Below, one piece after another: positions 1 through 64,000 of a stretch of DNA of 64,000 nucleotides. How positions within the stretch are numbered: the first letter of the stretch is position 1; every line of letters starts with the position of its first letter. Origin of the DNA: an uncultured Flavobacteriaceae bacterium (GTDB lineage Bacteria; Bacteroidota; Bacteroidia; Flavobacteriales; Flavobacteriaceae). A program made the position numbers and the translations under genes. Where the stretch lies: positions 451,998 to 515,997 of the forward strand of contig CALDYU010000005.1 in assembly GCA_937944485.1 (NCBI GenBank). The letters run 5' to 3'. The notes under the pieces are model-generated. The model was not told the origin of the DNA. It did not search any database and saw nothing but the letters and a program-made list of their open reading frames with translations.

Positions 1-534
1 CTTTACTATACCGAAAGATCTGAAAAACCTGCGAGTGTTGAAGTAGATACCGATTTTATTCTTTCTACTATCCATAGGCAAGAAAATACGGATGATGAGT
101 CTAAGTTGCGTTCAATTTTTGATGCTTTTGAAGAAATTTCAGCAAGTCAGAAAGTGATTCTCCCTTTGCACCCGCGAACCACAAAAAAATTAAAAGGTTT
201 TGGTATTGAACCGTCTAAAAACATTCAAATCATTGAACCTGTAGGCTATTTTGAAATGATATGGTTGCTTTCTAATTGTAGTTGTGTTATAACCGATAGT
301 GGCGGATTGCAAAAAGAGGCTTTCTTTTTTGACAAACCTTGTATTACAGTCCGTGAAGAAACGGAATGGGTGGAGCTTATTCATAATAAGGTGAATTTTT
401 TAGTTGGTACTGATAAATCTAAAATAGTAGATACCTTCAAACATATTGCAGACACTAATATTAATTTTAGTATGAATCTTTACGGAACGGGAAACTCTGG
501 AGAATTAATCGTCAAAGAACTGCTAAAGGCTTAG
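1..534 (+). CDS. wecB: UDP-N-acetylglucosamine 2-epimerase (non-hydrolysing), C-terminal part, truncated by window start
   Basis: Frame open from base 1; motifs STIHRQENTD, LPLHPRT, DSGGLQKEAFFFDKPCITVREETEWVE typical of WecB/MnaA. Confidence 0.9.
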   Translation, partial: LYYTERSEKPASVEVDTDFILSTIHRQENTDDESKLRSIFDAFEEISASQKVILPLHPRTTKKLKGFGIEPSKNIQIIEPVGYFEMIWLLSNCSCVITDSGGLQKEAFFFDKPCITVREETEWVELIHNKVNFLVGTDKSKIVDTFKHIADTNINFSMNLYGTGNSGELIVKELLKA

Positions 535-646
535 AAACTTCATAAAGCCCCCTATTAAAATTCATACTTACTGGTTTTTAATGAGTAGATTTGATTAATA
601 ATTACACATTAAATTGTCTTTGCGTTTATTCAGATAATTTATTAAT

Positions 647-1393
647 ATGAATGCACTCATAACTGTTGTTACCCCTGTATACAATTCAGAAAAATATCTG
701 GCAGCTAATATTGCTTCTGTTCAAGCTCAAACTTATACGAATTGGGAGCATATTTTGGTTGATGATTGTTCTTCAGACAATAGTGAGACCATAATTAAGA
801 CCTTTCAAAAATCAGATTCAAGAATTAAATACTATCGGCTTAGGAAGAATAGTGGAGCTGGTATCGCAAGAAATAAGGCCATAGAATTTGCACAGGGCAA
901 TTACATTGCTTTTTTAGATAGTGATGATAAATGGTATGCGAATAAATTAGAGCGCCAGTTACATTTTATGAAGAACAATGGGTATTATTTTACATATACT
1001 GATTATGATATAATTAAAGTGTCTGGAGAAGAACAACCGAAAATCAGGAAAGCTATACCGCACCTAACATATAAAAAAGCACTCTATAAAAATCCTATTG
1101 GCTGCTTAACGGCGATGTATAGTGTTGATTTCTTTGGAAAACAATATATGCCTTCGATTCGGAAGCGTCAAGACTATGCGCTTTGGTTAAAATTATTAAA
1201 AAAAACCGATGGGTATGGTTTAAATGAATGTCTTGCGAGCTATCGTACAGGAACTGCTTCTATTTCGGCAAATAAAGTAGATCTGATTAAATATGAATGG
1301 AGAATTTATAGAGAATCGGAAGGGTTCTCTATTATTCAGTCGTTATTTTATTTAACTTCAGCAATTATTCTAAAATTGAAAACCTACTTTTGA
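647..1393 (+). CDS. Glycosyltransferase family 2
   Basis: N-terminal VTPVYNSEKYL, DDCSSDNS, AFLDSDDKW GT-A motifs. Confidence 0.92.
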   Translation: MNALITVVTPVYNSEKYLAANIASVQAQTYTNWEHILVDDCSSDNSETIIKTFQKSDSRIKYYRLRKNSGAGIARNKAIEFAQGNYIAFLDSDDKWYANKLERQLHFMKNNGYYFTYTDYDIIKVSGEEQPKIRKAIPHLTYKKALYKNPIGCLTAMYSVDFFGKQYMPSIRKRQDYALWLKLLKKTDGYGLNECLASYRTGTASISANKVDLIKYEWRIYRESEGFSIIQSLFYLTSAIILKLKTYF

Positions 1394-1416
1394 TTTAATA
1401 GATCAGGTTTTTTACC

Positions 1417-2784
1417 ATGCGAAGACCATCGATACTAAATTCTGTTGAGCGAAAATTTATTTTGCTTATTGGCGATCTCATTATCATTATTGCCTCGCTA
1501 AATGTATTTGTCAATTTTGCTATTGATGCGGAATATATTTCACTTCGTTTGAAAACAGGAGTGTTTGGCTTTGGTGTTTCTGTGTACTTCGTATTGGCTT
1601 ATGTTCTTGAGTTTTATAATCTAGAAAAGGTTACGAAAAGAAGATATATTTTCTCTCAGTCTTTATACATATCTGCTATTTACGTTTTTTTAGTCTTTAT
1701 TTTTGCCGTTCTGGTTTATGATGCTAGTTTTTGGCGTATTCAACTACTCTGCTTTCTCGTATTAACACCAATTCAAATAGGCGGTTGGCGACTTCTTTTT
1801 AGAAATATTTTTGATATTATATCTGATACTAAAAATGTATTGTACGTTTATGATGAAAGTACTAATATTAGTTTTGATGAGGATATTCAAACTATTAACG
1901 GCAATGAGATGAAAACATTTTACCGTGTCAAACTCACCTATTCATTACAGAAGGACTCAGCCGCTGATAAAAAGTTCTTTCAAACGGCTGCTGATAAAAT
2001 AGATGCCATTATAATAAATGTGCCGTCGTATAATGATTTACCAAAGAATATGGAGAAAATGCTTTTGAAGGCACTTTTAACAGGTAAAGAAGTTATATCC
2101 TTTACCTCGTTTTACGAGAACACGTATGAAGCATTACCTATTAGATCGCACAATGATAGTTTTTATGAACTTTTGCAATTACGTAATATAAAAATCAGAT
2201 ACTTGCAGCGAATTTTCGGATTTATTATAAACTTTTCACTATCATTTTCGGTTGGCTTGGTGTTTATAGTATTGATTCCGTTTGTTTGGTTGTTAAATAT
2301 AGGGTTTAATAAGGGGCCGTTGTTCTATAAGCAAAAAAGAGTGGGTTTGCATGGGAAGGAGTTTTTGATCTATAAATTCAGATCTATGGTAGTTGATGCT
2401 GAAAAGCAAGGAGCTAAAATGGCAACGAAACACGACCATCGCATTACGCCTTTCGGAAAATTTTTAAGATTATTCAGAATAGACGAGTTACCGCAGATAA
2501 TATCTGTGGTTAAAGGAGATATGCAGTTTATAGGGCCTAGACCTGAACGAAAGATCTTTGTTAAGGAACTTAATAAAATCACCCCTTTTTATAACGTTCG
2601 ACACTTAATTCGACCGGGTATAACAGGTTGGGCCCAAGTAAAATATAAGTATGGAGAAAATCTCGAAGATTCTATAAAGAAATTGGAATACGATTTTTAT
2701 TATATCAAAAATAAGTCGATCACGCTAGATTTAAGAATTATTTTTAAAACCGTAACTACGGTTTTATTCTCAAGAGGTATTTGA
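1417..2784 (+). CDS. Exopolysaccharide biosynthesis polyprenyl glycosylphosphotransferase (WcaJ/bacterial sugar transferase)
   Basis: N-terminal TM helices and C-terminal FYKQKRVGLHGKEFLIYKFRSM...RLFRIDELPQ...FIGPRPE...RPGITGWAQV. Confidence 0.93.
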   Translation: MRRPSILNSVERKFILLIGDLIIIIASLNVFVNFAIDAEYISLRLKTGVFGFGVSVYFVLAYVLEFYNLEKVTKRRYIFSQSLYISAIYVFLVFIFAVLVYDASFWRIQLLCFLVLTPIQIGGWRLLFRNIFDIISDTKNVLYVYDESTNISFDEDIQTINGNEMKTFYRVKLTYSLQKDSAADKKFFQTAADKIDAIIINVPSYNDLPKNMEKMLLKALLTGKEVISFTSFYENTYEALPIRSHNDSFYELLQLRNIKIRYLQRIFGFIINFSLSFSVGLVFIVLIPFVWLLNIGFNKGPLFYKQKRVGLHGKEFLIYKFRSMVVDAEKQGAKMATKHDHRITPFGKFLRLFRIDELPQIISVVKGDMQFIGPRPERKIFVKELNKITPFYNVRHLIRPGITGWAQVKYKYGENLEDSIKKLEYDFYYIKNKSITLDLRIIFKTVTTVLFSRGI

Positions 2785-2959
2785 TTTATTACATTGTTGA
2801 ATGGTGTTCGATTATCTTTTACAATTAAATATTCAAACTCCTCAATTTTTATCAATTTCTAGCGTTAGTTATGCTAATAAGGTTGTTAAGTTGCCGCTAT
2901 TAACCAAACCGGAATGTGCATTCAATTAAATTGGCGCAACTTAAAATTTATAAAAGTAA

Positions 2960-3946
2960 ATGAAACGTATTTTAATTACCGGAGCAGCAGGTTTCTTAGG
3001 TTCACACCTTTGCGATCGATTTATTAAGGAGAATTTTCACGTTATCGCCATGGATAACTTAATTACGGGAGATTTGAAAAATATCGAACATTTATTCAAA
3101 CTAGAGAATTTCGAATTTTACCACCACGATGTTACTAAGTTTGTTTCTGTACCTGGAAAACTTGATTATATTCTGCATTTCGCTTCACCTGCAAGCCCAA
3201 TAGACTATCTAAAAATACCTATTCAAACCTTAAAAGTTGGGGCCTTAGGCACTCATAATTTATTAGGACTTGCAAAAGTGAAACGAGCACGTATTTTGAT
3301 TGCTTCTACATCTGAGATATACGGCGATCCTTTAGTGCATCCGCAAACAGAAGAATACTATGGCAATGTAAATACAATTGGCCCGAGGGGGGTTTATGAT
3401 GAAGCCAAGCGTTTTCAAGAGTCGATTACCATGGCATATCATCGCTTTCACGGCATAGAGACCCGTATTGTACGAATTTTTAATACTTACGGACCACGAA
3501 TGAGACTTAATGATGGCCGTGTGATACCTGCATTCATGGGACAAGCATTACGAGGAGAAGACTTGACTGTTTTTGGTGATGGATCGCAAACACGTTCTTT
3601 TTGTTATGTTGATGATGAAATAGACGGTATATATAGGCTATTAATGAGTGATTATGTGTATCCAGTAAACATTGGTAATCCACATGAAATAACAATAAGC
3701 GAATTCGCAGAAGAGATTATTAAGCTTACGGGAACCAAGCAAAAGGTTATTTATAAAGATTTGCCACAAGATGATCCCATGCAACGACAACCAGATATTT
3801 CTAAAGCAAAAGAAATTTTAGGATGGGAACCTAAAGTAGGCCGCGAAGAAGGAATGAAAAAAACATATGAATATTTCCAAACGCTATCTAAAGAAGAATT
3901 AGAAAAAACGGATCACCGTGACTTTTCAGAAAGGAACAAGAAATAA
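2960..3946 (+). CDS. NAD-dependent epimerase, UDP-glucuronate decarboxylase (UXS) type
   Basis: [48 protein letters not shown] (Yx3K), IFNTYGPRM. Confidence 0.9.
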
Positions 3947-4389
3947 TTTAGGCAATCTATTTATACCAACCGGTCTTATGAATTAAGAGCGGTTTTTTTG
4001 TACATTTAATTATAGAGTTACGCGTATTCGGAGGGATAATTTTAATGAAAAGAGATATCGGGGGATTTCGAAATACAATATGCTGTAAAGATTCAATTTT
4101 AACAAAGATATTACTGGATTTTAGGTAAGTGTTAAAACTTTTGAAATCGTATACGATTTTGCATAAATCTAGCATACAATCAGGGTGATCGACGATTAAC
4201 TGATGTGTTTCATCGATAAAATGTTATAAATTGACTTTTTTCGCCAGTTTTAGTCCTTTTCGAAAACCTGCTTATTAATCATCTTCAAATTCGTTGCAAA
4301 TTGATAAAACAACCACTATTTAAACTTTTAAGCCAAGGTTAGGCTTTTTTGAAGAGAACATTTCTATTTTTGCCTTCAAATTATACCAA

Positions 4390-5661
4390 ATGAATATTCT
4401 AATACTTGGCGCAGGAGGTCGAGAACATACATTAGCTTGGAAATTAAATCAAAGTTCCAAGGAGACGAACTTATTCGTTGCACCCGGTAATGCAGGCACG
4501 GCTTTAATTGCCACGAACAGATCGGTAGATGTAAACGATTTCGAAGCCATCAAAGCAATTACACTTTCTGATAAAATTGAGATGGTCGTAGTTGGGCCTG
4601 AAGACCCACTAGTCAATGGTATTCATGATTATTTTCTTAACGATACTGAACTGTCAAAAATTCCAGTTATTGGTCCGCAGAAAGCAGCGGCAAGACTTGA
4701 AGGGAGCAAAGAGTTTGCAAAACAATTCATGATGCGCCATCAAATACCAACAGCGGCATATCAAAGCTTTACCAATGCTACGTTGCAAGAAGGCTACGCT
4801 TTTTTAGAAACCCTAAATGCACCGTATGTATTAAAAGCTGATGGTTTGGCTGCGGGCAAGGGGGTGCTAATTTTAAATAGTTTAGAAGTGGCAAAGGCCG
4901 AGCTTAAAACTATGCTTGTCGATCAAAAATTTGGTAGTGCTAGCACGACTGTGGTTATTGAGGAATTTTTAGCAGGGATTGAATTGAGTGTATTTGTTCT
5001 TACTGATGGTACGGGATATAAGGTATTACCTACCGCCAAGGATTATAAACGTATAGGAGAAGGAGATACGGGACTAAATACTGGCGGTATGGGGGCCATT
5101 TCGCCAGTTCCTTTTGCTGATCAGGCATTCATGAACAAAATACACGATAGCGTGGTTGTTCCGACCATAGAAGGGCTTAAAAAAGATAATATGCCGTATA
5201 AAGGATTTATCTTCATAGGTCTCATAAAGGTTGGAGATAATCCTTTTGTCATAGAATATAACGTTCGCTTAGGTGATCCTGAAACGGAAGTTGTTTTACC
5301 AAGAATTAAAAATGACTTGGTAGACATCTTTGAAGCGGTGGCTGATCAAAAATTAGATGGGTACATTCTTGAAATCGATGAAAGATCTGCGGCTACAGTG
5401 ATGTTAGTTTCTGGGGGATACCCCGAGGCTTATGAAAAAGGAAAAAAAATAACCGGGTTTGATACTATTCAAGATTCACATGTGTTTCACGCAGGCACAA
5501 AATTATTTGAAGATCAGGTATTGACGAATGGTGGTCGGGTAATGGCAATAACATCATACGGAACCGACTTCAAAGAAGCACTCCGAAAATCTTATGAAAA
5601 CATTGAAAATATTGAGTTTGACCAAATGAACTACAGAAAAGATTTAGGCTTCGATTTGTAG
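4390..5661 (+). CDS. purD: Phosphoribosylamine--glycine ligase
   Basis: MNILILGAGGREHTLAWKL, GPEDPLVNGI, ADGLAAGKGV, NTGGMGAISP, YNVRLGDPETEVVLPR. Confidence 0.97.
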   Translation: MNILILGAGGREHTLAWKLNQSSKETNLFVAPGNAGTALIATNRSVDVNDFEAIKAITLSDKIEMVVVGPEDPLVNGIHDYFLNDTELSKIPVIGPQKAAARLEGSKEFAKQFMMRHQIPTAAYQSFTNATLQEGYAFLETLNAPYVLKADGLAAGKGVLILNSLEVAKAELKTMLVDQKFGSASTTVVIEEFLAGIELSVFVLTDGTGYKVLPTAKDYKRIGEGDTGLNTGGMGAISPVPFADQAFMNKIHDSVVVPTIEGLKKDNMPYKGFIFIGLIKVGDNPFVIEYNVRLGDPETEVVLPRIKNDLVDIFEAVADQKLDGYILEIDERSAATVMLVSGGYPEAYEKGKKITGFDTIQDSHVFHAGTKLFEDQVLTNGGRVMAITSYGTDFKEALRKSYENIENIEFDQMNYRKDLGFDL

Positions 5662-5699
5662 AAACCCGATAAATTTAAGTGCTTAAGAAAAGGCTGAGG

Positions 5700-5924
5700 T
5701 TACAAGTATGAATGCGAACTAATACTTTTGTCTTCCTCACCATTGTCATTGTATTTTTTAAGTTCAAGCATCCAATAAACAAAAGCAATAAAACCTATAA
5801 TTGCGAGCACCCAATTGATCAGGTTAGATAAGTACCAACTCTCCATAAAACGGAAAGGATCCATAGTGTATTTAAAAATGTAGTTTACAAATAAATCTTC
5901 TATCCCTCTAAAAAATGAAGTCAT
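5700..5924 (-). CDS. Small membrane protein, DUF6341-like (start probably MTSFFRGIEDLF)
   Basis: Short ORF with one TM segment divergent from DUF6427-like gene; conserved Flavobacteriia pairing recognised from family knowledge. Confidence 0.65.
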   Translation of the reverse strand: MTSFFRGIEDLFVNYIFKYTMDPFRFMESWYLSNLINWVLAIIGFIAFVYWMLELKKYNDNGEEDKSISSHSYL

Positions 5925-5963
5925 GTTAGCTATATTTACTTCGCAAAAGTACAAAAACATAAT

Positions 5964-6902
5964 ATGATTTCTAACATATTTGGTAAAACAAAACCTATAA
6001 ATTTTATTATTGTATTTGCATTTGTAACACTGTTATACGGGCTTACACATCTATTCATTAATAAGCAGCAGTTTGACACTGAAACGATAATTTTTCACTT
6101 GTTCACCTTAATCATTCTGTTGTTTAGCGTTTTTGTTGCAGATTTTATAATGAAACGAAATAAGGTTACGGCACCTAATACCTTTGGCATTTTGTTTTAC
6201 GGTCTTTTGATTATGTTGTTTGTAGAAACAATTTCAGATAATAAAGCAATCTTTTGTAGTCTTTTCATACTACTAACCATAAGGCGATTAATTAGCTTGC
6301 GTTCGTTAAAAGAAATTAAGCTTAAAATTTTCGATGCAACTTTTTGGGTAATTATTTCAAGTCTATTTTATGAATGGATGGCACTGTATCTTCTTCTAGT
6401 CTTTGCGGCTATTTATATATATGAACCCAAAAATATCAGAAATTGGTTGGTTCCGTTTGCAAGTATTTTTGTGGTTTTTGTGATCACGTATTCAATTTTA
6501 CTTCTTCTTGGCAAGACTGATTATTTGGCAACGCATTATCAATTTTCTGCAGATCTTAATTCGATATATTTTTTGAACTGGGAAAGCAGTTCTAAATTAT
6601 TAATATACGTACTATTAACACTTTTGGTTAGTATTTTTGCATTCTTAAAATTAGGAAAAGCGGGTGTCGGGCAGATCGTTACAATGCGCCTGATAGGTTT
6701 TGCCTTTGTTATTGGTTTAGTTGTTAAAATAATGACCCCCAGCACCGATGCATTTTTAATTATAATTACGTTTTTTCCGGCAGTTATTTTTTTTACGAAT
6801 TATGTGGAAGCTATTAAAAAACCAAACATCAAAGAAATTGTTTTAATGTTTTCGATACTTGGCCCCTTTTTAGTTTTCATTACACAACTAGCTTTGAAAT
6901 AA
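5964..6902 (+). CDS. Polytopic membrane protein, DUF6427-like
   Basis: 312 aa, multiple TM helices, starts MISNIFGKTKPINF. Confidence 0.7.
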   Translation: MISNIFGKTKPINFIIVFAFVTLLYGLTHLFINKQQFDTETIIFHLFTLIILLFSVFVADFIMKRNKVTAPNTFGILFYGLLIMLFVETISDNKAIFCSLFILLTIRRLISLRSLKEIKLKIFDATFWVIISSLFYEWMALYLLLVFAAIYIYEPKNIRNWLVPFASIFVVFVITYSILLLLGKTDYLATHYQFSADLNSIYFLNWESSSKLLIYVLLTLLVSIFAFLKLGKAGVGQIVTMRLIGFAFVIGLVVKIMTPSTDAFLIIITFFPAVIFFTNYVEAIKKPNIKEIVLMFSILGPFLVFITQLALK

Positions 6903-6910
6903 TTGTAACT

Positions 6911-7537
6911 TTGTTAAAATTCAAAGTACTGCTTATGTTCAGCAAATTTGCGTTTAAAATTTTTGAAGAAAGTATTATAGCGTATCACGTAAAAGATGAT
7001 GTGAACCAGCTCTTTACAAACCCACATCCAAAAGGTGAAATAGCTCATATACTTTATCGGAAGAATTGGATTGATACGGTGCAGTGGCATTATGAAGATA
7101 TTATTCGCGATCCAAATATCAACCCAGAGGCAGCGTTAGTGCTGAAACGCAAAATTGACGCCAGTAATCAAGACCGCACGGATTTAGTGGAATATGTAGA
7201 CAGCTATTTCTTAAATAAATACCAATCGGTAGAAATTAGAAGTAATGCTACTATAAATACAGAAAGCCCCGCTTGGGCTATTGATCGCCTGTCTATTTTA
7301 GCTTTAAAGGTGTATCATATGAATGAGGAGGCCAATCGAACCGACGCTTCAGAAGATCATATAGAAAAATGTCGACTAAAACTGCAAGTATTGTTAGAAC
7401 AAAAGAAAGATTTGTCAACGGCAATTGATCAACTTTTGAGTGATATTGAAAGAGGTGTTAAATACATGAAAGTCTACAAACAGATGAAAATGTATAATGA
7501 CGAAGAGCTTAATCCTGTTCTGAGAGGTCAGAAATAA
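6911..7537 (+). CDS. DUF4254 domain protein
   Basis: 208 aa; HILYRKNWIDTVQWHYEDIIRDP and IDRLSILALKVYHMNEEANR typical of DUF4254, adjacent to GT9. Confidence 0.8.
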   Translation: MLKFKVLLMFSKFAFKIFEESIIAYHVKDDVNQLFTNPHPKGEIAHILYRKNWIDTVQWHYEDIIRDPNINPEAALVLKRKIDASNQDRTDLVEYVDSYFLNKYQSVEIRSNATINTESPAWAIDRLSILALKVYHMNEEANRTDASEDHIEKCRLKLQVLLEQKKDLSTAIDQLLSDIERGVKYMKVYKQMKMYNDEELNPVLRGQK

Positions 7538-7544
7538 GATATTT

Positions 7545-8588
7545 ATGCATTTAAGAAAACATCTTTTGGTGATACGATTGTCCGCCATGGGAGATGTTGC
7601 CGCAACCGTTCCAATTCTTTCTGCTTTGACGCAGCAATATCCTGATGTACAGGTTACGGTACTTACCAAAGAATTTTACGGACCCATATTTTCTCAACTA
7701 ATAAACGTCAACGTTTACATTGCAGATATAGGTGGAAGGCATAAAGGCGTATTCGGACTATGGAGGCTCTTCAAAGAGTTGAAAGCAATGAATATAGACG
7801 CTGTAGCTGATTTACACAACGTACTTCGAAGTAACATTCTTAAGGGATATTTTAAATTAGGAGGGTTTCAATTTGCTCAAATCAACAAGGGAAGAGCGCA
7901 AAAGAAATCTTTGACGGCAAGCAAGAATAAAATTTTCAAACCGCTCAAAACAACCCATCAACGTTATGCAGATGTTTTTGCGGCAATGGGATTTCCTTTG
8001 ATTTTAGAGGATATTCAATTTTTGTCCAAGCGACAACTCACTGAAAAGACCAAAATTCTTATTGATTCGAAAAAGGAAAGTGTCATAGGAATCGCACCTT
8101 TTGCTGCGTTTAAAGGCAAAATTTATCCTATAGATTTAATGGAAAAGGTTATTTCAAACTTATCTACAGCAAATAAAATTCTACTTTTCGGGGGAGGCAA
8201 AAAAGAACAAAATCAACTCGAAATCTGGGAAACACAATTCCCAAATGTTATCAGCATTCCAGGAAAAATTGCATTTGCAGAAGAATTGGATCTTATTTCG
8301 CATTTGGATGTAATGCTAGCTATGGATAGCGGAAATGGGCATTTAGCTTCTCTTTTCGGCATTCCTACGGTAACACTTTGGGGGGTCACCCACCCCTTTG
8401 CGGGGTTCTATCCTTTCGGTCAACCAAAGGATAATGCATTGCTGGCAGACCGAACCGAATATCCTTTAATACCAACGTCAATTTATGGAAATAAAACTCC
8501 TGATGGCTATAACGATGTTATGCGGACAATAACTCCTAAAGAAATCATAGCGAAAATAGAATACATTATTAAAAAGAGACAAACCTAA
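7545..8588 (+). CDS. Glycosyltransferase family 9 (heptosyltransferase-like)
   Basis: HLLVIRLSAMGDVAATVPILSAL, LLFGGGKKE, MDSGNGHLASLFGIPTVTLWG. Confidence 0.92.
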   Translation: MHLRKHLLVIRLSAMGDVAATVPILSALTQQYPDVQVTVLTKEFYGPIFSQLINVNVYIADIGGRHKGVFGLWRLFKELKAMNIDAVADLHNVLRSNILKGYFKLGGFQFAQINKGRAQKKSLTASKNKIFKPLKTTHQRYADVFAAMGFPLILEDIQFLSKRQLTEKTKILIDSKKESVIGIAPFAAFKGKIYPIDLMEKVISNLSTANKILLFGGGKKEQNQLEIWETQFPNVISIPGKIAFAEELDLISHLDVMLAMDSGNGHLASLFGIPTVTLWGVTHPFAGFYPFGQPKDNALLADRTEYPLIPTSIYGNKTPDGYNDVMRTITPKEIIAKIEYIIKKRQT

Positions 8589-9202
8589 TATGAGCTTTCT
8601 TTAACTTCAATAGATTTAAAATATTGACGCAACTGAGACATGAATCGATACTTTCGAGCACTTGGTGTATTTTCAGCCATTAAGGTGCGTATGCCGATAT
8701 ATGAACTCATTAAATAAACGGCTACCCCTTCTGCATCTACATGTCGATCTATATGACCATTAAATTTACCACGCTGAATTGCTGAAACTAAAGTCACTTC
8801 CCATATGCGTAGAATTTCATTAAGATGCTTCATAATGTCTGCATTTTTTCCATTAAACTCATTGATGAAATTACTTAAAGCGAATCCGTAATCTAATTCA
8901 TTATGTACCGCTGTTTCAAGGGCATTTTCAAAACATTCTGTAATTAATTCTAAGGTATTTGAATGACCTTCAATAGGCTCAATGAGCATACTATATGTTT
9001 TACGAACGAGGAGTTGTTCTATAATTTGAACGAAGAAATCTTCTTTTGAATCAAAATGATAGTAAAAAGCACCTTTAGAAAGCGAAAGTTCTTTTAGAAT
9101 ATCATCAACACTAGTGTTGTAATAGCCATTTTTATAGAATAATGCTAAGCCAGTGATTTGCATTCGATTAATTGTCGCCCTTCTTTTGATAGATTTTTGC
9201 AT
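8585..9202 (-). CDS. TetR/AcrR family transcriptional regulator (PaaR-like by operator, tentative)
   Basis: N-terminal HTH GLALFYKNGYYNTSVDDILKELSLSKGAFYYHFDSKEDFF. Confidence 0.92.
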   Translation of the reverse strand: MQKSIKRRATINRMQITGLALFYKNGYYNTSVDDILKELSLSKGAFYYHFDSKEDFFVQIIEQLLVRKTYSMLIEPIEGHSNTLELITECFENALETAVHNELDYGFALSNFINEFNGKNADIMKHLNEILRIWEVTLVSAIQRGKFNGHIDRHVDAEGVAVYLMSSYIGIRTLMAENTPSARKYRFMSQLRQYFKSIEVKESSY

Positions 9203-9223
9203 AGTTTTAGAGTTTTGAATTAA

Positions 9224-9239
9224 CCGACCTTTTGGTCTG
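9224..9239. promoter_or_regulatory. Putative TetR operator CCGACCTTTTGGTCTG
   Basis: Palindrome upstream of tetR start; same CCGACY-N4-RGTCWG pattern at 9350-9365 (reverse) and 13135-13150. Confidence 0.7.
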
Positions 9240-9349
9240 TTTAAAGAACTCTAGTTCTTCTGAAATCGTATCTTATTAGGTGTAAACTGTAGTCTATTTT
9301 CGATGAAATGCAATTAGAAACAAGGAATACCCGACGAAAGGTAAGTTCA

Positions 9350-9365
9350 CAGACTATTTAGTCGG
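9350..9365. promoter_or_regulatory. Putative TetR operator CAGACTATTTAGTCGG (rc CCGACTAAATAGTCTG)
   Basis: Second palindrome of the same class upstream of tetR. Confidence 0.55.
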
Positions 9366-9425
9366 AAAGCATATACCGTATTACTTCTTAATAAACAACG
9401 AAAAAGTTACGGTTGTAGCGTTTCC

Positions 9426-10517
9426 TTAGGCAACTGTACCCTGACAACTACTACCGGCTCCAGCAGTGCAACCATAACAATGCTGTGAAATGATAATGTT
9501 TCTATCATTGATGATGTCTTCATTATAATCTTTAATATGTTTCACCTTGCTTGCCACTTTTAAATCTAGCATTTGATTGAAATCGCAATCGTATATCCAT
9601 CCATCCCAACTTATAGAGATCGTATTTGTGCACATTACACCACTAACTGCGGCTGGGTTATAGGCTTCAACTAACGAGTACATATAATCTTCATAGTTTT
9701 CAGAAGCAATTAAGTAATCTAAAAAACGTGCGATAGGTAAATTTGTAATGGCAAAAAGATTATGGAATTGAATATTAAAATCTTCTTTCAAAGCCTTTTT
9801 GAAATCCGCTTCCAAAGCCATTTGGTCTCCAGGTAAATAAGCTCCCGATGGATTGTATACTAAATCTAAGCGCAAACCGCTTTCCGGCATTCCGTATCCT
9901 CTGGCATTCAATTCTTGCAAAGCTTTAATTGATTTGTCAAAAACCCCATCACCTCGTTGTTTGTCAGTTTTGCCTCGCGTATAATGTGGCATCGAAGAAA
10001 TAACATGAACATTATGCTTTTTGAAGAAATCAGGCAAATCGTAGTATTTCTTGTTTGCACGTATTATCGTTAGGTTCGAACGCACTATAAAATCTTTAAT
10101 ACCTGCTTTGGCGGCTTCCTCAACAAACCAACGAAAATCGGGGTTCATTTCAGGAGCTCCTCCTGTTAGGTCCAAAGTATGCGCACCCGTATTGCGAATG
10201 ATATCTAAACACAGCAACATCGTTTCTCGAGTCATGATTTCTTTGCGATCAGGCCCTGCATCTACATGACAGTGTTCACAAACTTGATTACACATATACC
10301 CCACGTTTATTTGAAGAATTTCAAGCTTTTTAGGGCGCAACGGGAATTGACCTATTTCATTGATCTTGTCCTTAAAATATGGAAGTTCTCCATCGGCGAA
10401 AATGCCTCCGTTTAAGATTTCGAGTTGTTTGTTTGTGACCGCAAGCTCATTGTCCCTAGATTTTAAGGACTTTTGCATTGGCTTTTTTACTTTTTTTGGT
10501 AAAATGCTTTTTTCCAT
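9426..10517 (-). CDS. arsS: Arsenosugar biosynthesis radical SAM protein ArsS
   Basis: CNQVCEHCHVDAGPDRKE (CxxxCxxC), LDLTGGAPEMNP, C-terminal CYGCTAGAGSSCQG. Confidence 0.93.
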   Translation of the reverse strand: MEKSILPKKVKKPMQKSLKSRDNELAVTNKQLEILNGGIFADGELPYFKDKINEIGQFPLRPKKLEILQINVGYMCNQVCEHCHVDAGPDRKEIMTRETMLLCLDIIRNTGAHTLDLTGGAPEMNPDFRWFVEEAAKAGIKDFIVRSNLTIIRANKKYYDLPDFFKKHNVHVISSMPHYTRGKTDKQRGDGVFDKSIKALQELNARGYGMPESGLRLDLVYNPSGAYLPGDQMALEADFKKALKEDFNIQFHNLFAITNLPIARFLDYLIASENYEDYMYSLVEAYNPAAVSGVMCTNTISISWDGWIYDCDFNQMLDLKVASKVKHIKDYNEDIINDRNIIISQHCYGCTAGAGSSCQGTVA

Positions 10518-10548
10518 ATTTTAAAATTGTATCGTTAGCTCAATGAGC

Positions 10549-10938
10549 CTACATCGATAACTTATTATATTTATTCATCATCTGAACGCCATGAACTAAT
10601 GTTGCTCCACTTTCAATGGCGGCACCTGCGTGAACGGCTTCCATCATTTCTTCTTTAGTAATTCCCTTTTGTAACCCATCTTTGGTATAGGCATCGATAC
10701 AATACGGACATTTAACAACATGTGATACGGCAAGCGCAATTAAAGATTTCTCTCTAGCACTTAGTGCGCCTTCTTCGAAAACCTTACCATAATAATCGAA
10801 AAATTTATTTCCGATTTCTTCACTCCATTCTGTGATTTTGCCAAATTTTCTTAGGTCTGCGGAATTGTAATATGAATCTGCCATGGTATATTTTATATGT
10901 TTAGTAATGAATATGTTGCTATTACTAATGACATTCAT
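10549..10938 (-). CDS. Carboxymuconolactone decarboxylase-like (AhpD fold) protein of the arsenosugar cluster
   Basis: LSAREKSLIALAVSHVVKCPYCIDAYTKDGLQKG with CxxC. Confidence 0.9.
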   Translation of the reverse strand: MNVISNSNIFITKHIKYTMADSYYNSADLRKFGKITEWSEEIGNKFFDYYGKVFEEGALSAREKSLIALAVSHVVKCPYCIDAYTKDGLQKGITKEEMMEAVHAGAAIESGATLVHGVQMMNKYNKLSM

Positions 10939-10997
10939 CTGTCTAGAATGATGTCATAGAATTAAATAGAAAAAATAAAAACTAGAAAGGAAAAAAA

Positions 10998-11693
10998 CTA
11001 TGAGGGGGAAAATAAAGGAGATCCCTTATTTTGTTGTACCCCGAGTGCCAGTTGATATAATGCTTGTAAGAAAATGATATACTTGTTTTCACACCATTCT
11101 AGAGCACCACGAATTGCTACGAGTAGTTTTTCGGAAAACGCTCTGGTGTAGTTGATAAGTGATCTTAAATCAACCTGTGTATCAATATCGCTGAGTCTTG
11201 GAAGCTGAAAAACATCTTTATTTTCGTGAGTAATATATTTTAATAATTGTTCATAAACACATGAAGTCTGCCATGCCATTTCACAAAAACTAGTAGGGTC
11301 AAACTGAGACTTATGCAATCCCATCAAATAAAAACCACCATCCGAAGAAGGGCCCAAAACTGATTTGTTTGACGACAATTGGTTTTCTGTTATTAAAATG
11401 TGGGAAACGGTAAGTTGAGGCGTATCGTTGCCAATTGTTATAACTTGTTCGTATCCCTTTTCAAAAACCGCTTTTATTGCGTTTATAAAACGTTCACCAA
11501 AGGTATTACCGATTTGTTTTTTTTCAGAAAAATGAAAATACGGAAGTTGCGTTTTCTCAACTGTTTCAATAACATGATGTGTCAATGCATCAAATAATTG
11601 TTCACCGTTGAAGATTGATTTGTTCGCCATCTCTTCATGAGGCGAGCGAGCAAAAATCAAAACAGCCGTTTTATGTTTTACAGGATTATGCAT
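10998..11693 (-). CDS. DUF2064/TIGR04282-like glycosyltransferase (arsenosugar cluster)
   Basis: AVLIFARSPHEE, TIGNDTPQL, LGPSSDGGFYLMGL. Confidence 0.85.
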   Translation of the reverse strand: MHNPVKHKTAVLIFARSPHEEMANKSIFNGEQLFDALTHHVIETVEKTQLPYFHFSEKKQIGNTFGERFINAIKAVFEKGYEQVITIGNDTPQLTVSHILITENQLSSNKSVLGPSSDGGFYLMGLHKSQFDPTSFCEMAWQTSCVYEQLLKYITHENKDVFQLPRLSDIDTQVDLRSLINYTRAFSEKLLVAIRGALEWCENKYIIFLQALYQLALGVQQNKGSPLFSPS

Positions 11694-11876
11694 GACCTGT
11701 ACAAATTTACAAAGAATTGTACTGGGCTTATAGTCGACAATATGCTAAAACAATTACACTACTTTAAAAGTCTTTTAAAAAAGTGTGTATTATTGAGGAT
11801 TAAGAAGTAAAAACCAATGTTGAAGATTCTAATGACAAAAAAATAACTGCACCTAAAGGCTAGGTGCTAATTAATC

Positions 11877-12926
11877 TTATACATCATCATAATTTATTTT
11901 TAAGGTGGGTGTAATTGCATGAGCTTGGCAGGTTAATATAAAACCTTCTTCAATTTCACTATCAGTTAGAATCTGATTATTTGCCATCTCCGTTTTTCCT
12001 TCTGTAACCCTGGCAATACAGCTACTACAGACGCCACCTTGACAAGAATATGGGGCATCAATATTTTCTTTTAAGACCGCATCGAGAACGATCATTTTTT
12101 TATCCATTGTAAAAGAAAAAGTTTCGTCATCAACCAGCACTTCAATTTGTGTTTCGCCATCAGCGCTAACAGGAAGTTCATCTTTAATTTCAGTAGTGGT
12201 AAAAAGTTCAAAATGAATTTTTGCTTCGGCGATTCCATTATTTTTTAAAGTATCAGAAACAGTATGAATCATAGCTTCAGGCCCACAAAGGTAAAAGGCT
12301 TCAAAATCAACATCTTTGTGCTTATTTTTAAGCGCATAGTTCACTGTTGAGGTGTCAATACGCCCGAATAGAGCGTCTTTTTCTTGCTTCTCTGTATTGG
12401 TAAAATATATATAAAATCGATCAGCATAGTTTAGCTGCAATTTTACTAAATCACTATAAAACATAGTTTCTTCAAACGATTTGTTGCAGTAAACCAACAC
12501 AAAAGTATTGTCAATATTGCTGTCTAAAACCGTTTTAGCAATACTCATTATTGGGGTAATTCCACTTCCTGCAGCAAATGCCGCGATGTTCATTGAATTT
12601 TCGTTAGGAACAAAGGTAAAACGGCCTTCAGGAGGCATTACCTCAAGTACATCACCTTCAGCTAATTTTGAATGCGCATATTCTGAAAAACCACCTCGAT
12701 CTACTTTTTTAACACCGATAGTAAAAGAGTCCTTTTTAGGCGTTGAACTAATAGAGTATGCTCTTCGAAGTTCTTTTCCCTTAATTTCCTTTTTTATCGT
12801 AATGTACTGACCTGCGTCAAAATCAAAGGTCTGAATTAAGTCTTTAGGAATGTCAAAAGTAATTGCGACAGAACTAGGGGTAAGTTTTTTAATACGCTTT
12901 ACCGTGAGTGAATGGAATTTGGACAT
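11877..12926 (-). CDS. PaaE-like ferredoxin/flavodoxin reductase with C-terminal [2Fe-2S] domain
   Basis: RRAYSISSTP, GSGITPIMSI, C-terminal APYSCQGGVCSSCIARVTEG...LTCQA. Confidence 0.9.
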   Translation of the reverse strand: MSKFHSLTVKRIKKLTPSSVAITFDIPKDLIQTFDFDAGQYITIKKEIKGKELRRAYSISSTPKKDSFTIGVKKVDRGGFSEYAHSKLAEGDVLEVMPPEGRFTFVPNENSMNIAAFAAGSGITPIMSIAKTVLDSNIDNTFVLVYCNKSFEETMFYSDLVKLQLNYADRFYIYFTNTEKQEKDALFGRIDTSTVNYALKNKHKDVDFEAFYLCGPEAMIHTVSDTLKNNGIAEAKIHFELFTTTEIKDELPVSADGETQIEVLVDDETFSFTMDKKMIVLDAVLKENIDAPYSCQGGVCSSCIARVTEGKTEMANNQILTDSEIEEGFILTCQAHAITPTLKINYDDV

Positions 12927-13134
12927 ATTTCCTTTTTCAAAAATTAGATTGCAAATTTAGGGATTGATAAATGCATTTGAAACGAGAAGTATAAAAAAGA
13001 TTTGTCGTTCCTTATTTTAAGAAACTGAAAATGTGTAGTCAATACAGAGAAAATCATGCTTTAAAATAAGGAGCAACAGCATTTCGTAAGCACTAAGGTA
13101 TAAAGCTATAGAAAACGAACCGAAATAGCTACAA

Positions 13135-13150
13135 CCGACCATACGGTCAG
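13135..13150. promoter_or_regulatory. Putative TetR operator CCGACCATACGGTCAG
   Basis: Matches the tetR-promoter palindrome; lies upstream of the PaaE-like gene (start 12926, minus). Confidence 0.65.
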
Positions 13151-13377
13151 TTTTTTAATTCAAAACCGCAAGGTGAACTAGAATAATTTCGACGAACACC
13201 CAAAATGATCCTTTAAAGACGGCATTATATTACTTTTAGATGAAGTAAGAATGGGTACAAACTGAACGGTTTATAAAGTAGTATATATTTATTCCTAATT
13301 TTTACTGCATTTTGTCGATGAATTACATAATAATATAGCTCTTTTTCAGTTTAGATTACATACGTATACACACAATT

Positions 13378-15933
13378 TTGAAGCGATCATACAAACTTAT
13401 TTTAGCCGCACTAATGACAAGCCTTATATTCAATGCTTGTTCTACCAAAAAAGATGCTTTTCTAAACCGTAATTGGCATGCACTGAATACCAAATACAAT
13501 ACCCTGTATAATGGTAATATTGCGTTTGAAGAAGGACGCGCAGAATTGAATGCCAACTATAAAGATGACTATTGGAAAGTACTGCCTATTGAACGCCTTG
13601 CTGTAAGTGAAGAGATAAAATTAGATTCAGAAGATAATAATCCAAATTTTATTATTGGAGAAGAAAAAGCGACCAAAGCCATACAGAAACATAGTATGGA
13701 TATTCGTGATGAAGAACGTAATCCGCAAACCGATGAGGCCTTTTTGCTTTTGGGCAAAACACGGTATTTCGATCAACGTTATATTCCAGCCTTAGAAGCG
13801 TTCAATTATATCATAAAGAAGTATTCCTATAGCGATAAGTTAAATGAAGCTCATATATGGCGTGAGAAAGTTAATATTCGTTTAGAAAATGAAGAATTAG
13901 CACTTACTAATTTGCGTAGGTTATTGAAGTTTGAAGAGCTCAAAGACCAAGAATATGCTGATGCCAGAGCGATGATGGCGCAAGCTTTTATCAATTTAAA
14001 AGCACCAGACACCGCAATTCAACAATTAAAGATTGCTTCGTATTACACGAAAAAGAATTCAGAAAAGGGAAGATACTTATACATTATTGGTCAATTATAT
14101 AATCAATTAGGTCATAAAGACAGTGCAAATTATGCCTTTGAAAAAGTGATTGAACTTAAAAGAAGATCGCCTAGAGTATACATGATCAATGCTGAAATTC
14201 AAAAAATACGGAATACAGAAATCACAAGTTCTAATAAAGAAGAAGTTTTAAAGTACTTAACGAAGCTAGAAGAAGATCGAGAAAACAGGCCATTTTTGAA
14301 TAAAATTTATCGACAAATAGCTGAGTTTCATTTAGAAAATGCTTCAGATAGTTTAGCCTTGCAATATTTTGACAAATCACTTAGGGCATCACAAGAAGAA
14401 CCACAGTTAAATGCATTGAACTACGAGAATCTAGCTGAGTATAATTTCGACAAGAATATATATAAAGTAGCTGGGGCATACTATGATAGTATGCTGACGA
14501 ATCTCCCCCTAAATACCAAAAAGCATAGGGCAACCCAAAAAAAATTAGACAACCTTGAAGATGTAATTAAGTATGAAGAGATCGTCACGGAAACGGATAG
14601 TATTATTGGGATATATAATATGTCGGCAGATGATAGGCTGTCCTATTTTCAAGAATATATTGACCAATTGAAGGCTGCCGAAGAAGAAGCGAAAAAGAAA
14701 GCAGAGGAGAAGATTACAGCCAGCTTTGCCTCATTTGGCGAATCAAAAGGAGGCAAAGAAAATAAGGGAAAATTTTATTTCTATAACCTTACAAGCTTAG
14801 GTTACGGCAAAAATGACTTTACTAATAGATGGGGTAACCGTAAATTAGAAGATGATTGGCGCTGGAGCAATAAAACCAGAACTTCATCTGCGGAAGTTGC
14901 TGAGAACAAGAATACTCCGAAAGATAGTCTTAATAGTGATTCAACCCAAGAAGTAAAATATGATCTGGCTTTTTATATGGATCGTATTCCGAAAGATAAA
15001 AGTGTTATTGACAGTTTAAAAGGGGAACGGAATTTTGCCAACTATCAATTGGGGTTGATTTATAAAGAAAAATTTAAAGAAAATAGACTGGCGGCTGGCA
15101 AACTAGAAGATGTATTGGCATCGCAACCAGAAGAGCGCCTGATACTTCCTTCTAAATATAACTTGTATAAAATATATGAAGAAGAAGAGAGTCCTTTATT
15201 GGCCGGCATGAAGGAAAATATTCTTCAAAACCATGGTGATTCTCGGTATGCGGAAATTCTTTTAAATCCTTCAGCGGTATTAGCCAGTGATTCTGATAGT
15301 CCTGACGTGCGCTATGGTAAGCTATACGCCAAGTATCGTAATCAAGAATACCTAACGGTAATTACAGAAGCAGAAGAGAACATCAATAAATTTACGGGCG
15401 ACCCTATTGTTCCTAAATTTGAAATGTTAAAAGCAAATGCTATAGGCCGGTTAAACGGGTTTGAGCAGTTCAAAGAAGCTTTGAATTATGTTGCACTGAC
15501 CTATCCGAACAACCCTGAAGGAAAAAAAGCAGAGATAATGGTTGCAGAACAACTTCCAAAATTAGAACCAAAAGCCTTTACTTCAGAAGAAGGATCAAGT
15601 GGGTCAGGAAATTGGAAAGTGGTATTTCCTTTTAAAAGATTCAAAAACGAAGAGGCTTTAAAATTGAAGGTAGCCTTAGAAGAAGCTATAAAAGATTTAA
15701 AATATAGTAATGTAATATCAAAAGATATTTATACCTTGGAAGACCAATTTGTAATCGTACATGGTTTTAAGTCAAAAGACCGCGCTTTGGGCTTTGTAGA
15801 GTTGTTAGCAAACAATAAAGATTATAGAATTCGGAATGAAAGTTTTGTGATATTATCATCGAACTACAAAACAGTGCAAGTGCACAAAAATTTAAAAGAT
15901 TACAAGAACTCAGTTTTAACCCCAAAACCGTAA
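13378..15933 (+). CDS. porW: Type IX secretion system periplasmic lipoprotein PorW/SprE
   Basis: Lipobox LIFNACSTKKDAFLNRNWHALNTKYNTLYNG, long TPR protein, C-terminal conserved region; typical bactofilin/ATP synthase neighbourhood. Confidence 0.9.
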   Translation: MKRSYKLILAALMTSLIFNACSTKKDAFLNRNWHALNTKYNTLYNGNIAFEEGRAELNANYKDDYWKVLPIERLAVSEEIKLDSEDNNPNFIIGEEKATKAIQKHSMDIRDEERNPQTDEAFLLLGKTRYFDQRYIPALEAFNYIIKKYSYSDKLNEAHIWREKVNIRLENEELALTNLRRLLKFEELKDQEYADARAMMAQAFINLKAPDTAIQQLKIASYYTKKNSEKGRYLYIIGQLYNQLGHKDSANYAFEKVIELKRRSPRVYMINAEIQKIRNTEITSSNKEEVLKYLTKLEEDRENRPFLNKIYRQIAEFHLENASDSLALQYFDKSLRASQEEPQLNALNYENLAEYNFDKNIYKVAGAYYDSMLTNLPLNTKKHRATQKKLDNLEDVIKYEEIVTETDSIIGIYNMSADDRLSYFQEYIDQLKAAEEEAKKKAEEKITASFASFGESKGGKENKGKFYFYNLTSLGYGKNDFTNRWGNRKLEDDWRWSNKTRTSSAEVAENKNTPKDSLNSDSTQEVKYDLAFYMDRIPKDKSVIDSLKGERNFANYQLGLIYKEKFKENRLAAGKLEDVLASQPEERLILPSKYNLYKIYEEEESPLLAGMKENILQNHGDSRYAEILLNPSAVLASDSDSPDVRYGKLYAKYRNQEYLTVITEAEENINKFTGDPIVPKFEMLKANAIGRLNGFEQFKEALNYVALTYPNNPEGKKAEIMVAEQLPKLEPKAFTSEEGSSGSGNWKVVFPFKRFKNEEALKLKVALEEAIKDLKYSNVISKDIYTLEDQFVIVHGFKSKDRALGFVELLANNKDYRIRNESFVILSSNYKTVQVHKNLKDYKNSVLTPKP

Positions 15934-15939
15934 GAAACA

Positions 15940-16389
15940 ATGTTTTCAGACAACAAAAAACCTAGAACTATGAATGAAATAGGCGGACAACCAAATAGAA
16001 TCGAAAAAAACACGAAGATAAAAGGAGACATTGTATCCGAAGCAGATTTTAGAATCGATGGTAAATTAGATGGTAATGTAAAGACATCTGGCAAGGTGGT
16101 GATTGGAAAAGGAGGTTATATTCACGGAAAAGTAGAATGTGTAAACGCCGATATTGAAGGTAGTTTTAACGGAGAACTTTTGGTTTCAGATTTACTTTCT
16201 TTAAAATCTTCTGCGGTTATTGAAGGTACTGTTTCTGTTACGAAACTCGCCGTAGAGCCAGGGGCTACATTTAATGCTTCTTGTACGATGAAAGGCAAAG
16301 GAGGCGCAGCAGCAAGCAGTAATTCAAATACTGGCGGATTCAAAGCTTCACTTGGCGGAAACTCAAATGGCTCTGCAAAAGCATCCTAA
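15940..16389 (+). CDS. Polymer-forming cytoskeletal protein (bactofilin)
   Basis: NRIEKNTKIKGDIVSEADFRIDGKLDGNVKTSGKVVIGKGGYIHGKVE beta-helical repeats. Confidence 0.93.
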   Translation: MFSDNKKPRTMNEIGGQPNRIEKNTKIKGDIVSEADFRIDGKLDGNVKTSGKVVIGKGGYIHGKVECVNADIEGSFNGELLVSDLLSLKSSAVIEGTVSVTKLAVEPGATFNASCTMKGKGGAAASSNSNTGGFKASLGGNSNGSAKAS

Positions 16390-16486
16390 GAAAATTTATT
16401 TTTTGATTGTAATGTTGCCATGCTAATGTAGTGTGGCAATTTTTATTTTGGGTAATTTTGTTCCTCACAAGAAATATAATTGTCCA

Positions 16487-16702
16487 ATGTCCAAACCCAA
16501 AAATCAAGCAAAATACTGGTTGAGTCTTACCGGCATAGCCGTGCAAATGGGTGTTGTCATCTATTTAGGTTCTTGGCTAGGGAGATGGCTTGATGAGAAG
16601 TATGCAAAGGAGAATAGTATGTTTACCATAATTTTGACGCTATTAGCAGTAGTGGTATCTATGTACCTAGTAATTAAACAAACTAAAAAACTAAACCCCT
16701 GA
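16487..16702 (+). CDS. AtpZ/AtpI family protein
   Basis: YWLSLTGIAVQMGVVIYLGSWLGRWLDEKY, upstream of ATP synthase genes. Confidence 0.85.
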   Translation: MSKPKNQAKYWLSLTGIAVQMGVVIYLGSWLGRWLDEKYAKENSMFTIILTLLAVVVSMYLVIKQTKKLNP

Positions 16703-16703
16703 T

Positions 16704-17090
16704 TTGGACAAAAAAATAATCTCTTTCACACTTCAACTTACCGCTTTACTTGTGTTTTTGGGTTTGCTTCACATGGCATTTTTTTATGCCCGAGCAACTG
16801 AGATCCCTTTCGATTTAATTGGATTAGGTTACTTGGTGAACTTTGCCATGGCGTTGGCCATCTATTACGTAATGGTTCAAGTGGCAAAAAAACAAAACAA
16901 AAATCTAGGGTTTGTCTTTTTGTTTGGAAGCACATTAAAATTTGCAATTTACTTTCTTATTTTCAATCCGCTTTTTATGCAGGATGGAGGACTTTCCAAG
17001 TTAGAATTCTTCACCTTTTTTATTCCATATATAGCCTGCCTGATTCTGGAGACTTTGTCGCTCGTTAAGCTGCTTAAAGGCATCGATTAA
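16704..17090 (+). CDS. Small membrane protein (DUF6168-like) in the ATP synthase operon
   Basis: 128 aa, 4 TM helices, between AtpZ and atpB. Confidence 0.7.
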   Translation: MDKKIISFTLQLTALLVFLGLLHMAFFYARATEIPFDLIGLGYLVNFAMALAIYYVMVQVAKKQNKNLGFVFLFGSTLKFAIYFLIFNPLFMQDGGLSKLEFFTFFIPYIACLILETLSLVKLLKGID

Positions 17091-17227
17091 AAGCTTGTTT
17101 TTATAGGATTTAAGATGCTTGAAAATAAAAGTCAAAATGCTTTTTTCTTTTTGGGATATTAGCGTACATTTGCAGCGATTTTTAGGGAACCAAAAACGGA
17201 GTTCTGGGACCGATATTTTTGAGCGAT

Positions 17228-18337
17228 ATGCGAAAACCATTTTTAAGTCAGTTTTTATTTGTTGCACTATTTTTAAGCATGAGTGCTTTTGCTACTGCAG
17301 AGGAAAGCAAGAATGATGAAGGTGGGAAGAACCTGAAAACTGAAATCACTAACTACATTGATCATCACCTTAAAGACTCTCATGATTTTTCATTATTTTC
17401 TATAAAACAAGATGATGGTTCAAAGAAGTATATTGGCTTCCCGCTTCCTGTTATTCTATGGGATAAGGGATTAAAAGTTTTTTCATCTTCGAAATTTCAT
17501 CACGGTGAAACAATTGCTGAGGTAGATGGAAATCACTACAAACTATACCACAGTAAAATTTACAAAACTGATGCTGCCGGAACCATCAACTATGATGATA
17601 AGCATCATGCAACAAATACCAAACCTTTAGATTTTTCAATTACCAAAGGCGTGGTGATGATTTTCATTACCGGATTGTTGATGTTTTTCCTTTTTAGAGG
17701 TTTGGCAAAGTCGTATGCAAAAAATGGAAGCATCCCAAAAGGCATTGGTCGTTTTTTCGAGCCAATTGTACTTTATATTAGAGACGATATTGCCATTTCA
17801 AATATTGGTGAAAAGCACTACAAAAAATACATGCCATTTTTATTGACAGTATTTTTCTTTATCTGGTTTCTAAACATGTTTGGGCTTACTCCACTAGGGG
17901 TAAATGTAACGGGAAATATAGCGGTTACCACTGCTTTAGCAATTATAACCTTCTTACTGACTAATTTAACCGGAACTAAAGACTACTGGAAGCACTTGTT
18001 TGATCCACTAGGAGATTCGATGCCGTGGTTAGGAAAACTACCTTTATATATTATTTTGATTCCCATTGAGATTTTGGGAATCTTCATTAAGCCATTTTCA
18101 TTATTGATTCGTTTGTATGCAAACATGCAAGCTGGCCATATTGTAGTTATGAGCTTGATTGGATTGATGTTTATTTTCAAAAGTTGGATTGGAAGTCCAC
18201 TTTCTTTCGGATTGGCATTTGCCATTTCTTTGATTGAAATTTTAGTAGCCCTTTTACAGGCCTACATTTTTACCATGCTTTCTGCATTATATTTCGGTTT
18301 TGCTTCAGAAGAGCACGACCATGCGGAAGCACATTAA
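17228..18337 (+). CDS. atpB: F0F1 ATP synthase subunit A
   Basis: PFSLLIRLYANMQAGHIVVMSLIG, ALLQAYIFTMLSALYFG. Confidence 0.96.
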   Translation: MRKPFLSQFLFVALFLSMSAFATAEESKNDEGGKNLKTEITNYIDHHLKDSHDFSLFSIKQDDGSKKYIGFPLPVILWDKGLKVFSSSKFHHGETIAEVDGNHYKLYHSKIYKTDAAGTINYDDKHHATNTKPLDFSITKGVVMIFITGLLMFFLFRGLAKSYAKNGSIPKGIGRFFEPIVLYIRDDIAISNIGEKHYKKYMPFLLTVFFFIWFLNMFGLTPLGVNVTGNIAVTTALAIITFLLTNLTGTKDYWKHLFDPLGDSMPWLGKLPLYIILIPIEILGIFIKPFSLLIRLYANMQAGHIVVMSLIGLMFIFKSWIGSPLSFGLAFAISLIEILVALLQAYIFTMLSALYFGFASEEHDHAEAH

Positions 18338-18369
18338 ATTGAATGTTTAATTTTTAATATATATATGTT

Positions 18370-18576
18370 ATGACAATTCCAAGAATTGTAGGTGCAGGAT
18401 TAATTGTAATTGGTGTAGGTGTTGGTATCGGAAAAATCGGTGGCCAAGCTATGGAAGCAATTGCGCGTCAGCCTGAAGCTTACGGAAAGATTCAAACAGC
18501 GATGTTGATTGCAGCAGCGCTTATTGAAGGTATCGGTTTTGCAGCGTTATTCGCAACTACTGAACTAGACGGTTAA
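18370..18576 (+). CDS. atpE: F0F1 ATP synthase subunit C
   Basis: GAGLIVIGVGVGIGKIGGQAMEAIARQPEA...LIEGIGFAALF. Confidence 0.96.
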   Translation: MTIPRIVGAGLIVIGVGVGIGKIGGQAMEAIARQPEAYGKIQTAMLIAAALIEGIGFAALFATTELDG

Positions 18577-18656
18577 TAACCATTTAACGAACGGTTGTAA
18601 CGGTTGGTTATGACCGTTCGTTACTATTAAAAATTCAACGATTATAATATAGTAGC

Positions 18657-19157
18657 ATGGAAAAGTTAATAGAAGAGTTTTCGTTAGGATTGTTTTTTTG
18701 GCAGTCGCTTTTGTTCATCGGATTGGTATTGTTGCTCCGCAAATTTGCATGGAAGCCAATACTTGATTCTGTAAATGAGCGTGAAGACGGGATCAAAGAT
18801 GCTCTAGCAGCAGCCGAAGATGCAAAGAAAGAAATGCAGAATGTAACTGCCGATAGCGAGAAACTATTAAAGGAAGCAAGAGCAGAACGTGAAGCAATGT
18901 TAAAAGAAGCTCGTGAAATCAAAGATAAATTGATTGCAGATTCTAAAGAGCAAGCAAAAGTAGAGGGAGATAAAATGATAAAGCAAGCGCAAGCTGCTAT
19001 CGAAAGTGAAAAGAAAGCTGCTGTTGCTGATATCAAAAGTCAGGTAGCTAATCTTTCTGTTGATATTGCCGAAAAAGTAATTAAGGAACAACTTTCTGAT
19101 AAAGACAAGCAGTTGAAACTGGTTGACGATTTATTAGGAGATATCAAACTGAACTAA
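18657..19157 (+). CDS. atpF: F0F1 ATP synthase subunit B
   Basis: N-terminal TM helix and long coiled coil; order atpE-F-H. Confidence 0.95.
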   Translation: MEKLIEEFSLGLFFWQSLLFIGLVLLLRKFAWKPILDSVNEREDGIKDALAAAEDAKKEMQNVTADSEKLLKEARAEREAMLKEAREIKDKLIADSKEQAKVEGDKMIKQAQAAIESEKKAAVADIKSQVANLSVDIAEKVIKEQLSDKDKQLKLVDDLLGDIKLN

Positions 19158-19163
19158 GAACTC

Positions 19164-19703
19164 ATGAGTGATTCTAGAGCAGCCTTACGTTATGCAAAAG
19201 CCATTCTCGACCTAGCTGTTGAGAACAAAGCAACGGATGCCTTGGAAAAGGATATGCAGAATGTAGTAGGAACGATTTCTGGTAGTAAAGAACTTCGCAA
19301 AATGTTGGCTAGTCCGGTTATTAAGGGTAGCGCAAAGAAAGAAGCGTTGTTGTCTGTTTTCAAGGGAAGTCATTCAATTACGGAAGGAACGCTTTCAATG
19401 TTGGTATCCAACAAGCGAGTTTCAATGCTGAATGAAGTTGCTTCTAAATATCTTATCCTCAATGAAAAGCTGAAAGGTAAAGACATTGCTCACGTAACCA
19501 CTGCAGTTCCTTTGACCGCTGATTTGGAGAAAAAGATTTTAGACAAAGTTACAGACATGACAGGCAACAAAGTATCCATAGAAAATAAAATTGACGAAAG
19601 CATTATTGGTGGTTTCGTTTTGCGTGTGGGGGACTTACAATATGACGCCAGTATCGCTAATAAATTAAATAGTTTAAAAAGAGAATTTACAAGTAGTTTA
19701 TAA
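19164..19703 (+). CDS. atpH: F0F1 ATP synthase subunit delta
   Basis: RAALRYAKAILDLA, IGGFVLRVGDLQYDASIANKLNSLK. Confidence 0.95.
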   Translation: MSDSRAALRYAKAILDLAVENKATDALEKDMQNVVGTISGSKELRKMLASPVIKGSAKKEALLSVFKGSHSITEGTLSMLVSNKRVSMLNEVASKYLILNEKLKGKDIAHVTTAVPLTADLEKKILDKVTDMTGNKVSIENKIDESIIGGFVLRVGDLQYDASIANKLNSLKREFTSSL

Positions 19704-19767
19704 ATATCAATAACGAGTTGATAAAAGTCTTTGACCTTTTGTCTTTTCGTCTTTATATCTAAATAAA

Positions 19768-21348
19768 ATGGCAGGAGTAAAAGCCGCTGAGGTATCAGCA
19801 ATTTTAAAGAAACAATTATCGGAATTTGAAGCATCTGCTTCTTTAGATGAGGTAGGTACAGTATTGCAGGTAGGTGATGGTATCGCACGTGTATACGGCC
19901 TTTCAAATGCTGAATACGGCGAATTGGTAGAGTTCGAAGGCGGACTGAAAGGTATCGTTTTGAACTTAGAAGAAGATAATGTTGGGGTTGTATTATTAAG
20001 TCCGTCACGTGATGTGAAAGAAGGTTCAGTAGTAAAACGTACACAAACAATTGCTTCTATTAATGTTGGTGAGGGAATTACTGGCCGTGTGGTAAACACT
20101 TTAGGTCTTCCTATAGATGGTAAAGGTCCTATCTCAGGTGAAACTTATGAGATGCCCCTAGAGCGTAAAGCGCCAGGGGTAATCTTTCGTGAGCCTGTTA
20201 CCGAGCCGTTACAAACGGGTATTAAAGCAATTGACGCGATGATTCCTGTTGGTAGAGGTCAGCGTGAATTGGTAATTGGTGACCGTCAAACAGGTAAGAC
20301 TACGGTTTGTATCGATACCATTTTGAACCAAAAAGAATTTTACGATGCAGGTGAACCTGTATATTGTATTTATGTAGCTATCGGACAGAAGGCGTCTACT
20401 GTCGCAGGTATCGCACAGACTTTAGAAGATAAAGGCGCAATGGCCTATACAACTATTGTTGCTGCAAATGCTTCAGATCCTGCGCCAATGCAGGTTTATG
20501 CTCCTATGGCAGGTGCTGCGATTGGAGAGTATTTCCGTGATACTGGTCGTCCAGCTTTGATTATCTATGATGATTTATCAAAACAAGCGGTTGCCTATCG
20601 TGAGGTATCGCTATTGTTAAGAAGACCTCCAGGGCGTGAAGCATATCCTGGTGATGTTTTCTACCTACACTCTCGTTTATTAGAGCGTTCTGCGAAAGTG
20701 ATTAATGATGATGCGATTGCGAAAGATATGAACGACTTACCTGATTCGTTGAAACCAATGGTAAAAGGGGGAGGGTCATTGACGGCACTTCCTATTATTG
20801 AAACGCAAGCAGGAGATGTATCTGCATACATTCCAACAAACGTAATTTCGATTACTGACGGACAAATCTTCTTAGAACAAGATTTGTTCAACCAAGGGGT
20901 TCGACCAGCAATTAACGTGGGTATTTCTGTATCTCGTGTAGGAGGTAATGCTCAGATTAAATCAATGAAGAAAGTAGCAGGCACCTTGAAACTCGATCAA
21001 GCACAGTTTCGTGAATTAGAAGCTTTTGCGAAGTTCGGTTCTGATTTAGATGCTGCAACTTTAAATGTAATTGAAAAGGGGCGTCGTAACGTTGAAATAT
21101 TAAAGCAAGCACAAAATGATCCTTTTACAGTAGAAGATCAAGTAGCGATTATCTATGCTGGTTCTAAGAACCTGTTAAGAGATGTTCCTGTGGAGAAAGT
21201 GAAAGAATTCGAAACTGATTTTATTGAGTTCTTAAATGCTAAGCATAGAGGTGTTCTAGATACTTTAAAGTCAGGTAAACTAACAGATGAAGTGATTGAC
21301 ACTTTGACAACTGTTGCTAAAGATTTATCGGGTAAGTATATAGCTTAA
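19768..21348 (+). CDS. atpA: F0F1 ATP synthase subunit alpha
   Basis: GDRQTGKT Walker [42 protein letters not shown]. Confidence 0.98.
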
Positions 21349-21357
21349 AAAAGTACG

Positions 21358-21407
21358 AAGTACAAAGTATTAAGTACCAAGCATAGTGAATTTATTACTT
21401 TGTACTT
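21358..21407. repeat. Intra-operonic inverted repeat (AAGTACAAAGTA / TACTTTGTACTT) between atpA and atpG
   Basis: Perfect 12-bp arms at 21358-21369 and 21396-21407, embedded in degenerate AAGTAC-like units. Confidence 0.8.
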
Positions 21408-21430
21408 ATTACTAAATACTATAAAAAAGA

Positions 21431-22291
21431 ATGGCCAATCTTAAAGAAATTAGAAATAGAATAGCGTCAGTTTCATCAACGATGCAGATTACCAGTGCTA
21501 TGAAAATGGTATCTGCTGCGAAGTTGAAGAAAGCTCAAGATGCTATTACCGCCATGCGTCCGTATGCTGATAAGCTGACGGAACTTTTACAAAGTTTAAG
21601 CGCAAGTATGGATGGTGATTCTGGAAGTAAATTTTCAGATAACCGAGAGGTGAATAAAGTATTAGTAGTTGCCATTACTTCGAATAGAGGACTTGCTGGA
21701 GCTTTCAACTCCAATATTCTAAAGCAATGTGCAATTTTAATTGATGAAACCTACGCCGGAAAACAAGTCGACTTTGTTGCTATTGGGAAAAAAGCAAATG
21801 ACTTTTTAAGTAAAAAAGGAACCGTACTTTCTAACCATAGTGATTTGTATGAAGACTTAAGTTTTGACAATACAGCTATAATTGCTGAGAACTTGATGGA
21901 GAAATTTACTTCAGGAGCGTATGATAGAATAGACATCGTTTATAATAAGTTCAAGAATGCCGCAACGCAAATTGTAATGACAGAGCAGTTTTTGCCTATT
22001 GTTCCTGTTGAAGGAGCAGAAGGTTCAAGCGGAGACTATATATTCGAACCATCTAAGGTTGAAATCGTAGAGCAGTTGATTCCGAAGTCATTAAAAACAC
22101 AATTGTATAAAGGCATTCGGGATTCGTTTGCTAGTGAGCATGGTGCTCGTATGACCGCAATGCACAAAGCAACAGATAATGCAACGGAATTAAGAGATCA
22201 GTTGAAATTGACCTATAATAAAGCAAGACAAGCAGCTATTACTAATGAGATTTTAGAGATCGTTGGTGGTGCGGAAGCGTTAAACAACTAG
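21431..22291 (+). CDS. atpG: F0F1 ATP synthase subunit gamma
   Basis: KEIRNRIASVSSTMQITSAMKMVSAAKLKKAQ; C-terminal YNKARQAAITNEILEIVGGAEAL. Confidence 0.97.
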   Translation: MANLKEIRNRIASVSSTMQITSAMKMVSAAKLKKAQDAITAMRPYADKLTELLQSLSASMDGDSGSKFSDNREVNKVLVVAITSNRGLAGAFNSNILKQCAILIDETYAGKQVDFVAIGKKANDFLSKKGTVLSNHSDLYEDLSFDNTAIIAENLMEKFTSGAYDRIDIVYNKFKNAATQIVMTEQFLPIVPVEGAEGSSGDYIFEPSKVEIVEQLIPKSLKTQLYKGIRDSFASEHGARMTAMHKATDNATELRDQLKLTYNKARQAAITNEILEIVGGAEALNN

Positions 22292-22314
22292 CGAATACTT
22301 TCAAATATAAAATA

Positions 22315-22347
22315 AAACCTCGCAGTCATGCGGGGTTTCTTTTTTTA
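22315..22347 (+). terminator. Rho-independent terminator of atp operon
   Basis: AAACCTCGCA-GTCA-TGCGGGGTTT followed by T-tract. Confidence 0.85.
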
Positions 22348-22366
22348 ACCGATTTTTGTCATTCTG

Positions 22367-23599
22367 ATGCAATCAAAAAAAACCGCTTTATTTTTTATTT
22401 TCATTACCGTTCTGGTAGATGTTATTGGAATAGGGATAATAATTCCAATTATTCCTGATTTAATAATGGAACTTACAGGCGAGGGTACTGCACAAGCTGT
22501 TATTTACGGAATGTGGTTGACCACTGCTTTCGCGGGAATGCAGTTTTTATTTTCCCCAGTATTAGGCGAAATCTCGGATCGTTACGGTCGACGACCAATT
22601 CTATTAATTGCCTTATTAGGTTTAAGTATTGATTATTTAATTCATGCTTGGGCTCCAACCATTACCTTTTTGTTTATTGGGCGATTCCTTGCAGGAATAA
22701 CAGGTGCCAGTTTTACAGTTGCATCTGCTTATATTGCAGATATAAGTTCTCCGGAAGAGAAAGCAAAAAACTATGGCTTAATAGGAGCTGCTTTCGGCTT
22801 AGGATTTATTATCGGCCCAGGAATAGGTGGTTTTTTTGGCGAATTTGATATTCGTTTACCTTTTTATATTGCCGCCGGATTGACTTTTGCAAACTTCCTG
22901 TTTGGGTATTTCTTTGTTCCAGAATCTTTGGCTGAAGCAAATAGAAGGCCTATCAATCCGTTAAAAATGATTCCCGGTGTTTCTTTGGTAAGCCTAAGAA
23001 ATTACAAAGGGGTGCTGCTACTTATTTTTGCATTTTTTCTTGCCAATTTAGCAGGGCAAGCCTTACCTTCAGTATGGTCGTATTATGGCATTGAACGTTA
23101 TGATTGGAGTCCCAAAGAAATTGGTGTTTCTCTAATGGTAGTAGGTCTATTAGTTGCCGTGGCTCAAGGTTTTTTGGTTGACATTGTGGTGAAAAAGATT
23201 GGGAAGAAGCAAACGATTATCATCGGATTTCTTCTATGGACTGTAGGTATGTTTCTATTCTCTCAAGCTTCCCAACCATGGATGCTTTATGCGTTTTTAA
23301 TTCCTTACGCTTTAGGCGGAATTGCGGGACCCACTATTCAAGGTGTTATCTCTAATCAGGTCTCTGAAAATGAACAAGGCAACCTTCAAGGTGCGATTAC
23401 AGGCTTAGTAAGTGTAACGGCGATCTTAGGGCAATTGATATTTGCCCCAGTGTTTTACTATTTCATACGCCCAGAAACGGACAATTACTTTCCAGGTGCA
23501 CCATATGCCTTAGCGGCTATCTTATTATTTATAGCATTTATTTTCGCAATCTTGGCTATGAAACGAATGGATTTAAAAGAGGAGACATCTTCTAGTTAA
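22367..23599 (+). CDS. MFS transporter, TCR/Tet-like
   Basis: FSPVLGEISDRYGRRPILLIALLGLSIDYL, RFLAGITGAS; 12 TM. Confidence 0.9.
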   Translation: MQSKKTALFFIFITVLVDVIGIGIIIPIIPDLIMELTGEGTAQAVIYGMWLTTAFAGMQFLFSPVLGEISDRYGRRPILLIALLGLSIDYLIHAWAPTITFLFIGRFLAGITGASFTVASAYIADISSPEEKAKNYGLIGAAFGLGFIIGPGIGGFFGEFDIRLPFYIAAGLTFANFLFGYFFVPESLAEANRRPINPLKMIPGVSLVSLRNYKGVLLLIFAFFLANLAGQALPSVWSYYGIERYDWSPKEIGVSLMVVGLLVAVAQGFLVDIVVKKIGKKQTIIIGFLLWTVGMFLFSQASQPWMLYAFLIPYALGGIAGPTIQGVISNQVSENEQGNLQGAITGLVSVTAILGQLIFAPVFYYFIRPETDNYFPGAPYALAAILLFIAFIFAILAMKRMDLKEETSSS

Positions 23600-23708
23600 A
23601 GCTTTGTATAAGTAGTATTTTGCCTTACCGGGTTACTTTTTTGTTGTTGTAAGATGTAACATTTTTTAGAAACGGTATCTAAAGAATGAATCATTTAAAA
23701 ATAACAAC

Positions 23709-24548
23709 ATGAAAAGTTTAAGAAGAATTATATTCCTTTTGCTACTCACATCCGTTTTCGAACTAAATGCCCAAAATGCATTTGAAGTTAAAGTAGAAGG
23801 AAAAGGGCAACCAATTTTATTTTTCCCTGGCTTTACTTGCACAGGAGAAGTATGGCAAGAAACCGTAATCGAACTTGCGAAAAATTGCGAATGTCATATT
23901 TTTACTTTTGCTGGTTTTGGAAATGTTCCTTCGATTGAAAAACCGTGGCTTCCTAAGATAAAAGAAGAAATAGTTCAATATGTGAAAGAGCATAAGTTAG
24001 AAAACCCCATTGTAATTGGTCATAGTATGGGTGGTGCTTTGGGGCTGTGGTTAGCGACTGATGAAGACCATCCGTATTCGAAACTGATTATCGTAGACGC
24101 CTTGCCTTCGGTAGGGGCTTTAATGATGCCCAATTTTAAAAGTGAAAATATGGTTTATGATAGCCCATGGAACAAACAAACGCTTGAGATGAATGATGAA
24201 GCTTTTGAAAAAATGGCCGCACAAATGGCTGCAGGAATGACTTTGAATAAAGAAAAGATTGAACAAATCAAAAATTGGATTATTCAAAGTGACCGTGAAA
24301 CTTACGTTTACGGGTATACAGATTTGTTAAAACTCGACTTGAGAAAAGATATTGCCAAAATAACTATTCCTGTGACGGTACTCGGTGCAACTCATCCTTT
24401 TGGATTGGAAATGGCGAAACAGACCTACGAGACACAGTATGCGAATTTGAAAGATTATAAAATGGAGTTTGCAGAGGGTGCTGCCCATTTTATAATGTAT
24501 GACCAACCAGAATGGTTTTTAAGCAAGGTTCAAAAAGCACTGAAGTAG
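23709..24548 (+). CDS. Secreted alpha/beta hydrolase
   Basis: Signal peptide, GHSMGGALGLWLA nucleophile elbow, C-terminal H in GAAHFIMYDQPEWF. Confidence 0.9.
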   Translation: MKSLRRIIFLLLLTSVFELNAQNAFEVKVEGKGQPILFFPGFTCTGEVWQETVIELAKNCECHIFTFAGFGNVPSIEKPWLPKIKEEIVQYVKEHKLENPIVIGHSMGGALGLWLATDEDHPYSKLIIVDALPSVGALMMPNFKSENMVYDSPWNKQTLEMNDEAFEKMAAQMAAGMTLNKEKIEQIKNWIIQSDRETYVYGYTDLLKLDLRKDIAKITIPVTVLGATHPFGLEMAKQTYETQYANLKDYKMEFAEGAAHFIMYDQPEWFLSKVQKALK

Positions 24549-24550
24549 TA

Positions 24551-25048
24551 ATGCATACAAAGCAAGCTCATTTCGAAAATATATATCAATCAAATTATCA
24601 AAAGGTGATTCGGGTTTGCAGGGGTTATGTCAATGGTAATGAAGCTTTGGCCAAAGATCTAACACAAGAGGTTTTCATTAAGGTCTGGCAGAATCTCTCA
24701 TCTTTTAGAGAAGAGGCTAGCCTATCCACTTGGATATATCGGATTACAGTAAATACGTGTCTTCTTCAATTTCGAAAGAAAAAGTATTTAAGTGATGCCG
24801 AAGTATTTGAGCACTATGTAGAATCTCCAGAGGAATCCTTACCATCGAAAGAAGAACAATTAAAAAAGATGTATCAGTGTATTCAAAAGCTTCCTAAAAC
24901 AAATAAGGCCATTATTTTGTTAGAATTAGAAGGCTTGCCTCAAAAAGATATTGCGGAGATAACAGGATTGTCGCATGAAGCGATTCGTGTGCGAATACAT
25001 CGTATAAAAAATAATTTAACTAAATGTGTACAAAATGACAGCATTTGA
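24551..25048 (+). CDS. ECF-type sigma-70 factor
   Basis: DLTQEVFIKVWQNLSSFREEASLSTWIYRITVNTCL; region 4 DIAEITGLSHEAIRVRIHRIK. Confidence 0.92.
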   Translation: MHTKQAHFENIYQSNYQKVIRVCRGYVNGNEALAKDLTQEVFIKVWQNLSSFREEASLSTWIYRITVNTCLLQFRKKKYLSDAEVFEHYVESPEESLPSKEEQLKKMYQCIQKLPKTNKAIILLELEGLPQKDIAEITGLSHEAIRVRIHRIKNNLTKCVQNDSI

Positions 25049-25589
25049 AGATTTAAAGTCACAATGGGGAAATCAAAATCAATCTGAACCGCCTGTTGAT
25101 GGAGCAAAACAGATTTTGAAGCAAATTGCATCCGTCCGAAACAAACAACGTATTACTAATGGGGTTCTCGCTGTAACAGGCAGTATACTTATTGCCTTTT
25201 TCTTTTATGTTACAGCATATAAATTTCAATCAGTAATGATTGGTCTACTACTAATGATTGGTGCATTAGTATTCAGAATAGGGCTAGAGTATTCAAGTAT
25301 TCGAGCTTTGAATACAATGAATGTTTCCGCTAGTGTAGAAAGTTTTAAGAATGAAATCATGAGCTATTACAAACGAAGAAAGAAAGTACATTTTATACTT
25401 ACGCCTATAATTATTCTTGTTTATTGTATTGGCTTTGTGATGTTGTTACCGGCCTTTAAAGAAAGTCTATCTGCGGGGTTTTATAATTACATCATAATTT
25501 CGGGCATCATAACACTATTCGTTTTATGTCTTTTTATGGCAAGAGAGATTAAGAAAGAACTGTTGGTATTAAAAGGACTTATGGATTAA
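25035..25589 (+). CDS. Membrane protein, putative anti-sigma partner (4-bp-class overlap with sigma gene)
   Basis: N-terminal soluble region and about 4 TM; start overlaps sigma factor stop. Confidence 0.6.
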   Translation: MTAFEDLKSQWGNQNQSEPPVDGAKQILKQIASVRNKQRITNGVLAVTGSILIAFFFYVTAYKFQSVMIGLLLMIGALVFRIGLEYSSIRALNTMNVSASVESFKNEIMSYYKRRKKVHFILTPIIILVYCIGFVMLLPAFKESLSAGFYNYIIISGIITLFVLCLFMAREIKKELLVLKGLMD

Positions 25590-25702
25590 TAGTTATTAGA
25601 AATTGCCATTTAGTCTTATTTGAAGGTTATAAAGTAAAGTTTTAAGAAAGGTGTCAGCGTTTATTCTGAATTGTCTAATTTTGAAACTTAACCTTCGCGC
25701 TA

Positions 25703-27163
25703 TTGAATCCGCTTAAAAAACTTTTTAAACAAACGGCCATTTACGGGCTTGCTACGGTTTTACCGCGGATGATTTCTTTTATTTTATTACCACTTTATAC
25801 GGGTATTCTTGCAACTGCTGGCTACGGAAGGTTAGTTGTTATTTTTTCGTATATCGCAATATTTAATGTTTTCTTAGCTTATGGCATGGAAACCACATTT
25901 TTCAGATTCTTTAACAAATCTGACGATAAAGAAAATGTGGTTTCTACTTCTTTAATCTCTATAATAATAACGACTTGTATTTTTCTGGTCGTTGCTCTAC
26001 TTCTTCAAAATCAAATAGCCGCGGTTACAGGAATTGATTTACAGTACATTCGATATGCCATATTTATAGTAGCATTAGATGCTTTAGTGATCATTCCATT
26101 TGCCTGGCTGCGTGCTAATGAAAAACCAATTAAATATGCGATCATTAAAATTGCTAATGTGATTATCAATTTCGGGCTGAATATTTTTTTCTTACTGTAT
26201 CTTCCTGGCATTGCAGAAAGTAATCCAGAAGGAATATGGAGCTTCTTATACCAACCGGATTACGAAATTGCCTATGTCTTTATTTCAAATTTTATAGCCA
26301 GTGCAATCACCTTGGCAATACTATTTCCTTTATATTTAGATAGTACGTACCATTTTGACACTACTTTATGGAAGCGTATGATGGGCTATGCATGGCCTAT
26401 TTTGGTAGCTGGAATTGCATTCACAATTAATGAAGTATTTGATAAAATTTTACTAGAAAAATTGTTGCCTGAAGATGTTGCGGAAAGTGAAACAGGAATG
26501 TACGCCGCTTGTTATAAATTGGGTATGTTCATGACTTTATTTGCTACGGCATTTCGAATGGGTATTGAACCTTTCTTTTTTAGTCATGCGGGCACAAAAA
26601 ATCCTCAAAAGGCCTATGCGCAAATCACCAATTATTTCGTGATTTTTGGTAGTGTTATTTTACTAGCAGTGGTAGTTTTTTCAGATATTTTGAAAGTTTT
26701 ATTTGTGCGCGATGAATCGTATTGGGAAGCAATGAATATTGTACCAATTATTTTATTGGCAGGGTTTTTCTTGGGCATTTATCATAACCTCTCTGTATGG
26801 TACAAGGTGACAGACAAAACCCGTTTTGGGGCTTTTATTTCAATTATCGGCGCTATAATTACCATAATAATCAATGCTGTTTTTATTTCTAAAATAGGTT
26901 ATATGGCCTCTGCAGTTGCTACACTTATGGCTTATGGCACTATGATGGTTTTATCGTATTACTTTGGCAAATCGAGATATCCTATTCCTTATAATTTTAG
27001 AAAAATCCTGTTTTATTTAGGCATATCCATTTTATTTGCAACCATTTCATTTTACGGTTTTGACAGAAGCCTTTATGTCGGAGTGCCGTTATTACTCATA
27101 TTTTTAACCTTAATATATAAGCTTGAAAGCGACAAACTCAAACAAATATTTATTAAGAAATGA
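25703..27163 (+). CDS. Polysaccharide biosynthesis protein / flippase (MATE-like)
   Basis: [31 protein letters not shown], 12+ TM. Confidence 0.92.
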
Positions 27164-27594
27164 CCATAAACATTATAAATAAATCGGCGCATCAACTGCC
27201 GCATTATGAAACCATTGCCTCTGCTGGGATGGATTTAAGAGCGAACATCGATGAGCCAGTAACATTGCAACCTTTAGAACGTACCATCATCAAAACAGGA
27301 TTGTTTATAGCGCTTCCTGTAGGCTATGAGGCACAGGTGAGACCAAGAAGTGGTTTAGCGGCTAAAAAGGGCATTACAGTTCTTAATGCACCAGGAACAG
27401 TAGACGCCGATTACAGAGGTGAAATAGGGGTGATTTTAGTTAACCTGTCGAATGAGGCCTTCACAATAGAAAATGGAGAGCGTGTTGCCCAGTTGGTTAT
27501 CGCTAAACACGAAAGAGCCGAATGGGTAGCGGTTGACGAACTTTCAGAAACTTCTCGAGGCGAAGGAGGCTTTGGAAGTACCGGGGTAAAATAG
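27160..27594 (+). CDS. dut: dUTP diphosphatase
   Basis: [53 protein letters not shown]. Confidence 0.97.
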
Positions 27595-27708
27595 TCTATT
27601 AAAAGGCAATTGACCTATCATATTGCCGTTACATGTGTATATTCTTTAAACAGAAAGATTAAAAGAAAAAATTTCCGTCTTTTCGGAAATGATTATAAAT
27701 AGTTTTTT

Positions 27709-28725
27709 ATGAAAATAATAGTCCCCATGGCGGGTAGAGGTTCGCGGCTTAGACCACATTCTTTAACGGTGCCAAAACCATTAATTCCTGTTGCAGGAAA
27801 ACCTATTGTTCATCGTTTGGTTGGTGATATTGCTAAGGTGTTAGGAGAACCTATAGAAGAAGTAGCTTTTGTACTAGGAGACCCTGCTTTTTTTGGTGAT
27901 GACGTTGTCGCTAGTTTAAAGGAACTTGCTGAAGGATTGGGTGCAAAAGCTTCCATTTACCGACAAGATCAACCCTTGGGTACTGGTCATGCAATAATGT
28001 GCGCAAAAGATTCTTTAGATGGCCCAGCGGTTATAGCTTACGCAGATACTTTAATTCGAGCCGATTTCAATTTAGATAAATCTGCCGACAGTGTAATTTG
28101 GGTAAAGCAAGTAGACCAGCCTGAAGCCTATGGGGTGGTTAAACTTAACGACAAGCAAGAGATTGTAGAATTGGTTGAAAAACCAGAGCAGTTTGTTTCT
28201 GATTTGGCCGTAATTGGCATTTACTATTTCAAAGATGTCAGTCAGTTGAAAGCTGAATTGCAAAAGGTTTTAGATAATAATATTATCAATGGAGGGGAAT
28301 ATCAAATCAATGACGGTATCAAGCAGATGATGGCAAAGGGAATGAAATTTGTACCAGGTAAGGTTGATGAATGGATGGATTGTGGTAACAAAAAAGTAAC
28401 ACTTGAAACAAATAGGCGCATGCTTGGCTTTCTTGAGAAAGACGGAGAAACCTTGATTTCGAATACAGTCCAGTTAGATAATGCAAATGTCATTGAACCT
28501 TGTTTTATAGGTGAAAATGTCGTCTTAAAAGATACTACGGTCGGACCTTACGTTTCTATAGGAAATGACACAGTGATTGTGAATTCAACGATAAAGAATA
28601 GTTTGATACAAACTCAAACTAAAATAGCGAATGCTAATTTAGACCATGCTATGATTGGGAATCATGTAGTTTTCGACGGTAATTTTGAAGCAATTAGTAT
28701 TGGCGATTACTCGGTTCTGGAATAG
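27709..28725 (+). CDS. Sugar-phosphate nucleotidyltransferase with left-handed beta-helix tail
   Basis: MKIIVPMAGRGSRLRPHSLTVPKPLIPVAGKPI; C-terminal hexapeptide-like repeats. Confidence 0.92.
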   Translation: MKIIVPMAGRGSRLRPHSLTVPKPLIPVAGKPIVHRLVGDIAKVLGEPIEEVAFVLGDPAFFGDDVVASLKELAEGLGAKASIYRQDQPLGTGHAIMCAKDSLDGPAVIAYADTLIRADFNLDKSADSVIWVKQVDQPEAYGVVKLNDKQEIVELVEKPEQFVSDLAVIGIYYFKDVSQLKAELQKVLDNNIINGGEYQINDGIKQMMAKGMKFVPGKVDEWMDCGNKKVTLETNRRMLGFLEKDGETLISNTVQLDNANVIEPCFIGENVVLKDTTVGPYVSIGNDTVIVNSTIKNSLIQTQTKIANANLDHAMIGNHVVFDGNFEAISIGDYSVLE

Positions 28726-28792
28726 TTCTTGAGATTGTGTTACTATTCCTATGAAAATTTGAGACGGGCTATAAAAAGCTCGAAGAATTATA

Positions 28793-29731
28793 ATGAAAAA
28801 ACAGCGAGCATTTCTTATATTTTTTATGGAGTTAGTGCTAACTCCATTTCAGTTTTATGCCCAAGAACCTACTCCGCAAATTAATGTAGAAGAAAGCGCT
28901 GAGGTTTTTCTTGAAGCGTATTCTGACGAATTTCAAGAAAGCTTTTTTGAAGCCTTAAAACAAAAAGGCATTGAGAATTATGATAAGGCAGTTAATCATT
29001 TGTTAGCCTGCAAGAATTTAGATGCAGAAAACTATACTGTTGATCATGAGCTAGCCAAGACATATTTTTTAGACAAACAATATAATCTTGCGTTAGATTA
29101 TGGCATAGTTGCCCTAAATTCTGAACCCGAGAATAAATGGTATTTAAATACGGTTGTTGAAATTTTACGAAAACAAAATCAATCTCTAGCACTAATTGAA
29201 GATCGTATTCCTTTTAAAAATGAAAAATTACGGACACATTTAGCTACTATTTATTTCGAGAGAAAAGATTTTGAAGAAGCTCTATCCGTTGTTGATAATC
29301 TTAAAAAGTCACCGATATCTACTGAATTGGAGGGCAAAATCAAGAGTGCTATTAAAGCAAGAGATGAGCGTTTGAAGATTGTATCTAACGTGATTGCGGA
29401 GAACGACAAAGTAGATCCATTAAAAAATTACAAAGTGCTCTTGCAAGAAATGATAGCAAATAATGATTTTGAAAAGTTGTTGAAGACTTCAGAAGAGGCT
29501 ATTGAAGAATATCCTTCCCAACCCTATTTTTATTTTGCGCATGGGTATGCTTTGAACAAATCGCTCAAACATAAAGAAGCCGTAAACTTTTTAGAGGCAG
29601 CCTTAGACATATTAATTGACGACCCCCAATTAGGCAACAAAATTTATGGCACGTTAGGGGAGGCGTACCAGCAGTTGAATGAGCCAGAAAAGGCAAATAA
29701 GTATCTTAGTAAAGTAATTCCCGGATTGTAA
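28793..29731 (+). CDS. TPR repeat protein, exported
   Basis: Signal peptide plus TPR-like helical repeats. Confidence 0.8.
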   Translation: MKKQRAFLIFFMELVLTPFQFYAQEPTPQINVEESAEVFLEAYSDEFQESFFEALKQKGIENYDKAVNHLLACKNLDAENYTVDHELAKTYFLDKQYNLALDYGIVALNSEPENKWYLNTVVEILRKQNQSLALIEDRIPFKNEKLRTHLATIYFERKDFEEALSVVDNLKKSPISTELEGKIKSAIKARDERLKIVSNVIAENDKVDPLKNYKVLLQEMIANNDFEKLLKTSEEAIEEYPSQPYFYFAHGYALNKSLKHKEAVNFLEAALDILIDDPQLGNKIYGTLGEAYQQLNEPEKANKYLSKVIPGL

Positions 29732-29732
29732 T

Positions 29733-30533
29733 ATGATCAAGCAATATGCCCCAATAAAGTTCTTAAGCTATTTCGTAGTTATTTTTCTATTACTTGTTTC
29801 TTGTAAATCCACTAAAATACCCAGTGATGGTGTTGTGAATTCCAAATTAGCCGCCAAAGTAATCGTTAAAGAACATTATAAAAATGCACTTCAATTCAAA
29901 ACTGCAAGAGGCAAGTTAAAAATCAACTATAACGACGGCAAAACCAATCAAGGGTTTTCACTTAGTTTTAGAATGGAAAAAGACAAAGCCATTTGGATGA
30001 GTGCGACGCTAGATTTAGTAAAAATATATATAACACCGGGTAGAATTGCCTTTTATAATCGTTTACAAAATGAGTATTTTGACGGAGATTTTACGTTTTT
30101 AAGTGAACTTCTAGGCACAGATTTAGATTTTCAGCAAGTACAAAATTTGCTTTTAGGGCAATCACTTCTTGATTTAAATAACGACGCGTATACAGTAAAA
30201 GCCGATAAAAATGTTTACGAATTAAAACCGAAGAAAGCAGGAAAATTGTTTGAAATGCTATTTCAGCTCGAGCCTAAACACTTTAAAATGGCTAAACAAG
30301 AGCTTTCGCAGCCTTCAAAAAACAGAGTGCTTCAGATAAATTATAAAAATTACCAACAAATAGAAAACCGAATACTACCCAGAGAAATTTTTATTTTAGC
30401 TGAAGATGCGGGAAGAAAATCGATGATAGATATTGAATATCGCAATGTTGTTTTTGATCAGCGATTAAAATTCCCGTTTAAAATACCTAAAGGTTTTAGA
30501 GAAATAGTGTTGAAGAAAGATGATATTAAATAA
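29733..30533 (+). CDS. DUF4292 lipoprotein
   Basis: Lipobox LLLVSCKSTK; order TPR-DUF4292-M23 typical. Confidence 0.8.
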   Translation: MIKQYAPIKFLSYFVVIFLLLVSCKSTKIPSDGVVNSKLAAKVIVKEHYKNALQFKTARGKLKINYNDGKTNQGFSLSFRMEKDKAIWMSATLDLVKIYITPGRIAFYNRLQNEYFDGDFTFLSELLGTDLDFQQVQNLLLGQSLLDLNNDAYTVKADKNVYELKPKKAGKLFEMLFQLEPKHFKMAKQELSQPSKNRVLQINYKNYQQIENRILPREIFILAEDAGRKSMIDIEYRNVVFDQRLKFPFKIPKGFREIVLKKDDIK

Positions 30534-31752
30534 AGGACGCAACTTTGTTATCTTTTTAGCGATGGTTCTACTGACATCGCATATAATACTTGGGCAATCA
30601 GAAGAGCAGAAATCTTTAGAAGCTAAACGAGAACAACTTCAAAACGAAATACGAGAGATAAATCGACTGCTTTTTGCTAAAAAGAAGCAAAGAGGTACGG
30701 TACTTGACCAAATGACTGCCCTCGATCAAAAAATCAATGTTCGGCAACAGTTAATAGAAGTTGCAAATAAGCAAGCCATTGTATTGAATCAAAAAATCAA
30801 TGCGAATATCGCGGCCATAAGTCAATTAAGGGCTGAACTCAATGTGCTTAAAGAAGATTATGCTTTAATGATTCAGAAATCATATCAGAATCGATCGAAG
30901 CAAAGCCGGTTGATGTTCTTATTGTCATCAGAAGATTTTTTTCAGGCTTTTAAGAGACTTCAGTATTTAGAACAATACACTGCTTTTAGAAGAACACAAG
31001 GCGAAGCAATCGCTACAAAAACCGATGAACTTACACGATTAAATAAAGACTTGAACGAAGAACGTAAAGTCAAAGTTGTTCTGTTGGCTCAAAATCGAAA
31101 AGCCAAAAAACAGCTATTTAAAGAAATTCAAGAACAAAAAGATCTTTTGGCTAACATTCGAAAGAATGAAGGTCAATATAGAGCTATCATAAGCAAGAAA
31201 GAGGAAGAATCCAGAAAAATCGACAAGCAAATTGAAAAGTTAATTCGAAGCGCTATTGCAGCTGCCAACAAAGCATCAGGAAAAAAAGGGACGAACGCTG
31301 CTAAATTTGATCTCACGCCAGAAGCTACGCTCATTGCAAATAACTTTATAGCGAATAAAGGAAGACTCATTTGGCCCGTTGAAAAAGGAATAAAAAGTCA
31401 AGGATTTGGGGTGTACCAAGATGCCCTATACCCTGGTATAAAGCATGAAAGTAATGGTGTTATTATAACCACAGATGAAGGTGCGATTGCGCGCGCCATA
31501 TTTGAAGGTGAAGTAATAGCGATACTGTCGGTACCTGGAGGAAATAAAGGGGTTCAAATTAAACACGGCAATTTTATAAGTACCTATTATAATTTATCTG
31601 ATTTGTACGTAAAAAAAGGAGATAAAGTGGCTATTAAAGCGGAGCTAGGAAAAATATTTACAAATGTAAATAATGGGCAAACCCGCCTTAAATTTTATCT
31701 GTACCAAGATACTTCAAAATTAAACCCAGAAGAATGGGTGTATCAGCTTTAA
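30520..31752 (+). CDS. Murein hydrolase activator EnvC-like, peptidase M23
   Basis: Coiled coil followed by LytM-like domain RLIWPVEKGIKSQGFGVY...GVQIKHGNFISTYYNL. Confidence 0.9.
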   Translation: MILNKGRNFVIFLAMVLLTSHIILGQSEEQKSLEAKREQLQNEIREINRLLFAKKKQRGTVLDQMTALDQKINVRQQLIEVANKQAIVLNQKINANIAAISQLRAELNVLKEDYALMIQKSYQNRSKQSRLMFLLSSEDFFQAFKRLQYLEQYTAFRRTQGEAIATKTDELTRLNKDLNEERKVKVVLLAQNRKAKKQLFKEIQEQKDLLANIRKNEGQYRAIISKKEEESRKIDKQIEKLIRSAIAAANKASGKKGTNAAKFDLTPEATLIANNFIANKGRLIWPVEKGIKSQGFGVYQDALYPGIKHESNGVIITTDEGAIARAIFEGEVIAILSVPGGNKGVQIKHGNFISTYYNLSDLYVKKGDKVAIKAELGKIFTNVNNGQTRLKFYLYQDTSKLNPEEWVYQL

Positions 31753-32264
31753 GAATTCATAAATAAAGCTCTTAATTCTGTAGCTTCATTCGGATTCATT
31801 TTCCCAGCTAAAACAAGGCTTAATTGTTTTCTACGTAAAGCAGCATCGAAGCGTTCTTTTTCTAAAGCAGATTCTGGTTCAAGAGGCGGTACCCGACTTG
31901 GTTTTCCATTTTCATCAAGAGCGACAAAGGTATAAATGCCTTCATTTGCTTTAGAGCGCTTTCCGCTAAAGCGGTTTTCAATCCAAACATCAATAAATAC
32001 TTCCATTGAAGTAGAAAATGCCCGAGAAACAGCCGCTTCTACAGTCACTACGCTACCTAAGGGTACGGCTTGCGTAAATGCCACGTGATTTACTGAAGCT
32101 GTTACCGTAATACCACCACTATGTCTTCCTGCAGCAATGCTTGCCGCCCTATCCATACGAGCCAGTAATTCTCCTCCAAAAAGGTTATTCAATATGTTTG
32201 TTTCTCCTGGAAGAACAATATCGGTCATTGTCGTGCGCGTATCACTAGGATTTTTAGCCTGCAT
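31749..32264 (-). CDS. Acyl-CoA thioesterase, YciA-like hotdog
   Basis: MTDIVLPGETNILNNLFGGELLARMDRAASIAAGRHSGG. Confidence 0.93.
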   Translation of the reverse strand: MQAKNPSDTRTTMTDIVLPGETNILNNLFGGELLARMDRAASIAAGRHSGGITVTASVNHVAFTQAVPLGSVVTVEAAVSRAFSTSMEVFIDVWIENRFSGKRSKANEGIYTFVALDENGKPSRVPPLEPESALEKERFDAALRRKQLSLVLAGKMNPNEATELRALFMNS

Positions 32265-32323
32265 AAAGAAATTTTTGACAAAGATACTCTTAAGTTAGAA
32301 GGATGAAAACGGAAGAAGAATTA

Positions 32324-33295
32324 TTATTTTGAAGACAATAGCCAAGCATCTCTGCTATCTTTTACCTTAATACTGCGAAGTGCATTTAAAGCTTCATCAA
32401 CGTCAGTGTAACTATCATAATTTACCATATGAAGACCATGGCGATTCGTACCAATATAGCTCGCATTATAGCCTCTTCTTTTGAGTTGACGAATTTTTTT
32501 ATCTGCGTTTTTTCGAAAACGAAAAGCCCCTGCAATGATATGGTGAACCCTTAAATTAGCAATCTCTTGTTTCGAAGTAGTTAGCACATCTAAAGAAATA
32601 GATGGGAGTTCTAGAGGTTCTAAATCAAAAAAAGTGGCTTCTTGAATGCGTTTTATGACTTGTTCCTGAGCTTGTTCTTGTACAATGTCGTTGCCGCCGG
32701 CATTTTGATTATAGAACTGCAAGGCCGATAGACTGGCCGAAGCTGCGAGCAGAAATATAGCTGCATATTTTAAATAAGGACGGATACTAAATTCTTTACG
32801 TTTTTCAGGAGTAAATACGAAAGGTGTCTTTTCTTCGATTGCTTCTACTTCTGACTTCAATACTTCTCTAGTAACTGGTGCCGCCACAAATGAAGACATA
32901 CCAAATGAAGACGTCAAATAATTCACACCGTATACAGGTTGAAACTGAATTTTATCATTGTTGTTCAGCCATAGTTCACCAATGTCAGCGATGTTAATAT
33001 GTTCTTTCTGTTTCAATTTACCTTTCCAATCAGCTACGCTTTCTAAAACTTGAGTAAGTGTTTCTTCATAACTCAAATTTTCTACAGAAGCAATATGAGA
33101 GACCAACAAACCATCGTTGGTAACTACTTGTTCGTTAAACGAAATTATTTTTGAAGGGGGATAAAATGAGTTTGTGCTAGTATTAATTACAGCAGATTTC
33201 ATTTGTGTTAAGAAAGCACCTAAGCCTGGTACCATTACACAGTTGTATCGATAGAGTAATTCTGAAATATAGCCGTCTAATACCATAAGTAACAA
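32324..33295 (-). CDS. HU-CCDC81/SPOR domain protein
   Basis: N-terminal YNCVMVPGLGAFLTQ; TM; C-terminal HIIAGAFRFRKNADKKIRQLKRRGYNASYIG SPOR. Confidence 0.88.
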   Translation of the reverse strand: MLLMVLDGYISELLYRYNCVMVPGLGAFLTQMKSAVINTSTNSFYPPSKIISFNEQVVTNDGLLVSHIASVENLSYEETLTQVLESVADWKGKLKQKEHINIADIGELWLNNNDKIQFQPVYGVNYLTSSFGMSSFVAAPVTREVLKSEVEAIEEKTPFVFTPEKRKEFSIRPYLKYAAIFLLAASASLSALQFYNQNAGGNDIVQEQAQEQVIKRIQEATFFDLEPLELPSISLDVLTTSKQEIANLRVHHIIAGAFRFRKNADKKIRQLKRRGYNASYIGTNRHGLHMVNYDSYTDVDEALNALRSIKVKDSRDAWLLSSK

Positions 33296-33364
33296 ATATT
33301 ACAAAAAATATAGAGGTTCAAAACTCTCAGAGCAACTTTTTATTAACATTATAATTGTCGTATT

Positions 33365-34144
33365 TTGTTATTTACTATGGGCAACTCTCAAATATCGGAA
33401 GATGAATTAATTGCGATTTTACGACTTCATAAAATCCCGAATATAGGTGATGTAATCGCGAAAAAATTGATTAGACATTGTGGTAGTGCAACGGCCGTTT
33501 TTACCGATAAACAGCAAAATCTATTAAAGATAGAAGGTGTTGGAAGTTTTGCCTTGCGCGGTTTACATGACAAAGTACATATTGAAGCTGCCGAATCAGA
33601 ATATAATTATATTAAAACCAACGGTATTGCCTATTCTTATTTCATGGATGCTGATTACCCTGCCTATTTAAAGCATTGTATTGACGGTCCACTTCTCCTT
33701 TTTAAGAGAGGGAATATTGATTTGACAGGAAGAAAGATCATAAGTGTTGTAGGCACGCGACAAATCACAAGTTATGGGACTGCATTTTGTGAAAAATTTA
33801 TCGAAGATATTGCTCCCTTAAACCCTATCATTGTTAGCGGATTTGCCTATGGTGTTGATATTTGTGTACAGCGTATGGCAGTTAAACATGGTTTGCAAAC
33901 TATTGGCTGTCTGGCGCATGGGTTAAATCAAATATATCCTAAGGTTCATGCAAAGTATGTTTCTGATATTGAGAAAAATGGGGGGTTTATGACCGATTTT
34001 TGGAGCAGTTCTAACCCAGAGCGAGAAAACTTTTTAAAACGCAATCGCATTATTGCTGGCATGTCTGAAGCTACGATAGTGATTGAATCAGCAGAAAAAG
34101 GGGGAAGTTTAGTAACAGCCGATATTGCGAATAGTTACCAATAA
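33365..34144 (+). pseudogene. dprA: DNA processing protein DprA, N-terminal part (interrupted by island at 34136-34138)
   Basis: VVGTRQITSYGTAFCEKFIEDI, VSGFAYGVDICVQRMAVKHGLQTIGCLAHGLNQIYP, KGGSLVTADIANSY then non-native Q-stop. Confidence 0.95.
34136..34138. other. attL core (TAC) of dprA-integrated island
   Basis: TAC shared with 49071-49073; joining there restores the DprA frame. Confidence 0.85.
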
Positions 34145-34178
34145 TTTATGTATTATATTGCAGTGTAATTAAAGCAAT

Positions 34179-35744
34179 ATGATAGCCGATACAGTAATCT
34201 ACATTAGAGTTTCAACAAAGGAGCAAGACGAACAAAGGCAAATAGATGAGTTAACAAGTTACTGCCAAAGACAACAGCTAAAAGTTGGTAAAACCTTTAT
34301 TGATAAGGTTTCAGGTTATAGTGTTGAATACTCAGAACGTGAACAATTCCAATTGCTGAATGAATATATTGAACTCCATCCAATCAAAAATATAGTTGTA
34401 TCAGAAATAAGTCGTATCGGTAGAAAGTTGATTGAAACTTTAAAATTTATTGAACATTGTACTGATAAAGGTATCTGCATCCACATAAAGAAAGATGGTG
34501 TAATCACTCTAAATGAAGATGGCACAAAAAATTGGATGCTCAATATAATGCTGCCAATCTTAGGATCAATGGCACAGATGGAGAGTGAACAACTAGCATA
34601 CAGAGTTAAGTCAGGTTTGAATACTCGATACAAAGATGGCAGAGGATTTAATGCAAGAATACTAGGATATGAACGTGATAAAGATGGTAGGCCTATTGTT
34701 CATAAAGAGCAAGCCGAAATCGTTAAAATGATATTCAATAAGTACATAGAATTAGAAAACCTTTACAAGCTTAATATCTACCTCAATGAAAATTATAGTC
34801 ATGCAAAGAAAAAGGTATTTACAGAGGGTGGCATAAGGTCTATGCTAAAGAATAAAATATACATTGGTAAATGGTACATTTCCGATTATATAATAGACGT
34901 TGAACCAATTATTGATGTTGATGTATTCAACAAAGTTCAGGACATCGCAAAGGAACGTAAACGAACTAATTTAGATACTGTTTACATCAATCCATTTGCA
35001 TCAAAGATATTTTGTGCAGAATGTGGCGAACCTTTATATCAAAACGTAGCACCGAAATATAGAACGGATAAGTACAAGCATCTAAAATCTAGTTGCTCCA
35101 TAAAGCCAGTTAATCGACCATTCATAATTGAACAAGTGCAACGCATTTTGGAGACCTATAAAAAAATTGAGGGTTATGATAGGCAGAAAGATGAAGCTGT
35201 AAAGCGTTTAGAGTTAGAACAAGCCACTAAGAAAAAAATAGAATCAATCATCAAACCTATTCAACGTAGGCAAGAGAAACTATTGGATAATCTGCTAGAT
35301 GATACCATTACCAAAGAGATTTATACCGAACGGAATAATGCACTCATACAGAAAAAAGAATTGAGTGTAAAGCGTCTAAACAAGGTTAACGAAGAAATAA
35401 AAGGTATTGAGAACTTTATGAAGAATGGAATTCATACAAGTAACCTAGATAGTTTAAGCGAGTTAAAACGAGCCGTTAAAAAGAATGTCGAGTATTTAAA
35501 GATTGGTCAAACAATGGGAATACTAAAAGTAAAAGGTGGCTTCAAGTATCTCATAAAGCTGTACAGAGGTTCTGAATTGTTCAAGTACAACAAAGGCACG
35601 TTAAATATATTCCCAGTAACAACTGTAAGTGAAGATTTACAAACAATCAAGCAGCTTGTTGAAGAAAATCCCGATATGACTTATTCAGATTTCAAAGATT
35701 TATTGACAGAAATGGATAGAGAACATCTTTTGGAAGAAGAATAA
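34179..35744 (+). CDS. Large serine recombinase (integrase) with recombinase domain, zinc ribbon and coiled coil
   Basis: TVIYIRVSTKEQDEQRQIDEL, SEISRIGRKLIETL, GSMAQMESEQLAYRVKSGL, IFCAECGEPLY zinc ribbon; adjacent to attL. Confidence 0.95.
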   Translation: MIADTVIYIRVSTKEQDEQRQIDELTSYCQRQQLKVGKTFIDKVSGYSVEYSEREQFQLLNEYIELHPIKNIVVSEISRIGRKLIETLKFIEHCTDKGICIHIKKDGVITLNEDGTKNWMLNIMLPILGSMAQMESEQLAYRVKSGLNTRYKDGRGFNARILGYERDKDGRPIVHKEQAEIVKMIFNKYIELENLYKLNIYLNENYSHAKKKVFTEGGIRSMLKNKIYIGKWYISDYIIDVEPIIDVDVFNKVQDIAKERKRTNLDTVYINPFASKIFCAECGEPLYQNVAPKYRTDKYKHLKSSCSIKPVNRPFIIEQVQRILETYKKIEGYDRQKDEAVKRLELEQATKKKIESIIKPIQRRQEKLLDNLLDDTITKEIYTERNNALIQKKELSVKRLNKVNEEIKGIENFMKNGIHTSNLDSLSELKRAVKKNVEYLKIGQTMGILKVKGGFKYLIKLYRGSELFKYNKGTLNIFPVTTVSEDLQTIKQLVEENPDMTYSDFKDLLTEMDREHLLEEE

Positions 35745-35762
35745 AGAAACTTCTATTAGTGG

Positions 35763-36080
35763 TTATTCATTCCACCAATGTTCCCCACAACATGGGCAAA
35801 CTTTCTCCTTAAAAATTAAGTCAATCTCATCTATCCGTGCTAATTGTTCAGATGTTGCTTTTCCATATTCCTTTAACTCTTTGAGATTTTCTTGAATCCC
35901 TACTAAAGTTCTTAAATACTCTCCTAATTGTTTAGAAGAATGAAATATTAATCCATCTGTTTTAATAACTGTAGGTTCTATTTCAACTTTCTCTTTTGAT
36001 TCCAAGGACTTTAAAAACTCTTCCATTTCATTAAAGAAAGCAGCATCCTCTTCATTGTATTTCTCATATTTATTCTCCAT
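35763..36080 (-). CDS. Small acidic protein with C-terminal CPCCGEHWW motif, function unknown
   Basis: 105 aa ORF with own ATG, single CxxC. Confidence 0.55.
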   Translation of the reverse strand: MENKYEKYNEEDAAFFNEMEEFLKSLESKEKVEIEPTVIKTDGLIFHSSKQLGEYLRTLVGIQENLKELKEYGKATSEQLARIDEIDLIFKEKVCPCCGEHWWNE

Positions 36081-36287
36081 ATCTTCTATGCTGTTTTCGG
36101 TTTTTCTAGATTATGCATTCTTATTTTCTATTACATCAACGAAAAAATAATAGCAACATTATTTCATTTTGTTTTTTATTCCCTAAATCTTTGATAGAGG
36201 TAGTTCATCCAGAATCCGAATAAATAGTTTTTTCCGATTAAACTCCTATTTATATTTAGACTTATAGAACCCAAAAGTTTAAACATT

Positions 36288-36938
36288 ATGGATAACCTAC
36301 AATTAGAATCATCAGCTACAAGCATCATTAAAAAAGCTAAGTATATAAGAGTGTCAACGTTGGAACAAAACACCAACAGACAAGCTAAAACCTGTCTTGA
36401 ATCTAAAATGTATGTCGATAAGGTTTCAGGATTAATACCATTTGATGAAAGACCTGCAGGTAAGAAGCTGATAAAGGATATTCAAGATGGAAAGATTAAT
36501 CACGTAACCATCCATTCAGTAGATAGGTTAGGTAGAAACGTTGTTGAAATGCAGAAGCAATTAAATTGGTTCATTAGTAATGGAGTTCAAATTTATGCCG
36601 AGAATATTAAGATGGAGTTGCTTAATGAGGATGGAAGTATGAATAGCATAGCCAAGATGATAATTGATTTATTAGGTTCAGTTGCGGGATTAGAGATAGA
36701 AGCTATCAAAGAAAGACAACGCCAAGGAATTGCATTAGCAAAAGCAAAAGGAGTGTATAAGGGCAGACAGTATGGAGCAGTAATGAAAGAAGAAAATTAT
36801 CTATCTCGTCATAAAGATGTGGTGTCACTTTTGAAAGATGGATTGAGTATTAACAAGACATCAAAATTGACTGGAAAAGCATTCGTTACAATTAAGCGTG
36901 TAAAACAGAAATTAGAAGCCGAAAAAATGGCATCATAA
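36288..36938 (+). CDS. Small serine recombinase (resolvase/invertase family)
   Basis: AKYIRVSTLEQNTNRQAK, HSVDRLGRNVVEMQKQL, SVAGLEIEAIKERQRQGIALAKAKGVYKGR and C-terminal HTH. Confidence 0.93.
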   Translation: MDNLQLESSATSIIKKAKYIRVSTLEQNTNRQAKTCLESKMYVDKVSGLIPFDERPAGKKLIKDIQDGKINHVTIHSVDRLGRNVVEMQKQLNWFISNGVQIYAENIKMELLNEDGSMNSIAKMIIDLLGSVAGLEIEAIKERQRQGIALAKAKGVYKGRQYGAVMKEENYLSRHKDVVSLLKDGLSINKTSKLTGKAFVTIKRVKQKLEAEKMAS

Positions 36939-37398
36939 AAGCAGTAAATTATGATGCGAAAAATTGGCAGAAAATCAGTATCGCAACAGGCTTGAAATAG
37001 CACTAAAACTGGCAATGCGCTTATTTTCAGTAAACGAAATGTTAAAGGTTAATGAATACAATGGATTCAAAGCTTTTTTTAGTTGAAAAATGTTTTAACT
37101 CGATGTTATAGAAACAAAGCGCTTTTTTCATTTTGATTTTTTTACGTAAAAATTGAGTCAAAAATAGCTCGATGAAAAGACATGATTTTTTAGGTTAAAT
37201 TCAATCCAAAATCTAGCATCAATTTTCATCCCCAAATTACCCCCAAAAGCATTCCACTTGTTTAAATCTTGACATAGGTTTTAGGAGCTGTAAGAGACTT
37301 TCTATTATCACGCATCAATTTATATACTGGAAAAGATAAAATGTCTCACAGAAGATAAAACCTGCGTTAGACATTATTAATCGATAATAATACAAACA

Positions 37399-37620
37399 AT
37401 GATTAAAAGAATAAAACATTTCTCTGCGAATGAAGTTGTAAGAATGTTAGAAAACAACGATGCTAAAGAAGTTGCAAAAGAAAAAAGAGCAAATAACATT
37501 TTCGATAAGTTGAAGAATCATGTTATGACAGCTAGAAATTCAAAATCGGAGGTTCAACCATCCAAAAGCATATTTGAAAAATTGAAGGCTCACGCAATGG
37601 AAGTCAAGAATTCTAAATAA
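37399..37620 (+). CDS. Small basic protein with internal ~17-aa duplication
   Basis: NIFDKLKNHVMTARNSK and SIFEKLKAHAMEVKNSK in one 73-aa ORF. Confidence 0.55.
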   Translation: MIKRIKHFSANEVVRMLENNDAKEVAKEKRANNIFDKLKNHVMTARNSKSEVQPSKSIFEKLKAHAMEVKNSK

Positions 37621-37627
37621 AAAAGAA

Positions 37628-37816
37628 ATGAACGGAAATGAACAACATTATTATCTCCATAAAGACAGGAGATACGAAAATATGAGGCAACTAAGAGAAG
37701 CATTGGGAATAACATCCCGAGCATTCAGATGTAAAGTGAAAGATGGAGAAATCCAAAAGATAACTAACAGTCAACATGGACATTATGAAAGTACCGAACA
37801 AAAGAAGAAAGGTTAA
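37628..37816 (+). CDS. Small putative HTH/DNA-binding protein
   Basis: MRQLREALGITSRAFRCKVKDGEIQKI; overlaps next gene. Confidence 0.5.
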   Translation: MNGNEQHYYLHKDRRYENMRQLREALGITSRAFRCKVKDGEIQKITNSQHGHYESTEQKKKG

Positions 37817-39161
37817 GAAAAGACCAATCGAAAAAAATTATAGATGTAAACTACCTAAAACTGTAATTGATGCAGTAAATATTTTAAATCTAACTGAAAA
37901 CAAAAAAGAAAAATCATTTGAATTTATATACAACTTAATTAGTATTTCGATAAAAGAAAATGGCTTTTCAGATAACTATGTTCAAGTGTATTCAAAGGAT
38001 TTGTCAAGTGGTTATAAATCGTGGTTAGATGTATTATTAGAATCAGGAGTAGTAAAAACTGATAATCACTATGAAAATAGAGGAGAGAATACTAAATGCA
38101 AGCAATACAGAGTGAATAGAGAGGTTATTGATGGTACTTATAAATTAAATACCACAACCATAAAGTATAAGGAAACTCCTAAACTCAAACAGAGTTTATT
38201 GCAACAGGGTTTTGAAAAATCGGTTAAAAGCATTGAATTTCCAAAAGAGAAATTAGAGAGCGAACTTAAATCAATGGCAGATTCTATTGATAAAAATAGT
38301 GTCGTTCTAAATGAAGATATACCTAATGGAAACTATAAAATAATTTATAATAGAACCCAACTTAAAGAGTATTATTCTAGTAAAGAGAAGGCTTTAGAAA
38401 AAGCTAGAGAACTTAACAAAGATTTGATACTACATGAAAATAAGTTGTATTTGAAAAAGCTTGATAGTTTCATAAATGAAAGAAGATTAGATTCTGAAAT
38501 GTCCAACCATAATGCATTATTCAGATTAATTGATGGATGCTATAAATGTGGCAGAAATGAAACCAATTATAGATTTGATACCCCCTTTAGTAATCTTAGC
38601 AAAAAGTTGTTTGGAGTAATCAAAGAGCATAACGGATTAGTTGAAATAGATGCAAAGAATAGTCAATATGCATTACTGGCAAATCTAATTGGAGAAGAAG
38701 ATTCTTTGTTTTATGACGATGCAACTAAAGGCGTATTGTATGATAAAATCAAAGATAAGTTCAATATTTCTAGGGATGAATCCAAGAGTTTAATGATGCT
38801 TATTGTATTTGGTAAGTTGGATAATAACACTCCACATAAAGAAGCATTTAAAAAGATGTACTCAAATGCAAACAATTTCATTGAAGAGTATAAAAAGAAA
38901 AATCCCGAGAACATCCAATCAAGAACTATTAAAAGCCAAAAGGATTATTACAAGGCATTACCTATTAGATTGCAACGAATGGAATCTGATTTTTGGATTG
39001 ATGGTGTATTGACAGAATGCTACAAAAGAAATATTAATGCCATTTCTAGGCATGATAGTATTACAGTTCACAAGCAAGACAAACAAGAGGTTATTGATAT
39101 TATAGAGGTATTAGCTAAAGAAAAAAGTTTGATTTTTAAATTGGATACATACGTTAAATAA
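37776..39161 (+). CDS. Putative family-A DNA polymerase / single-subunit RNA polymerase-like protein with N-terminal wHTH-like region
   Basis: Motif A VEIDAKNSQYALLANL (38649), motif B R-x3-K-x7-FG (RDESKSLMMLIVFG, 38773-38813), motif C ISRHDSITVH (39051). Confidence 0.7.
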   Translation: MDIMKVPNKRRKVKKRPIEKNYRCKLPKTVIDAVNILNLTENKKEKSFEFIYNLISISIKENGFSDNYVQVYSKDLSSGYKSWLDVLLESGVVKTDNHYENRGENTKCKQYRVNREVIDGTYKLNTTTIKYKETPKLKQSLLQQGFEKSVKSIEFPKEKLESELKSMADSIDKNSVVLNEDIPNGNYKIIYNRTQLKEYYSSKEKALEKARELNKDLILHENKLYLKKLDSFINERRLDSEMSNHNALFRLIDGCYKCGRNETNYRFDTPFSNLSKKLFGVIKEHNGLVEIDAKNSQYALLANLIGEEDSLFYDDATKGVLYDKIKDKFNISRDESKSLMMLIVFGKLDNNTPHKEAFKKMYSNANNFIEEYKKKNPENIQSRTIKSQKDYYKALPIRLQRMESDFWIDGVLTECYKRNINAISRHDSITVHKQDKQEVIDIIEVLAKEKSLIFKLDTYVK

Positions 39162-39452
39162 CCACTTACTTAATGCAAGTTTTCATGCTCCTTCATGTTG
39201 CCAAAAAATATGTCCATAAACAATATATACAACATATTGTTCTCACGACACTTGTTAACATAAGGATTAATAAGATATATTTTTAGTATTAAATATATTA
39301 TTAGGGAGTTAGTATAAATTGGAGATTTAGAGGTAGTAAATAGAATATTTGATTTTAAGTAGTCAAATAAAAAAGAGGTGGCGAATTTTTCATCTACAAT
39401 TCAACGCGAAATGGAATTGCTCACAGATTCCAATTAATCAAAAATAAACACA

Positions 39453-39965
39453 ATGAAGAAGTCTATCCGCAAGATAGACCTCAACGTTATATTTGAGCCA
39501 GCACTTACGTTCAATGACTTTGCCATTTACTTATCCATATTAGGAATACTACCAAATGGAGCAAGGAAAGCACATCTCATCTCTTCGACAAACATATTTG
39601 AGGTGTGCGGCATTGTACAGCAAGGGCAATCAAGGTCTTTGAAGAAATTGGAAAGACTAGGTTTCATCAAGATAACAAGAGGTAGATACCAAAGTAAGTT
39701 CAAGATTAATAGAACCTACGGAAATCATATCAAAATAGAACATACACAATTTAACAACCTCATCTCTGGTCATAAAGCGTTCACACGCAGAATGAGAGCG
39801 ATAGTTATAGCAAACGGTAAAAGTGATATACCAAGATACCGCATGGCTAGAACATTGTTCAAAGAGAGCCTAAGCTATGAGGAATACTATAAATTAAAAA
39901 GATTGTTCCAAACAAAGGACAAAAACAATTTGGAAATGGACATTGCACTCTCCACTTCCAAATAA
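39453..39965 (+). CDS. Unknown island protein, possible wHTH
   Basis: 170 aa ORF on the coding strand; SRSLKKLERLGFIKITRGRY resembles a winged-helix segment. Confidence 0.55.
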   Translation: MKKSIRKIDLNVIFEPALTFNDFAIYLSILGILPNGARKAHLISSTNIFEVCGIVQQGQSRSLKKLERLGFIKITRGRYQSKFKINRTYGNHIKIEHTQFNNLISGHKAFTRRMRAIVIANGKSDIPRYRMARTLFKESLSYEEYYKLKRLFQTKDKNNLEMDIALSTSK

Positions 39966-40009
39966 TAAACAGAAAAGAGCGCAAGATTATTTTAAAAAAG
40001 AGAATAGAC

Positions 40010-40630
40010 ATGACTGATTCAGTTAGTAAAAAAAGAGAAGTATTGTACACCAACGAAGCCATAAGAGCCAGTAAAACAAGAGTTGCAGAGGGCGTACTAA
40101 CATTACTCAATGAGTACAAAGAAGTATATCAGGAGCAAATCAACGAAGAAGCACCAATTGATGAAATAGTAAACGCAATCAATACAGGTAATGAAGTAGA
40201 GGAGTTCATTAAATTGAGACACAAAGAGGATTTAAAGAACCTAAAGACAAACTTTCCTCATATAGACCAAGAGAAAGCACTATCTATATTCAAAGAGGAA
40301 ACAGAAAAGGTAGCAGAACAACTAATCTCAATTGCATCCAATATCCAACTTAGATTAAAAGGAGAGGGGATAACAATAGAACACTTCGTATTGAATGATG
40401 AGTTCTCCTTGAATAGCAAAGTAAAGGGTAGGATAAAAAATATGTCAACCACCTATTGCACAAACAAGAAGCAAAAAGAGGTACGAGACCTAGCAAATAA
40501 ACTATCCAAGTTGATTAAATCAGCAATAGATAACGGTGTACTAGCATCAAACAGATTAGGTACAAATGCCGAAAATATTATCAATATAAACACAGGAGAG
40601 ATAAATCACCGCTACATAGCGAGATTGTAA
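40010..40630 (+). CDS. Unknown helical island protein
   Basis: 206 aa ORF, start ATG after AAAAAAGAGAATAG; followed by terminator. Confidence 0.55.
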   Translation: MTDSVSKKREVLYTNEAIRASKTRVAEGVLTLLNEYKEVYQEQINEEAPIDEIVNAINTGNEVEEFIKLRHKEDLKNLKTNFPHIDQEKALSIFKEETEKVAEQLISIASNIQLRLKGEGITIEHFVLNDEFSLNSKVKGRIKNMSTTYCTNKKQKEVRDLANKLSKLIKSAIDNGVLASNRLGTNAENIININTGEINHRYIARL

Positions 40631-40676
40631 GAAATAGATGGTTGACATTCAGCCACCTACATTTGTCAACACCCGA

Positions 40677-40707
40677 AGCCTGCGTTTCATATTCGCAGGC
40701 TTTTTTT
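40677..40707 (+). terminator. Rho-independent terminator
   Basis: AGCCTGCG-TTTCATATT-CGCAGGCT then T-tract. Confidence 0.9.
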
Positions 40708-40820
40708 AGTTGAGAGTACCAAATTTATTTTTCTATTAGTATTTCTTATCGGAGAATCCATAAACATTGGAAAAACCAATACTAGAAAACTAAGATTAAC
40801 CTATCATAAAGCATAAAATA

Positions 40821-41102
40821 ATGGAAGAAACTAAAAAAATAGGCAGACCTAAAAAATTAGGATTGCGATTTGAAATAAAAAAGAAGATTTCCAAGACCTT
40901 AGAGAACTACTTTAATTCAGAAGATTACTTACACGATATTCAGTTAAAGAATGGCAACAACCGCCTTAAAACTCACTTAGGATTGCTATCATACATACTA
41001 CCAAAGGCAGAATCTATAAAATCCCAAATGTTAGGACTTGATGAAGATGAGATGAAAGAATTGATTGAGTCAGTTAAGGATGAATTAAGCAAAAGAGCAT
41101 AG
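40821..41102 (+). CDS. Small unknown protein (KIGRPKK N-terminus)
   Basis: 93 aa ORF, own upstream gap; basic N-terminus like AT-hook/small terminase-type proteins. Confidence 0.5.
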   Translation: MEETKKIGRPKKLGLRFEIKKKISKTLENYFNSEDYLHDIQLKNGNNRLKTHLGLLSYILPKAESIKSQMLGLDEDEMKELIESVKDELSKRA

Positions 41103-41106
41103 CATC

Positions 41107-41301
41107 ATGGGTACACTAAGAAAGATTGGAGAGGGAATATCACAGAAGACACCTAATGCAAATGATGCTACTTGCCCCTTAGTATTCAAAAAGAATGGCA
41201 AGTATTATACAGATGTTGATTATAAAACAGAATTGACAGAAGAACAAGTAAAGGACTTAACTGTAATTGCATTTGAAGAACAGACAACAACCTTACCATA
41301 A
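41107..41301 (+). CDS. Small unknown protein
   Basis: 64 aa ORF closely following previous ORF. Confidence 0.4.
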   Translation: MGTLRKIGEGISQKTPNANDATCPLVFKKNGKYYTDVDYKTELTEEQVKDLTVIAFEEQTTTLP

Positions 41302-41868
41302 AGGCACACCATATTTAAGAAAATTAGTTTTTGTTTAACTGATTCTTTTTTGAAGACCATTAGGAGCAATCCTTTTGGTCTTTTTTTTACTTCTTGTATT
41401 TCTGTCGGTATGCAGCATTATTAATATACAGGCCTATAACCCATACAAGAGCAAAGGCAATTACACCTCCAATAATTTCATACCAAGTAAGGTCTTCCAT
41501 ATAGCAATATTAAGAAAAATGGAAAATGTATTGGATAAACTGGAATTAGGTAATGTTAAACAACTAAGAAAAAATCTGTTAGTCGTTTCAGCAACTGCAA
41601 TTGCAGTAAGTCAATTTCTACAACATCAATTAGGCATCAATTTTTATTAAAAATTAGATGTATTGGAATATTTCCTTATTTTTGGATTTTTTCCAATATA
41701 TTTAAATTGATAAAACAGAAACCATACGGCGGCAGCCACAAACCCAATTCTAAATTTGATTTATGCATGAAAGAAGAAATATGAAAAATTAAGAAATGAT
41801 TCCTCAATGGATTCATTAAAAACGTGTTGCCATTGACTTGTGCTTTCCAAAAATTGTAATTAATTTCG

Positions 41869-41881
41869 CATACTATAGTTA
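41869..41881. promoter_or_regulatory. Putative C-protein operator upstream of MTase genes (CATACTATAGTTA)
   Basis: 13 bp identical to 45062-45074 in the C-gene promoter; 20 bp before MTase ATG at 41901. Confidence 0.75.
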
Positions 41882-41900
41882 TCAATATTTATTACCCTAT

Positions 41901-42725
41901 ATGACAAAGAAAACGCCTGTCTTATTTCGATACCCTGGAGGTAAGTTTTATGCCATAAAACTGCTATCGAGATTTTGGGAAAATGTCTCACATGACGAAT
42001 ACAGAGAGCCTTTTGTTGGAGGTGGAAGTGTGTTTTTCTCAAAGAAAAAGGCTAATGTAAATTGGTTAAACGACCTTGATGACGAATTAATCCAAACTTA
42101 TAAGAGCATAAAAAGTAAAAAGGGCAGAAATATTTTAATAAATAAATTCCAAACTGAGGTTGCTAACAAAGAGAGGTGGAGAGAGGTTTATGAGTTTATT
42201 CCTAGTTCTGATATAGATGTAGCTTGGAAATATTATTATTTGAATAGGACTTCTTTTAGTGGAAAATTGGTTTCTCCAGCTTGGGGCTATCGTCCTAAAC
42301 GTAGTTTACCACCTGAACGATGGCATGAAAGAATCTTACCATGTGGTGAAAAACTAGAAAAGGCAAAGCTAACTTCCTTAGATTTTGAAAAGGTTATCTC
42401 CGCAAAAAGTAAAAATGAAGTTCTTATGTTTGTGGACCCTCCATATTTTAAACCACCTAAGACCAAGCATTATAGAAATGGTTTTGATTTAAAGGACCAT
42501 GAAAGACTTGCTAAATCTTTGAGTAAAACGCAGCATAAATTTTTCTTGACCTACGATGATTGCGAAGAAGTTAGAAATCTATATTCTTGGGCTAGAATAC
42601 ATGAGGTAAAATTTTTCTATCGTGTTGATAATTCGAATGCTGAGAATGGTAAAAGGAAAATGGGGTTTGAATTAATAATTACTAACTACGATTTGCCCAA
42701 ACAAGGGTTATTGTTTGAAGAATAA
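41901..42725 (+). CDS. D12-class N6-adenine DNA methyltransferase (M1)
   Basis: LFRYPGGKFYAIKLL, YREPFVGGGSVFF, FVDPPYF. Confidence 0.93.
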   Translation: MTKKTPVLFRYPGGKFYAIKLLSRFWENVSHDEYREPFVGGGSVFFSKKKANVNWLNDLDDELIQTYKSIKSKKGRNILINKFQTEVANKERWREVYEFIPSSDIDVAWKYYYLNRTSFSGKLVSPAWGYRPKRSLPPERWHERILPCGEKLEKAKLTSLDFEKVISAKSKNEVLMFVDPPYFKPPKTKHYRNGFDLKDHERLAKSLSKTQHKFFLTYDDCEEVRNLYSWARIHEVKFFYRVDNSNAENGKRKMGFELIITNYDLPKQGLLFEE

Positions 42726-42727
42726 AA

Positions 42728-43561
42728 ATGCACGAATATAAAATAAATCAATACATAAAATCTTCGGATTACAGTAAATCTCCTTTTAGATATCCGGGAG
42801 GGAAGTTTTATGCTTTAAAGCATATAATTCCGTTTTTAGATGTTGTCAAACATGACGAATATAGAGAGCCTTTTGTTGGAGGTGGAAGTGTGTTTTTTGG
42901 AAAAAAGAAAGTTGAATCTAATTGGATAAATGACATAGAACCTGAGATAATTAATGTTTATGACCAATTATCTAATGATGCAAAGTTCATTCATTTTAAG
43001 GATTTATTCAATAATGAAATTGCATCAAAAGACAGACACAAACAAGTGAGAGATTTGTCAGTAAATTCAGAGCTTGAAAGAGCTTTTAAAACTTATTATC
43101 TAAATAGAACGTCATACTCTGGTATAATAAATAAACCTGCTTGGGGCTACAAGGATGGGAAAAGTTCACCGCCTGAAAATTGGAAGAATTTTCTATTAAA
43201 TGCTAACAAGAAACTACAAGATGTAAAAGTTACCAATTTAGATTTTGAAAAAGTAATAAATGCTAAATCAAAAAGCAAGGATGTTCTAATGTATCTTGAT
43301 CCACCTTACTTTTTAGCTGACCAAAAAAGAGCTTACACAAAGTCTTTTGAACTTAATGACCATAATAGGTTAATGAAGACATTGAAAAATACTAAGTATA
43401 AATTTTGTCTTTCGTATGATGATTGTAAAGAGATACGTGAATTGTATAACTGGGCAAATATTTATGAAAAGAGCTGGCTATATAATACTGCGAATAGTAA
43501 CGGAGAATCAAGAATGAAAGGCAATGAGCTAATCATAACCAATTATAGCGTTATACTTTGA
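42728..43561 (+). CDS. D12-class N6-adenine DNA methyltransferase (M2), tandem paralogue
   Basis: PFRYPGGKFYALKHI, YREPFVGGGSVFF, YLDPPYF. Confidence 0.93.
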   Translation: MHEYKINQYIKSSDYSKSPFRYPGGKFYALKHIIPFLDVVKHDEYREPFVGGGSVFFGKKKVESNWINDIEPEIINVYDQLSNDAKFIHFKDLFNNEIASKDRHKQVRDLSVNSELERAFKTYYLNRTSYSGIINKPAWGYKDGKSSPPENWKNFLLNANKKLQDVKVTNLDFEKVINAKSKSKDVLMYLDPPYFLADQKRAYTKSFELNDHNRLMKTLKNTKYKFCLSYDDCKEIRELYNWANIYEKSWLYNTANSNGESRMKGNELIITNYSVIL

Positions 43562-44798
43562 AAATGTTTCTAATTGACTCTTCATTAAGTTCAAATTTCA
43601 AAAGGTCAACATATTTTATTTTTTGAAGAGCATTTATACGATGATTAATAACAGTATGTTGCTGCAGTAGGTCGGTAGGGATACAAAATATTTGCCACTT
43701 TAATTCACAATCAATTCCAATTTCATTAGAGTATTTCTTCACTAGTGGAGGATCTAGTGCTAACATTAAATATTCAAAATCTGATTTTAAGTATAATCGA
43801 CTTTGTGTAGGATGGTCATTAACTCTACCTCTTGTTAATTGGGTTTCAGTTGCTACGATTGATTCTTTACCTCTAAATCGACAATTGTTTGTTGACACTC
43901 CTTTAACTTGGAAAAACTTATAAGCACCTTTAATATTAACGGCAAAATCGGCTTTATCTCCTCTTTCCTTTTTTAATGGAACTGGATTTAAGGACTTAAT
44001 TTTATATTGAGACAGAAAATTATTTATTGCAATCTCTCGAGCAAAACCTCGAATGGACATATCCCATATTCTAAAATTACCATCAGTTAAAATTGTATCT
44101 AAAATGATTTCCGATTTTAAATTTAACTTCTGACTTGATTTAGGTAATTGCTCTAAATCGAAATCCTTTGGGATATGATTTTGCGATTCCAAATCAATTT
44201 TATTGACCCCTATTCGTTTAAAATTATTCAATCCTTCATGTGTTTGCCACATTACTTTAAATGGACTCATAATTTTGTTATTATCCAACTGATGTCTAGG
44301 AATTTCTTTGTGGTTTAAGAAAAGAATATTCAGTGGTTCATATGAAATAAGACCTACTAAGTATTCCGCAAAATGGTCAATACTATGATAATAATCCATT
44401 GATTCTCGCTCAGATTTTGCACCATGTGTCTTATGGGTTTTGTATTGAACAAATCCATTCTTAGTTCCCGCCATGTTAGGAGTTTTAAGCTGTAAAGTAT
44501 GATTATTGACTTTTAAGTCAACAACATCATCGCCACCCATCTGAATCGCTTCATGATTGTTTTCTTCCAAAACGTATTTAAAGACAGATTCAAAAGCATG
44601 TCCTTTAACCGTCCTGAAAACTGGAGAGTTATCAGCAATTAAACTATCAAAATCTGAATTTTGTAATTGTAGAGAATCTACTAAAGAATGTAATTTTATA
44701 TTTTCAGGTAAATCAGTTACATCTTCTACGCCATAAACGTTTTGTAGATTTTTTATTATTTCGCCAATTCTTCCTGTGCCGTAATCATTTTTTTTCAT
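43551..44798 (-). CDS. Putative Type II restriction endonuclease with two PD-(D/E)XK-like motif sets
   Basis: Convergent with MTases, behind C-protein gene; DDVVDLKVNNHTLQLK and DKADFAVNIKGAYKFFQVK. Confidence 0.7.
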   Translation of the reverse strand: MKKNDYGTGRIGEIIKNLQNVYGVEDVTDLPENIKLHSLVDSLQLQNSDFDSLIADNSPVFRTVKGHAFESVFKYVLEENNHEAIQMGGDDVVDLKVNNHTLQLKTPNMAGTKNGFVQYKTHKTHGAKSERESMDYYHSIDHFAEYLVGLISYEPLNILFLNHKEIPRHQLDNNKIMSPFKVMWQTHEGLNNFKRIGVNKIDLESQNHIPKDFDLEQLPKSSQKLNLKSEIILDTILTDGNFRIWDMSIRGFAREIAINNFLSQYKIKSLNPVPLKKERGDKADFAVNIKGAYKFFQVKGVSTNNCRFRGKESIVATETQLTRGRVNDHPTQSRLYLKSDFEYLMLALDPPLVKKYSNEIGIDCELKWQIFCIPTDLLQQHTVINHRINALQKIKYVDLLKFELNEESIRNIFKV

Positions 44799-45012
44799 TT
44801 TTAAAAAGTTGCTCTAATGTTATTTCTAATGCATTAGCAACCTTTTCAATATTGATGAGAGTAATGTTTTTCTCAGCTCTCTCTATCATTCCGATGTATG
44901 TTCTATGTAAGTCAGCTCTATGAGCAAGTTCTTCTTGGGAAAGTCCCTTTTGTTTTCTTAACATCCTCACTTTACGGCCGAACAACTGAAGTACTTTAGA
45001 ATCTACTTTCAT
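44785..45012 (-). CDS. XRE-family controller (C) protein of R-M system
   Basis: FGRKVRMLRKQKGLSQEELAHRADLHRTYIGMIERAEKNITLINIEKVANAL; overlaps REase start. Confidence 0.9.
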   Translation of the reverse strand: MKVDSKVLQLFGRKVRMLRKQKGLSQEELAHRADLHRTYIGMIERAEKNITLINIEKVANALEITLEQLFKNEKK

Positions 45013-45034
45013 TGCTAATTTTAATGTGAGTAAA

Positions 45035-45076
45035 GCTAACTATAGTATTCAATACTAACTACATACTATAGTTAGC
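45035..45076. promoter_or_regulatory. C-box operator: 14-bp perfect inverted repeat GCTAACTATAGTAT-N14-ATACTATAGTTAGC
   Basis: Immediately upstream of C-protein gene; each arm contains palindrome ACTATAGT. Confidence 0.88.
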
Positions 45077-45155
45077 ATTTGATTTAATTATCATTAATAG
45101 CAGAGTAAAATTTCAATTTATTGATTTTAAAATCAAACGAAGGGTGGACAATAAA

Positions 45156-45185
45156 AAAGCTGACTATAAATACATAGTCAGCTTT
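45156..45185. terminator. Hairpin terminator AAAGCTGACTAT-AAATAC-ATAGTCAGCTTT
   Basis: 12-bp perfect stem with flanking A/T tracts after the minus-strand gene ending at 45212. Confidence 0.8.
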
Positions 45186-45211
45186 AATAGATGTATATAG
45201 TTGAGAATAAT

Positions 45212-45700
45212 CTATTCTTTCTTTACAATATACTTAGGCGCATAAGTCATTGATAACCTCACTTTATAAACATAACCTGTTGTATTATCAGTAAAGTTTA
45301 CTTGAAACTTCCAATCTATATCAGCATCATCTGCATAAATCTTATCTACAGCAGTTTCTATTTGTTCAGTTGTTTCCGCTTGTCTAAGTTGTGCTTTTCC
45401 AACTGCATCATTACCACCAGCAGCTTCGGACATTTTGGTAGCAAGACTTTTTGGAGTTTTTACTTTGCCTACTTCATTAATAGTAATATCAGTAAAACCA
45501 TACTTTTCTAGCTTCTTAGGTAATCGTTTTTCCATAGCACTTATAACGGCCTTAGATAATCCCGAAGTAGATACATCTTGATTATACTCGCCTTCAAATG
45601 TTTCTTTTACTTCAAGAACTTTCTTTCCAGTTGTTGGTGCTGTCTGTGCATTAAGACTTAATGAAAGCATGATAATTAGTAAGCTTATGGTATTCTTCAT
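45212..45700 (-). CDS. Exported protein of unknown function
   Basis: Signal peptide MKNTISLLIIMLSLSLNAQ; 162 aa. Confidence 0.65.
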   Translation of the reverse strand: MKNTISLLIIMLSLSLNAQTAPTTGKKVLEVKETFEGEYNQDVSTSGLSKAVISAMEKRLPKKLEKYGFTDITINEVGKVKTPKSLATKMSEAAGGNDAVGKAQLRQAETTEQIETAVDKIYADDADIDWKFQVNFTDNTTGYVYKVRLSMTYAPKYIVKKE

Positions 45701-45808
45701 AATGTTTTTTGATTTTTAAAGTGAGAATCAAATATATGATTTTGCCGAGTATTCAATCCCTTGTTTACTCGCTTTTGTTGTCAAATTGCCATTAAACGTT
45801 GCGAACAA

Positions 45809-46045
45809 ATGGCTAAGAATAAAAAAGACAACAACGAACCTTTAAAAAAGTTCGGAGAAAAGATATTAGAGATTAGATTGAAAAGAGAGATGTCTCAAAT
45901 GGACGTAGGGGCATTATTGGGTATAGATCGGGAAAACATAAGGAAATACGAAAAAGGTCTTCAAGAGCCAAGATTATCTACTATTGTGAAGTTTGCAGAA
46001 GCATTTGAAATAGATTACAATGAGTTGTTAGGATATGATAAATAA
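45809..46045 (+). CDS. XRE-family transcriptional regulator (second HTH protein of island)
   Basis: FGEKILEIRLKREMSQMDVGALLGIDRENIRKYEKGLQEPRLSTIVKFAEAFEI; likely start MAKNKK. Confidence 0.85.
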   Translation: MAKNKKDNNEPLKKFGEKILEIRLKREMSQMDVGALLGIDRENIRKYEKGLQEPRLSTIVKFAEAFEIDYNELLGYDK

Positions 46046-46067
46046 GCTATTCATACAGTCCATCTAT

Positions 46068-46131
46068 TAAACAGGCAGTTGATCCAATTTAGTTTGTAAT
46101 AAGGGGGCTTCTTCATATCTTTATACTGACA
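46068..46131 (+). repeat. Noncoding direct repeat copy 1 (64 nt, conserved ends, 23-nt variable centre)
   Basis: TAAACAGGCAGTTgATCCAATtTAGTTT-[23]-CTTTATACTGACA. Confidence 0.85.
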
Positions 46132-46547
46132 CGCTATTTAAAACGAAGCGTTTTAAGGCAGTCTAAGTAAGGCAACATCATATCTATATAAAGTATTCAA
46201 ATAGATTTGATTCAACAGTACAGCTAGCAAAAGACATCTACACAGCTAGAATAGAACACCTACAAGAGTATCATTTCCACAAATAGCATATTACCTCTAA
46301 TCCTAAAAAGTAGCCACAAGAACAAGAATAGTTGGATTGGAGGGAACTAGTAGTATCTAACCAATAGAATAGAACAAAGACCTATCTTCATCAAGCCAAC
46401 CTATCAACGTTATAAGTATACTTCAAAGGTTTAGTATATATCATATTTTGAACCTCTCCCAAGGCTACTGAATACGTGTAAAGGTAATAGTACCCTAAAG
46501 GTTAATATGTTCTGAATGAGAAGCAAGCAGAAAAAAATACAATCCAG

Positions 46548-46611
46548 TAAACAGGCAGTTCATCCAATATAGTTTTTCCTTAGAGTGTATCTTATTACCT
46601 TTATACTGACA
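46548..46611 (+). repeat. Noncoding direct repeat copy 2 (64 nt)
   Basis: TAAACAGGCAGTTcATCCAATaTAGTTT-[23]-CTTTATACTGACA, 480 bp after copy 1. Confidence 0.85.
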
Positions 46612-47000
46612 GACCTTTTTTATAAAAAATCCCCCGTAGGAGTGCAATCTCGCTCCCTTTTATTTCAATATCCAAAAATACTCTCAACTGTTTTCTTCAA
46701 AATAACAGAGTCCGTCATATAAAAATCGCCAGCCACCTTTTTTTCATTTTTCAAAATAAAAAAATACCTCATGATTGAAAAAAGGGAGTTAAGAACTTGT
46801 CAATAGAAAGTGCACCCAATAATTAGATAATTGACTTAATTCAGTATGTCATTAGAGAGTACATAACTTTTATTATATAAAAAAGGACTCAAGCGTTTTA
46901 ATTATTTTTATAAACGAGCGTAATAAAATTGCATAGAAAAAATAATTACCTTGCTAGTATCGTTTTTGGTTATCGGTAGAATCGTTCAACATTTCATTAT

Positions 47001-48968
47001 ATGAAACATAAGATATATATAGGTAAACTATATTGCTATTTGATTTTTTTCGCTTTATTGAGTGGTATGTCATCATGTGAAAAAAACAAAGATGCAGATT
47101 TTGATGGTATACCAAATGTAAGTGACTCTCAGCCATTGATAATGGACGCTCCTTCTTTTACTTTTATTAATGAAGATTTGGTAGTCGGTATTGACTATCA
47201 ACTAAGCGGTTCAGAAAAAAAAGTTCAACAAAAGAGTATCAGCATTACTAACACATTCACAGAAAATTTTAAGAAAGTCAGAACTAAAACCAAAACATCC
47301 GAATTCATTAGTAGTTTTGCCATTGATATTTCGAAAACAATAAAAGATAAAGTAGGAGGTTCTTCAACAGAACCTTTATCCACTGCTACTAGTAATGAGA
47401 TTTTTAAAGGGGAGCTAAGTTCGACTAATACTCAAAAACTCAATACAGTTGAAACTAAAACAAGAATCAGCGATTTTCAAAGAAAATCAAAAGAATTTGT
47501 TGAATGGATTAGTACAAATACTATTGAATATAATGCTGATGATGGTTTCATTAGAACTGGCCTAAAAATATCAAATAGTGGTAAAAATCCTATTCTATTT
47601 AAAAATCTTGAAATCAAAATCGTAGAAGTTGATGCCTTCGATGACAGTATTGAGAAAAACACACTATATGTAAAATCCTTAGGAGCCCATACAGTCTACC
47701 CAAGTGATAAAGAAATCCCATTTTATAGCATACCAATACAATTTGATAAGATATCTACAAACCAAATTTTTGAGCTTGTAAATAACAGAAGTACTTTAAG
47801 ATTGAAGATTCAAAATTATTTACTTGAGTATAATAGCATTGAATTTATTCCATCTAACTTAAATAGGTTGAAAGAAATGCATACTTCAACTCTTAATATA
47901 ATAGACCAGTTTGGTGATTTAAAGACTTATAATATTCCAGTCAAAAATAAATATGATAAAACATTAACCATAAAGGATGCACTTAAGTTGATTGATAAGG
48001 ACTTAGAAACTAAGTCGCAGACAATAAATAATTCAACTGTTGAGCTAATAAATCGCTTTTTAGGGATGAAAACAAGTTTTCAAGATTTCGGTAATCCTGA
48101 AAAATACACTGAACCTGAGCTCCTTCAATCAGCTTGGATTATAACAAGTCCCAGTATCAAAGGACTAATGAATCTAAATCAAGAATTGATTCAAAATTCT
48201 GAACTTAATATTTTTCCATTAACTAAAGAAAAAATCTGGAATAGTTTTAGAATAGAAAAGAAGTATTCTAATGTTCAGGGTGACACCGACAGCCTCAAAG
48301 GAAAATATTATTACGATTACCCATTTCCATTTGCTTCAAATAATGCTCAAGCTAAAAAAAATGTTCAAGCTTTTAATGAGTTTGAGCAACTTTCAAAGAG
48401 AGATACAGTCTATACAATCAAGGGTGATTCCTTATCATTAAGTCAGGGAGATTTACTAAGAATTAATTTCCAAGTTTTATATGCTAATATCATAACAGAG
48501 ACTGATGATAAATTGTTTTTTAAACCTAAGGTTCCTAAGGGGAATCATAGTGGAGATTGGTCTGTATTTTTTGGAGCAAAAAAAAGTCTCAAAATTGATG
48601 AATTTCGACCTTTTAGGACATCATTTATTGAAGATTATAACATTTCAATTAAATTTGTCGATCATAACACAATCTACAAATTAAGTGAACTAATCAATAA
48701 GGGTTTATGCAAAGCTAAATTGTATGGTGATGGAAATGTCACAATAGAAATAACTCCACCTAATGGCTTCAAGGAATTACAAAACGTACCTTTTGAGATA
48801 TATTTTACTACAGCTTCAAATCAATTCGAATATGGTCTTGACATAAAAAGAGGATCAGGAGCGAAAGCATCAAGTTATTTAAAAAAGAAGTTACGTTTAC
48901 CAGTCATAATTAAGTGTGAAGTAATTATTTCATCTGCATCACCATTATTGGATGAAGCACAGGATTAG
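47001..48968 (+). CDS. Large lipoprotein with thrombospondin-type-3-like Ca-binding segment, function unknown
   Basis: Lipobox LLSGMSSCEKNKDADFDGIPNVSDSQP; 655 aa. Confidence 0.75.
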   Translation: MKHKIYIGKLYCYLIFFALLSGMSSCEKNKDADFDGIPNVSDSQPLIMDAPSFTFINEDLVVGIDYQLSGSEKKVQQKSISITNTFTENFKKVRTKTKTSEFISSFAIDISKTIKDKVGGSSTEPLSTATSNEIFKGELSSTNTQKLNTVETKTRISDFQRKSKEFVEWISTNTIEYNADDGFIRTGLKISNSGKNPILFKNLEIKIVEVDAFDDSIEKNTLYVKSLGAHTVYPSDKEIPFYSIPIQFDKISTNQIFELVNNRSTLRLKIQNYLLEYNSIEFIPSNLNRLKEMHTSTLNIIDQFGDLKTYNIPVKNKYDKTLTIKDALKLIDKDLETKSQTINNSTVELINRFLGMKTSFQDFGNPEKYTEPELLQSAWIITSPSIKGLMNLNQELIQNSELNIFPLTKEKIWNSFRIEKKYSNVQGDTDSLKGKYYYDYPFPFASNNAQAKKNVQAFNEFEQLSKRDTVYTIKGDSLSLSQGDLLRINFQVLYANIITETDDKLFFKPKVPKGNHSGDWSVFFGAKKSLKIDEFRPFRTSFIEDYNISIKFVDHNTIYKLSELINKGLCKAKLYGDGNVTIEITPPNGFKELQNVPFEIYFTTASNQFEYGLDIKRGSGAKASSYLKKKLRLPVIIKCEVIISSASPLLDEAQD

Positions 48969-49070
48969 GAAGAGTAGAGAGGTTGTTAGCAGCATATTTA
49001 ACTTAATGAAAATAAGATTTCTAATTTGTAAATATATATTTATACTGCTAAACAATAAGTAAATTAATGA

Positions 49071-49073
49071 TAC
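49071..49073. other. attR core (TAC)
   Basis: TAC followed by in-frame dprA 3' part AATCGTGATGTT (NRDV). Confidence 0.85.
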
Positions 49074-49430
49074 AATCGTGATGTTTTTGCCGTTCCGGGA
49101 AGAGCTGAAGACAAGTATAGTTTAGGCTGTAACAACTTAATAAAGCAACAGAAAGCGCAGCTGTTGACGTCGGCTGCTGATTTAGTGTATTTGTTAGGTT
49201 GGAATGTTGAAAACAAACCCTCTCAAACAATTCAAAAACAACTTTTCGTCGATTTAGATGCTATGGAGAAGACCATCTATTCGTATTTACACAAAGAAGG
49301 CAAACAGATGCTTGATCGTATTTCACTCGAATGCAAAATACCTGTTTTTAAAACCTCATCGATGCTTTTAAATATGGAGATGAAAGGAGTAATACGCCCT
49401 TTGCCTGGTAAATTATTTGAGGCGTTATAA
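49074..49430 (+). pseudogene. dprA: DprA C-terminal part (displaced by island)
   Basis: NRDVFAVPGRAEDKYSLGCNNLIKQQKAQLLTSAADLVYLLGW...LLNMEMKGVIRPLPGKLFEAL; in-frame TGA just upstream at 49068. Confidence 0.95.
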
Positions 49431-49630
49431 TTTATTAGAGGATCTGGACTCGTTTTAAACAAGCTGCTTGGTTTGTAATACGAATTAGCGCTAATTTTTT
49501 TAGGCGGAAAACGTATTTTAGCGATTAAAATGAATGGTTTTCTGGTTATTTATAAAACTCTCCTGAAACATGTTTCAAGAAAACCAACTAGTTAGTCTTA
49601 TGTTAGAAGCAACCTAAAAAACTGTGATAA

Positions 49631-50214
49631 TTGAATACGACATTTGAAATTTTAAAAGGACTTCCTCCATACGGAAAAATGTATATACCAATTCCAGAAG
49701 GAAACTGGTCGAAAGGATTACCTGTCCAATTCACAAAAGACGACGGAACGAAATGGGTTGCGAATATTGAATACGGACAAGAAGGATGTGATTATATCAA
49801 CGAATTAAATAATCCAACTGAAATTCTTGTGATTTCAAACGGGTGTTGTTATATAATTGATAGAAACAAAGAAAAAAGCATTACGGATTTCGGTTATGAT
49901 TTTAAGCGCGTTATTGAGAATAATGGAAAGTGTATTCTAATTGGAACTAGGAACATCGCTATGGTTGAGAATTCGGAAAAAATAAGGCGGTATAAAAATC
50001 TATGCCGCGATTTTATGAAGATATTGAATTAGAAAACGGAATAATAAGTGGAGTATTAAATGACTTTAACGCTGGCGGGAAATATGATAAAACAGATTTT
50101 ACTATTGACTTAGAAACATACGCATTGGTCAAATCTAAAAAGAAGTTTATATCAAAACAAAGTGCAAACCTTAAAAGAAATGAATTAAAAAAATGGTGGG
50201 AAATATGGAAATAA
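49631..50214 (+). pseudogene. Hypothetical protein, probably one gene split by a frameshift near 50000-50030
   Basis: ORFs 49631-50032 and 50002-50214 in different frames overlap 31 bp and read as continuous homologous-looking protein. Confidence 0.5.
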
Positions 50215-50358
50215 AGCTAGTATATAATACGTAAAACATAACTAGTTAAGTGTTATATGGAAAGGTTCTCGGCTCTTTTGCTAATCTGAAAAGTTATTGC
50301 TTTTTTGTAAGCTACGTTTCATACACCGATAGTTAACAAGACAAACCTGATAGTAAAG

Positions 50359-51162
50359 TTGTTTTTTCCGATTATGACTAATTTAGCAACCAACAAAATC
50401 ATTAAAATGTATAAATTTTCTATTGTTAGTCTAGTATTCTTGATGAGTGTAATGGCTTTTGGTCAGAAAAAGAAAGATTTACTTAACGAAATTGCCCAAT
50501 TAAAAAGTCAAACTTCGGCAATGCAAGAGCAGTTGAATAATTTTAAAGAGGCGAAGAAACTGAATTTAAAAGATAGCCTACAAAATTTCAGCTATGCCTT
50601 CGGAGTCAGTATTGGTAATAATTTGAAGACAATTGGTTTCGATACCATTGCATATAACGCGTTTGTTTTAGCGTTGGAAGATGGCATTCACGGCAAGGAA
50701 AAAATTGCAGTAAGAGAGGCGCAGGGAATTGTACAAACCACAGTGCGAAAATTACAAGAGAAAGAGGCTAAAATTAAAAGTGAAAAGGGAATTCAATTTT
50801 TAACTAAAAATGGAAAAAGACCTGAAGTTGTAACCACTACCAGTGGACTACAGTATGAAATTGTAAAAAAAGGGACAGGCGCCATTCCAAAAATATCTGA
50901 TCGAATTAAGATTCACTATACAGGCATGTTAATAGATGGAAAAGTATTTGATAGTTCTGTTGAAAAAGGGGTGCCAGCAGTATTTAAGGTAAATGAAGTG
51001 GTTAAAGGATGGCAAGAAGCTTTGCAGTTGATGCCTGTTGGCTCAAAATGGATCGTTTATATTCCATATCAAATTGCATACGGCCCTAATGGGAGACCAC
51101 CCATTCCGCCATATGCTACTTTGATTTTTGAAATGGAATTGCTTGATATTGTAACAAACTAA
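50359..51162 (+). CDS. FKBP-type peptidyl-prolyl isomerase (Mip-like)
   Basis: SYAFGVSIGNNLK and C-terminal IKIHYTGMLIDGKVFDSSVEKG...AYGPNGRPPIPPYATLIFEMELLDI. Confidence 0.93.
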   Translation: MFFPIMTNLATNKIIKMYKFSIVSLVFLMSVMAFGQKKKDLLNEIAQLKSQTSAMQEQLNNFKEAKKLNLKDSLQNFSYAFGVSIGNNLKTIGFDTIAYNAFVLALEDGIHGKEKIAVREAQGIVQTTVRKLQEKEAKIKSEKGIQFLTKNGKRPEVVTTTSGLQYEIVKKGTGAIPKISDRIKIHYTGMLIDGKVFDSSVEKGVPAVFKVNEVVKGWQEALQLMPVGSKWIVYIPYQIAYGPNGRPPIPPYATLIFEMELLDIVTN

Positions 51163-51175
51163 AGAGTTTTAATTG

Positions 51176-52144
51176 TTAGTAGCCCACTTTAGAACGCACA
51201 CGTTGTAGTACAGCGTCAGCCGTTTTTTTAGCTTTTTCTGCTCCCAAAGCAAGCGCGTCATCAATCTCATTAAGATTGTTCATATAATAATCAAACTTGG
51301 TACGGGCTTCTTCAAAACGATCTTTAATAACTTCAAAGAGGACTTGTTTAGCATGTCCGTAACCATAGTTTCCATTGGCATAATTGGCTTCCATTTCCGA
51401 TACTTGTGCTTGTGTAGCAAGAATTTTGTACAGCGCAAAAGTGGTGTCGTTTTCTGTATTTTTTGGGTCTTCCATAGGGGTGCTATCAGATACAATCCCC
51501 ATAATTTGTTTCCGTAATTTTTTATCTGATTGAAAAAGGTTGATCAAATTACCTTTGCTCTTACTCATTTTTTGTCCGTCAGTACCCGGTATATACATGG
51601 TTTCTTCTTGTACTTTAGCTTCGGGTAAAACAAAAGTTTCTCCCAATTGTGCATGAAAACGAGAGGCAACATCACGAGTCATTTCTAGATGTTGTAATTG
51701 ATCTTTTCCCACAGGTACGATATTGGCGTCATATAAAAGAATATCCGCAGCCATAAGCATTGGGTAGGTGAAGAGGCCAGAATTCACATCTTCTAAACGA
51801 TCGGCTTTGTCTTTAAATGAATGCGCAAGTGTTAGCCGTTGATAAGGGAAAAAACAACTGAGATACCATGCCAATTCTGTTACTTGAGGCACATCGCTTT
51901 GTCGGTAAAAAACGGTTTTATTGATATCTAATCCAAAAGCAAGCCAAGTTGCGGCAGTGGCATAGGTGTTATTCCGAAGCTCTTCTCCGTTTTTGATTTG
52001 CGTCAAAGAATGCATATCGGCAATAAAAAGATAGGCATCATTCTTTTGATCTCGCGCCATCTGTATGGCCGGTATAATGGCTCCTAAAACATTGCCTAAA
52101 TGTGGTACCCCCGTACTTTGTATTCCTGTTAAAATTCTTGCCAT
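51176..52144 (-). CDS. trpS: Tryptophan--tRNA ligase
   Basis: MARILTGIQSTGVPHLGNVLGAI, PMLMAADILLYDANIVPVGKDQLQHLEM, KMSKSKGN. Confidence 0.97.
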   Translation of the reverse strand: MARILTGIQSTGVPHLGNVLGAIIPAIQMARDQKNDAYLFIADMHSLTQIKNGEELRNNTYATAATWLAFGLDINKTVFYRQSDVPQVTELAWYLSCFFPYQRLTLAHSFKDKADRLEDVNSGLFTYPMLMAADILLYDANIVPVGKDQLQHLEMTRDVASRFHAQLGETFVLPEAKVQEETMYIPGTDGQKMSKSKGNLINLFQSDKKLRKQIMGIVSDSTPMEDPKNTENDTTFALYKILATQAQVSEMEANYANGNYGYGHAKQVLFEVIKDRFEEARTKFDYYMNNLNEIDDALALGAEKAKKTADAVLQRVRSKVGY

Positions 52145-52218
52145 AGTTATTTTTCGGTATGCAGGCAAAGGTAAAAACAAATCAGAAAAAACGCTGTCGA
52201 ATATGTATTTTTGAATAC

Positions 52219-52983
52219 ATGCTTCGTTTTTTAAAAAATGTTGGCCACGTTTTATATCGCATCTGGTTTTATATACTGGTGGCGCTTCCTATTTTTTTGT
52301 TCTTTCCATTGCTATTGCTTTCTGTATTATCTGAAAAAACGTATCCACAATTTTTTTGGTTGGCGCGCAATTTATGGGCTGCTCCTATTTTATACACTAT
52401 GGGTTGTCCGCCAAAAATTCAAAGAGAACAACACTTACAAAAAGGGAAAAGTTATATGTTGGTTGCCAATCATACGAGTATGCTTGATATCATGCTTATG
52501 TTGAGGGTTAGTAAAAACCCCTTTGTATTTGTTGGAAAAAAAGAACTATCGAAAATACCTGTGTTTGGCTTTTTTTATAAAAGAGTCTGTATCATGGTAG
52601 ATAGAGAAAACTCTAAAAGTAGAACAACGGTTTATCGAAGAGCGCAACGTAGATTGCAGCAAGGTTTAAGTATTTGTATTTTTCCAGAGGGAGGCGTACC
52701 CGAAGAACATATTCTTTTAGATGCGTTCAAAGATGGTGCTTTTAAAATGGCAATAGCTCACAATATAGCAGTGGTTCCGATGACGTTTTATGACTGCAAA
52801 AAAAGATTTTCATTTACTTTTTTAAGTGGTAGTCCAGGGCGATTGCGAGCTAAAGTGCATTCTTTTTTTGAAACAGGACTTTTAGAAGAGGAAGACAAAG
52901 GCACATTGCGTGAAGAGGTGCGAGCAATAATCTTAAAGGAGCTTAGTCACCTACCTGAGGGCAAGATCAAGAAGCGTTTATAA
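52219..52983 (+). CDS. 1-acyl-sn-glycerol-3-phosphate acyltransferase (PlsC-like)
   Basis: VANHTSMLDIML (HX4D), FPEGGVPEE. Confidence 0.93.
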   Translation: MLRFLKNVGHVLYRIWFYILVALPIFLFFPLLLLSVLSEKTYPQFFWLARNLWAAPILYTMGCPPKIQREQHLQKGKSYMLVANHTSMLDIMLMLRVSKNPFVFVGKKELSKIPVFGFFYKRVCIMVDRENSKSRTTVYRRAQRRLQQGLSICIFPEGGVPEEHILLDAFKDGAFKMAIAHNIAVVPMTFYDCKKRFSFTFLSGSPGRLRAKVHSFFETGLLEEEDKGTLREEVRAIILKELSHLPEGKIKKRL

Positions 52984-52992
52984 TAAAAAAAT

Positions 52993-53021
52993 GAACGCTC
53001 CATACGAGATACAGAGCGTTC
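52993..53021. terminator. Hairpin GAACGCTC...GAGCGTTC after plsC
   Basis: 8-bp perfect stem between convergent genes; no strong T-tract. Confidence 0.5.
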
Positions 53022-53064
53022 AAAGCACCATTGCGCAATGCAATGGATAACCAACCAACTTCTT

Positions 53065-54537
53065 TTAGAACTTAAATGTTAACCCACTATATACACCTAC
53101 CGAAAAAGGTTGAAAAGTGCCTTCAGTCTCAGAAAAGGTATTAAGTTGGTATTTAAACATAGGTTCTACATTAAATTTTATTTTGGGCGAAAATTTATAA
53201 TTAATACCAAAACCAACGTTGGTACTGAAATTTACTGCGTTTACGTTATTAGCCTCGCCAACATTTGTAGTAAGATTGCCAGAAGAAAGGGAAATGGAGT
53301 TGTCTACTAAAAATAAAGAACTAACTCCGCCAATCACATTAAAGCCAATTCGTTTATCAATCAGAGCATACTTCAATTCTACAGGGACTTCGATATAGCC
53401 AAGCTGTTGTTGCATACTTCCATTTCTATTGGGAGTAGTTGCAGAAATTTCTGAAGTATTTAAAAAAGGATTTTGATTTAAGGCTTGAATCGCATTATTG
53501 GTAGTACTGCTAACTATAAGGTTGCTTGCGGTAAGCGCAAAATCAATGTTCGCTATACGTGTGTCTGCAGCAGGATTCAGTGAAGATGAAAACTCAATAT
53601 CGTCGGTATTGTAGCCGTAGTCTACTTTGTGGATTCCTGAACGAATACTTAGTTTTTTATTTACTTCATATGCTACTGATAAGCCATAACTTAAATTTAT
53701 ATCACCCGACTTTGCATTCGGTACAAATATGGAATGTACAGGAGAACCTTGTCCCATAGCATCATAATAAACGGGTGCAATACTGGGGCCGGCTGACCAT
53801 CTACCACTTTGGTTTTCCGCTAATGTTTCTTTTGATTCTTTTTCAGCAATGACATCATAGATAGATTTCTTAGTTGTATCTGTGCTACTGTTAGTGTTTT
53901 TTTCTTCATTTTGCACCAGAACGCTTTCTTCTTCTAAGGTATTTATTTCGGAACTTAAAGAGGTTTTATTTTTTTCTTTCTCAGCAGCAACTACCACATT
54001 GTTACCGTTATGAGGTATGGAGGAAGGAGTCAATTTTGTGGTGACATTATTTTCCTGATCAATAGTATTTTTTGGTGCTGCTTTGCTTTGGGCTAATGAT
54101 ACGGCGCTGTTCAAAGAGTTATTAGCATTATTAGAAGGCGAAGTATTTTGTGCTTTAGAACTTGATTCCGCTCCCTTGATAATTTGATGCTCCTCGATTA
54201 CAACTTCATTTTTGTTCGGTGCTACAGCCTTTTCAAATGTATTTTTTGAGGGTACAATTTCTTGATTTTTTTCTGAATTCTTGATATTAGAATCACCCTT
54301 AGTTGAGACAGATGTGTTGATACTTGTTTGTTCATTTTGAAACGAATTATAGATAAAAAATCCAAGTAGTAATACTGCAGCGACACCGCCCAACTTCCAC
54401 CAAATAGGAACTATAAGACGTCTCTTTTTCTTTTTGTCTAGCGATGTTTCTATGGCTTGCCACACTTTATCGTCTGGCAGCTCTGAGAAATTATTCAATT
54501 TCTCTTGAAACAATTTGTCAAGGTTTTTTTTGCTCAT
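53065..54537 (-). CDS. Anti-sigma-like N-terminus plus single TM fused to outer-membrane beta-barrel-like C-terminal domain
   Basis: LDKLFQEKLNNFSELPDDKVWQAIETSLDKKKKRR, TM GGVAAVLLLGFFIYN, C-terminal barrel-like strands ending YSGLTFKF; downstream of ECF sigma gene. Confidence 0.75.
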   Translation of the reverse strand: MSKKNLDKLFQEKLNNFSELPDDKVWQAIETSLDKKKKRRLIVPIWWKLGGVAAVLLLGFFIYNSFQNEQTSINTSVSTKGDSNIKNSEKNQEIVPSKNTFEKAVAPNKNEVVIEEHQIIKGAESSSKAQNTSPSNNANNSLNSAVSLAQSKAAPKNTIDQENNVTTKLTPSSIPHNGNNVVVAAEKEKNKTSLSSEINTLEEESVLVQNEEKNTNSSTDTTKKSIYDVIAEKESKETLAENQSGRWSAGPSIAPVYYDAMGQGSPVHSIFVPNAKSGDINLSYGLSVAYEVNKKLSIRSGIHKVDYGYNTDDIEFSSSLNPAADTRIANIDFALTASNLIVSSTTNNAIQALNQNPFLNTSEISATTPNRNGSMQQQLGYIEVPVELKYALIDKRIGFNVIGGVSSLFLVDNSISLSSGNLTTNVGEANNVNAVNFSTNVGFGINYKFSPKIKFNVEPMFKYQLNTFSETEGTFQPFSVGVYSGLTFKF

Positions 54538-54562
54538 TTTGAGATATTATTTTTTTCATCGG

Positions 54563-55129
54563 TCATATCATTCCTTCAATAAAAAATAAAATAAATCCGA
54601 TGATGGCTTTGTTTTGTTCAGTTTCAATTTTTTCTTTTAAAATCATTCTAGCTCGTGCTAGATTTGATTTTGAAGTTCCGGTAGAGGTTCCTAATTGCTC
54701 ACTTATTTCTTTATGAGAATATCCATCTAAAACATACATATTAAATGTCAATCGATATTTATTAGGCAACTCTTGAACATATTGTAATAAGGTTTGAAGA
54801 TTAAGAGCTGTATATGCTGAATCAATCTCTATTTCTTCAGTAACATTTTCATTAACCACGTTTAAGTGTTCTTCTTTTCTATATTTTTGCAAGGCCGTAT
54901 TCACAGTGATTCGTTTCATCCACCCTTCGAAAGAACCTTTGCCTTTAAACTGACCAATTTTATCATAAATAGTTATAAAACTATCATGAAGGTTATCCTC
55001 TGCCTGCGTTTTGTTGCGCGAATACTTGAGGCAAATGCCAAACAAAATAGAAGCATATTTTCTATAAAGTTGGGCCTGCGCCTTGCGATCTCCTTTTTTG
55101 CAATAGTCTATAAGCTCTTCTAGACTCAA
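54563..55129 (-). CDS. ECF-type sigma-70 factor
   Basis: AEDNLHDSFITIYDKIGQFKGKGSFEGWMKRITVNTAL; SHKEISEQLGTSTGTSKSNLARARMIL. Confidence 0.93.
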   Translation of the reverse strand: MSLEELIDYCKKGDRKAQAQLYRKYASILFGICLKYSRNKTQAEDNLHDSFITIYDKIGQFKGKGSFEGWMKRITVNTALQKYRKEEHLNVVNENVTEEIEIDSAYTALNLQTLLQYVQELPNKYRLTFNMYVLDGYSHKEISEQLGTSTGTSKSNLARARMILKEKIETEQNKAIIGFILFFIEGMI

Positions 55130-55164
55130 AAAATTGTTGGTTAGATTAATAGAATAACTGGCGG

Positions 55165-55578
55165 CTAATTAACAGGTACTTCTACTTCAAAATATTCTTG
55201 GTTTCCGTCTTCATCTTGTCCATGCCAAAATCGAAAAACGTAGGTTTGAGCGTGAATGACTCTAAAATTAAAAGTCCTCGACTCTTGTTCAATAGCTTCT
55301 GTACATGCTTCGGCATCTGTTCGTTTTGTGCCTATTACCACAACATTACGAGTAGTCAGATCATGAGGAGTGACATCAAATCCTCCAAAACTAGTACATC
55401 CATCGGGTCTGTTGAAGGTAACACGAATTTCGTAGGTTTCATTTAACTCAAATGAATCTGGCAGTTCTGCACTTTCTATTTGAAGCGGCACATAATAAAA
55501 ATTAGGACCATCATCTTTAATGCACGAACTTAAGGTCAGCATTAGCGCAAATACAATGAAAAATAATTTCTTCATCAA
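55165..55578 (-). CDS. Lipoprotein of unknown function
   Basis: MMKKLFFIVFALMLTLSSCIKDDGP lipobox. Confidence 0.8.
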   Translation of the reverse strand: MMKKLFFIVFALMLTLSSCIKDDGPNFYYVPLQIESAELPDSFELNETYEIRVTFNRPDGCTSFGGFDVTPHDLTTRNVVVIGTKRTDAEACTEAIEQESRTFNFRVIHAQTYVFRFWHGQDEDGNQEYFEVEVPVN

Positions 55579-55648
55579 CTAACAATTTTGCTAATTAGAT
55601 GTAAATTAAACGCAAAGGTTGCGTTTATCAAAGAAAATATGAGCGGTT

Positions 55649-56653
55649 TTAGGCTACAGTTTGTATAGCTTCACGAATTTTAGTGTCTAGTTCTTCAAAA
55701 AGTTCAGGGTTGTCAAGCAATAAATTTTTAACACCGTCTCTACCTTGGCCTAATTTAGTATCACCATAACTAAACCATGAACCGCTTTTCTTTATGATTT
55801 CATACTCAACACCAAGATCAATAATTTCACCAACTTTAGAAATGCCTTCGCCGTACATAATGTCAAACTCCGTAGTTCTAAATGGAGGAGCAACCTTATT
55901 CTTAACAACTTTAACTCGAGTTTTATTACCCATTACAGCACCGTCTGTATTTTTAATTTGCGTTGATCTTCGAATATCTAATCGAACAGAAGCGTAGAAC
56001 TTAAGCGCATTACCCCCAGTTGTAGTTTCTGGGTTTCCAAACATTACTCCAATTTTTTCACGCAATTGATTAATAAAGACCACGGTGCAATTAGTCTTAC
56101 TTATAGAACCTGTTAATTTTCGTAAGGCTTGTGACATAAGTCGCGCATGGAGCCCCATCTTTGAGTCTCCCATTTCACCTTCAATTTCGCTTTTAGGTGT
56201 TAATGCAGCAACAGAATCAATAATTACAATATCAATCGCACCAGAACGAATAAGATTATCAGCAATCTCTAAAGCTTGCTCTCCATTATCAGGTTGTGAA
56301 ATGATAAGATTGTCAATATCAACCCCTAAATTTTCAGCATAAAAACGATCAAATGCATGTTCTGCGTCTATGAAAGCGGCAATACCTCCCTGTTTTTGAG
56401 TTTCCGCGATAGCATGTAGCGTAAGCGTTGTTTTACCTGATGATTCAGGGCCGTAAATTTCTACCACTCTACCTCTAGGATAGCCGCCTACACCTAGTGC
56501 GATATCTAGTCCCAATGAGCCTGAAGGAATTACTTCAACATCTTCGATAACGCGGTCTCCCATTTTCATGACAGCACCTTTACCATAGGTTTTATCTAAT
56601 TTGTCAAGGGTTAATTTGAGAGCTTTTAACTTTGCATCTTTTTCAGAACTCAT
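55649..56653 (-). CDS. recA: Recombinase RecA
   Basis: [66 protein letters not shown]. Confidence 0.98.
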
Positions 56654-57035
56654 ACTTTTCTTATTTAAGGGAAGGCTAAATTACTATTTCTTTTTGCATA
56701 TAGCAATCTGCCACGCAACCTTTTTAAGAAAGTCGCATCTAGTTTAAAAAGTATTAAAACTAACTCAAAAAATTACTATTGTTTTGAACGGCAATAGGCA
56801 ACGATGGCCACTTTCTTTTAGGTATTTCTGAAACTGCTATGAAGAAGAGAAAAATGGAATGGCCGATGAAGAGTCTCGATTTTCGAGGCTCTTTTTTTAT
56901 TTATACCGCACTTGTTTCAGCAGGGCTCCTCCTAAAATCTTCATTTTAGTTTTAGAAGTGAATCCTTGACCTAGCAAACTCCTATTAAATTATTATTATT
57001 TTTGCCGTTCTATTAACTTAAACTATTGGTATAGC

Positions 57036-58067
57036 ATGCAACTGTACAATACACTAAGTGCCAAAGAAAGAGCCTCGCTCATAAAAGAAGCGGGAAAAGA
57101 GCGCCTTACGATTTCTTTCTACAAATATGCACGAATCGGCAACATCTCCATTTTCAGAAATCATTTATTTATTCATTGGAACGAACTCGATGTGCTAGGG
57201 CGCATCTATGTAGCTCATGAGGGTATTAATGCGCAACTATCCGTTCCTGCTGAAAATTTTGAAGAGTTTAAAAAACATTTAGATGGCATCTCTTTTTTAA
57301 AAAATGTTCGACTGAATATAGCCATTGAACAAGATAATTTGTCTTTTTTAAAGCTTAAAGTGAAAGTTCGGAATAAAATTGTGGCTGATGGTTTGAATGA
57401 TAATACTTTTGATGTTACCAATAAAGGAATACACGTAGATGCCGAGCAATTCAACAAATTAATTGAAGATCCGGATACCGTTTTGGTTGATATGAGAAAT
57501 CACTATGAGAGTGAAATAGGTCATTTTAAAAATGCCGTAACTCCAGATGTTGATACATTTCGTGATTCGCTAGATATCATAGAAAAAGATTTGCAGAATC
57601 ATAAAGAAGATAAAAAACTGGTGATGTATTGTACGGGGGGCATACGCTGTGAGAAAGCAAGTGCTTATTATAAACACAAAGGATTTAAGCAAGTATATCA
57701 GTTAGAAGGAGGAATAATAGAATACGCCAGACAAGTTAAAAAACAAAACCTTGAGAATAAGTTTAAAGGGAAGAATTTCGTTTTTGATCATCGTCGTAGC
57801 GAGCGCATTTCGAATGATGTTATTGCAAATTGTCATCAATGTGGCCAAGCTTGTGACACCCATGAAAATTGTGCTAATGAAGCCTGCCATCTTTTATTTA
57901 TTCAATGTGAAGAATGTGCTATGAAAATGGACAACTGTTGCTCTGTAGCATGTCAAGAGGTGTATAACCTTCCGTATGAAGAACAAAAATTACTTCGAAG
58001 AGGAAAAGAGGTAAGTAATAAAATTTTCAAAAAGGGTCGTTCAGAAGTTTTAAAGTACAAACGATAA
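57036..58067 (+). CDS. trhO: Oxygen-dependent tRNA uridine(34) hydroxylase, rhodanese domain (YceA/TrhO)
   Basis: VDMRNHYESEIGHFKNAV, MYCTGGIRCEKASAYYKHKGFKQVYQLEGGI, C-terminal Cys-rich region. Confidence 0.95.
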   Translation: MQLYNTLSAKERASLIKEAGKERLTISFYKYARIGNISIFRNHLFIHWNELDVLGRIYVAHEGINAQLSVPAENFEEFKKHLDGISFLKNVRLNIAIEQDNLSFLKLKVKVRNKIVADGLNDNTFDVTNKGIHVDAEQFNKLIEDPDTVLVDMRNHYESEIGHFKNAVTPDVDTFRDSLDIIEKDLQNHKEDKKLVMYCTGGIRCEKASAYYKHKGFKQVYQLEGGIIEYARQVKKQNLENKFKGKNFVFDHRRSERISNDVIANCHQCGQACDTHENCANEACHLLFIQCEECAMKMDNCCSVACQEVYNLPYEEQKLLRRGKEVSNKIFKKGRSEVLKYKR

Positions 58068-58090
58068 TTTTTATGGAGGCGCAACAGAAA

Positions 58091-58315
58091 ATGAAATTGC
58101 AAAAATTCGGAGGTTTCTCAGCGCTGATAGGATTGGGCTCCATACTATGAGCACTTTTTGATTATAATTTTATCATACTTTCTTGGATAGATTATTTTGG
58201 AAATTTTATCGCCTGGATTTTTAGAATAGGATTAATTATTCTTGGACTAATTCTTTATTTCAAGTATGACCTTGATGACGTGGAAATAAATTTTCATGAC
58301 GATGACGATGATTAA
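58091..58315 (+). pseudogene. Small two-TM protein ORF interrupted by in-frame TGA at 58148-58150
   Basis: MKLQKFGGFSALIGLGSIL*ALFDYNFIILSWIDYFGNFIAWIFRIGLIILGLILYFKYDLDDVEINFHDDDDD. Confidence 0.5.
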
Positions 58316-58510
58316 CGAATTAAAGCCGTACTGAAGATCAAAATTGAAATTTAATGACAAGCTGACAAGCTTTACGGCATATCTCACACTTTCTTGCCAC
58401 CACAAATTGTACTATCTTTACTTTCAAGTTTAGTATGAACCTTTTTTGGAATAATTTCATCGATTCCGCTTACTTTAATGATGTTTTTATACCAAATCAA
58501 TATATAAAAT

Positions 58511-59761
58511 ATGGGTTGTAGCAGTTGTTCGACTGGTAAAGACGGACAACCACGTGGATGCAAAAATAACGGCACCTGTGGTACCGATGGTTGTAATAAA
58601 TTAACAGTTTTTGATTGGCTTTCTAACATGTCACTTCCGAATGGTGAGAAACCTTTCGATTGTGTTGAGGTTCGCTTTAAAAATAGTAGAAAAGAGTTTT
58701 TTAGAAACTCTGAAAACCTTTCCTTGTCAATTGGCGATGTCGTAGCCACCCAAACAACATCTGGCCATGATGTTGGTATGGTAACACTTACAGGAGAATT
58801 GGTAAAGGTGCAAATGAAGCGAAAAAAAGTAGACTTCAAAGATCCTGAACTTCCGAAACTATATCGAAAAGCATCGCAAAAAGACATTGACATTTGGCAA
58901 AAAAGTCGTGATCGTGAAGAAGAAATTAAAAAACGAGCAAGAGAGATTGCAATTATTTTAAAATTGCAAATGAAAATCTCTGATGTAGAATTTCAAGGAG
59001 ATGGCTCGAAAGCAACTTTTTACTACACGGCTGATGAACGCGTAGATTTTCGCCAGCTAATTAAAGATATGGCGAAAGCCTTTGGCATTCGTATTGAAAT
59101 GCGGCAAATTGGTTATCGCCAAGAAGCGCAACGTTTGGGTGGAATTGGATCTTGTGGGAGAGAGCTTTGCTGTTCTACTTGGCTAACTGATTTTAGATCA
59201 GTAAGTACTTCTGCCGCTCGTTATCAGCAATTGTCTTTGAATCCTCAGAAATTGGCAGGGCAATGTGGAAAACTTAAATGTTGTTTGAATTATGAGTTAG
59301 ATGTTTATCTAGATGCACTTAAAGATTTTCCATCTCAAGATACCAAGCTTCAAACGGAAAAAGGATTGGCATTTTGCCAGAAAACAGATATTTTTAAAGC
59401 AACACTTTGGTTTTCGTATAAAGATGATCCATCTAATTGGCATGTATTATCTTCAGAACAGGTCAAAGAAATAATTGCAAAAAACAAAAAGAAAGAAAAA
59501 GTAGCGAGCTTAGAAGAGTATGCTGTTGAGAATCTAGTAGAAATTGAAGAGCGTGTAGTTTTTGAAAACGTGGTTGGGCAAGATAGTCTTACACGCTTTG
59601 ATAAACCAAAACGGAATAAAAATAACCGTAATAGAAATCGTAATAAAAAGCGAAAGAATACAAGTGAAAACGGTCAAAAACGGAATCGAAACAAACAAAA
59701 CAACCAACAAGGTGGTAACAAAAATAGGAATAGGTCAAAAAAGCGTCCGAAAAATGCTTAA
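58511..59761 (+). CDS. PSP1 domain protein, RicT/YaaT-like
   Basis: N-terminal MGCSSCSTGKDGQPRGCKNNGTCG; RLGGIGSCGRELCCSTWL, AGQCGKLKCCLNYELD. Confidence 0.93.
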   Translation: MGCSSCSTGKDGQPRGCKNNGTCGTDGCNKLTVFDWLSNMSLPNGEKPFDCVEVRFKNSRKEFFRNSENLSLSIGDVVATQTTSGHDVGMVTLTGELVKVQMKRKKVDFKDPELPKLYRKASQKDIDIWQKSRDREEEIKKRAREIAIILKLQMKISDVEFQGDGSKATFYYTADERVDFRQLIKDMAKAFGIRIEMRQIGYRQEAQRLGGIGSCGRELCCSTWLTDFRSVSTSAARYQQLSLNPQKLAGQCGKLKCCLNYELDVYLDALKDFPSQDTKLQTEKGLAFCQKTDIFKATLWFSYKDDPSNWHVLSSEQVKEIIAKNKKKEKVASLEEYAVENLVEIEERVVFENVVGQDSLTRFDKPKRNKNNRNRNRNKKRKNTSENGQKRNRNKQNNQQGGNKNRNRSKKRPKNA

Positions 59762-60236
59762 GCACTTATTTTTTTCAGGGATTATTATTCTTGCAATTTC
59801 TTGTTCTAATGCTATTGTTAAGTCAGAATTCAAGTCAACTGATGGTGGGGTTTGGGCTAAGAATGAAGCAATTGATTTTAGTTTTTCTGAAATAGATACC
59901 CTTCAAAAACATGATATGTTCCTTCACATTAGAAATGACAATTCATTTCCTTACAGCAACTTATTTTTGATAGCAGATTTGAAGTATCCGAATGGAGCAT
60001 CAGTAACCGATACCTTAGAATATGAAATGGCGCTACCTGATGGCACTTGGTTAGGTACAGGTTATGGAGGAGTAAAAGAGAATAAATTGTGGTATAAACA
60101 GAACATCGTTTTTCCTACTTCTGGCGTATATACTTTGAATGTTTCTCATGCCATGCGAAAAAATGGCAATGTCAATGGCGTTCAAAATTTAGAAGGAATT
60201 CTTGATGTAGGATTCGAAATTGTAAAAAGTAAATAG
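59754..60236 (+). CDS. gldH: Gliding motility lipoprotein GldH
   Basis: Starts MLKHLFFSGIIILAISCSNAIVKSEF; overlaps PSP1 stop; ALPDGTWLGTGYGGVKENKLWYK. Confidence 0.9.
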   Translation: MLKHLFFSGIIILAISCSNAIVKSEFKSTDGGVWAKNEAIDFSFSEIDTLQKHDMFLHIRNDNSFPYSNLFLIADLKYPNGASVTDTLEYEMALPDGTWLGTGYGGVKENKLWYKQNIVFPTSGVYTLNVSHAMRKNGNVNGVQNLEGILDVGFEIVKSK

Positions 60237-60240
60237 CAAT

Positions 60241-62577
60241 ATGATGGCAAAAGCCGCAAAGAAAAAATCATCTTTTTCTAAGTTTGTCAAATGGTTCTGG
60301 ATATTATTTTTAATCGGAATTCTTTCCATAGCACTTCTTTTTTTATCAGCTTCATGGGGTTGGTTAGGACCTTTGCCGAGTTATGAATCATTAGAGAATC
60401 CACAAACTAACTTAGCTTCTCAAATTATTTCTTCAGATGATGAATTACTAGGTAAATTTTACTTAGACGATAACCGTACTGATGTTAGCTATGAAGATTT
60501 ACCTCAGAATTTAATTGATGCATTGATTGCTAGTGAAGATATTCGTTTCTACGACCATTCAGGCATTGATGCACGAGGCACTTTAAGAGCTTTAGCTTTT
60601 TTAGGAAAAAGAGGAGGTGCTAGTACAATTACCCAGCAATTGGCGCGTCAAATATATGTGGGGCCGCGATCAAGAAATCTTTTTGAAACCATCAAGCAGA
60701 AGGCTAAAGAATGGGTTATTGCCACGCAGTTAGAAAGAAGATATACCAAAGAAGAAATCATGACGATGTATTTGAACATTTATGATTTCGGAAATAATGC
60801 AGATGGTATTCGTTCAGCAGCACGAATATATTTTGGCAAAGAACCAAAGCAATTAAAAATAGAAGAGTCTGCCATGTTGGTGGGCATGTTACAAAATTCA
60901 TCGCTGTTCAACCCTTTAAGAAGAGAAGAACGTACTTGGAAAAAAAGAAATTTAGTTTTTCGTCAGTTAGCGCGATATGAATATATCGATGAGGCTGAAA
61001 AAGACTCTCTTCAGAAACTCCCTTTGGATTTAAATTATACACCGGAATCACATCGTCATGGTATTGCCACTTATTTTAGAATGAATGTACAGCGATTTAT
61101 GAATCGATGGATAGCAAAAAACCCTAAACCAGCATTAGAAGGAGAAAGCGATACTTGGAACTTGTATTTAGACGGATTGAAAATATACACCACTATTGAT
61201 TCAAGAATGCAAGCGAATGCAGAAGCTGCTGTAGAAGCGCATATGAAGAATTTGCAGGCAGAATTTTTCAATCAAAATACGCCTGATCGTAACAAAACAG
61301 CTCCGTTTCTTGATTTAGAGAAAGAAGAGATTGATAAAATTATGGAACGCGCCATGAAATCTTCTGATCGCTGGCGCCAAATGAAAAAAGAGGGTAAAGA
61401 AGAAAAAGAAATTCGAGCTTCGTTTACTAAAAAACGGGAAATGTCGGTTTTCGACTGGAACAGCGAAACACGAGAAAGAGATACGGTAATGACTCCTTTA
61501 GATTCCATACGGTATTACAAAACTTTTTTGCGAGCCGCTATGATGTCAATGGAGCCTCAAACTGGCCACGTTAAAGCTTGGGTAGGAGGTGTTGATTACA
61601 AACATTTTCAATATGACCATGTGATGCAAGGAGCTCGACAAGCAGGTTCTACTTTTAAACCATTTGTCTATGCAGCAGCTATTGATCAACTGCGGATGTC
61701 GCCTTGTGACACCTTGCCAGATACCCAGTACTGTATTGAGGCATTCGCGCATGGAAATGTAGAACCATGGTGCCCTAAAAATTCAAACGGAAAGTATTCA
61801 GGGCGGGCATATACTTTAAAAAATGCCTTGGCTAATTCTATGAATACAGTCACCGCACAGTTGATGGATAAGGTTGGCCCGAAAGCAGTAGTTTCTATTG
61901 CGAAAAACGCTGGAATATCTCGTGAAATACTTGAAGTACCTTCAATAGCTCTAGGCACCGTTGATATGAATGTTCATGAAATGGTTGGTGCTTATGGCAC
62001 TTTCGTCAATCAAGGGGTATATGTTAAGCCAGTGACAGTGACGCGCGTCGAAGATAAAAACGGCACTGTACTTTATGAATATGTGCCCGAAACCAAAGAT
62101 GTTTTAAGTAAAGAAGTGTCTTACACCATGTTGAATTTAATGCAGGGCGTTACAGAAGGAGGTTCCGGAACCCGGCTGAGGCATAAGCACCAGAAGAATA
62201 CCACGGTTTATAAAGAAATCATTACGGGATATCCCTATGAGTTTAAAAACCCAATAGCAGGTAAAACCGGTACAACTCAAAATCAAAGTGATGGATGGTT
62301 TATGGGTATGGTACCTAACTTGGTTACTGGCGTATGGGTTGGTGGTGAAGAACGAGCCGCTCATTTTAAAAGTATAACCTATGGCCAGGGTGCTGCGATG
62401 GCATTGCCGATATGGGGAGTGTATATGAAGAAGAATTACGAGAATAAAGATCTGGATATATCAGATGCTGACTTTCCGAAACCTAGTGGTTTGTCTATTG
62501 AATTAGATTGTAATAAAATTAAAGAAGCCGCAGCAGAAGATCTTGATTCCGAAGATGATTTAGACTTGGGCTTTTAG
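60241..62577 (+). CDS. Penicillin-binding protein 1A (transglycosylase/transpeptidase)
   Basis: SEDIRFYDHSGID, GGASTITQQLARQ, QAGSTFKPFVYAAAID, AGKTGTTQNQSDGWFMG. Confidence 0.97.
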   Translation: MMAKAAKKKSSFSKFVKWFWILFLIGILSIALLFLSASWGWLGPLPSYESLENPQTNLASQIISSDDELLGKFYLDDNRTDVSYEDLPQNLIDALIASEDIRFYDHSGIDARGTLRALAFLGKRGGASTITQQLARQIYVGPRSRNLFETIKQKAKEWVIATQLERRYTKEEIMTMYLNIYDFGNNADGIRSAARIYFGKEPKQLKIEESAMLVGMLQNSSLFNPLRREERTWKKRNLVFRQLARYEYIDEAEKDSLQKLPLDLNYTPESHRHGIATYFRMNVQRFMNRWIAKNPKPALEGESDTWNLYLDGLKIYTTIDSRMQANAEAAVEAHMKNLQAEFFNQNTPDRNKTAPFLDLEKEEIDKIMERAMKSSDRWRQMKKEGKEEKEIRASFTKKREMSVFDWNSETRERDTVMTPLDSIRYYKTFLRAAMMSMEPQTGHVKAWVGGVDYKHFQYDHVMQGARQAGSTFKPFVYAAAIDQLRMSPCDTLPDTQYCIEAFAHGNVEPWCPKNSNGKYSGRAYTLKNALANSMNTVTAQLMDKVGPKAVVSIAKNAGISREILEVPSIALGTVDMNVHEMVGAYGTFVNQGVYVKPVTVTRVEDKNGTVLYEYVPETKDVLSKEVSYTMLNLMQGVTEGGSGTRLRHKHQKNTTVYKEIITGYPYEFKNPIAGKTGTTQNQSDGWFMGMVPNLVTGVWVGGEERAAHFKSITYGQGAAMALPIWGVYMKKNYENKDLDISDADFPKPSGLSIELDCNKIKEAAAEDLDSEDDLDLGF

Positions 62578-62770
62578 CAATTAGCTACTTTTTTTGTGCA
62601 GTTCATCGAAAAAATCAACATCTTGTATTTTTTACAACAGTATCTTATGACTTCGCAACAATAGTTTTATCTTATTTGCGTTAAGTACTTCCTTTGTATG
62701 GTAATTGTGTAAAATTACTAACGAATAAAATTGTCCTAGACACCTATTTAGAATTTAAACCAAATCGATC

Positions 62771-62878
62771 ATGGAAGCCCAGTTAAACCGAGTAAGTACC
62801 AGAAAAAGAATTCAGGTATATCAAAATGAATTTTTTAGTGGTATTTTATTGTTGACAAGAAAGTTATTTATGTTGTAA
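62771..62878 (+). CDS. Small basic 35-aa ORF
   Basis: MEAQLNRVSTRKRIQVYQNEFFSGILLLTRKLFML, followed 22 bp later by a strong terminator. Confidence 0.3.
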   Translation: MEAQLNRVSTRKRIQVYQNEFFSGILLLTRKLFML

Positions 62879-62900
62879 ATATTTTTTAAGGATATGTAAA

Positions 62901-62930
62901 AGAGCAGCTTCATTAGGAGCTGCTCTTTTT
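62901..62930 (+). terminator. Rho-independent terminator
   Basis: AGAGCAGCT-TCATTAGG-AGCTGCTCT then T5. Confidence 0.88.
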
Positions 62931-62968
62931 GTTTTATTAACTTTAGATGCTTTCTTAAATTATCGATT

Positions 62969-63484
62969 ATGGGTATTGTTTTTAGAAAATGTAATGTCGC
63001 TCATTTAGACGAATTGGTTCGTATTTCAAAAACAACATTTGTTGATGCTTTTGAGAAAGGTAATAAGCCAGAAGACTTTAGAACCTATATTGAAGACGCG
63101 TTTGATAAAAGTACTATCGAGCGACAACTAAATAATAAAGATTCAAAATTTTACTTCGTTTATAAAGAGGAACACCTAGCAGGATATTTTAAGCTCAATG
63201 AAAGTGAAACGCAAACAGAATTTAAAACGGAGCATTCAATTGAACTTGAAAGAATTTATATTTTAAAAAAATTTCAAGGCCAGCAATTAGGAGCATATAT
63301 ACTTCGTGAAGTACAAAATATGGGCATATTAGGAAACAAGAAATTCATTTGGCTTGGGGTTTGGCAAAAAAATAAAAGAGCTATTCGATTTTATGAAAAG
63401 CATGGTTTTGTCAAATTTGGAACCCACCCCTACTTTATTGGACAAGACAAGCAGACTGATTGGTTAATGCGGTTAGAATTATAA
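62969..63484 (+). CDS. GNAT family N-acetyltransferase
   Basis: IELERIYILKKFQGQQLGAYILREV, WLGVWQKNKRAIRFYEKHGFVKFGTH. Confidence 0.93.
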   Translation: MGIVFRKCNVAHLDELVRISKTTFVDAFEKGNKPEDFRTYIEDAFDKSTIERQLNNKDSKFYFVYKEEHLAGYFKLNESETQTEFKTEHSIELERIYILKKFQGQQLGAYILREVQNMGILGNKKFIWLGVWQKNKRAIRFYEKHGFVKFGTHPYFIGQDKQTDWLMRLEL

Positions 63485-63488
63485 AAAA

Positions 63489-63519
63489 AGCCTTTTCTAA
63501 TTAGAAAAGGCTTTTTTTA
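63489..63519. terminator. Bidirectional terminator AGCCTTTTCTAATTAGAAAAGGCT with A/T tracts
   Basis: Perfect palindromic stem between convergent genes. Confidence 0.88.
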
Positions 63520-63538
63520 TAAAACACTTTTTTGACGC

Positions 63539-64000
63539 TTACCTTCTTACTACAAATCGTTTTATAACTACCTCATCACCTTTGGTAAGCCTTAATAAAT
63601 ACGAACCTGCCGAAATTTCTGAAATATTGAATTGGCCGTCAAAATCCTTTGGGGATATAATGGCTGTTTTAATTTGTCTACCGATATTATCAAAGATAGT
63701 TAGTTGCACTGTACTCTCAGAATCATTAGCAAAGAAGTAATTTACATTTAAAGTGCTATTTGTCGGCACAGGACTTAATTCTAAAAATGAACTAGGAGCT
63801 ATATAAGCTGTTAAACCAGAAACACCACCTGTAATCAAACAACCCATCACTTGAACTTCGGCCATATGAAGTATGCCATTATTTGCAAGTTGAATGCGAA
63901 TGTATCTTCCTTCGGTATTAAGAGTTAGTGTTTCTTCTAAACCAGCAACGCCGTTAAAGAAATACTCAAAGATACTGGCATCATTTCTTAAATCATCAAG
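63539..64000 (-). CDS. T9SS type A C-terminal sorting domain protein, with discoidin/F5-8C-like segment; truncated by window end
   Basis: LELSPVPTNSTLNVNYFF...TIFDNIGRQIKT...ISAGSYLLRLTKGDEVVIKRFVVRR; upstream frame open to 64000 (GRYIRIQLANNGILHMAEVQVMG). Confidence 0.9.
   Translation of the reverse strand, partial: LDDLRNDASIFEYFFNGVAGLEETLTLNTEGRYIRIQLANNGILHMAEVQVMGCLITGGVSGLTAYIAPSSFLELSPVPTNSTLNVNYFFANDSESTVQLTIFDNIGRQIKTAIISPKDFDGQFNISEISAGSYLLRLTKGDEVVIKRFVVRR

Follow-up and report, generated by a model that had tools for sequence, protein, structure and literature searches.

A predicted minimal family-A polymerase on an integrative element in dprA of a Flavobacteriaceae bacterium

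TV-Pols are standalone minimal family-A proteins of 400-600 aa made of palm, fingers and thumb (Iyer, Abhiman, Aravind 2008; PMC2579912). They occur on mobile elements with gamma-delta-type resolvases and restriction-modification (R-M) genes, and members from Bacteroidetes, in Polaribacter, Psychroflexus and Cytophaga, have been reported (PMC2579912). In SCCmec, CcPol-MP primes DNA de novo in vitro, and CcPol without its partner MP cannot prime (PMC7581432). The Bacillota islands that encode PolA-SSB primases also carry R-M genes and large serine recombinases (PMC10061031). According to this literature, CcPol-MP, with its close Bacillota relatives, is the only island-encoded family-A primase characterised (PMC7581432, PMC10061031).

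Here we describe a 461-aa protein encoded in a window of 64,000 nucleotides (the whole stretch of DNA analysed) from an uncultured Flavobacteriaceae bacterium. By class it is very probably a minimal polymerase of family A (the Pol I superfamily) lacking an exonuclease, and is predicted to work like the TV-Pol and CcPol polymerases of mobile elements. The protein is small, has invariant residues and is unnamed by the libraries searched, so that its activity can be tested directly. With its family, the idea of an island family-A polymerase reaches islands and prophages of Bacteroidota as well as phages that rank among the largest known. The family bears both on the divergence between single-subunit RNA polymerases and DNA polymerases of family A and on the replication of serine-integrase elements.

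An integrative element interrupting dprA

The polymerase gene lies in an insertion that splits dprA (Table 1). TAC is present at both junctions, joining positions 34138 and 49074 gives a 377-aa DprA in frame, and the dprA site is uninterrupted in all 14 of the 14 other genomes of the genus. The original prediction of a standalone protein devoid of exonuclease and carried by an island is borne out, the island being confirmed as this 14,935-bp insertion. The 521-aa recombinase matches the CcrA model (E 8.6e-21) with 74.6 bits against a cut-off of 700; an SCC-type cassette was rejected, since this score is below the cut-off and the insertion is in dprA and not in rlmH.

Table 1. Features of the element, its junctions and the polymerase ORF (positions in the window)
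Feature	Position	Strand	Basis
dprA, 5' part	33365..34138	+	PF02481 E 7e-60; in-frame rejoining
Integrative element, 14,935 bp, GC 31.5%	34139..49073	.	dprA junctions, empty sites
Large serine recombinase (integrase), 521 aa, by left end	34179..35744	+	Resolvase and Recombinase domains
Resolvase/invertase-type serine recombinase	36288..36938	+	PF00239 E 1e-25
Small HTH-like ORF, second of two small ORFs before the polymerase	37628..37816	+	ORF list
Candidate minimal family-A polymerase, 461 aa, ATG start	37776..39161	+	ORF list, family alignment, AF2 model, Foldseek
Winged-helix order of elements, aa 41-113	37896..38114	+	DSSP on model
R266 in beta-hairpin	38571..38573	+	81/81 invariant; flanking strands in model
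Motif A VEIDAKNSQYALLANL, aa 289-304	38640..38687	+	Strand E288-293 in model
Motif B/O-helix-like RDESKSLMMLIVFG, aa 333-346, R-x3-K-x7-FG (R333, K337, F345)	38772..38813	+	
LQRMES block (Q400, E403)	38970..38987	+	Alignment columns and profile alignment
Motif C HDS	39051..39059	+	Aligned to VHDE of Pol I
Rep-initiator-like winged-helix protein directly downstream of the polymerase	39453..39965	+	phrog_8102, E 4.8e-5
206-aa protein, same direction	40010..40630	+	No family above cut-off
Two D12-class adenine methyltransferases (41838-42725, 42728-43561)	41838..43561	+	PF02086 E 2.9e-26, 3.1e-31; PADLOC MTase_II
Probable restriction endonuclease, 415 aa	43551..44798	-	Adjoins the two methyltransferases and the C-protein
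Restriction-modification control protein	44785..45012	-	PADLOC Control_protein E 1.6e-24
dprA, 3' part	49074..49430	+	In-frame rejoining with 5' part

The end of the small HTH-like ORF overlaps the start of the polymerase gene, and translational coupling of the two is possible. The probable endonuclease contains D..QLK and D..FQVK segments, PD-(D/E)XK-like by eye, and libraries including Pfam, NCBIfam and PADLOC gave no convincing match for it. The element also encodes a lipoprotein-like ORF and further small ORFs, among them a 105-aa protein (35763-36080) that runs opposite to the recombinases, ends in a zinc-knuckle-like CPCCGEHWW and has no clear family. A Walker-A helicase and a recognised OB-fold partner or MP/SSB-like gene were sought in the island and none was found.

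At least three polymerase-carrying elements interrupt natural-transformation genes, namely dprA here and comM in two others. The comM genes of Salegentibacter tibetensis and Galbibacter pacificus are cut just past the same PFRSPHHTI (L090, about 9510; L091, about 4760). In the portion of PMC4774983 considered here, comM is already a known insertion target and dprA is not named as one.

Relatives of the 461-aa protein and their conserved residues

Single-protein searches of Pfam, PHROGs, NCBIfam and PDB sequences returned nothing above cut-off for the 461-aa protein, the Pfam matches to YlqD and MCM_WH being rejected as far below it. Unannotated homologues were found by tblastn of phage records in phages of 634-735 kb (best E 2e-10). 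IMG/VR gave no match when scanned with the single protein, and 89 related stretches, many of them on huge-phage contigs of 100-476 kb, when an alignment built from six initial members was used. Using a closer alignment, we detected 11 loci in named Bacteroidota genomes, including Flavobacterium terrigena, Salegentibacter tibetensis, Flagellimonas onchidii and Aestuariivivens, with two polymerase copies in Galbibacter pacificus. Of 396 genomes from the order to which the window belongs, 25 have family matches, and PLSDB plasmids contain no member. In a quick tree of 81 members, used for broad grouping only, 41 huge-phage proteins form one well-supported group and the window protein is placed among Bacteroidota islands and small phages, the position of long branches, its own included, being unsure. 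The family is large and unnamed, and spans islands of Bacteroidota, giant phages and small prophages.

Genes around the Bacteroidota and small-phage members code, among others, for RecA, a DnaA-C-like protein and large serine recombinases, and for terminases, portals and head proteases; no D5-like or other helicase is present among the 25 families listed for 115 neighbour proteins. Three phage records of 31-34 kb (L008, L009 and L012) gave no PolA, PolB, PolIII, DNAG_N or Toprim_2 match, so that the family protein is the sole candidate polymerase or primase detected in these records, which may be fragments. Huge phages with a family member also encode PolB, and some a Toprim protein, indicating that the family looks accessory there, being neither the only polymerase nor a clear primase. 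A related phage (L101) has a longer PolA-like frame besides its family member.

Several other genes adjoin the homologues. In F. terrigena (L087, 11673-12566) a short DprA-family gene of 297 aa lies next to the polymerase. In the phage record L009, the gene cluster left of the polymerase encodes a protein of 1045 aa in which intein and LAGLIDADG domains are recognised (2248-5382). A conserved ORF of 63-72 aa, with the sequence YMGxEYTEE...DGGIYMFDGMVIYPDGSM, comes right after the polymerase in L007 (8810-9016), L009 (9350-9568) and L010 (9426-9617) and could encode a partner protein. In the huge phages L005 and L006 (3738 to about 5080) a conserved protein of 440-447 aa precedes the polymerase, and in L072 the two share one frame if a TAG is read through.

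All the motif strings on which the original prediction relied are found in the ORF where it had placed them: besides motifs A and B, these are SWLDVLLESGVVKTDNHY (aa 81-98), TPFSNLSKKL (aa 269-278), LPIRLQRMESD (aa 395-405) and ISRHDSITVH (aa 423-432). Conservation was counted over 81 diverse family members. R266, D292, Y322, E403, H426 and D427 are invariant in all 81, and K337 (80/81), Q400 (78/81) and Q297 (77/81) nearly so. Position 333 is R or K in 76 of the 81; position 345 is F in 73 and F or Y in 79; the final G of R-x3-K-x7-(Y/F)G is present in 46, with S in 23. Motif C reads HDS in 74 members and HDC in five.

D292 of motif A and D427 of motif C are the predicted first and second metal-binding Asp, R266 corresponds to the Arg of the Pol I segment TGRLSSxxPNLQN, and the LQRMES block to Pol I PIQGSAAD. 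In the profile alignment, motif B is aligned with the RSNAKTVNFGIIYG-type block of Pol I. A gap-free match of DYSQIELRIIA (Pol I) with DAKNSQYALLA puts Q297 at the place of Pol I E710, and F345 falls at that of Y766, both correspondences being residue counts and not a superposition. E710 is the Pol I residue that excludes ribonucleotides (the steric gate). The motifs are separated by 26 (R-D), 41 (D-R) and 89 (K-H) residues, as compared with 38, 49 and 123 in the host Pol I, 43 (D-R) and 131 (K-H) in T7 DNA polymerase, and 90 (D-R) and 180 (K-H) in T7 RNA polymerase (RNAP). The D-R and K-H spacings indicate that the fingers are DNA-polymerase-like and that the whole protein is compact. The active site is a hybrid of DNA- and RNA-polymerase signatures.

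Predicted fold and candidate role

An AlphaFold2 model was built from a 59-sequence alignment (pLDDT 87.7, pTM 0.86). Its best 50 PDB matches in Foldseek are all family-A DNA polymerases, with Bst, Taq, T7 DNA polymerase, Pol theta and apicoplast Pol among them (best E 3.8e-6, prob 1.00), and T7 RNAP and mitochondrial RNAP are absent from these 50. The TM-scores are low (0.28-0.45), which presumably reflects the domains that are missing and how far the hand is open. A huge-phage member, L017, for which a second model was made (pLDDT 91.4), likewise has family-A DNA polymerases at the top of its match list, with a weak match to mitochondrial RNAP further down (POLRMT, E 0.019, TM 0.41). In a viral structure library the nearest entry to the window protein is an unnamed 409-aa protein (E 1.7e-16), followed by an uncultured marine phage protein entered as "Putative DNA polymerase I" (E 4e-14); small phage proteins and then, at E 2e-3, a virophage helicase/primase/polymerase lie further off. 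The family-A fold predicted by these models is well supported. As modelled, the protein combines a winged-helix-like N-terminus and a thumb of reduced size with the hairpin that bears the Arg, a palm of RRM type and the RxxxK fingers helix.

The family profile was compared by hhalign with a profile of 30 class-level Pol I sequences and T7 DNA polymerase. Motif B, LQxxES and HDS fell on the corresponding Pol I blocks, whereas motif A was displaced by two residues; the score was 28.9 (P 0.0096). Column-shuffled profiles scored 15.4 +/- 2.4 (maximum 23.4, n=60) and the reversed profile 19.1, so that the Pol I score lies 5.5 s.d. above the shuffles; column shuffling is a lenient null, and the fold result therefore weighs more. 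The global mode gave no usable alignment. Neither Pfam DNA_pol_A nor a solved Pol I was matched significantly in any sequence-profile search, and the one match of the 59-member profile to PDB sequences was rejected as chance. When the bacterium's own genome was searched with PF00476, only the host Pol I was found, elsewhere in the genome, indicating that the 461-aa protein is not the housekeeping enzyme.

These comparisons sustain the palm assignment, made originally as either family-A or single-subunit RNAP: the proposed search for such a match was run and found a family-A structural match, and the palm and fingers motifs align to Pol I. The quoted motifs also exceed chance, given their invariance in the 81 members and a Pol I profile score above all 60 shuffles. 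The winged helix proposed for the N-terminus stands as regards the order of its elements, which appears in two models, and fails as regards a sequence-profile match: the domain searched alone hit no significant winged-helix or initiator family. By DSSP, the window model has H41-62, E69-71, a short helix, H80-90, E93-95 and E109-113, and the order is clearer in L017 (H54-71, E76-79, H80-87, H91-100, E104-108, E116-121). From this topology we infer a winged-helix-like N-terminus.

Polymerase activity of the protein is strongly indicated, and its product is probably DNA rather than RNA. It is fairly likely to act in replication of the element. By analogy and from its context, it may with moderate confidence bind an origin, and de novo priming can be put forward tentatively, at slightly less than an even chance. 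Overall, we favour, with some reserve, a DNA polymerase of initiator/primase type that serves the element once it is excised. The serine recombinase would excise the 15-kb island from dprA; the polymerase would then begin and carry out template-dependent DNA synthesis at the origin region of the element itself, with help from the rep-like winged-helix protein encoded next to it, and would finally pass the element to the host replisome. Such an initiator role has been found in vitro for CcPol-MP of SCC elements (PMC7581432) and proposed for TV-Pols (PMC2579912).

A bolder and rather unlikely version would unite initiator, primase and polymerase in one chain, with an origin-binding winged helix joined to a minimal family-A palm in which Gln-Phe replaces the Glu-Tyr sugar gate and which starts its own chains. 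If true, the same enzyme would be common to 15-kb islands, 31-kb prophages and phages of 300-735 kb, and would constitute a primase different from those of the DnaG and AEP families and from CcPol-MP, which depends on an OB-fold partner.

An accessory DNA polymerase that depends on primers and serves gap filling, Okazaki processing or repair of element DNA would account for the Pol I-like fold, and priming would be redundant in the huge phages with a separate PolB and, in some, a Toprim primase-like protein. CcPol, moreover, needs its partner MP to prime (PMC7581432), and no MP-like partner was found here. However, a repair enzyme would be of little use to a 15-kb island or a 31-kb prophage, the gene adjoins that of a rep-like initiator, its product has a DNA-binding-like N-terminal domain, and in the small phage records it is the sole replication-type enzyme detected. 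We regard this alternative as doubtful.

A single-subunit RNAP of the T7 or mitochondrial type, transcribing the element or laying down its RNA primers, was one of the options of the original prediction, and is now disfavoured. It draws on motif C, which is HDS as in T7 RNAP, on the replacement of the Glu steric gate by Gln and of Y766 by Phe, and on the weak POLRMT match of the huge-phage model (E 0.019). Against these stand the best 50 PDB matches of the window protein, all of them DNA polymerases, and a T7 RNAP profile that scores 20.8, within 2.5 s.d. of the shuffles and with the motifs not aligned. The spacing between motifs A and B is DNA-polymerase-like (41 against 90 in T7 RNAP), and T7 RNAP has an N-terminal domain for promoter recognition that the protein is too short to contain, all of which makes an RNAP improbable.

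That the protein is a defence or counter-defence enzyme with polymerase chemistry, a cargo of the island and no part of its replication machinery, would agree with the R-M system carried there and with a helicase not being found nearby, but is very improbable, as the occurrence of the family in huge phages and prophages near RecA, DnaA-C-like and rep-like genes better fits replication and PADLOC gave no match for the polymerase. A degenerate, non-catalytic palm protein, like some RRM-only "Pol" proteins of Bacillota islands that are devoid of the catalytic Asp (PMC10061031), is hardly credible when neither the two Asp nor the hairpin Arg vary in 81 members and the O-helix Lys is kept in 80.

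Comparison with described polymerases

With Pol I and T7 DNA polymerase the window protein shares the predicted fold, the motif order and the motif A-B spacing. Unlike them, it has no exonuclease, a reduced thumb and a winged-helix-like N-terminus, with E710 replaced by Q, Y766 by F and HDE by HDS, and the sequence similarity is not significant. T7-type RNAPs share the HDS motif C and R-x3-K-x7-(Y/F)G; their fingers spacing, however, is twice that of the window protein, their promoter domain is absent here, the steric gate is Gln and not Gly, and the fold search ranks DNA polymerases first. Small "DNA polymerase" proteins of some tailed phages (for example Rheinheimera phage Barba31A and an uncultured marine phage, A0A8D9FR19) have about 400-450 aa and a similar predicted fold; as seen in the fold search only, A0A8D9FR19 is close (E 4e-14), and the proteins from Aeromonas and Rheinheimera phages lie further away (E 8e-7 to 4e-5).

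CcPol and the PolA-SSB primases resemble the window protein in being island-borne family-A polymerases near large serine recombinases and R-M genes, with an exact target site. CcPol differs in a sequence close to housekeeping Pol I and in keeping the Glu gate (E174), neither of which holds for the window protein, and is accompanied by an OB-fold partner and a helicase of the same operon, whereas the next gene here encodes the rep-like winged-helix protein.

The TV-Pols were compared by their published description, plus one candidate, MAP_030 of Microcystis phage LMM01 (L124, 22746-24266), a hypothetical protein encoded beside transposases. MAP_030 has motif-A-, motif-B- and LQ.IE-like segments, with HNS instead of HDS, a weak collinear match, and a profile-profile P of 0.045 on the N-terminal part. 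It is possibly a degenerate relative or the TV-Pol mentioned for LMM01, and was rejected as a TV-Pol reference because the match is too weak for proof. Some TV-Pols have a D5 helicase, a feature of one subset, that is neither fused nor adjacent to the window protein. The TV-Pol text gives a conserved fingers Asp; near the place that it leads one to expect, around G319-x-x-Y322, the 81 sequences show no conserved Asp. The family differs in the nearly invariant Gln at the steric gate and in the LQxxES helix. Both share the Arg on a beta-hairpin before the palm, the two palm Asp and RxxxK in the fingers, no nuclease domain, and a mobile-element setting with resolvase or integrase, and the Bacteroidetes TV-Pols of PMC2579912 may be the same proteins as the window family.
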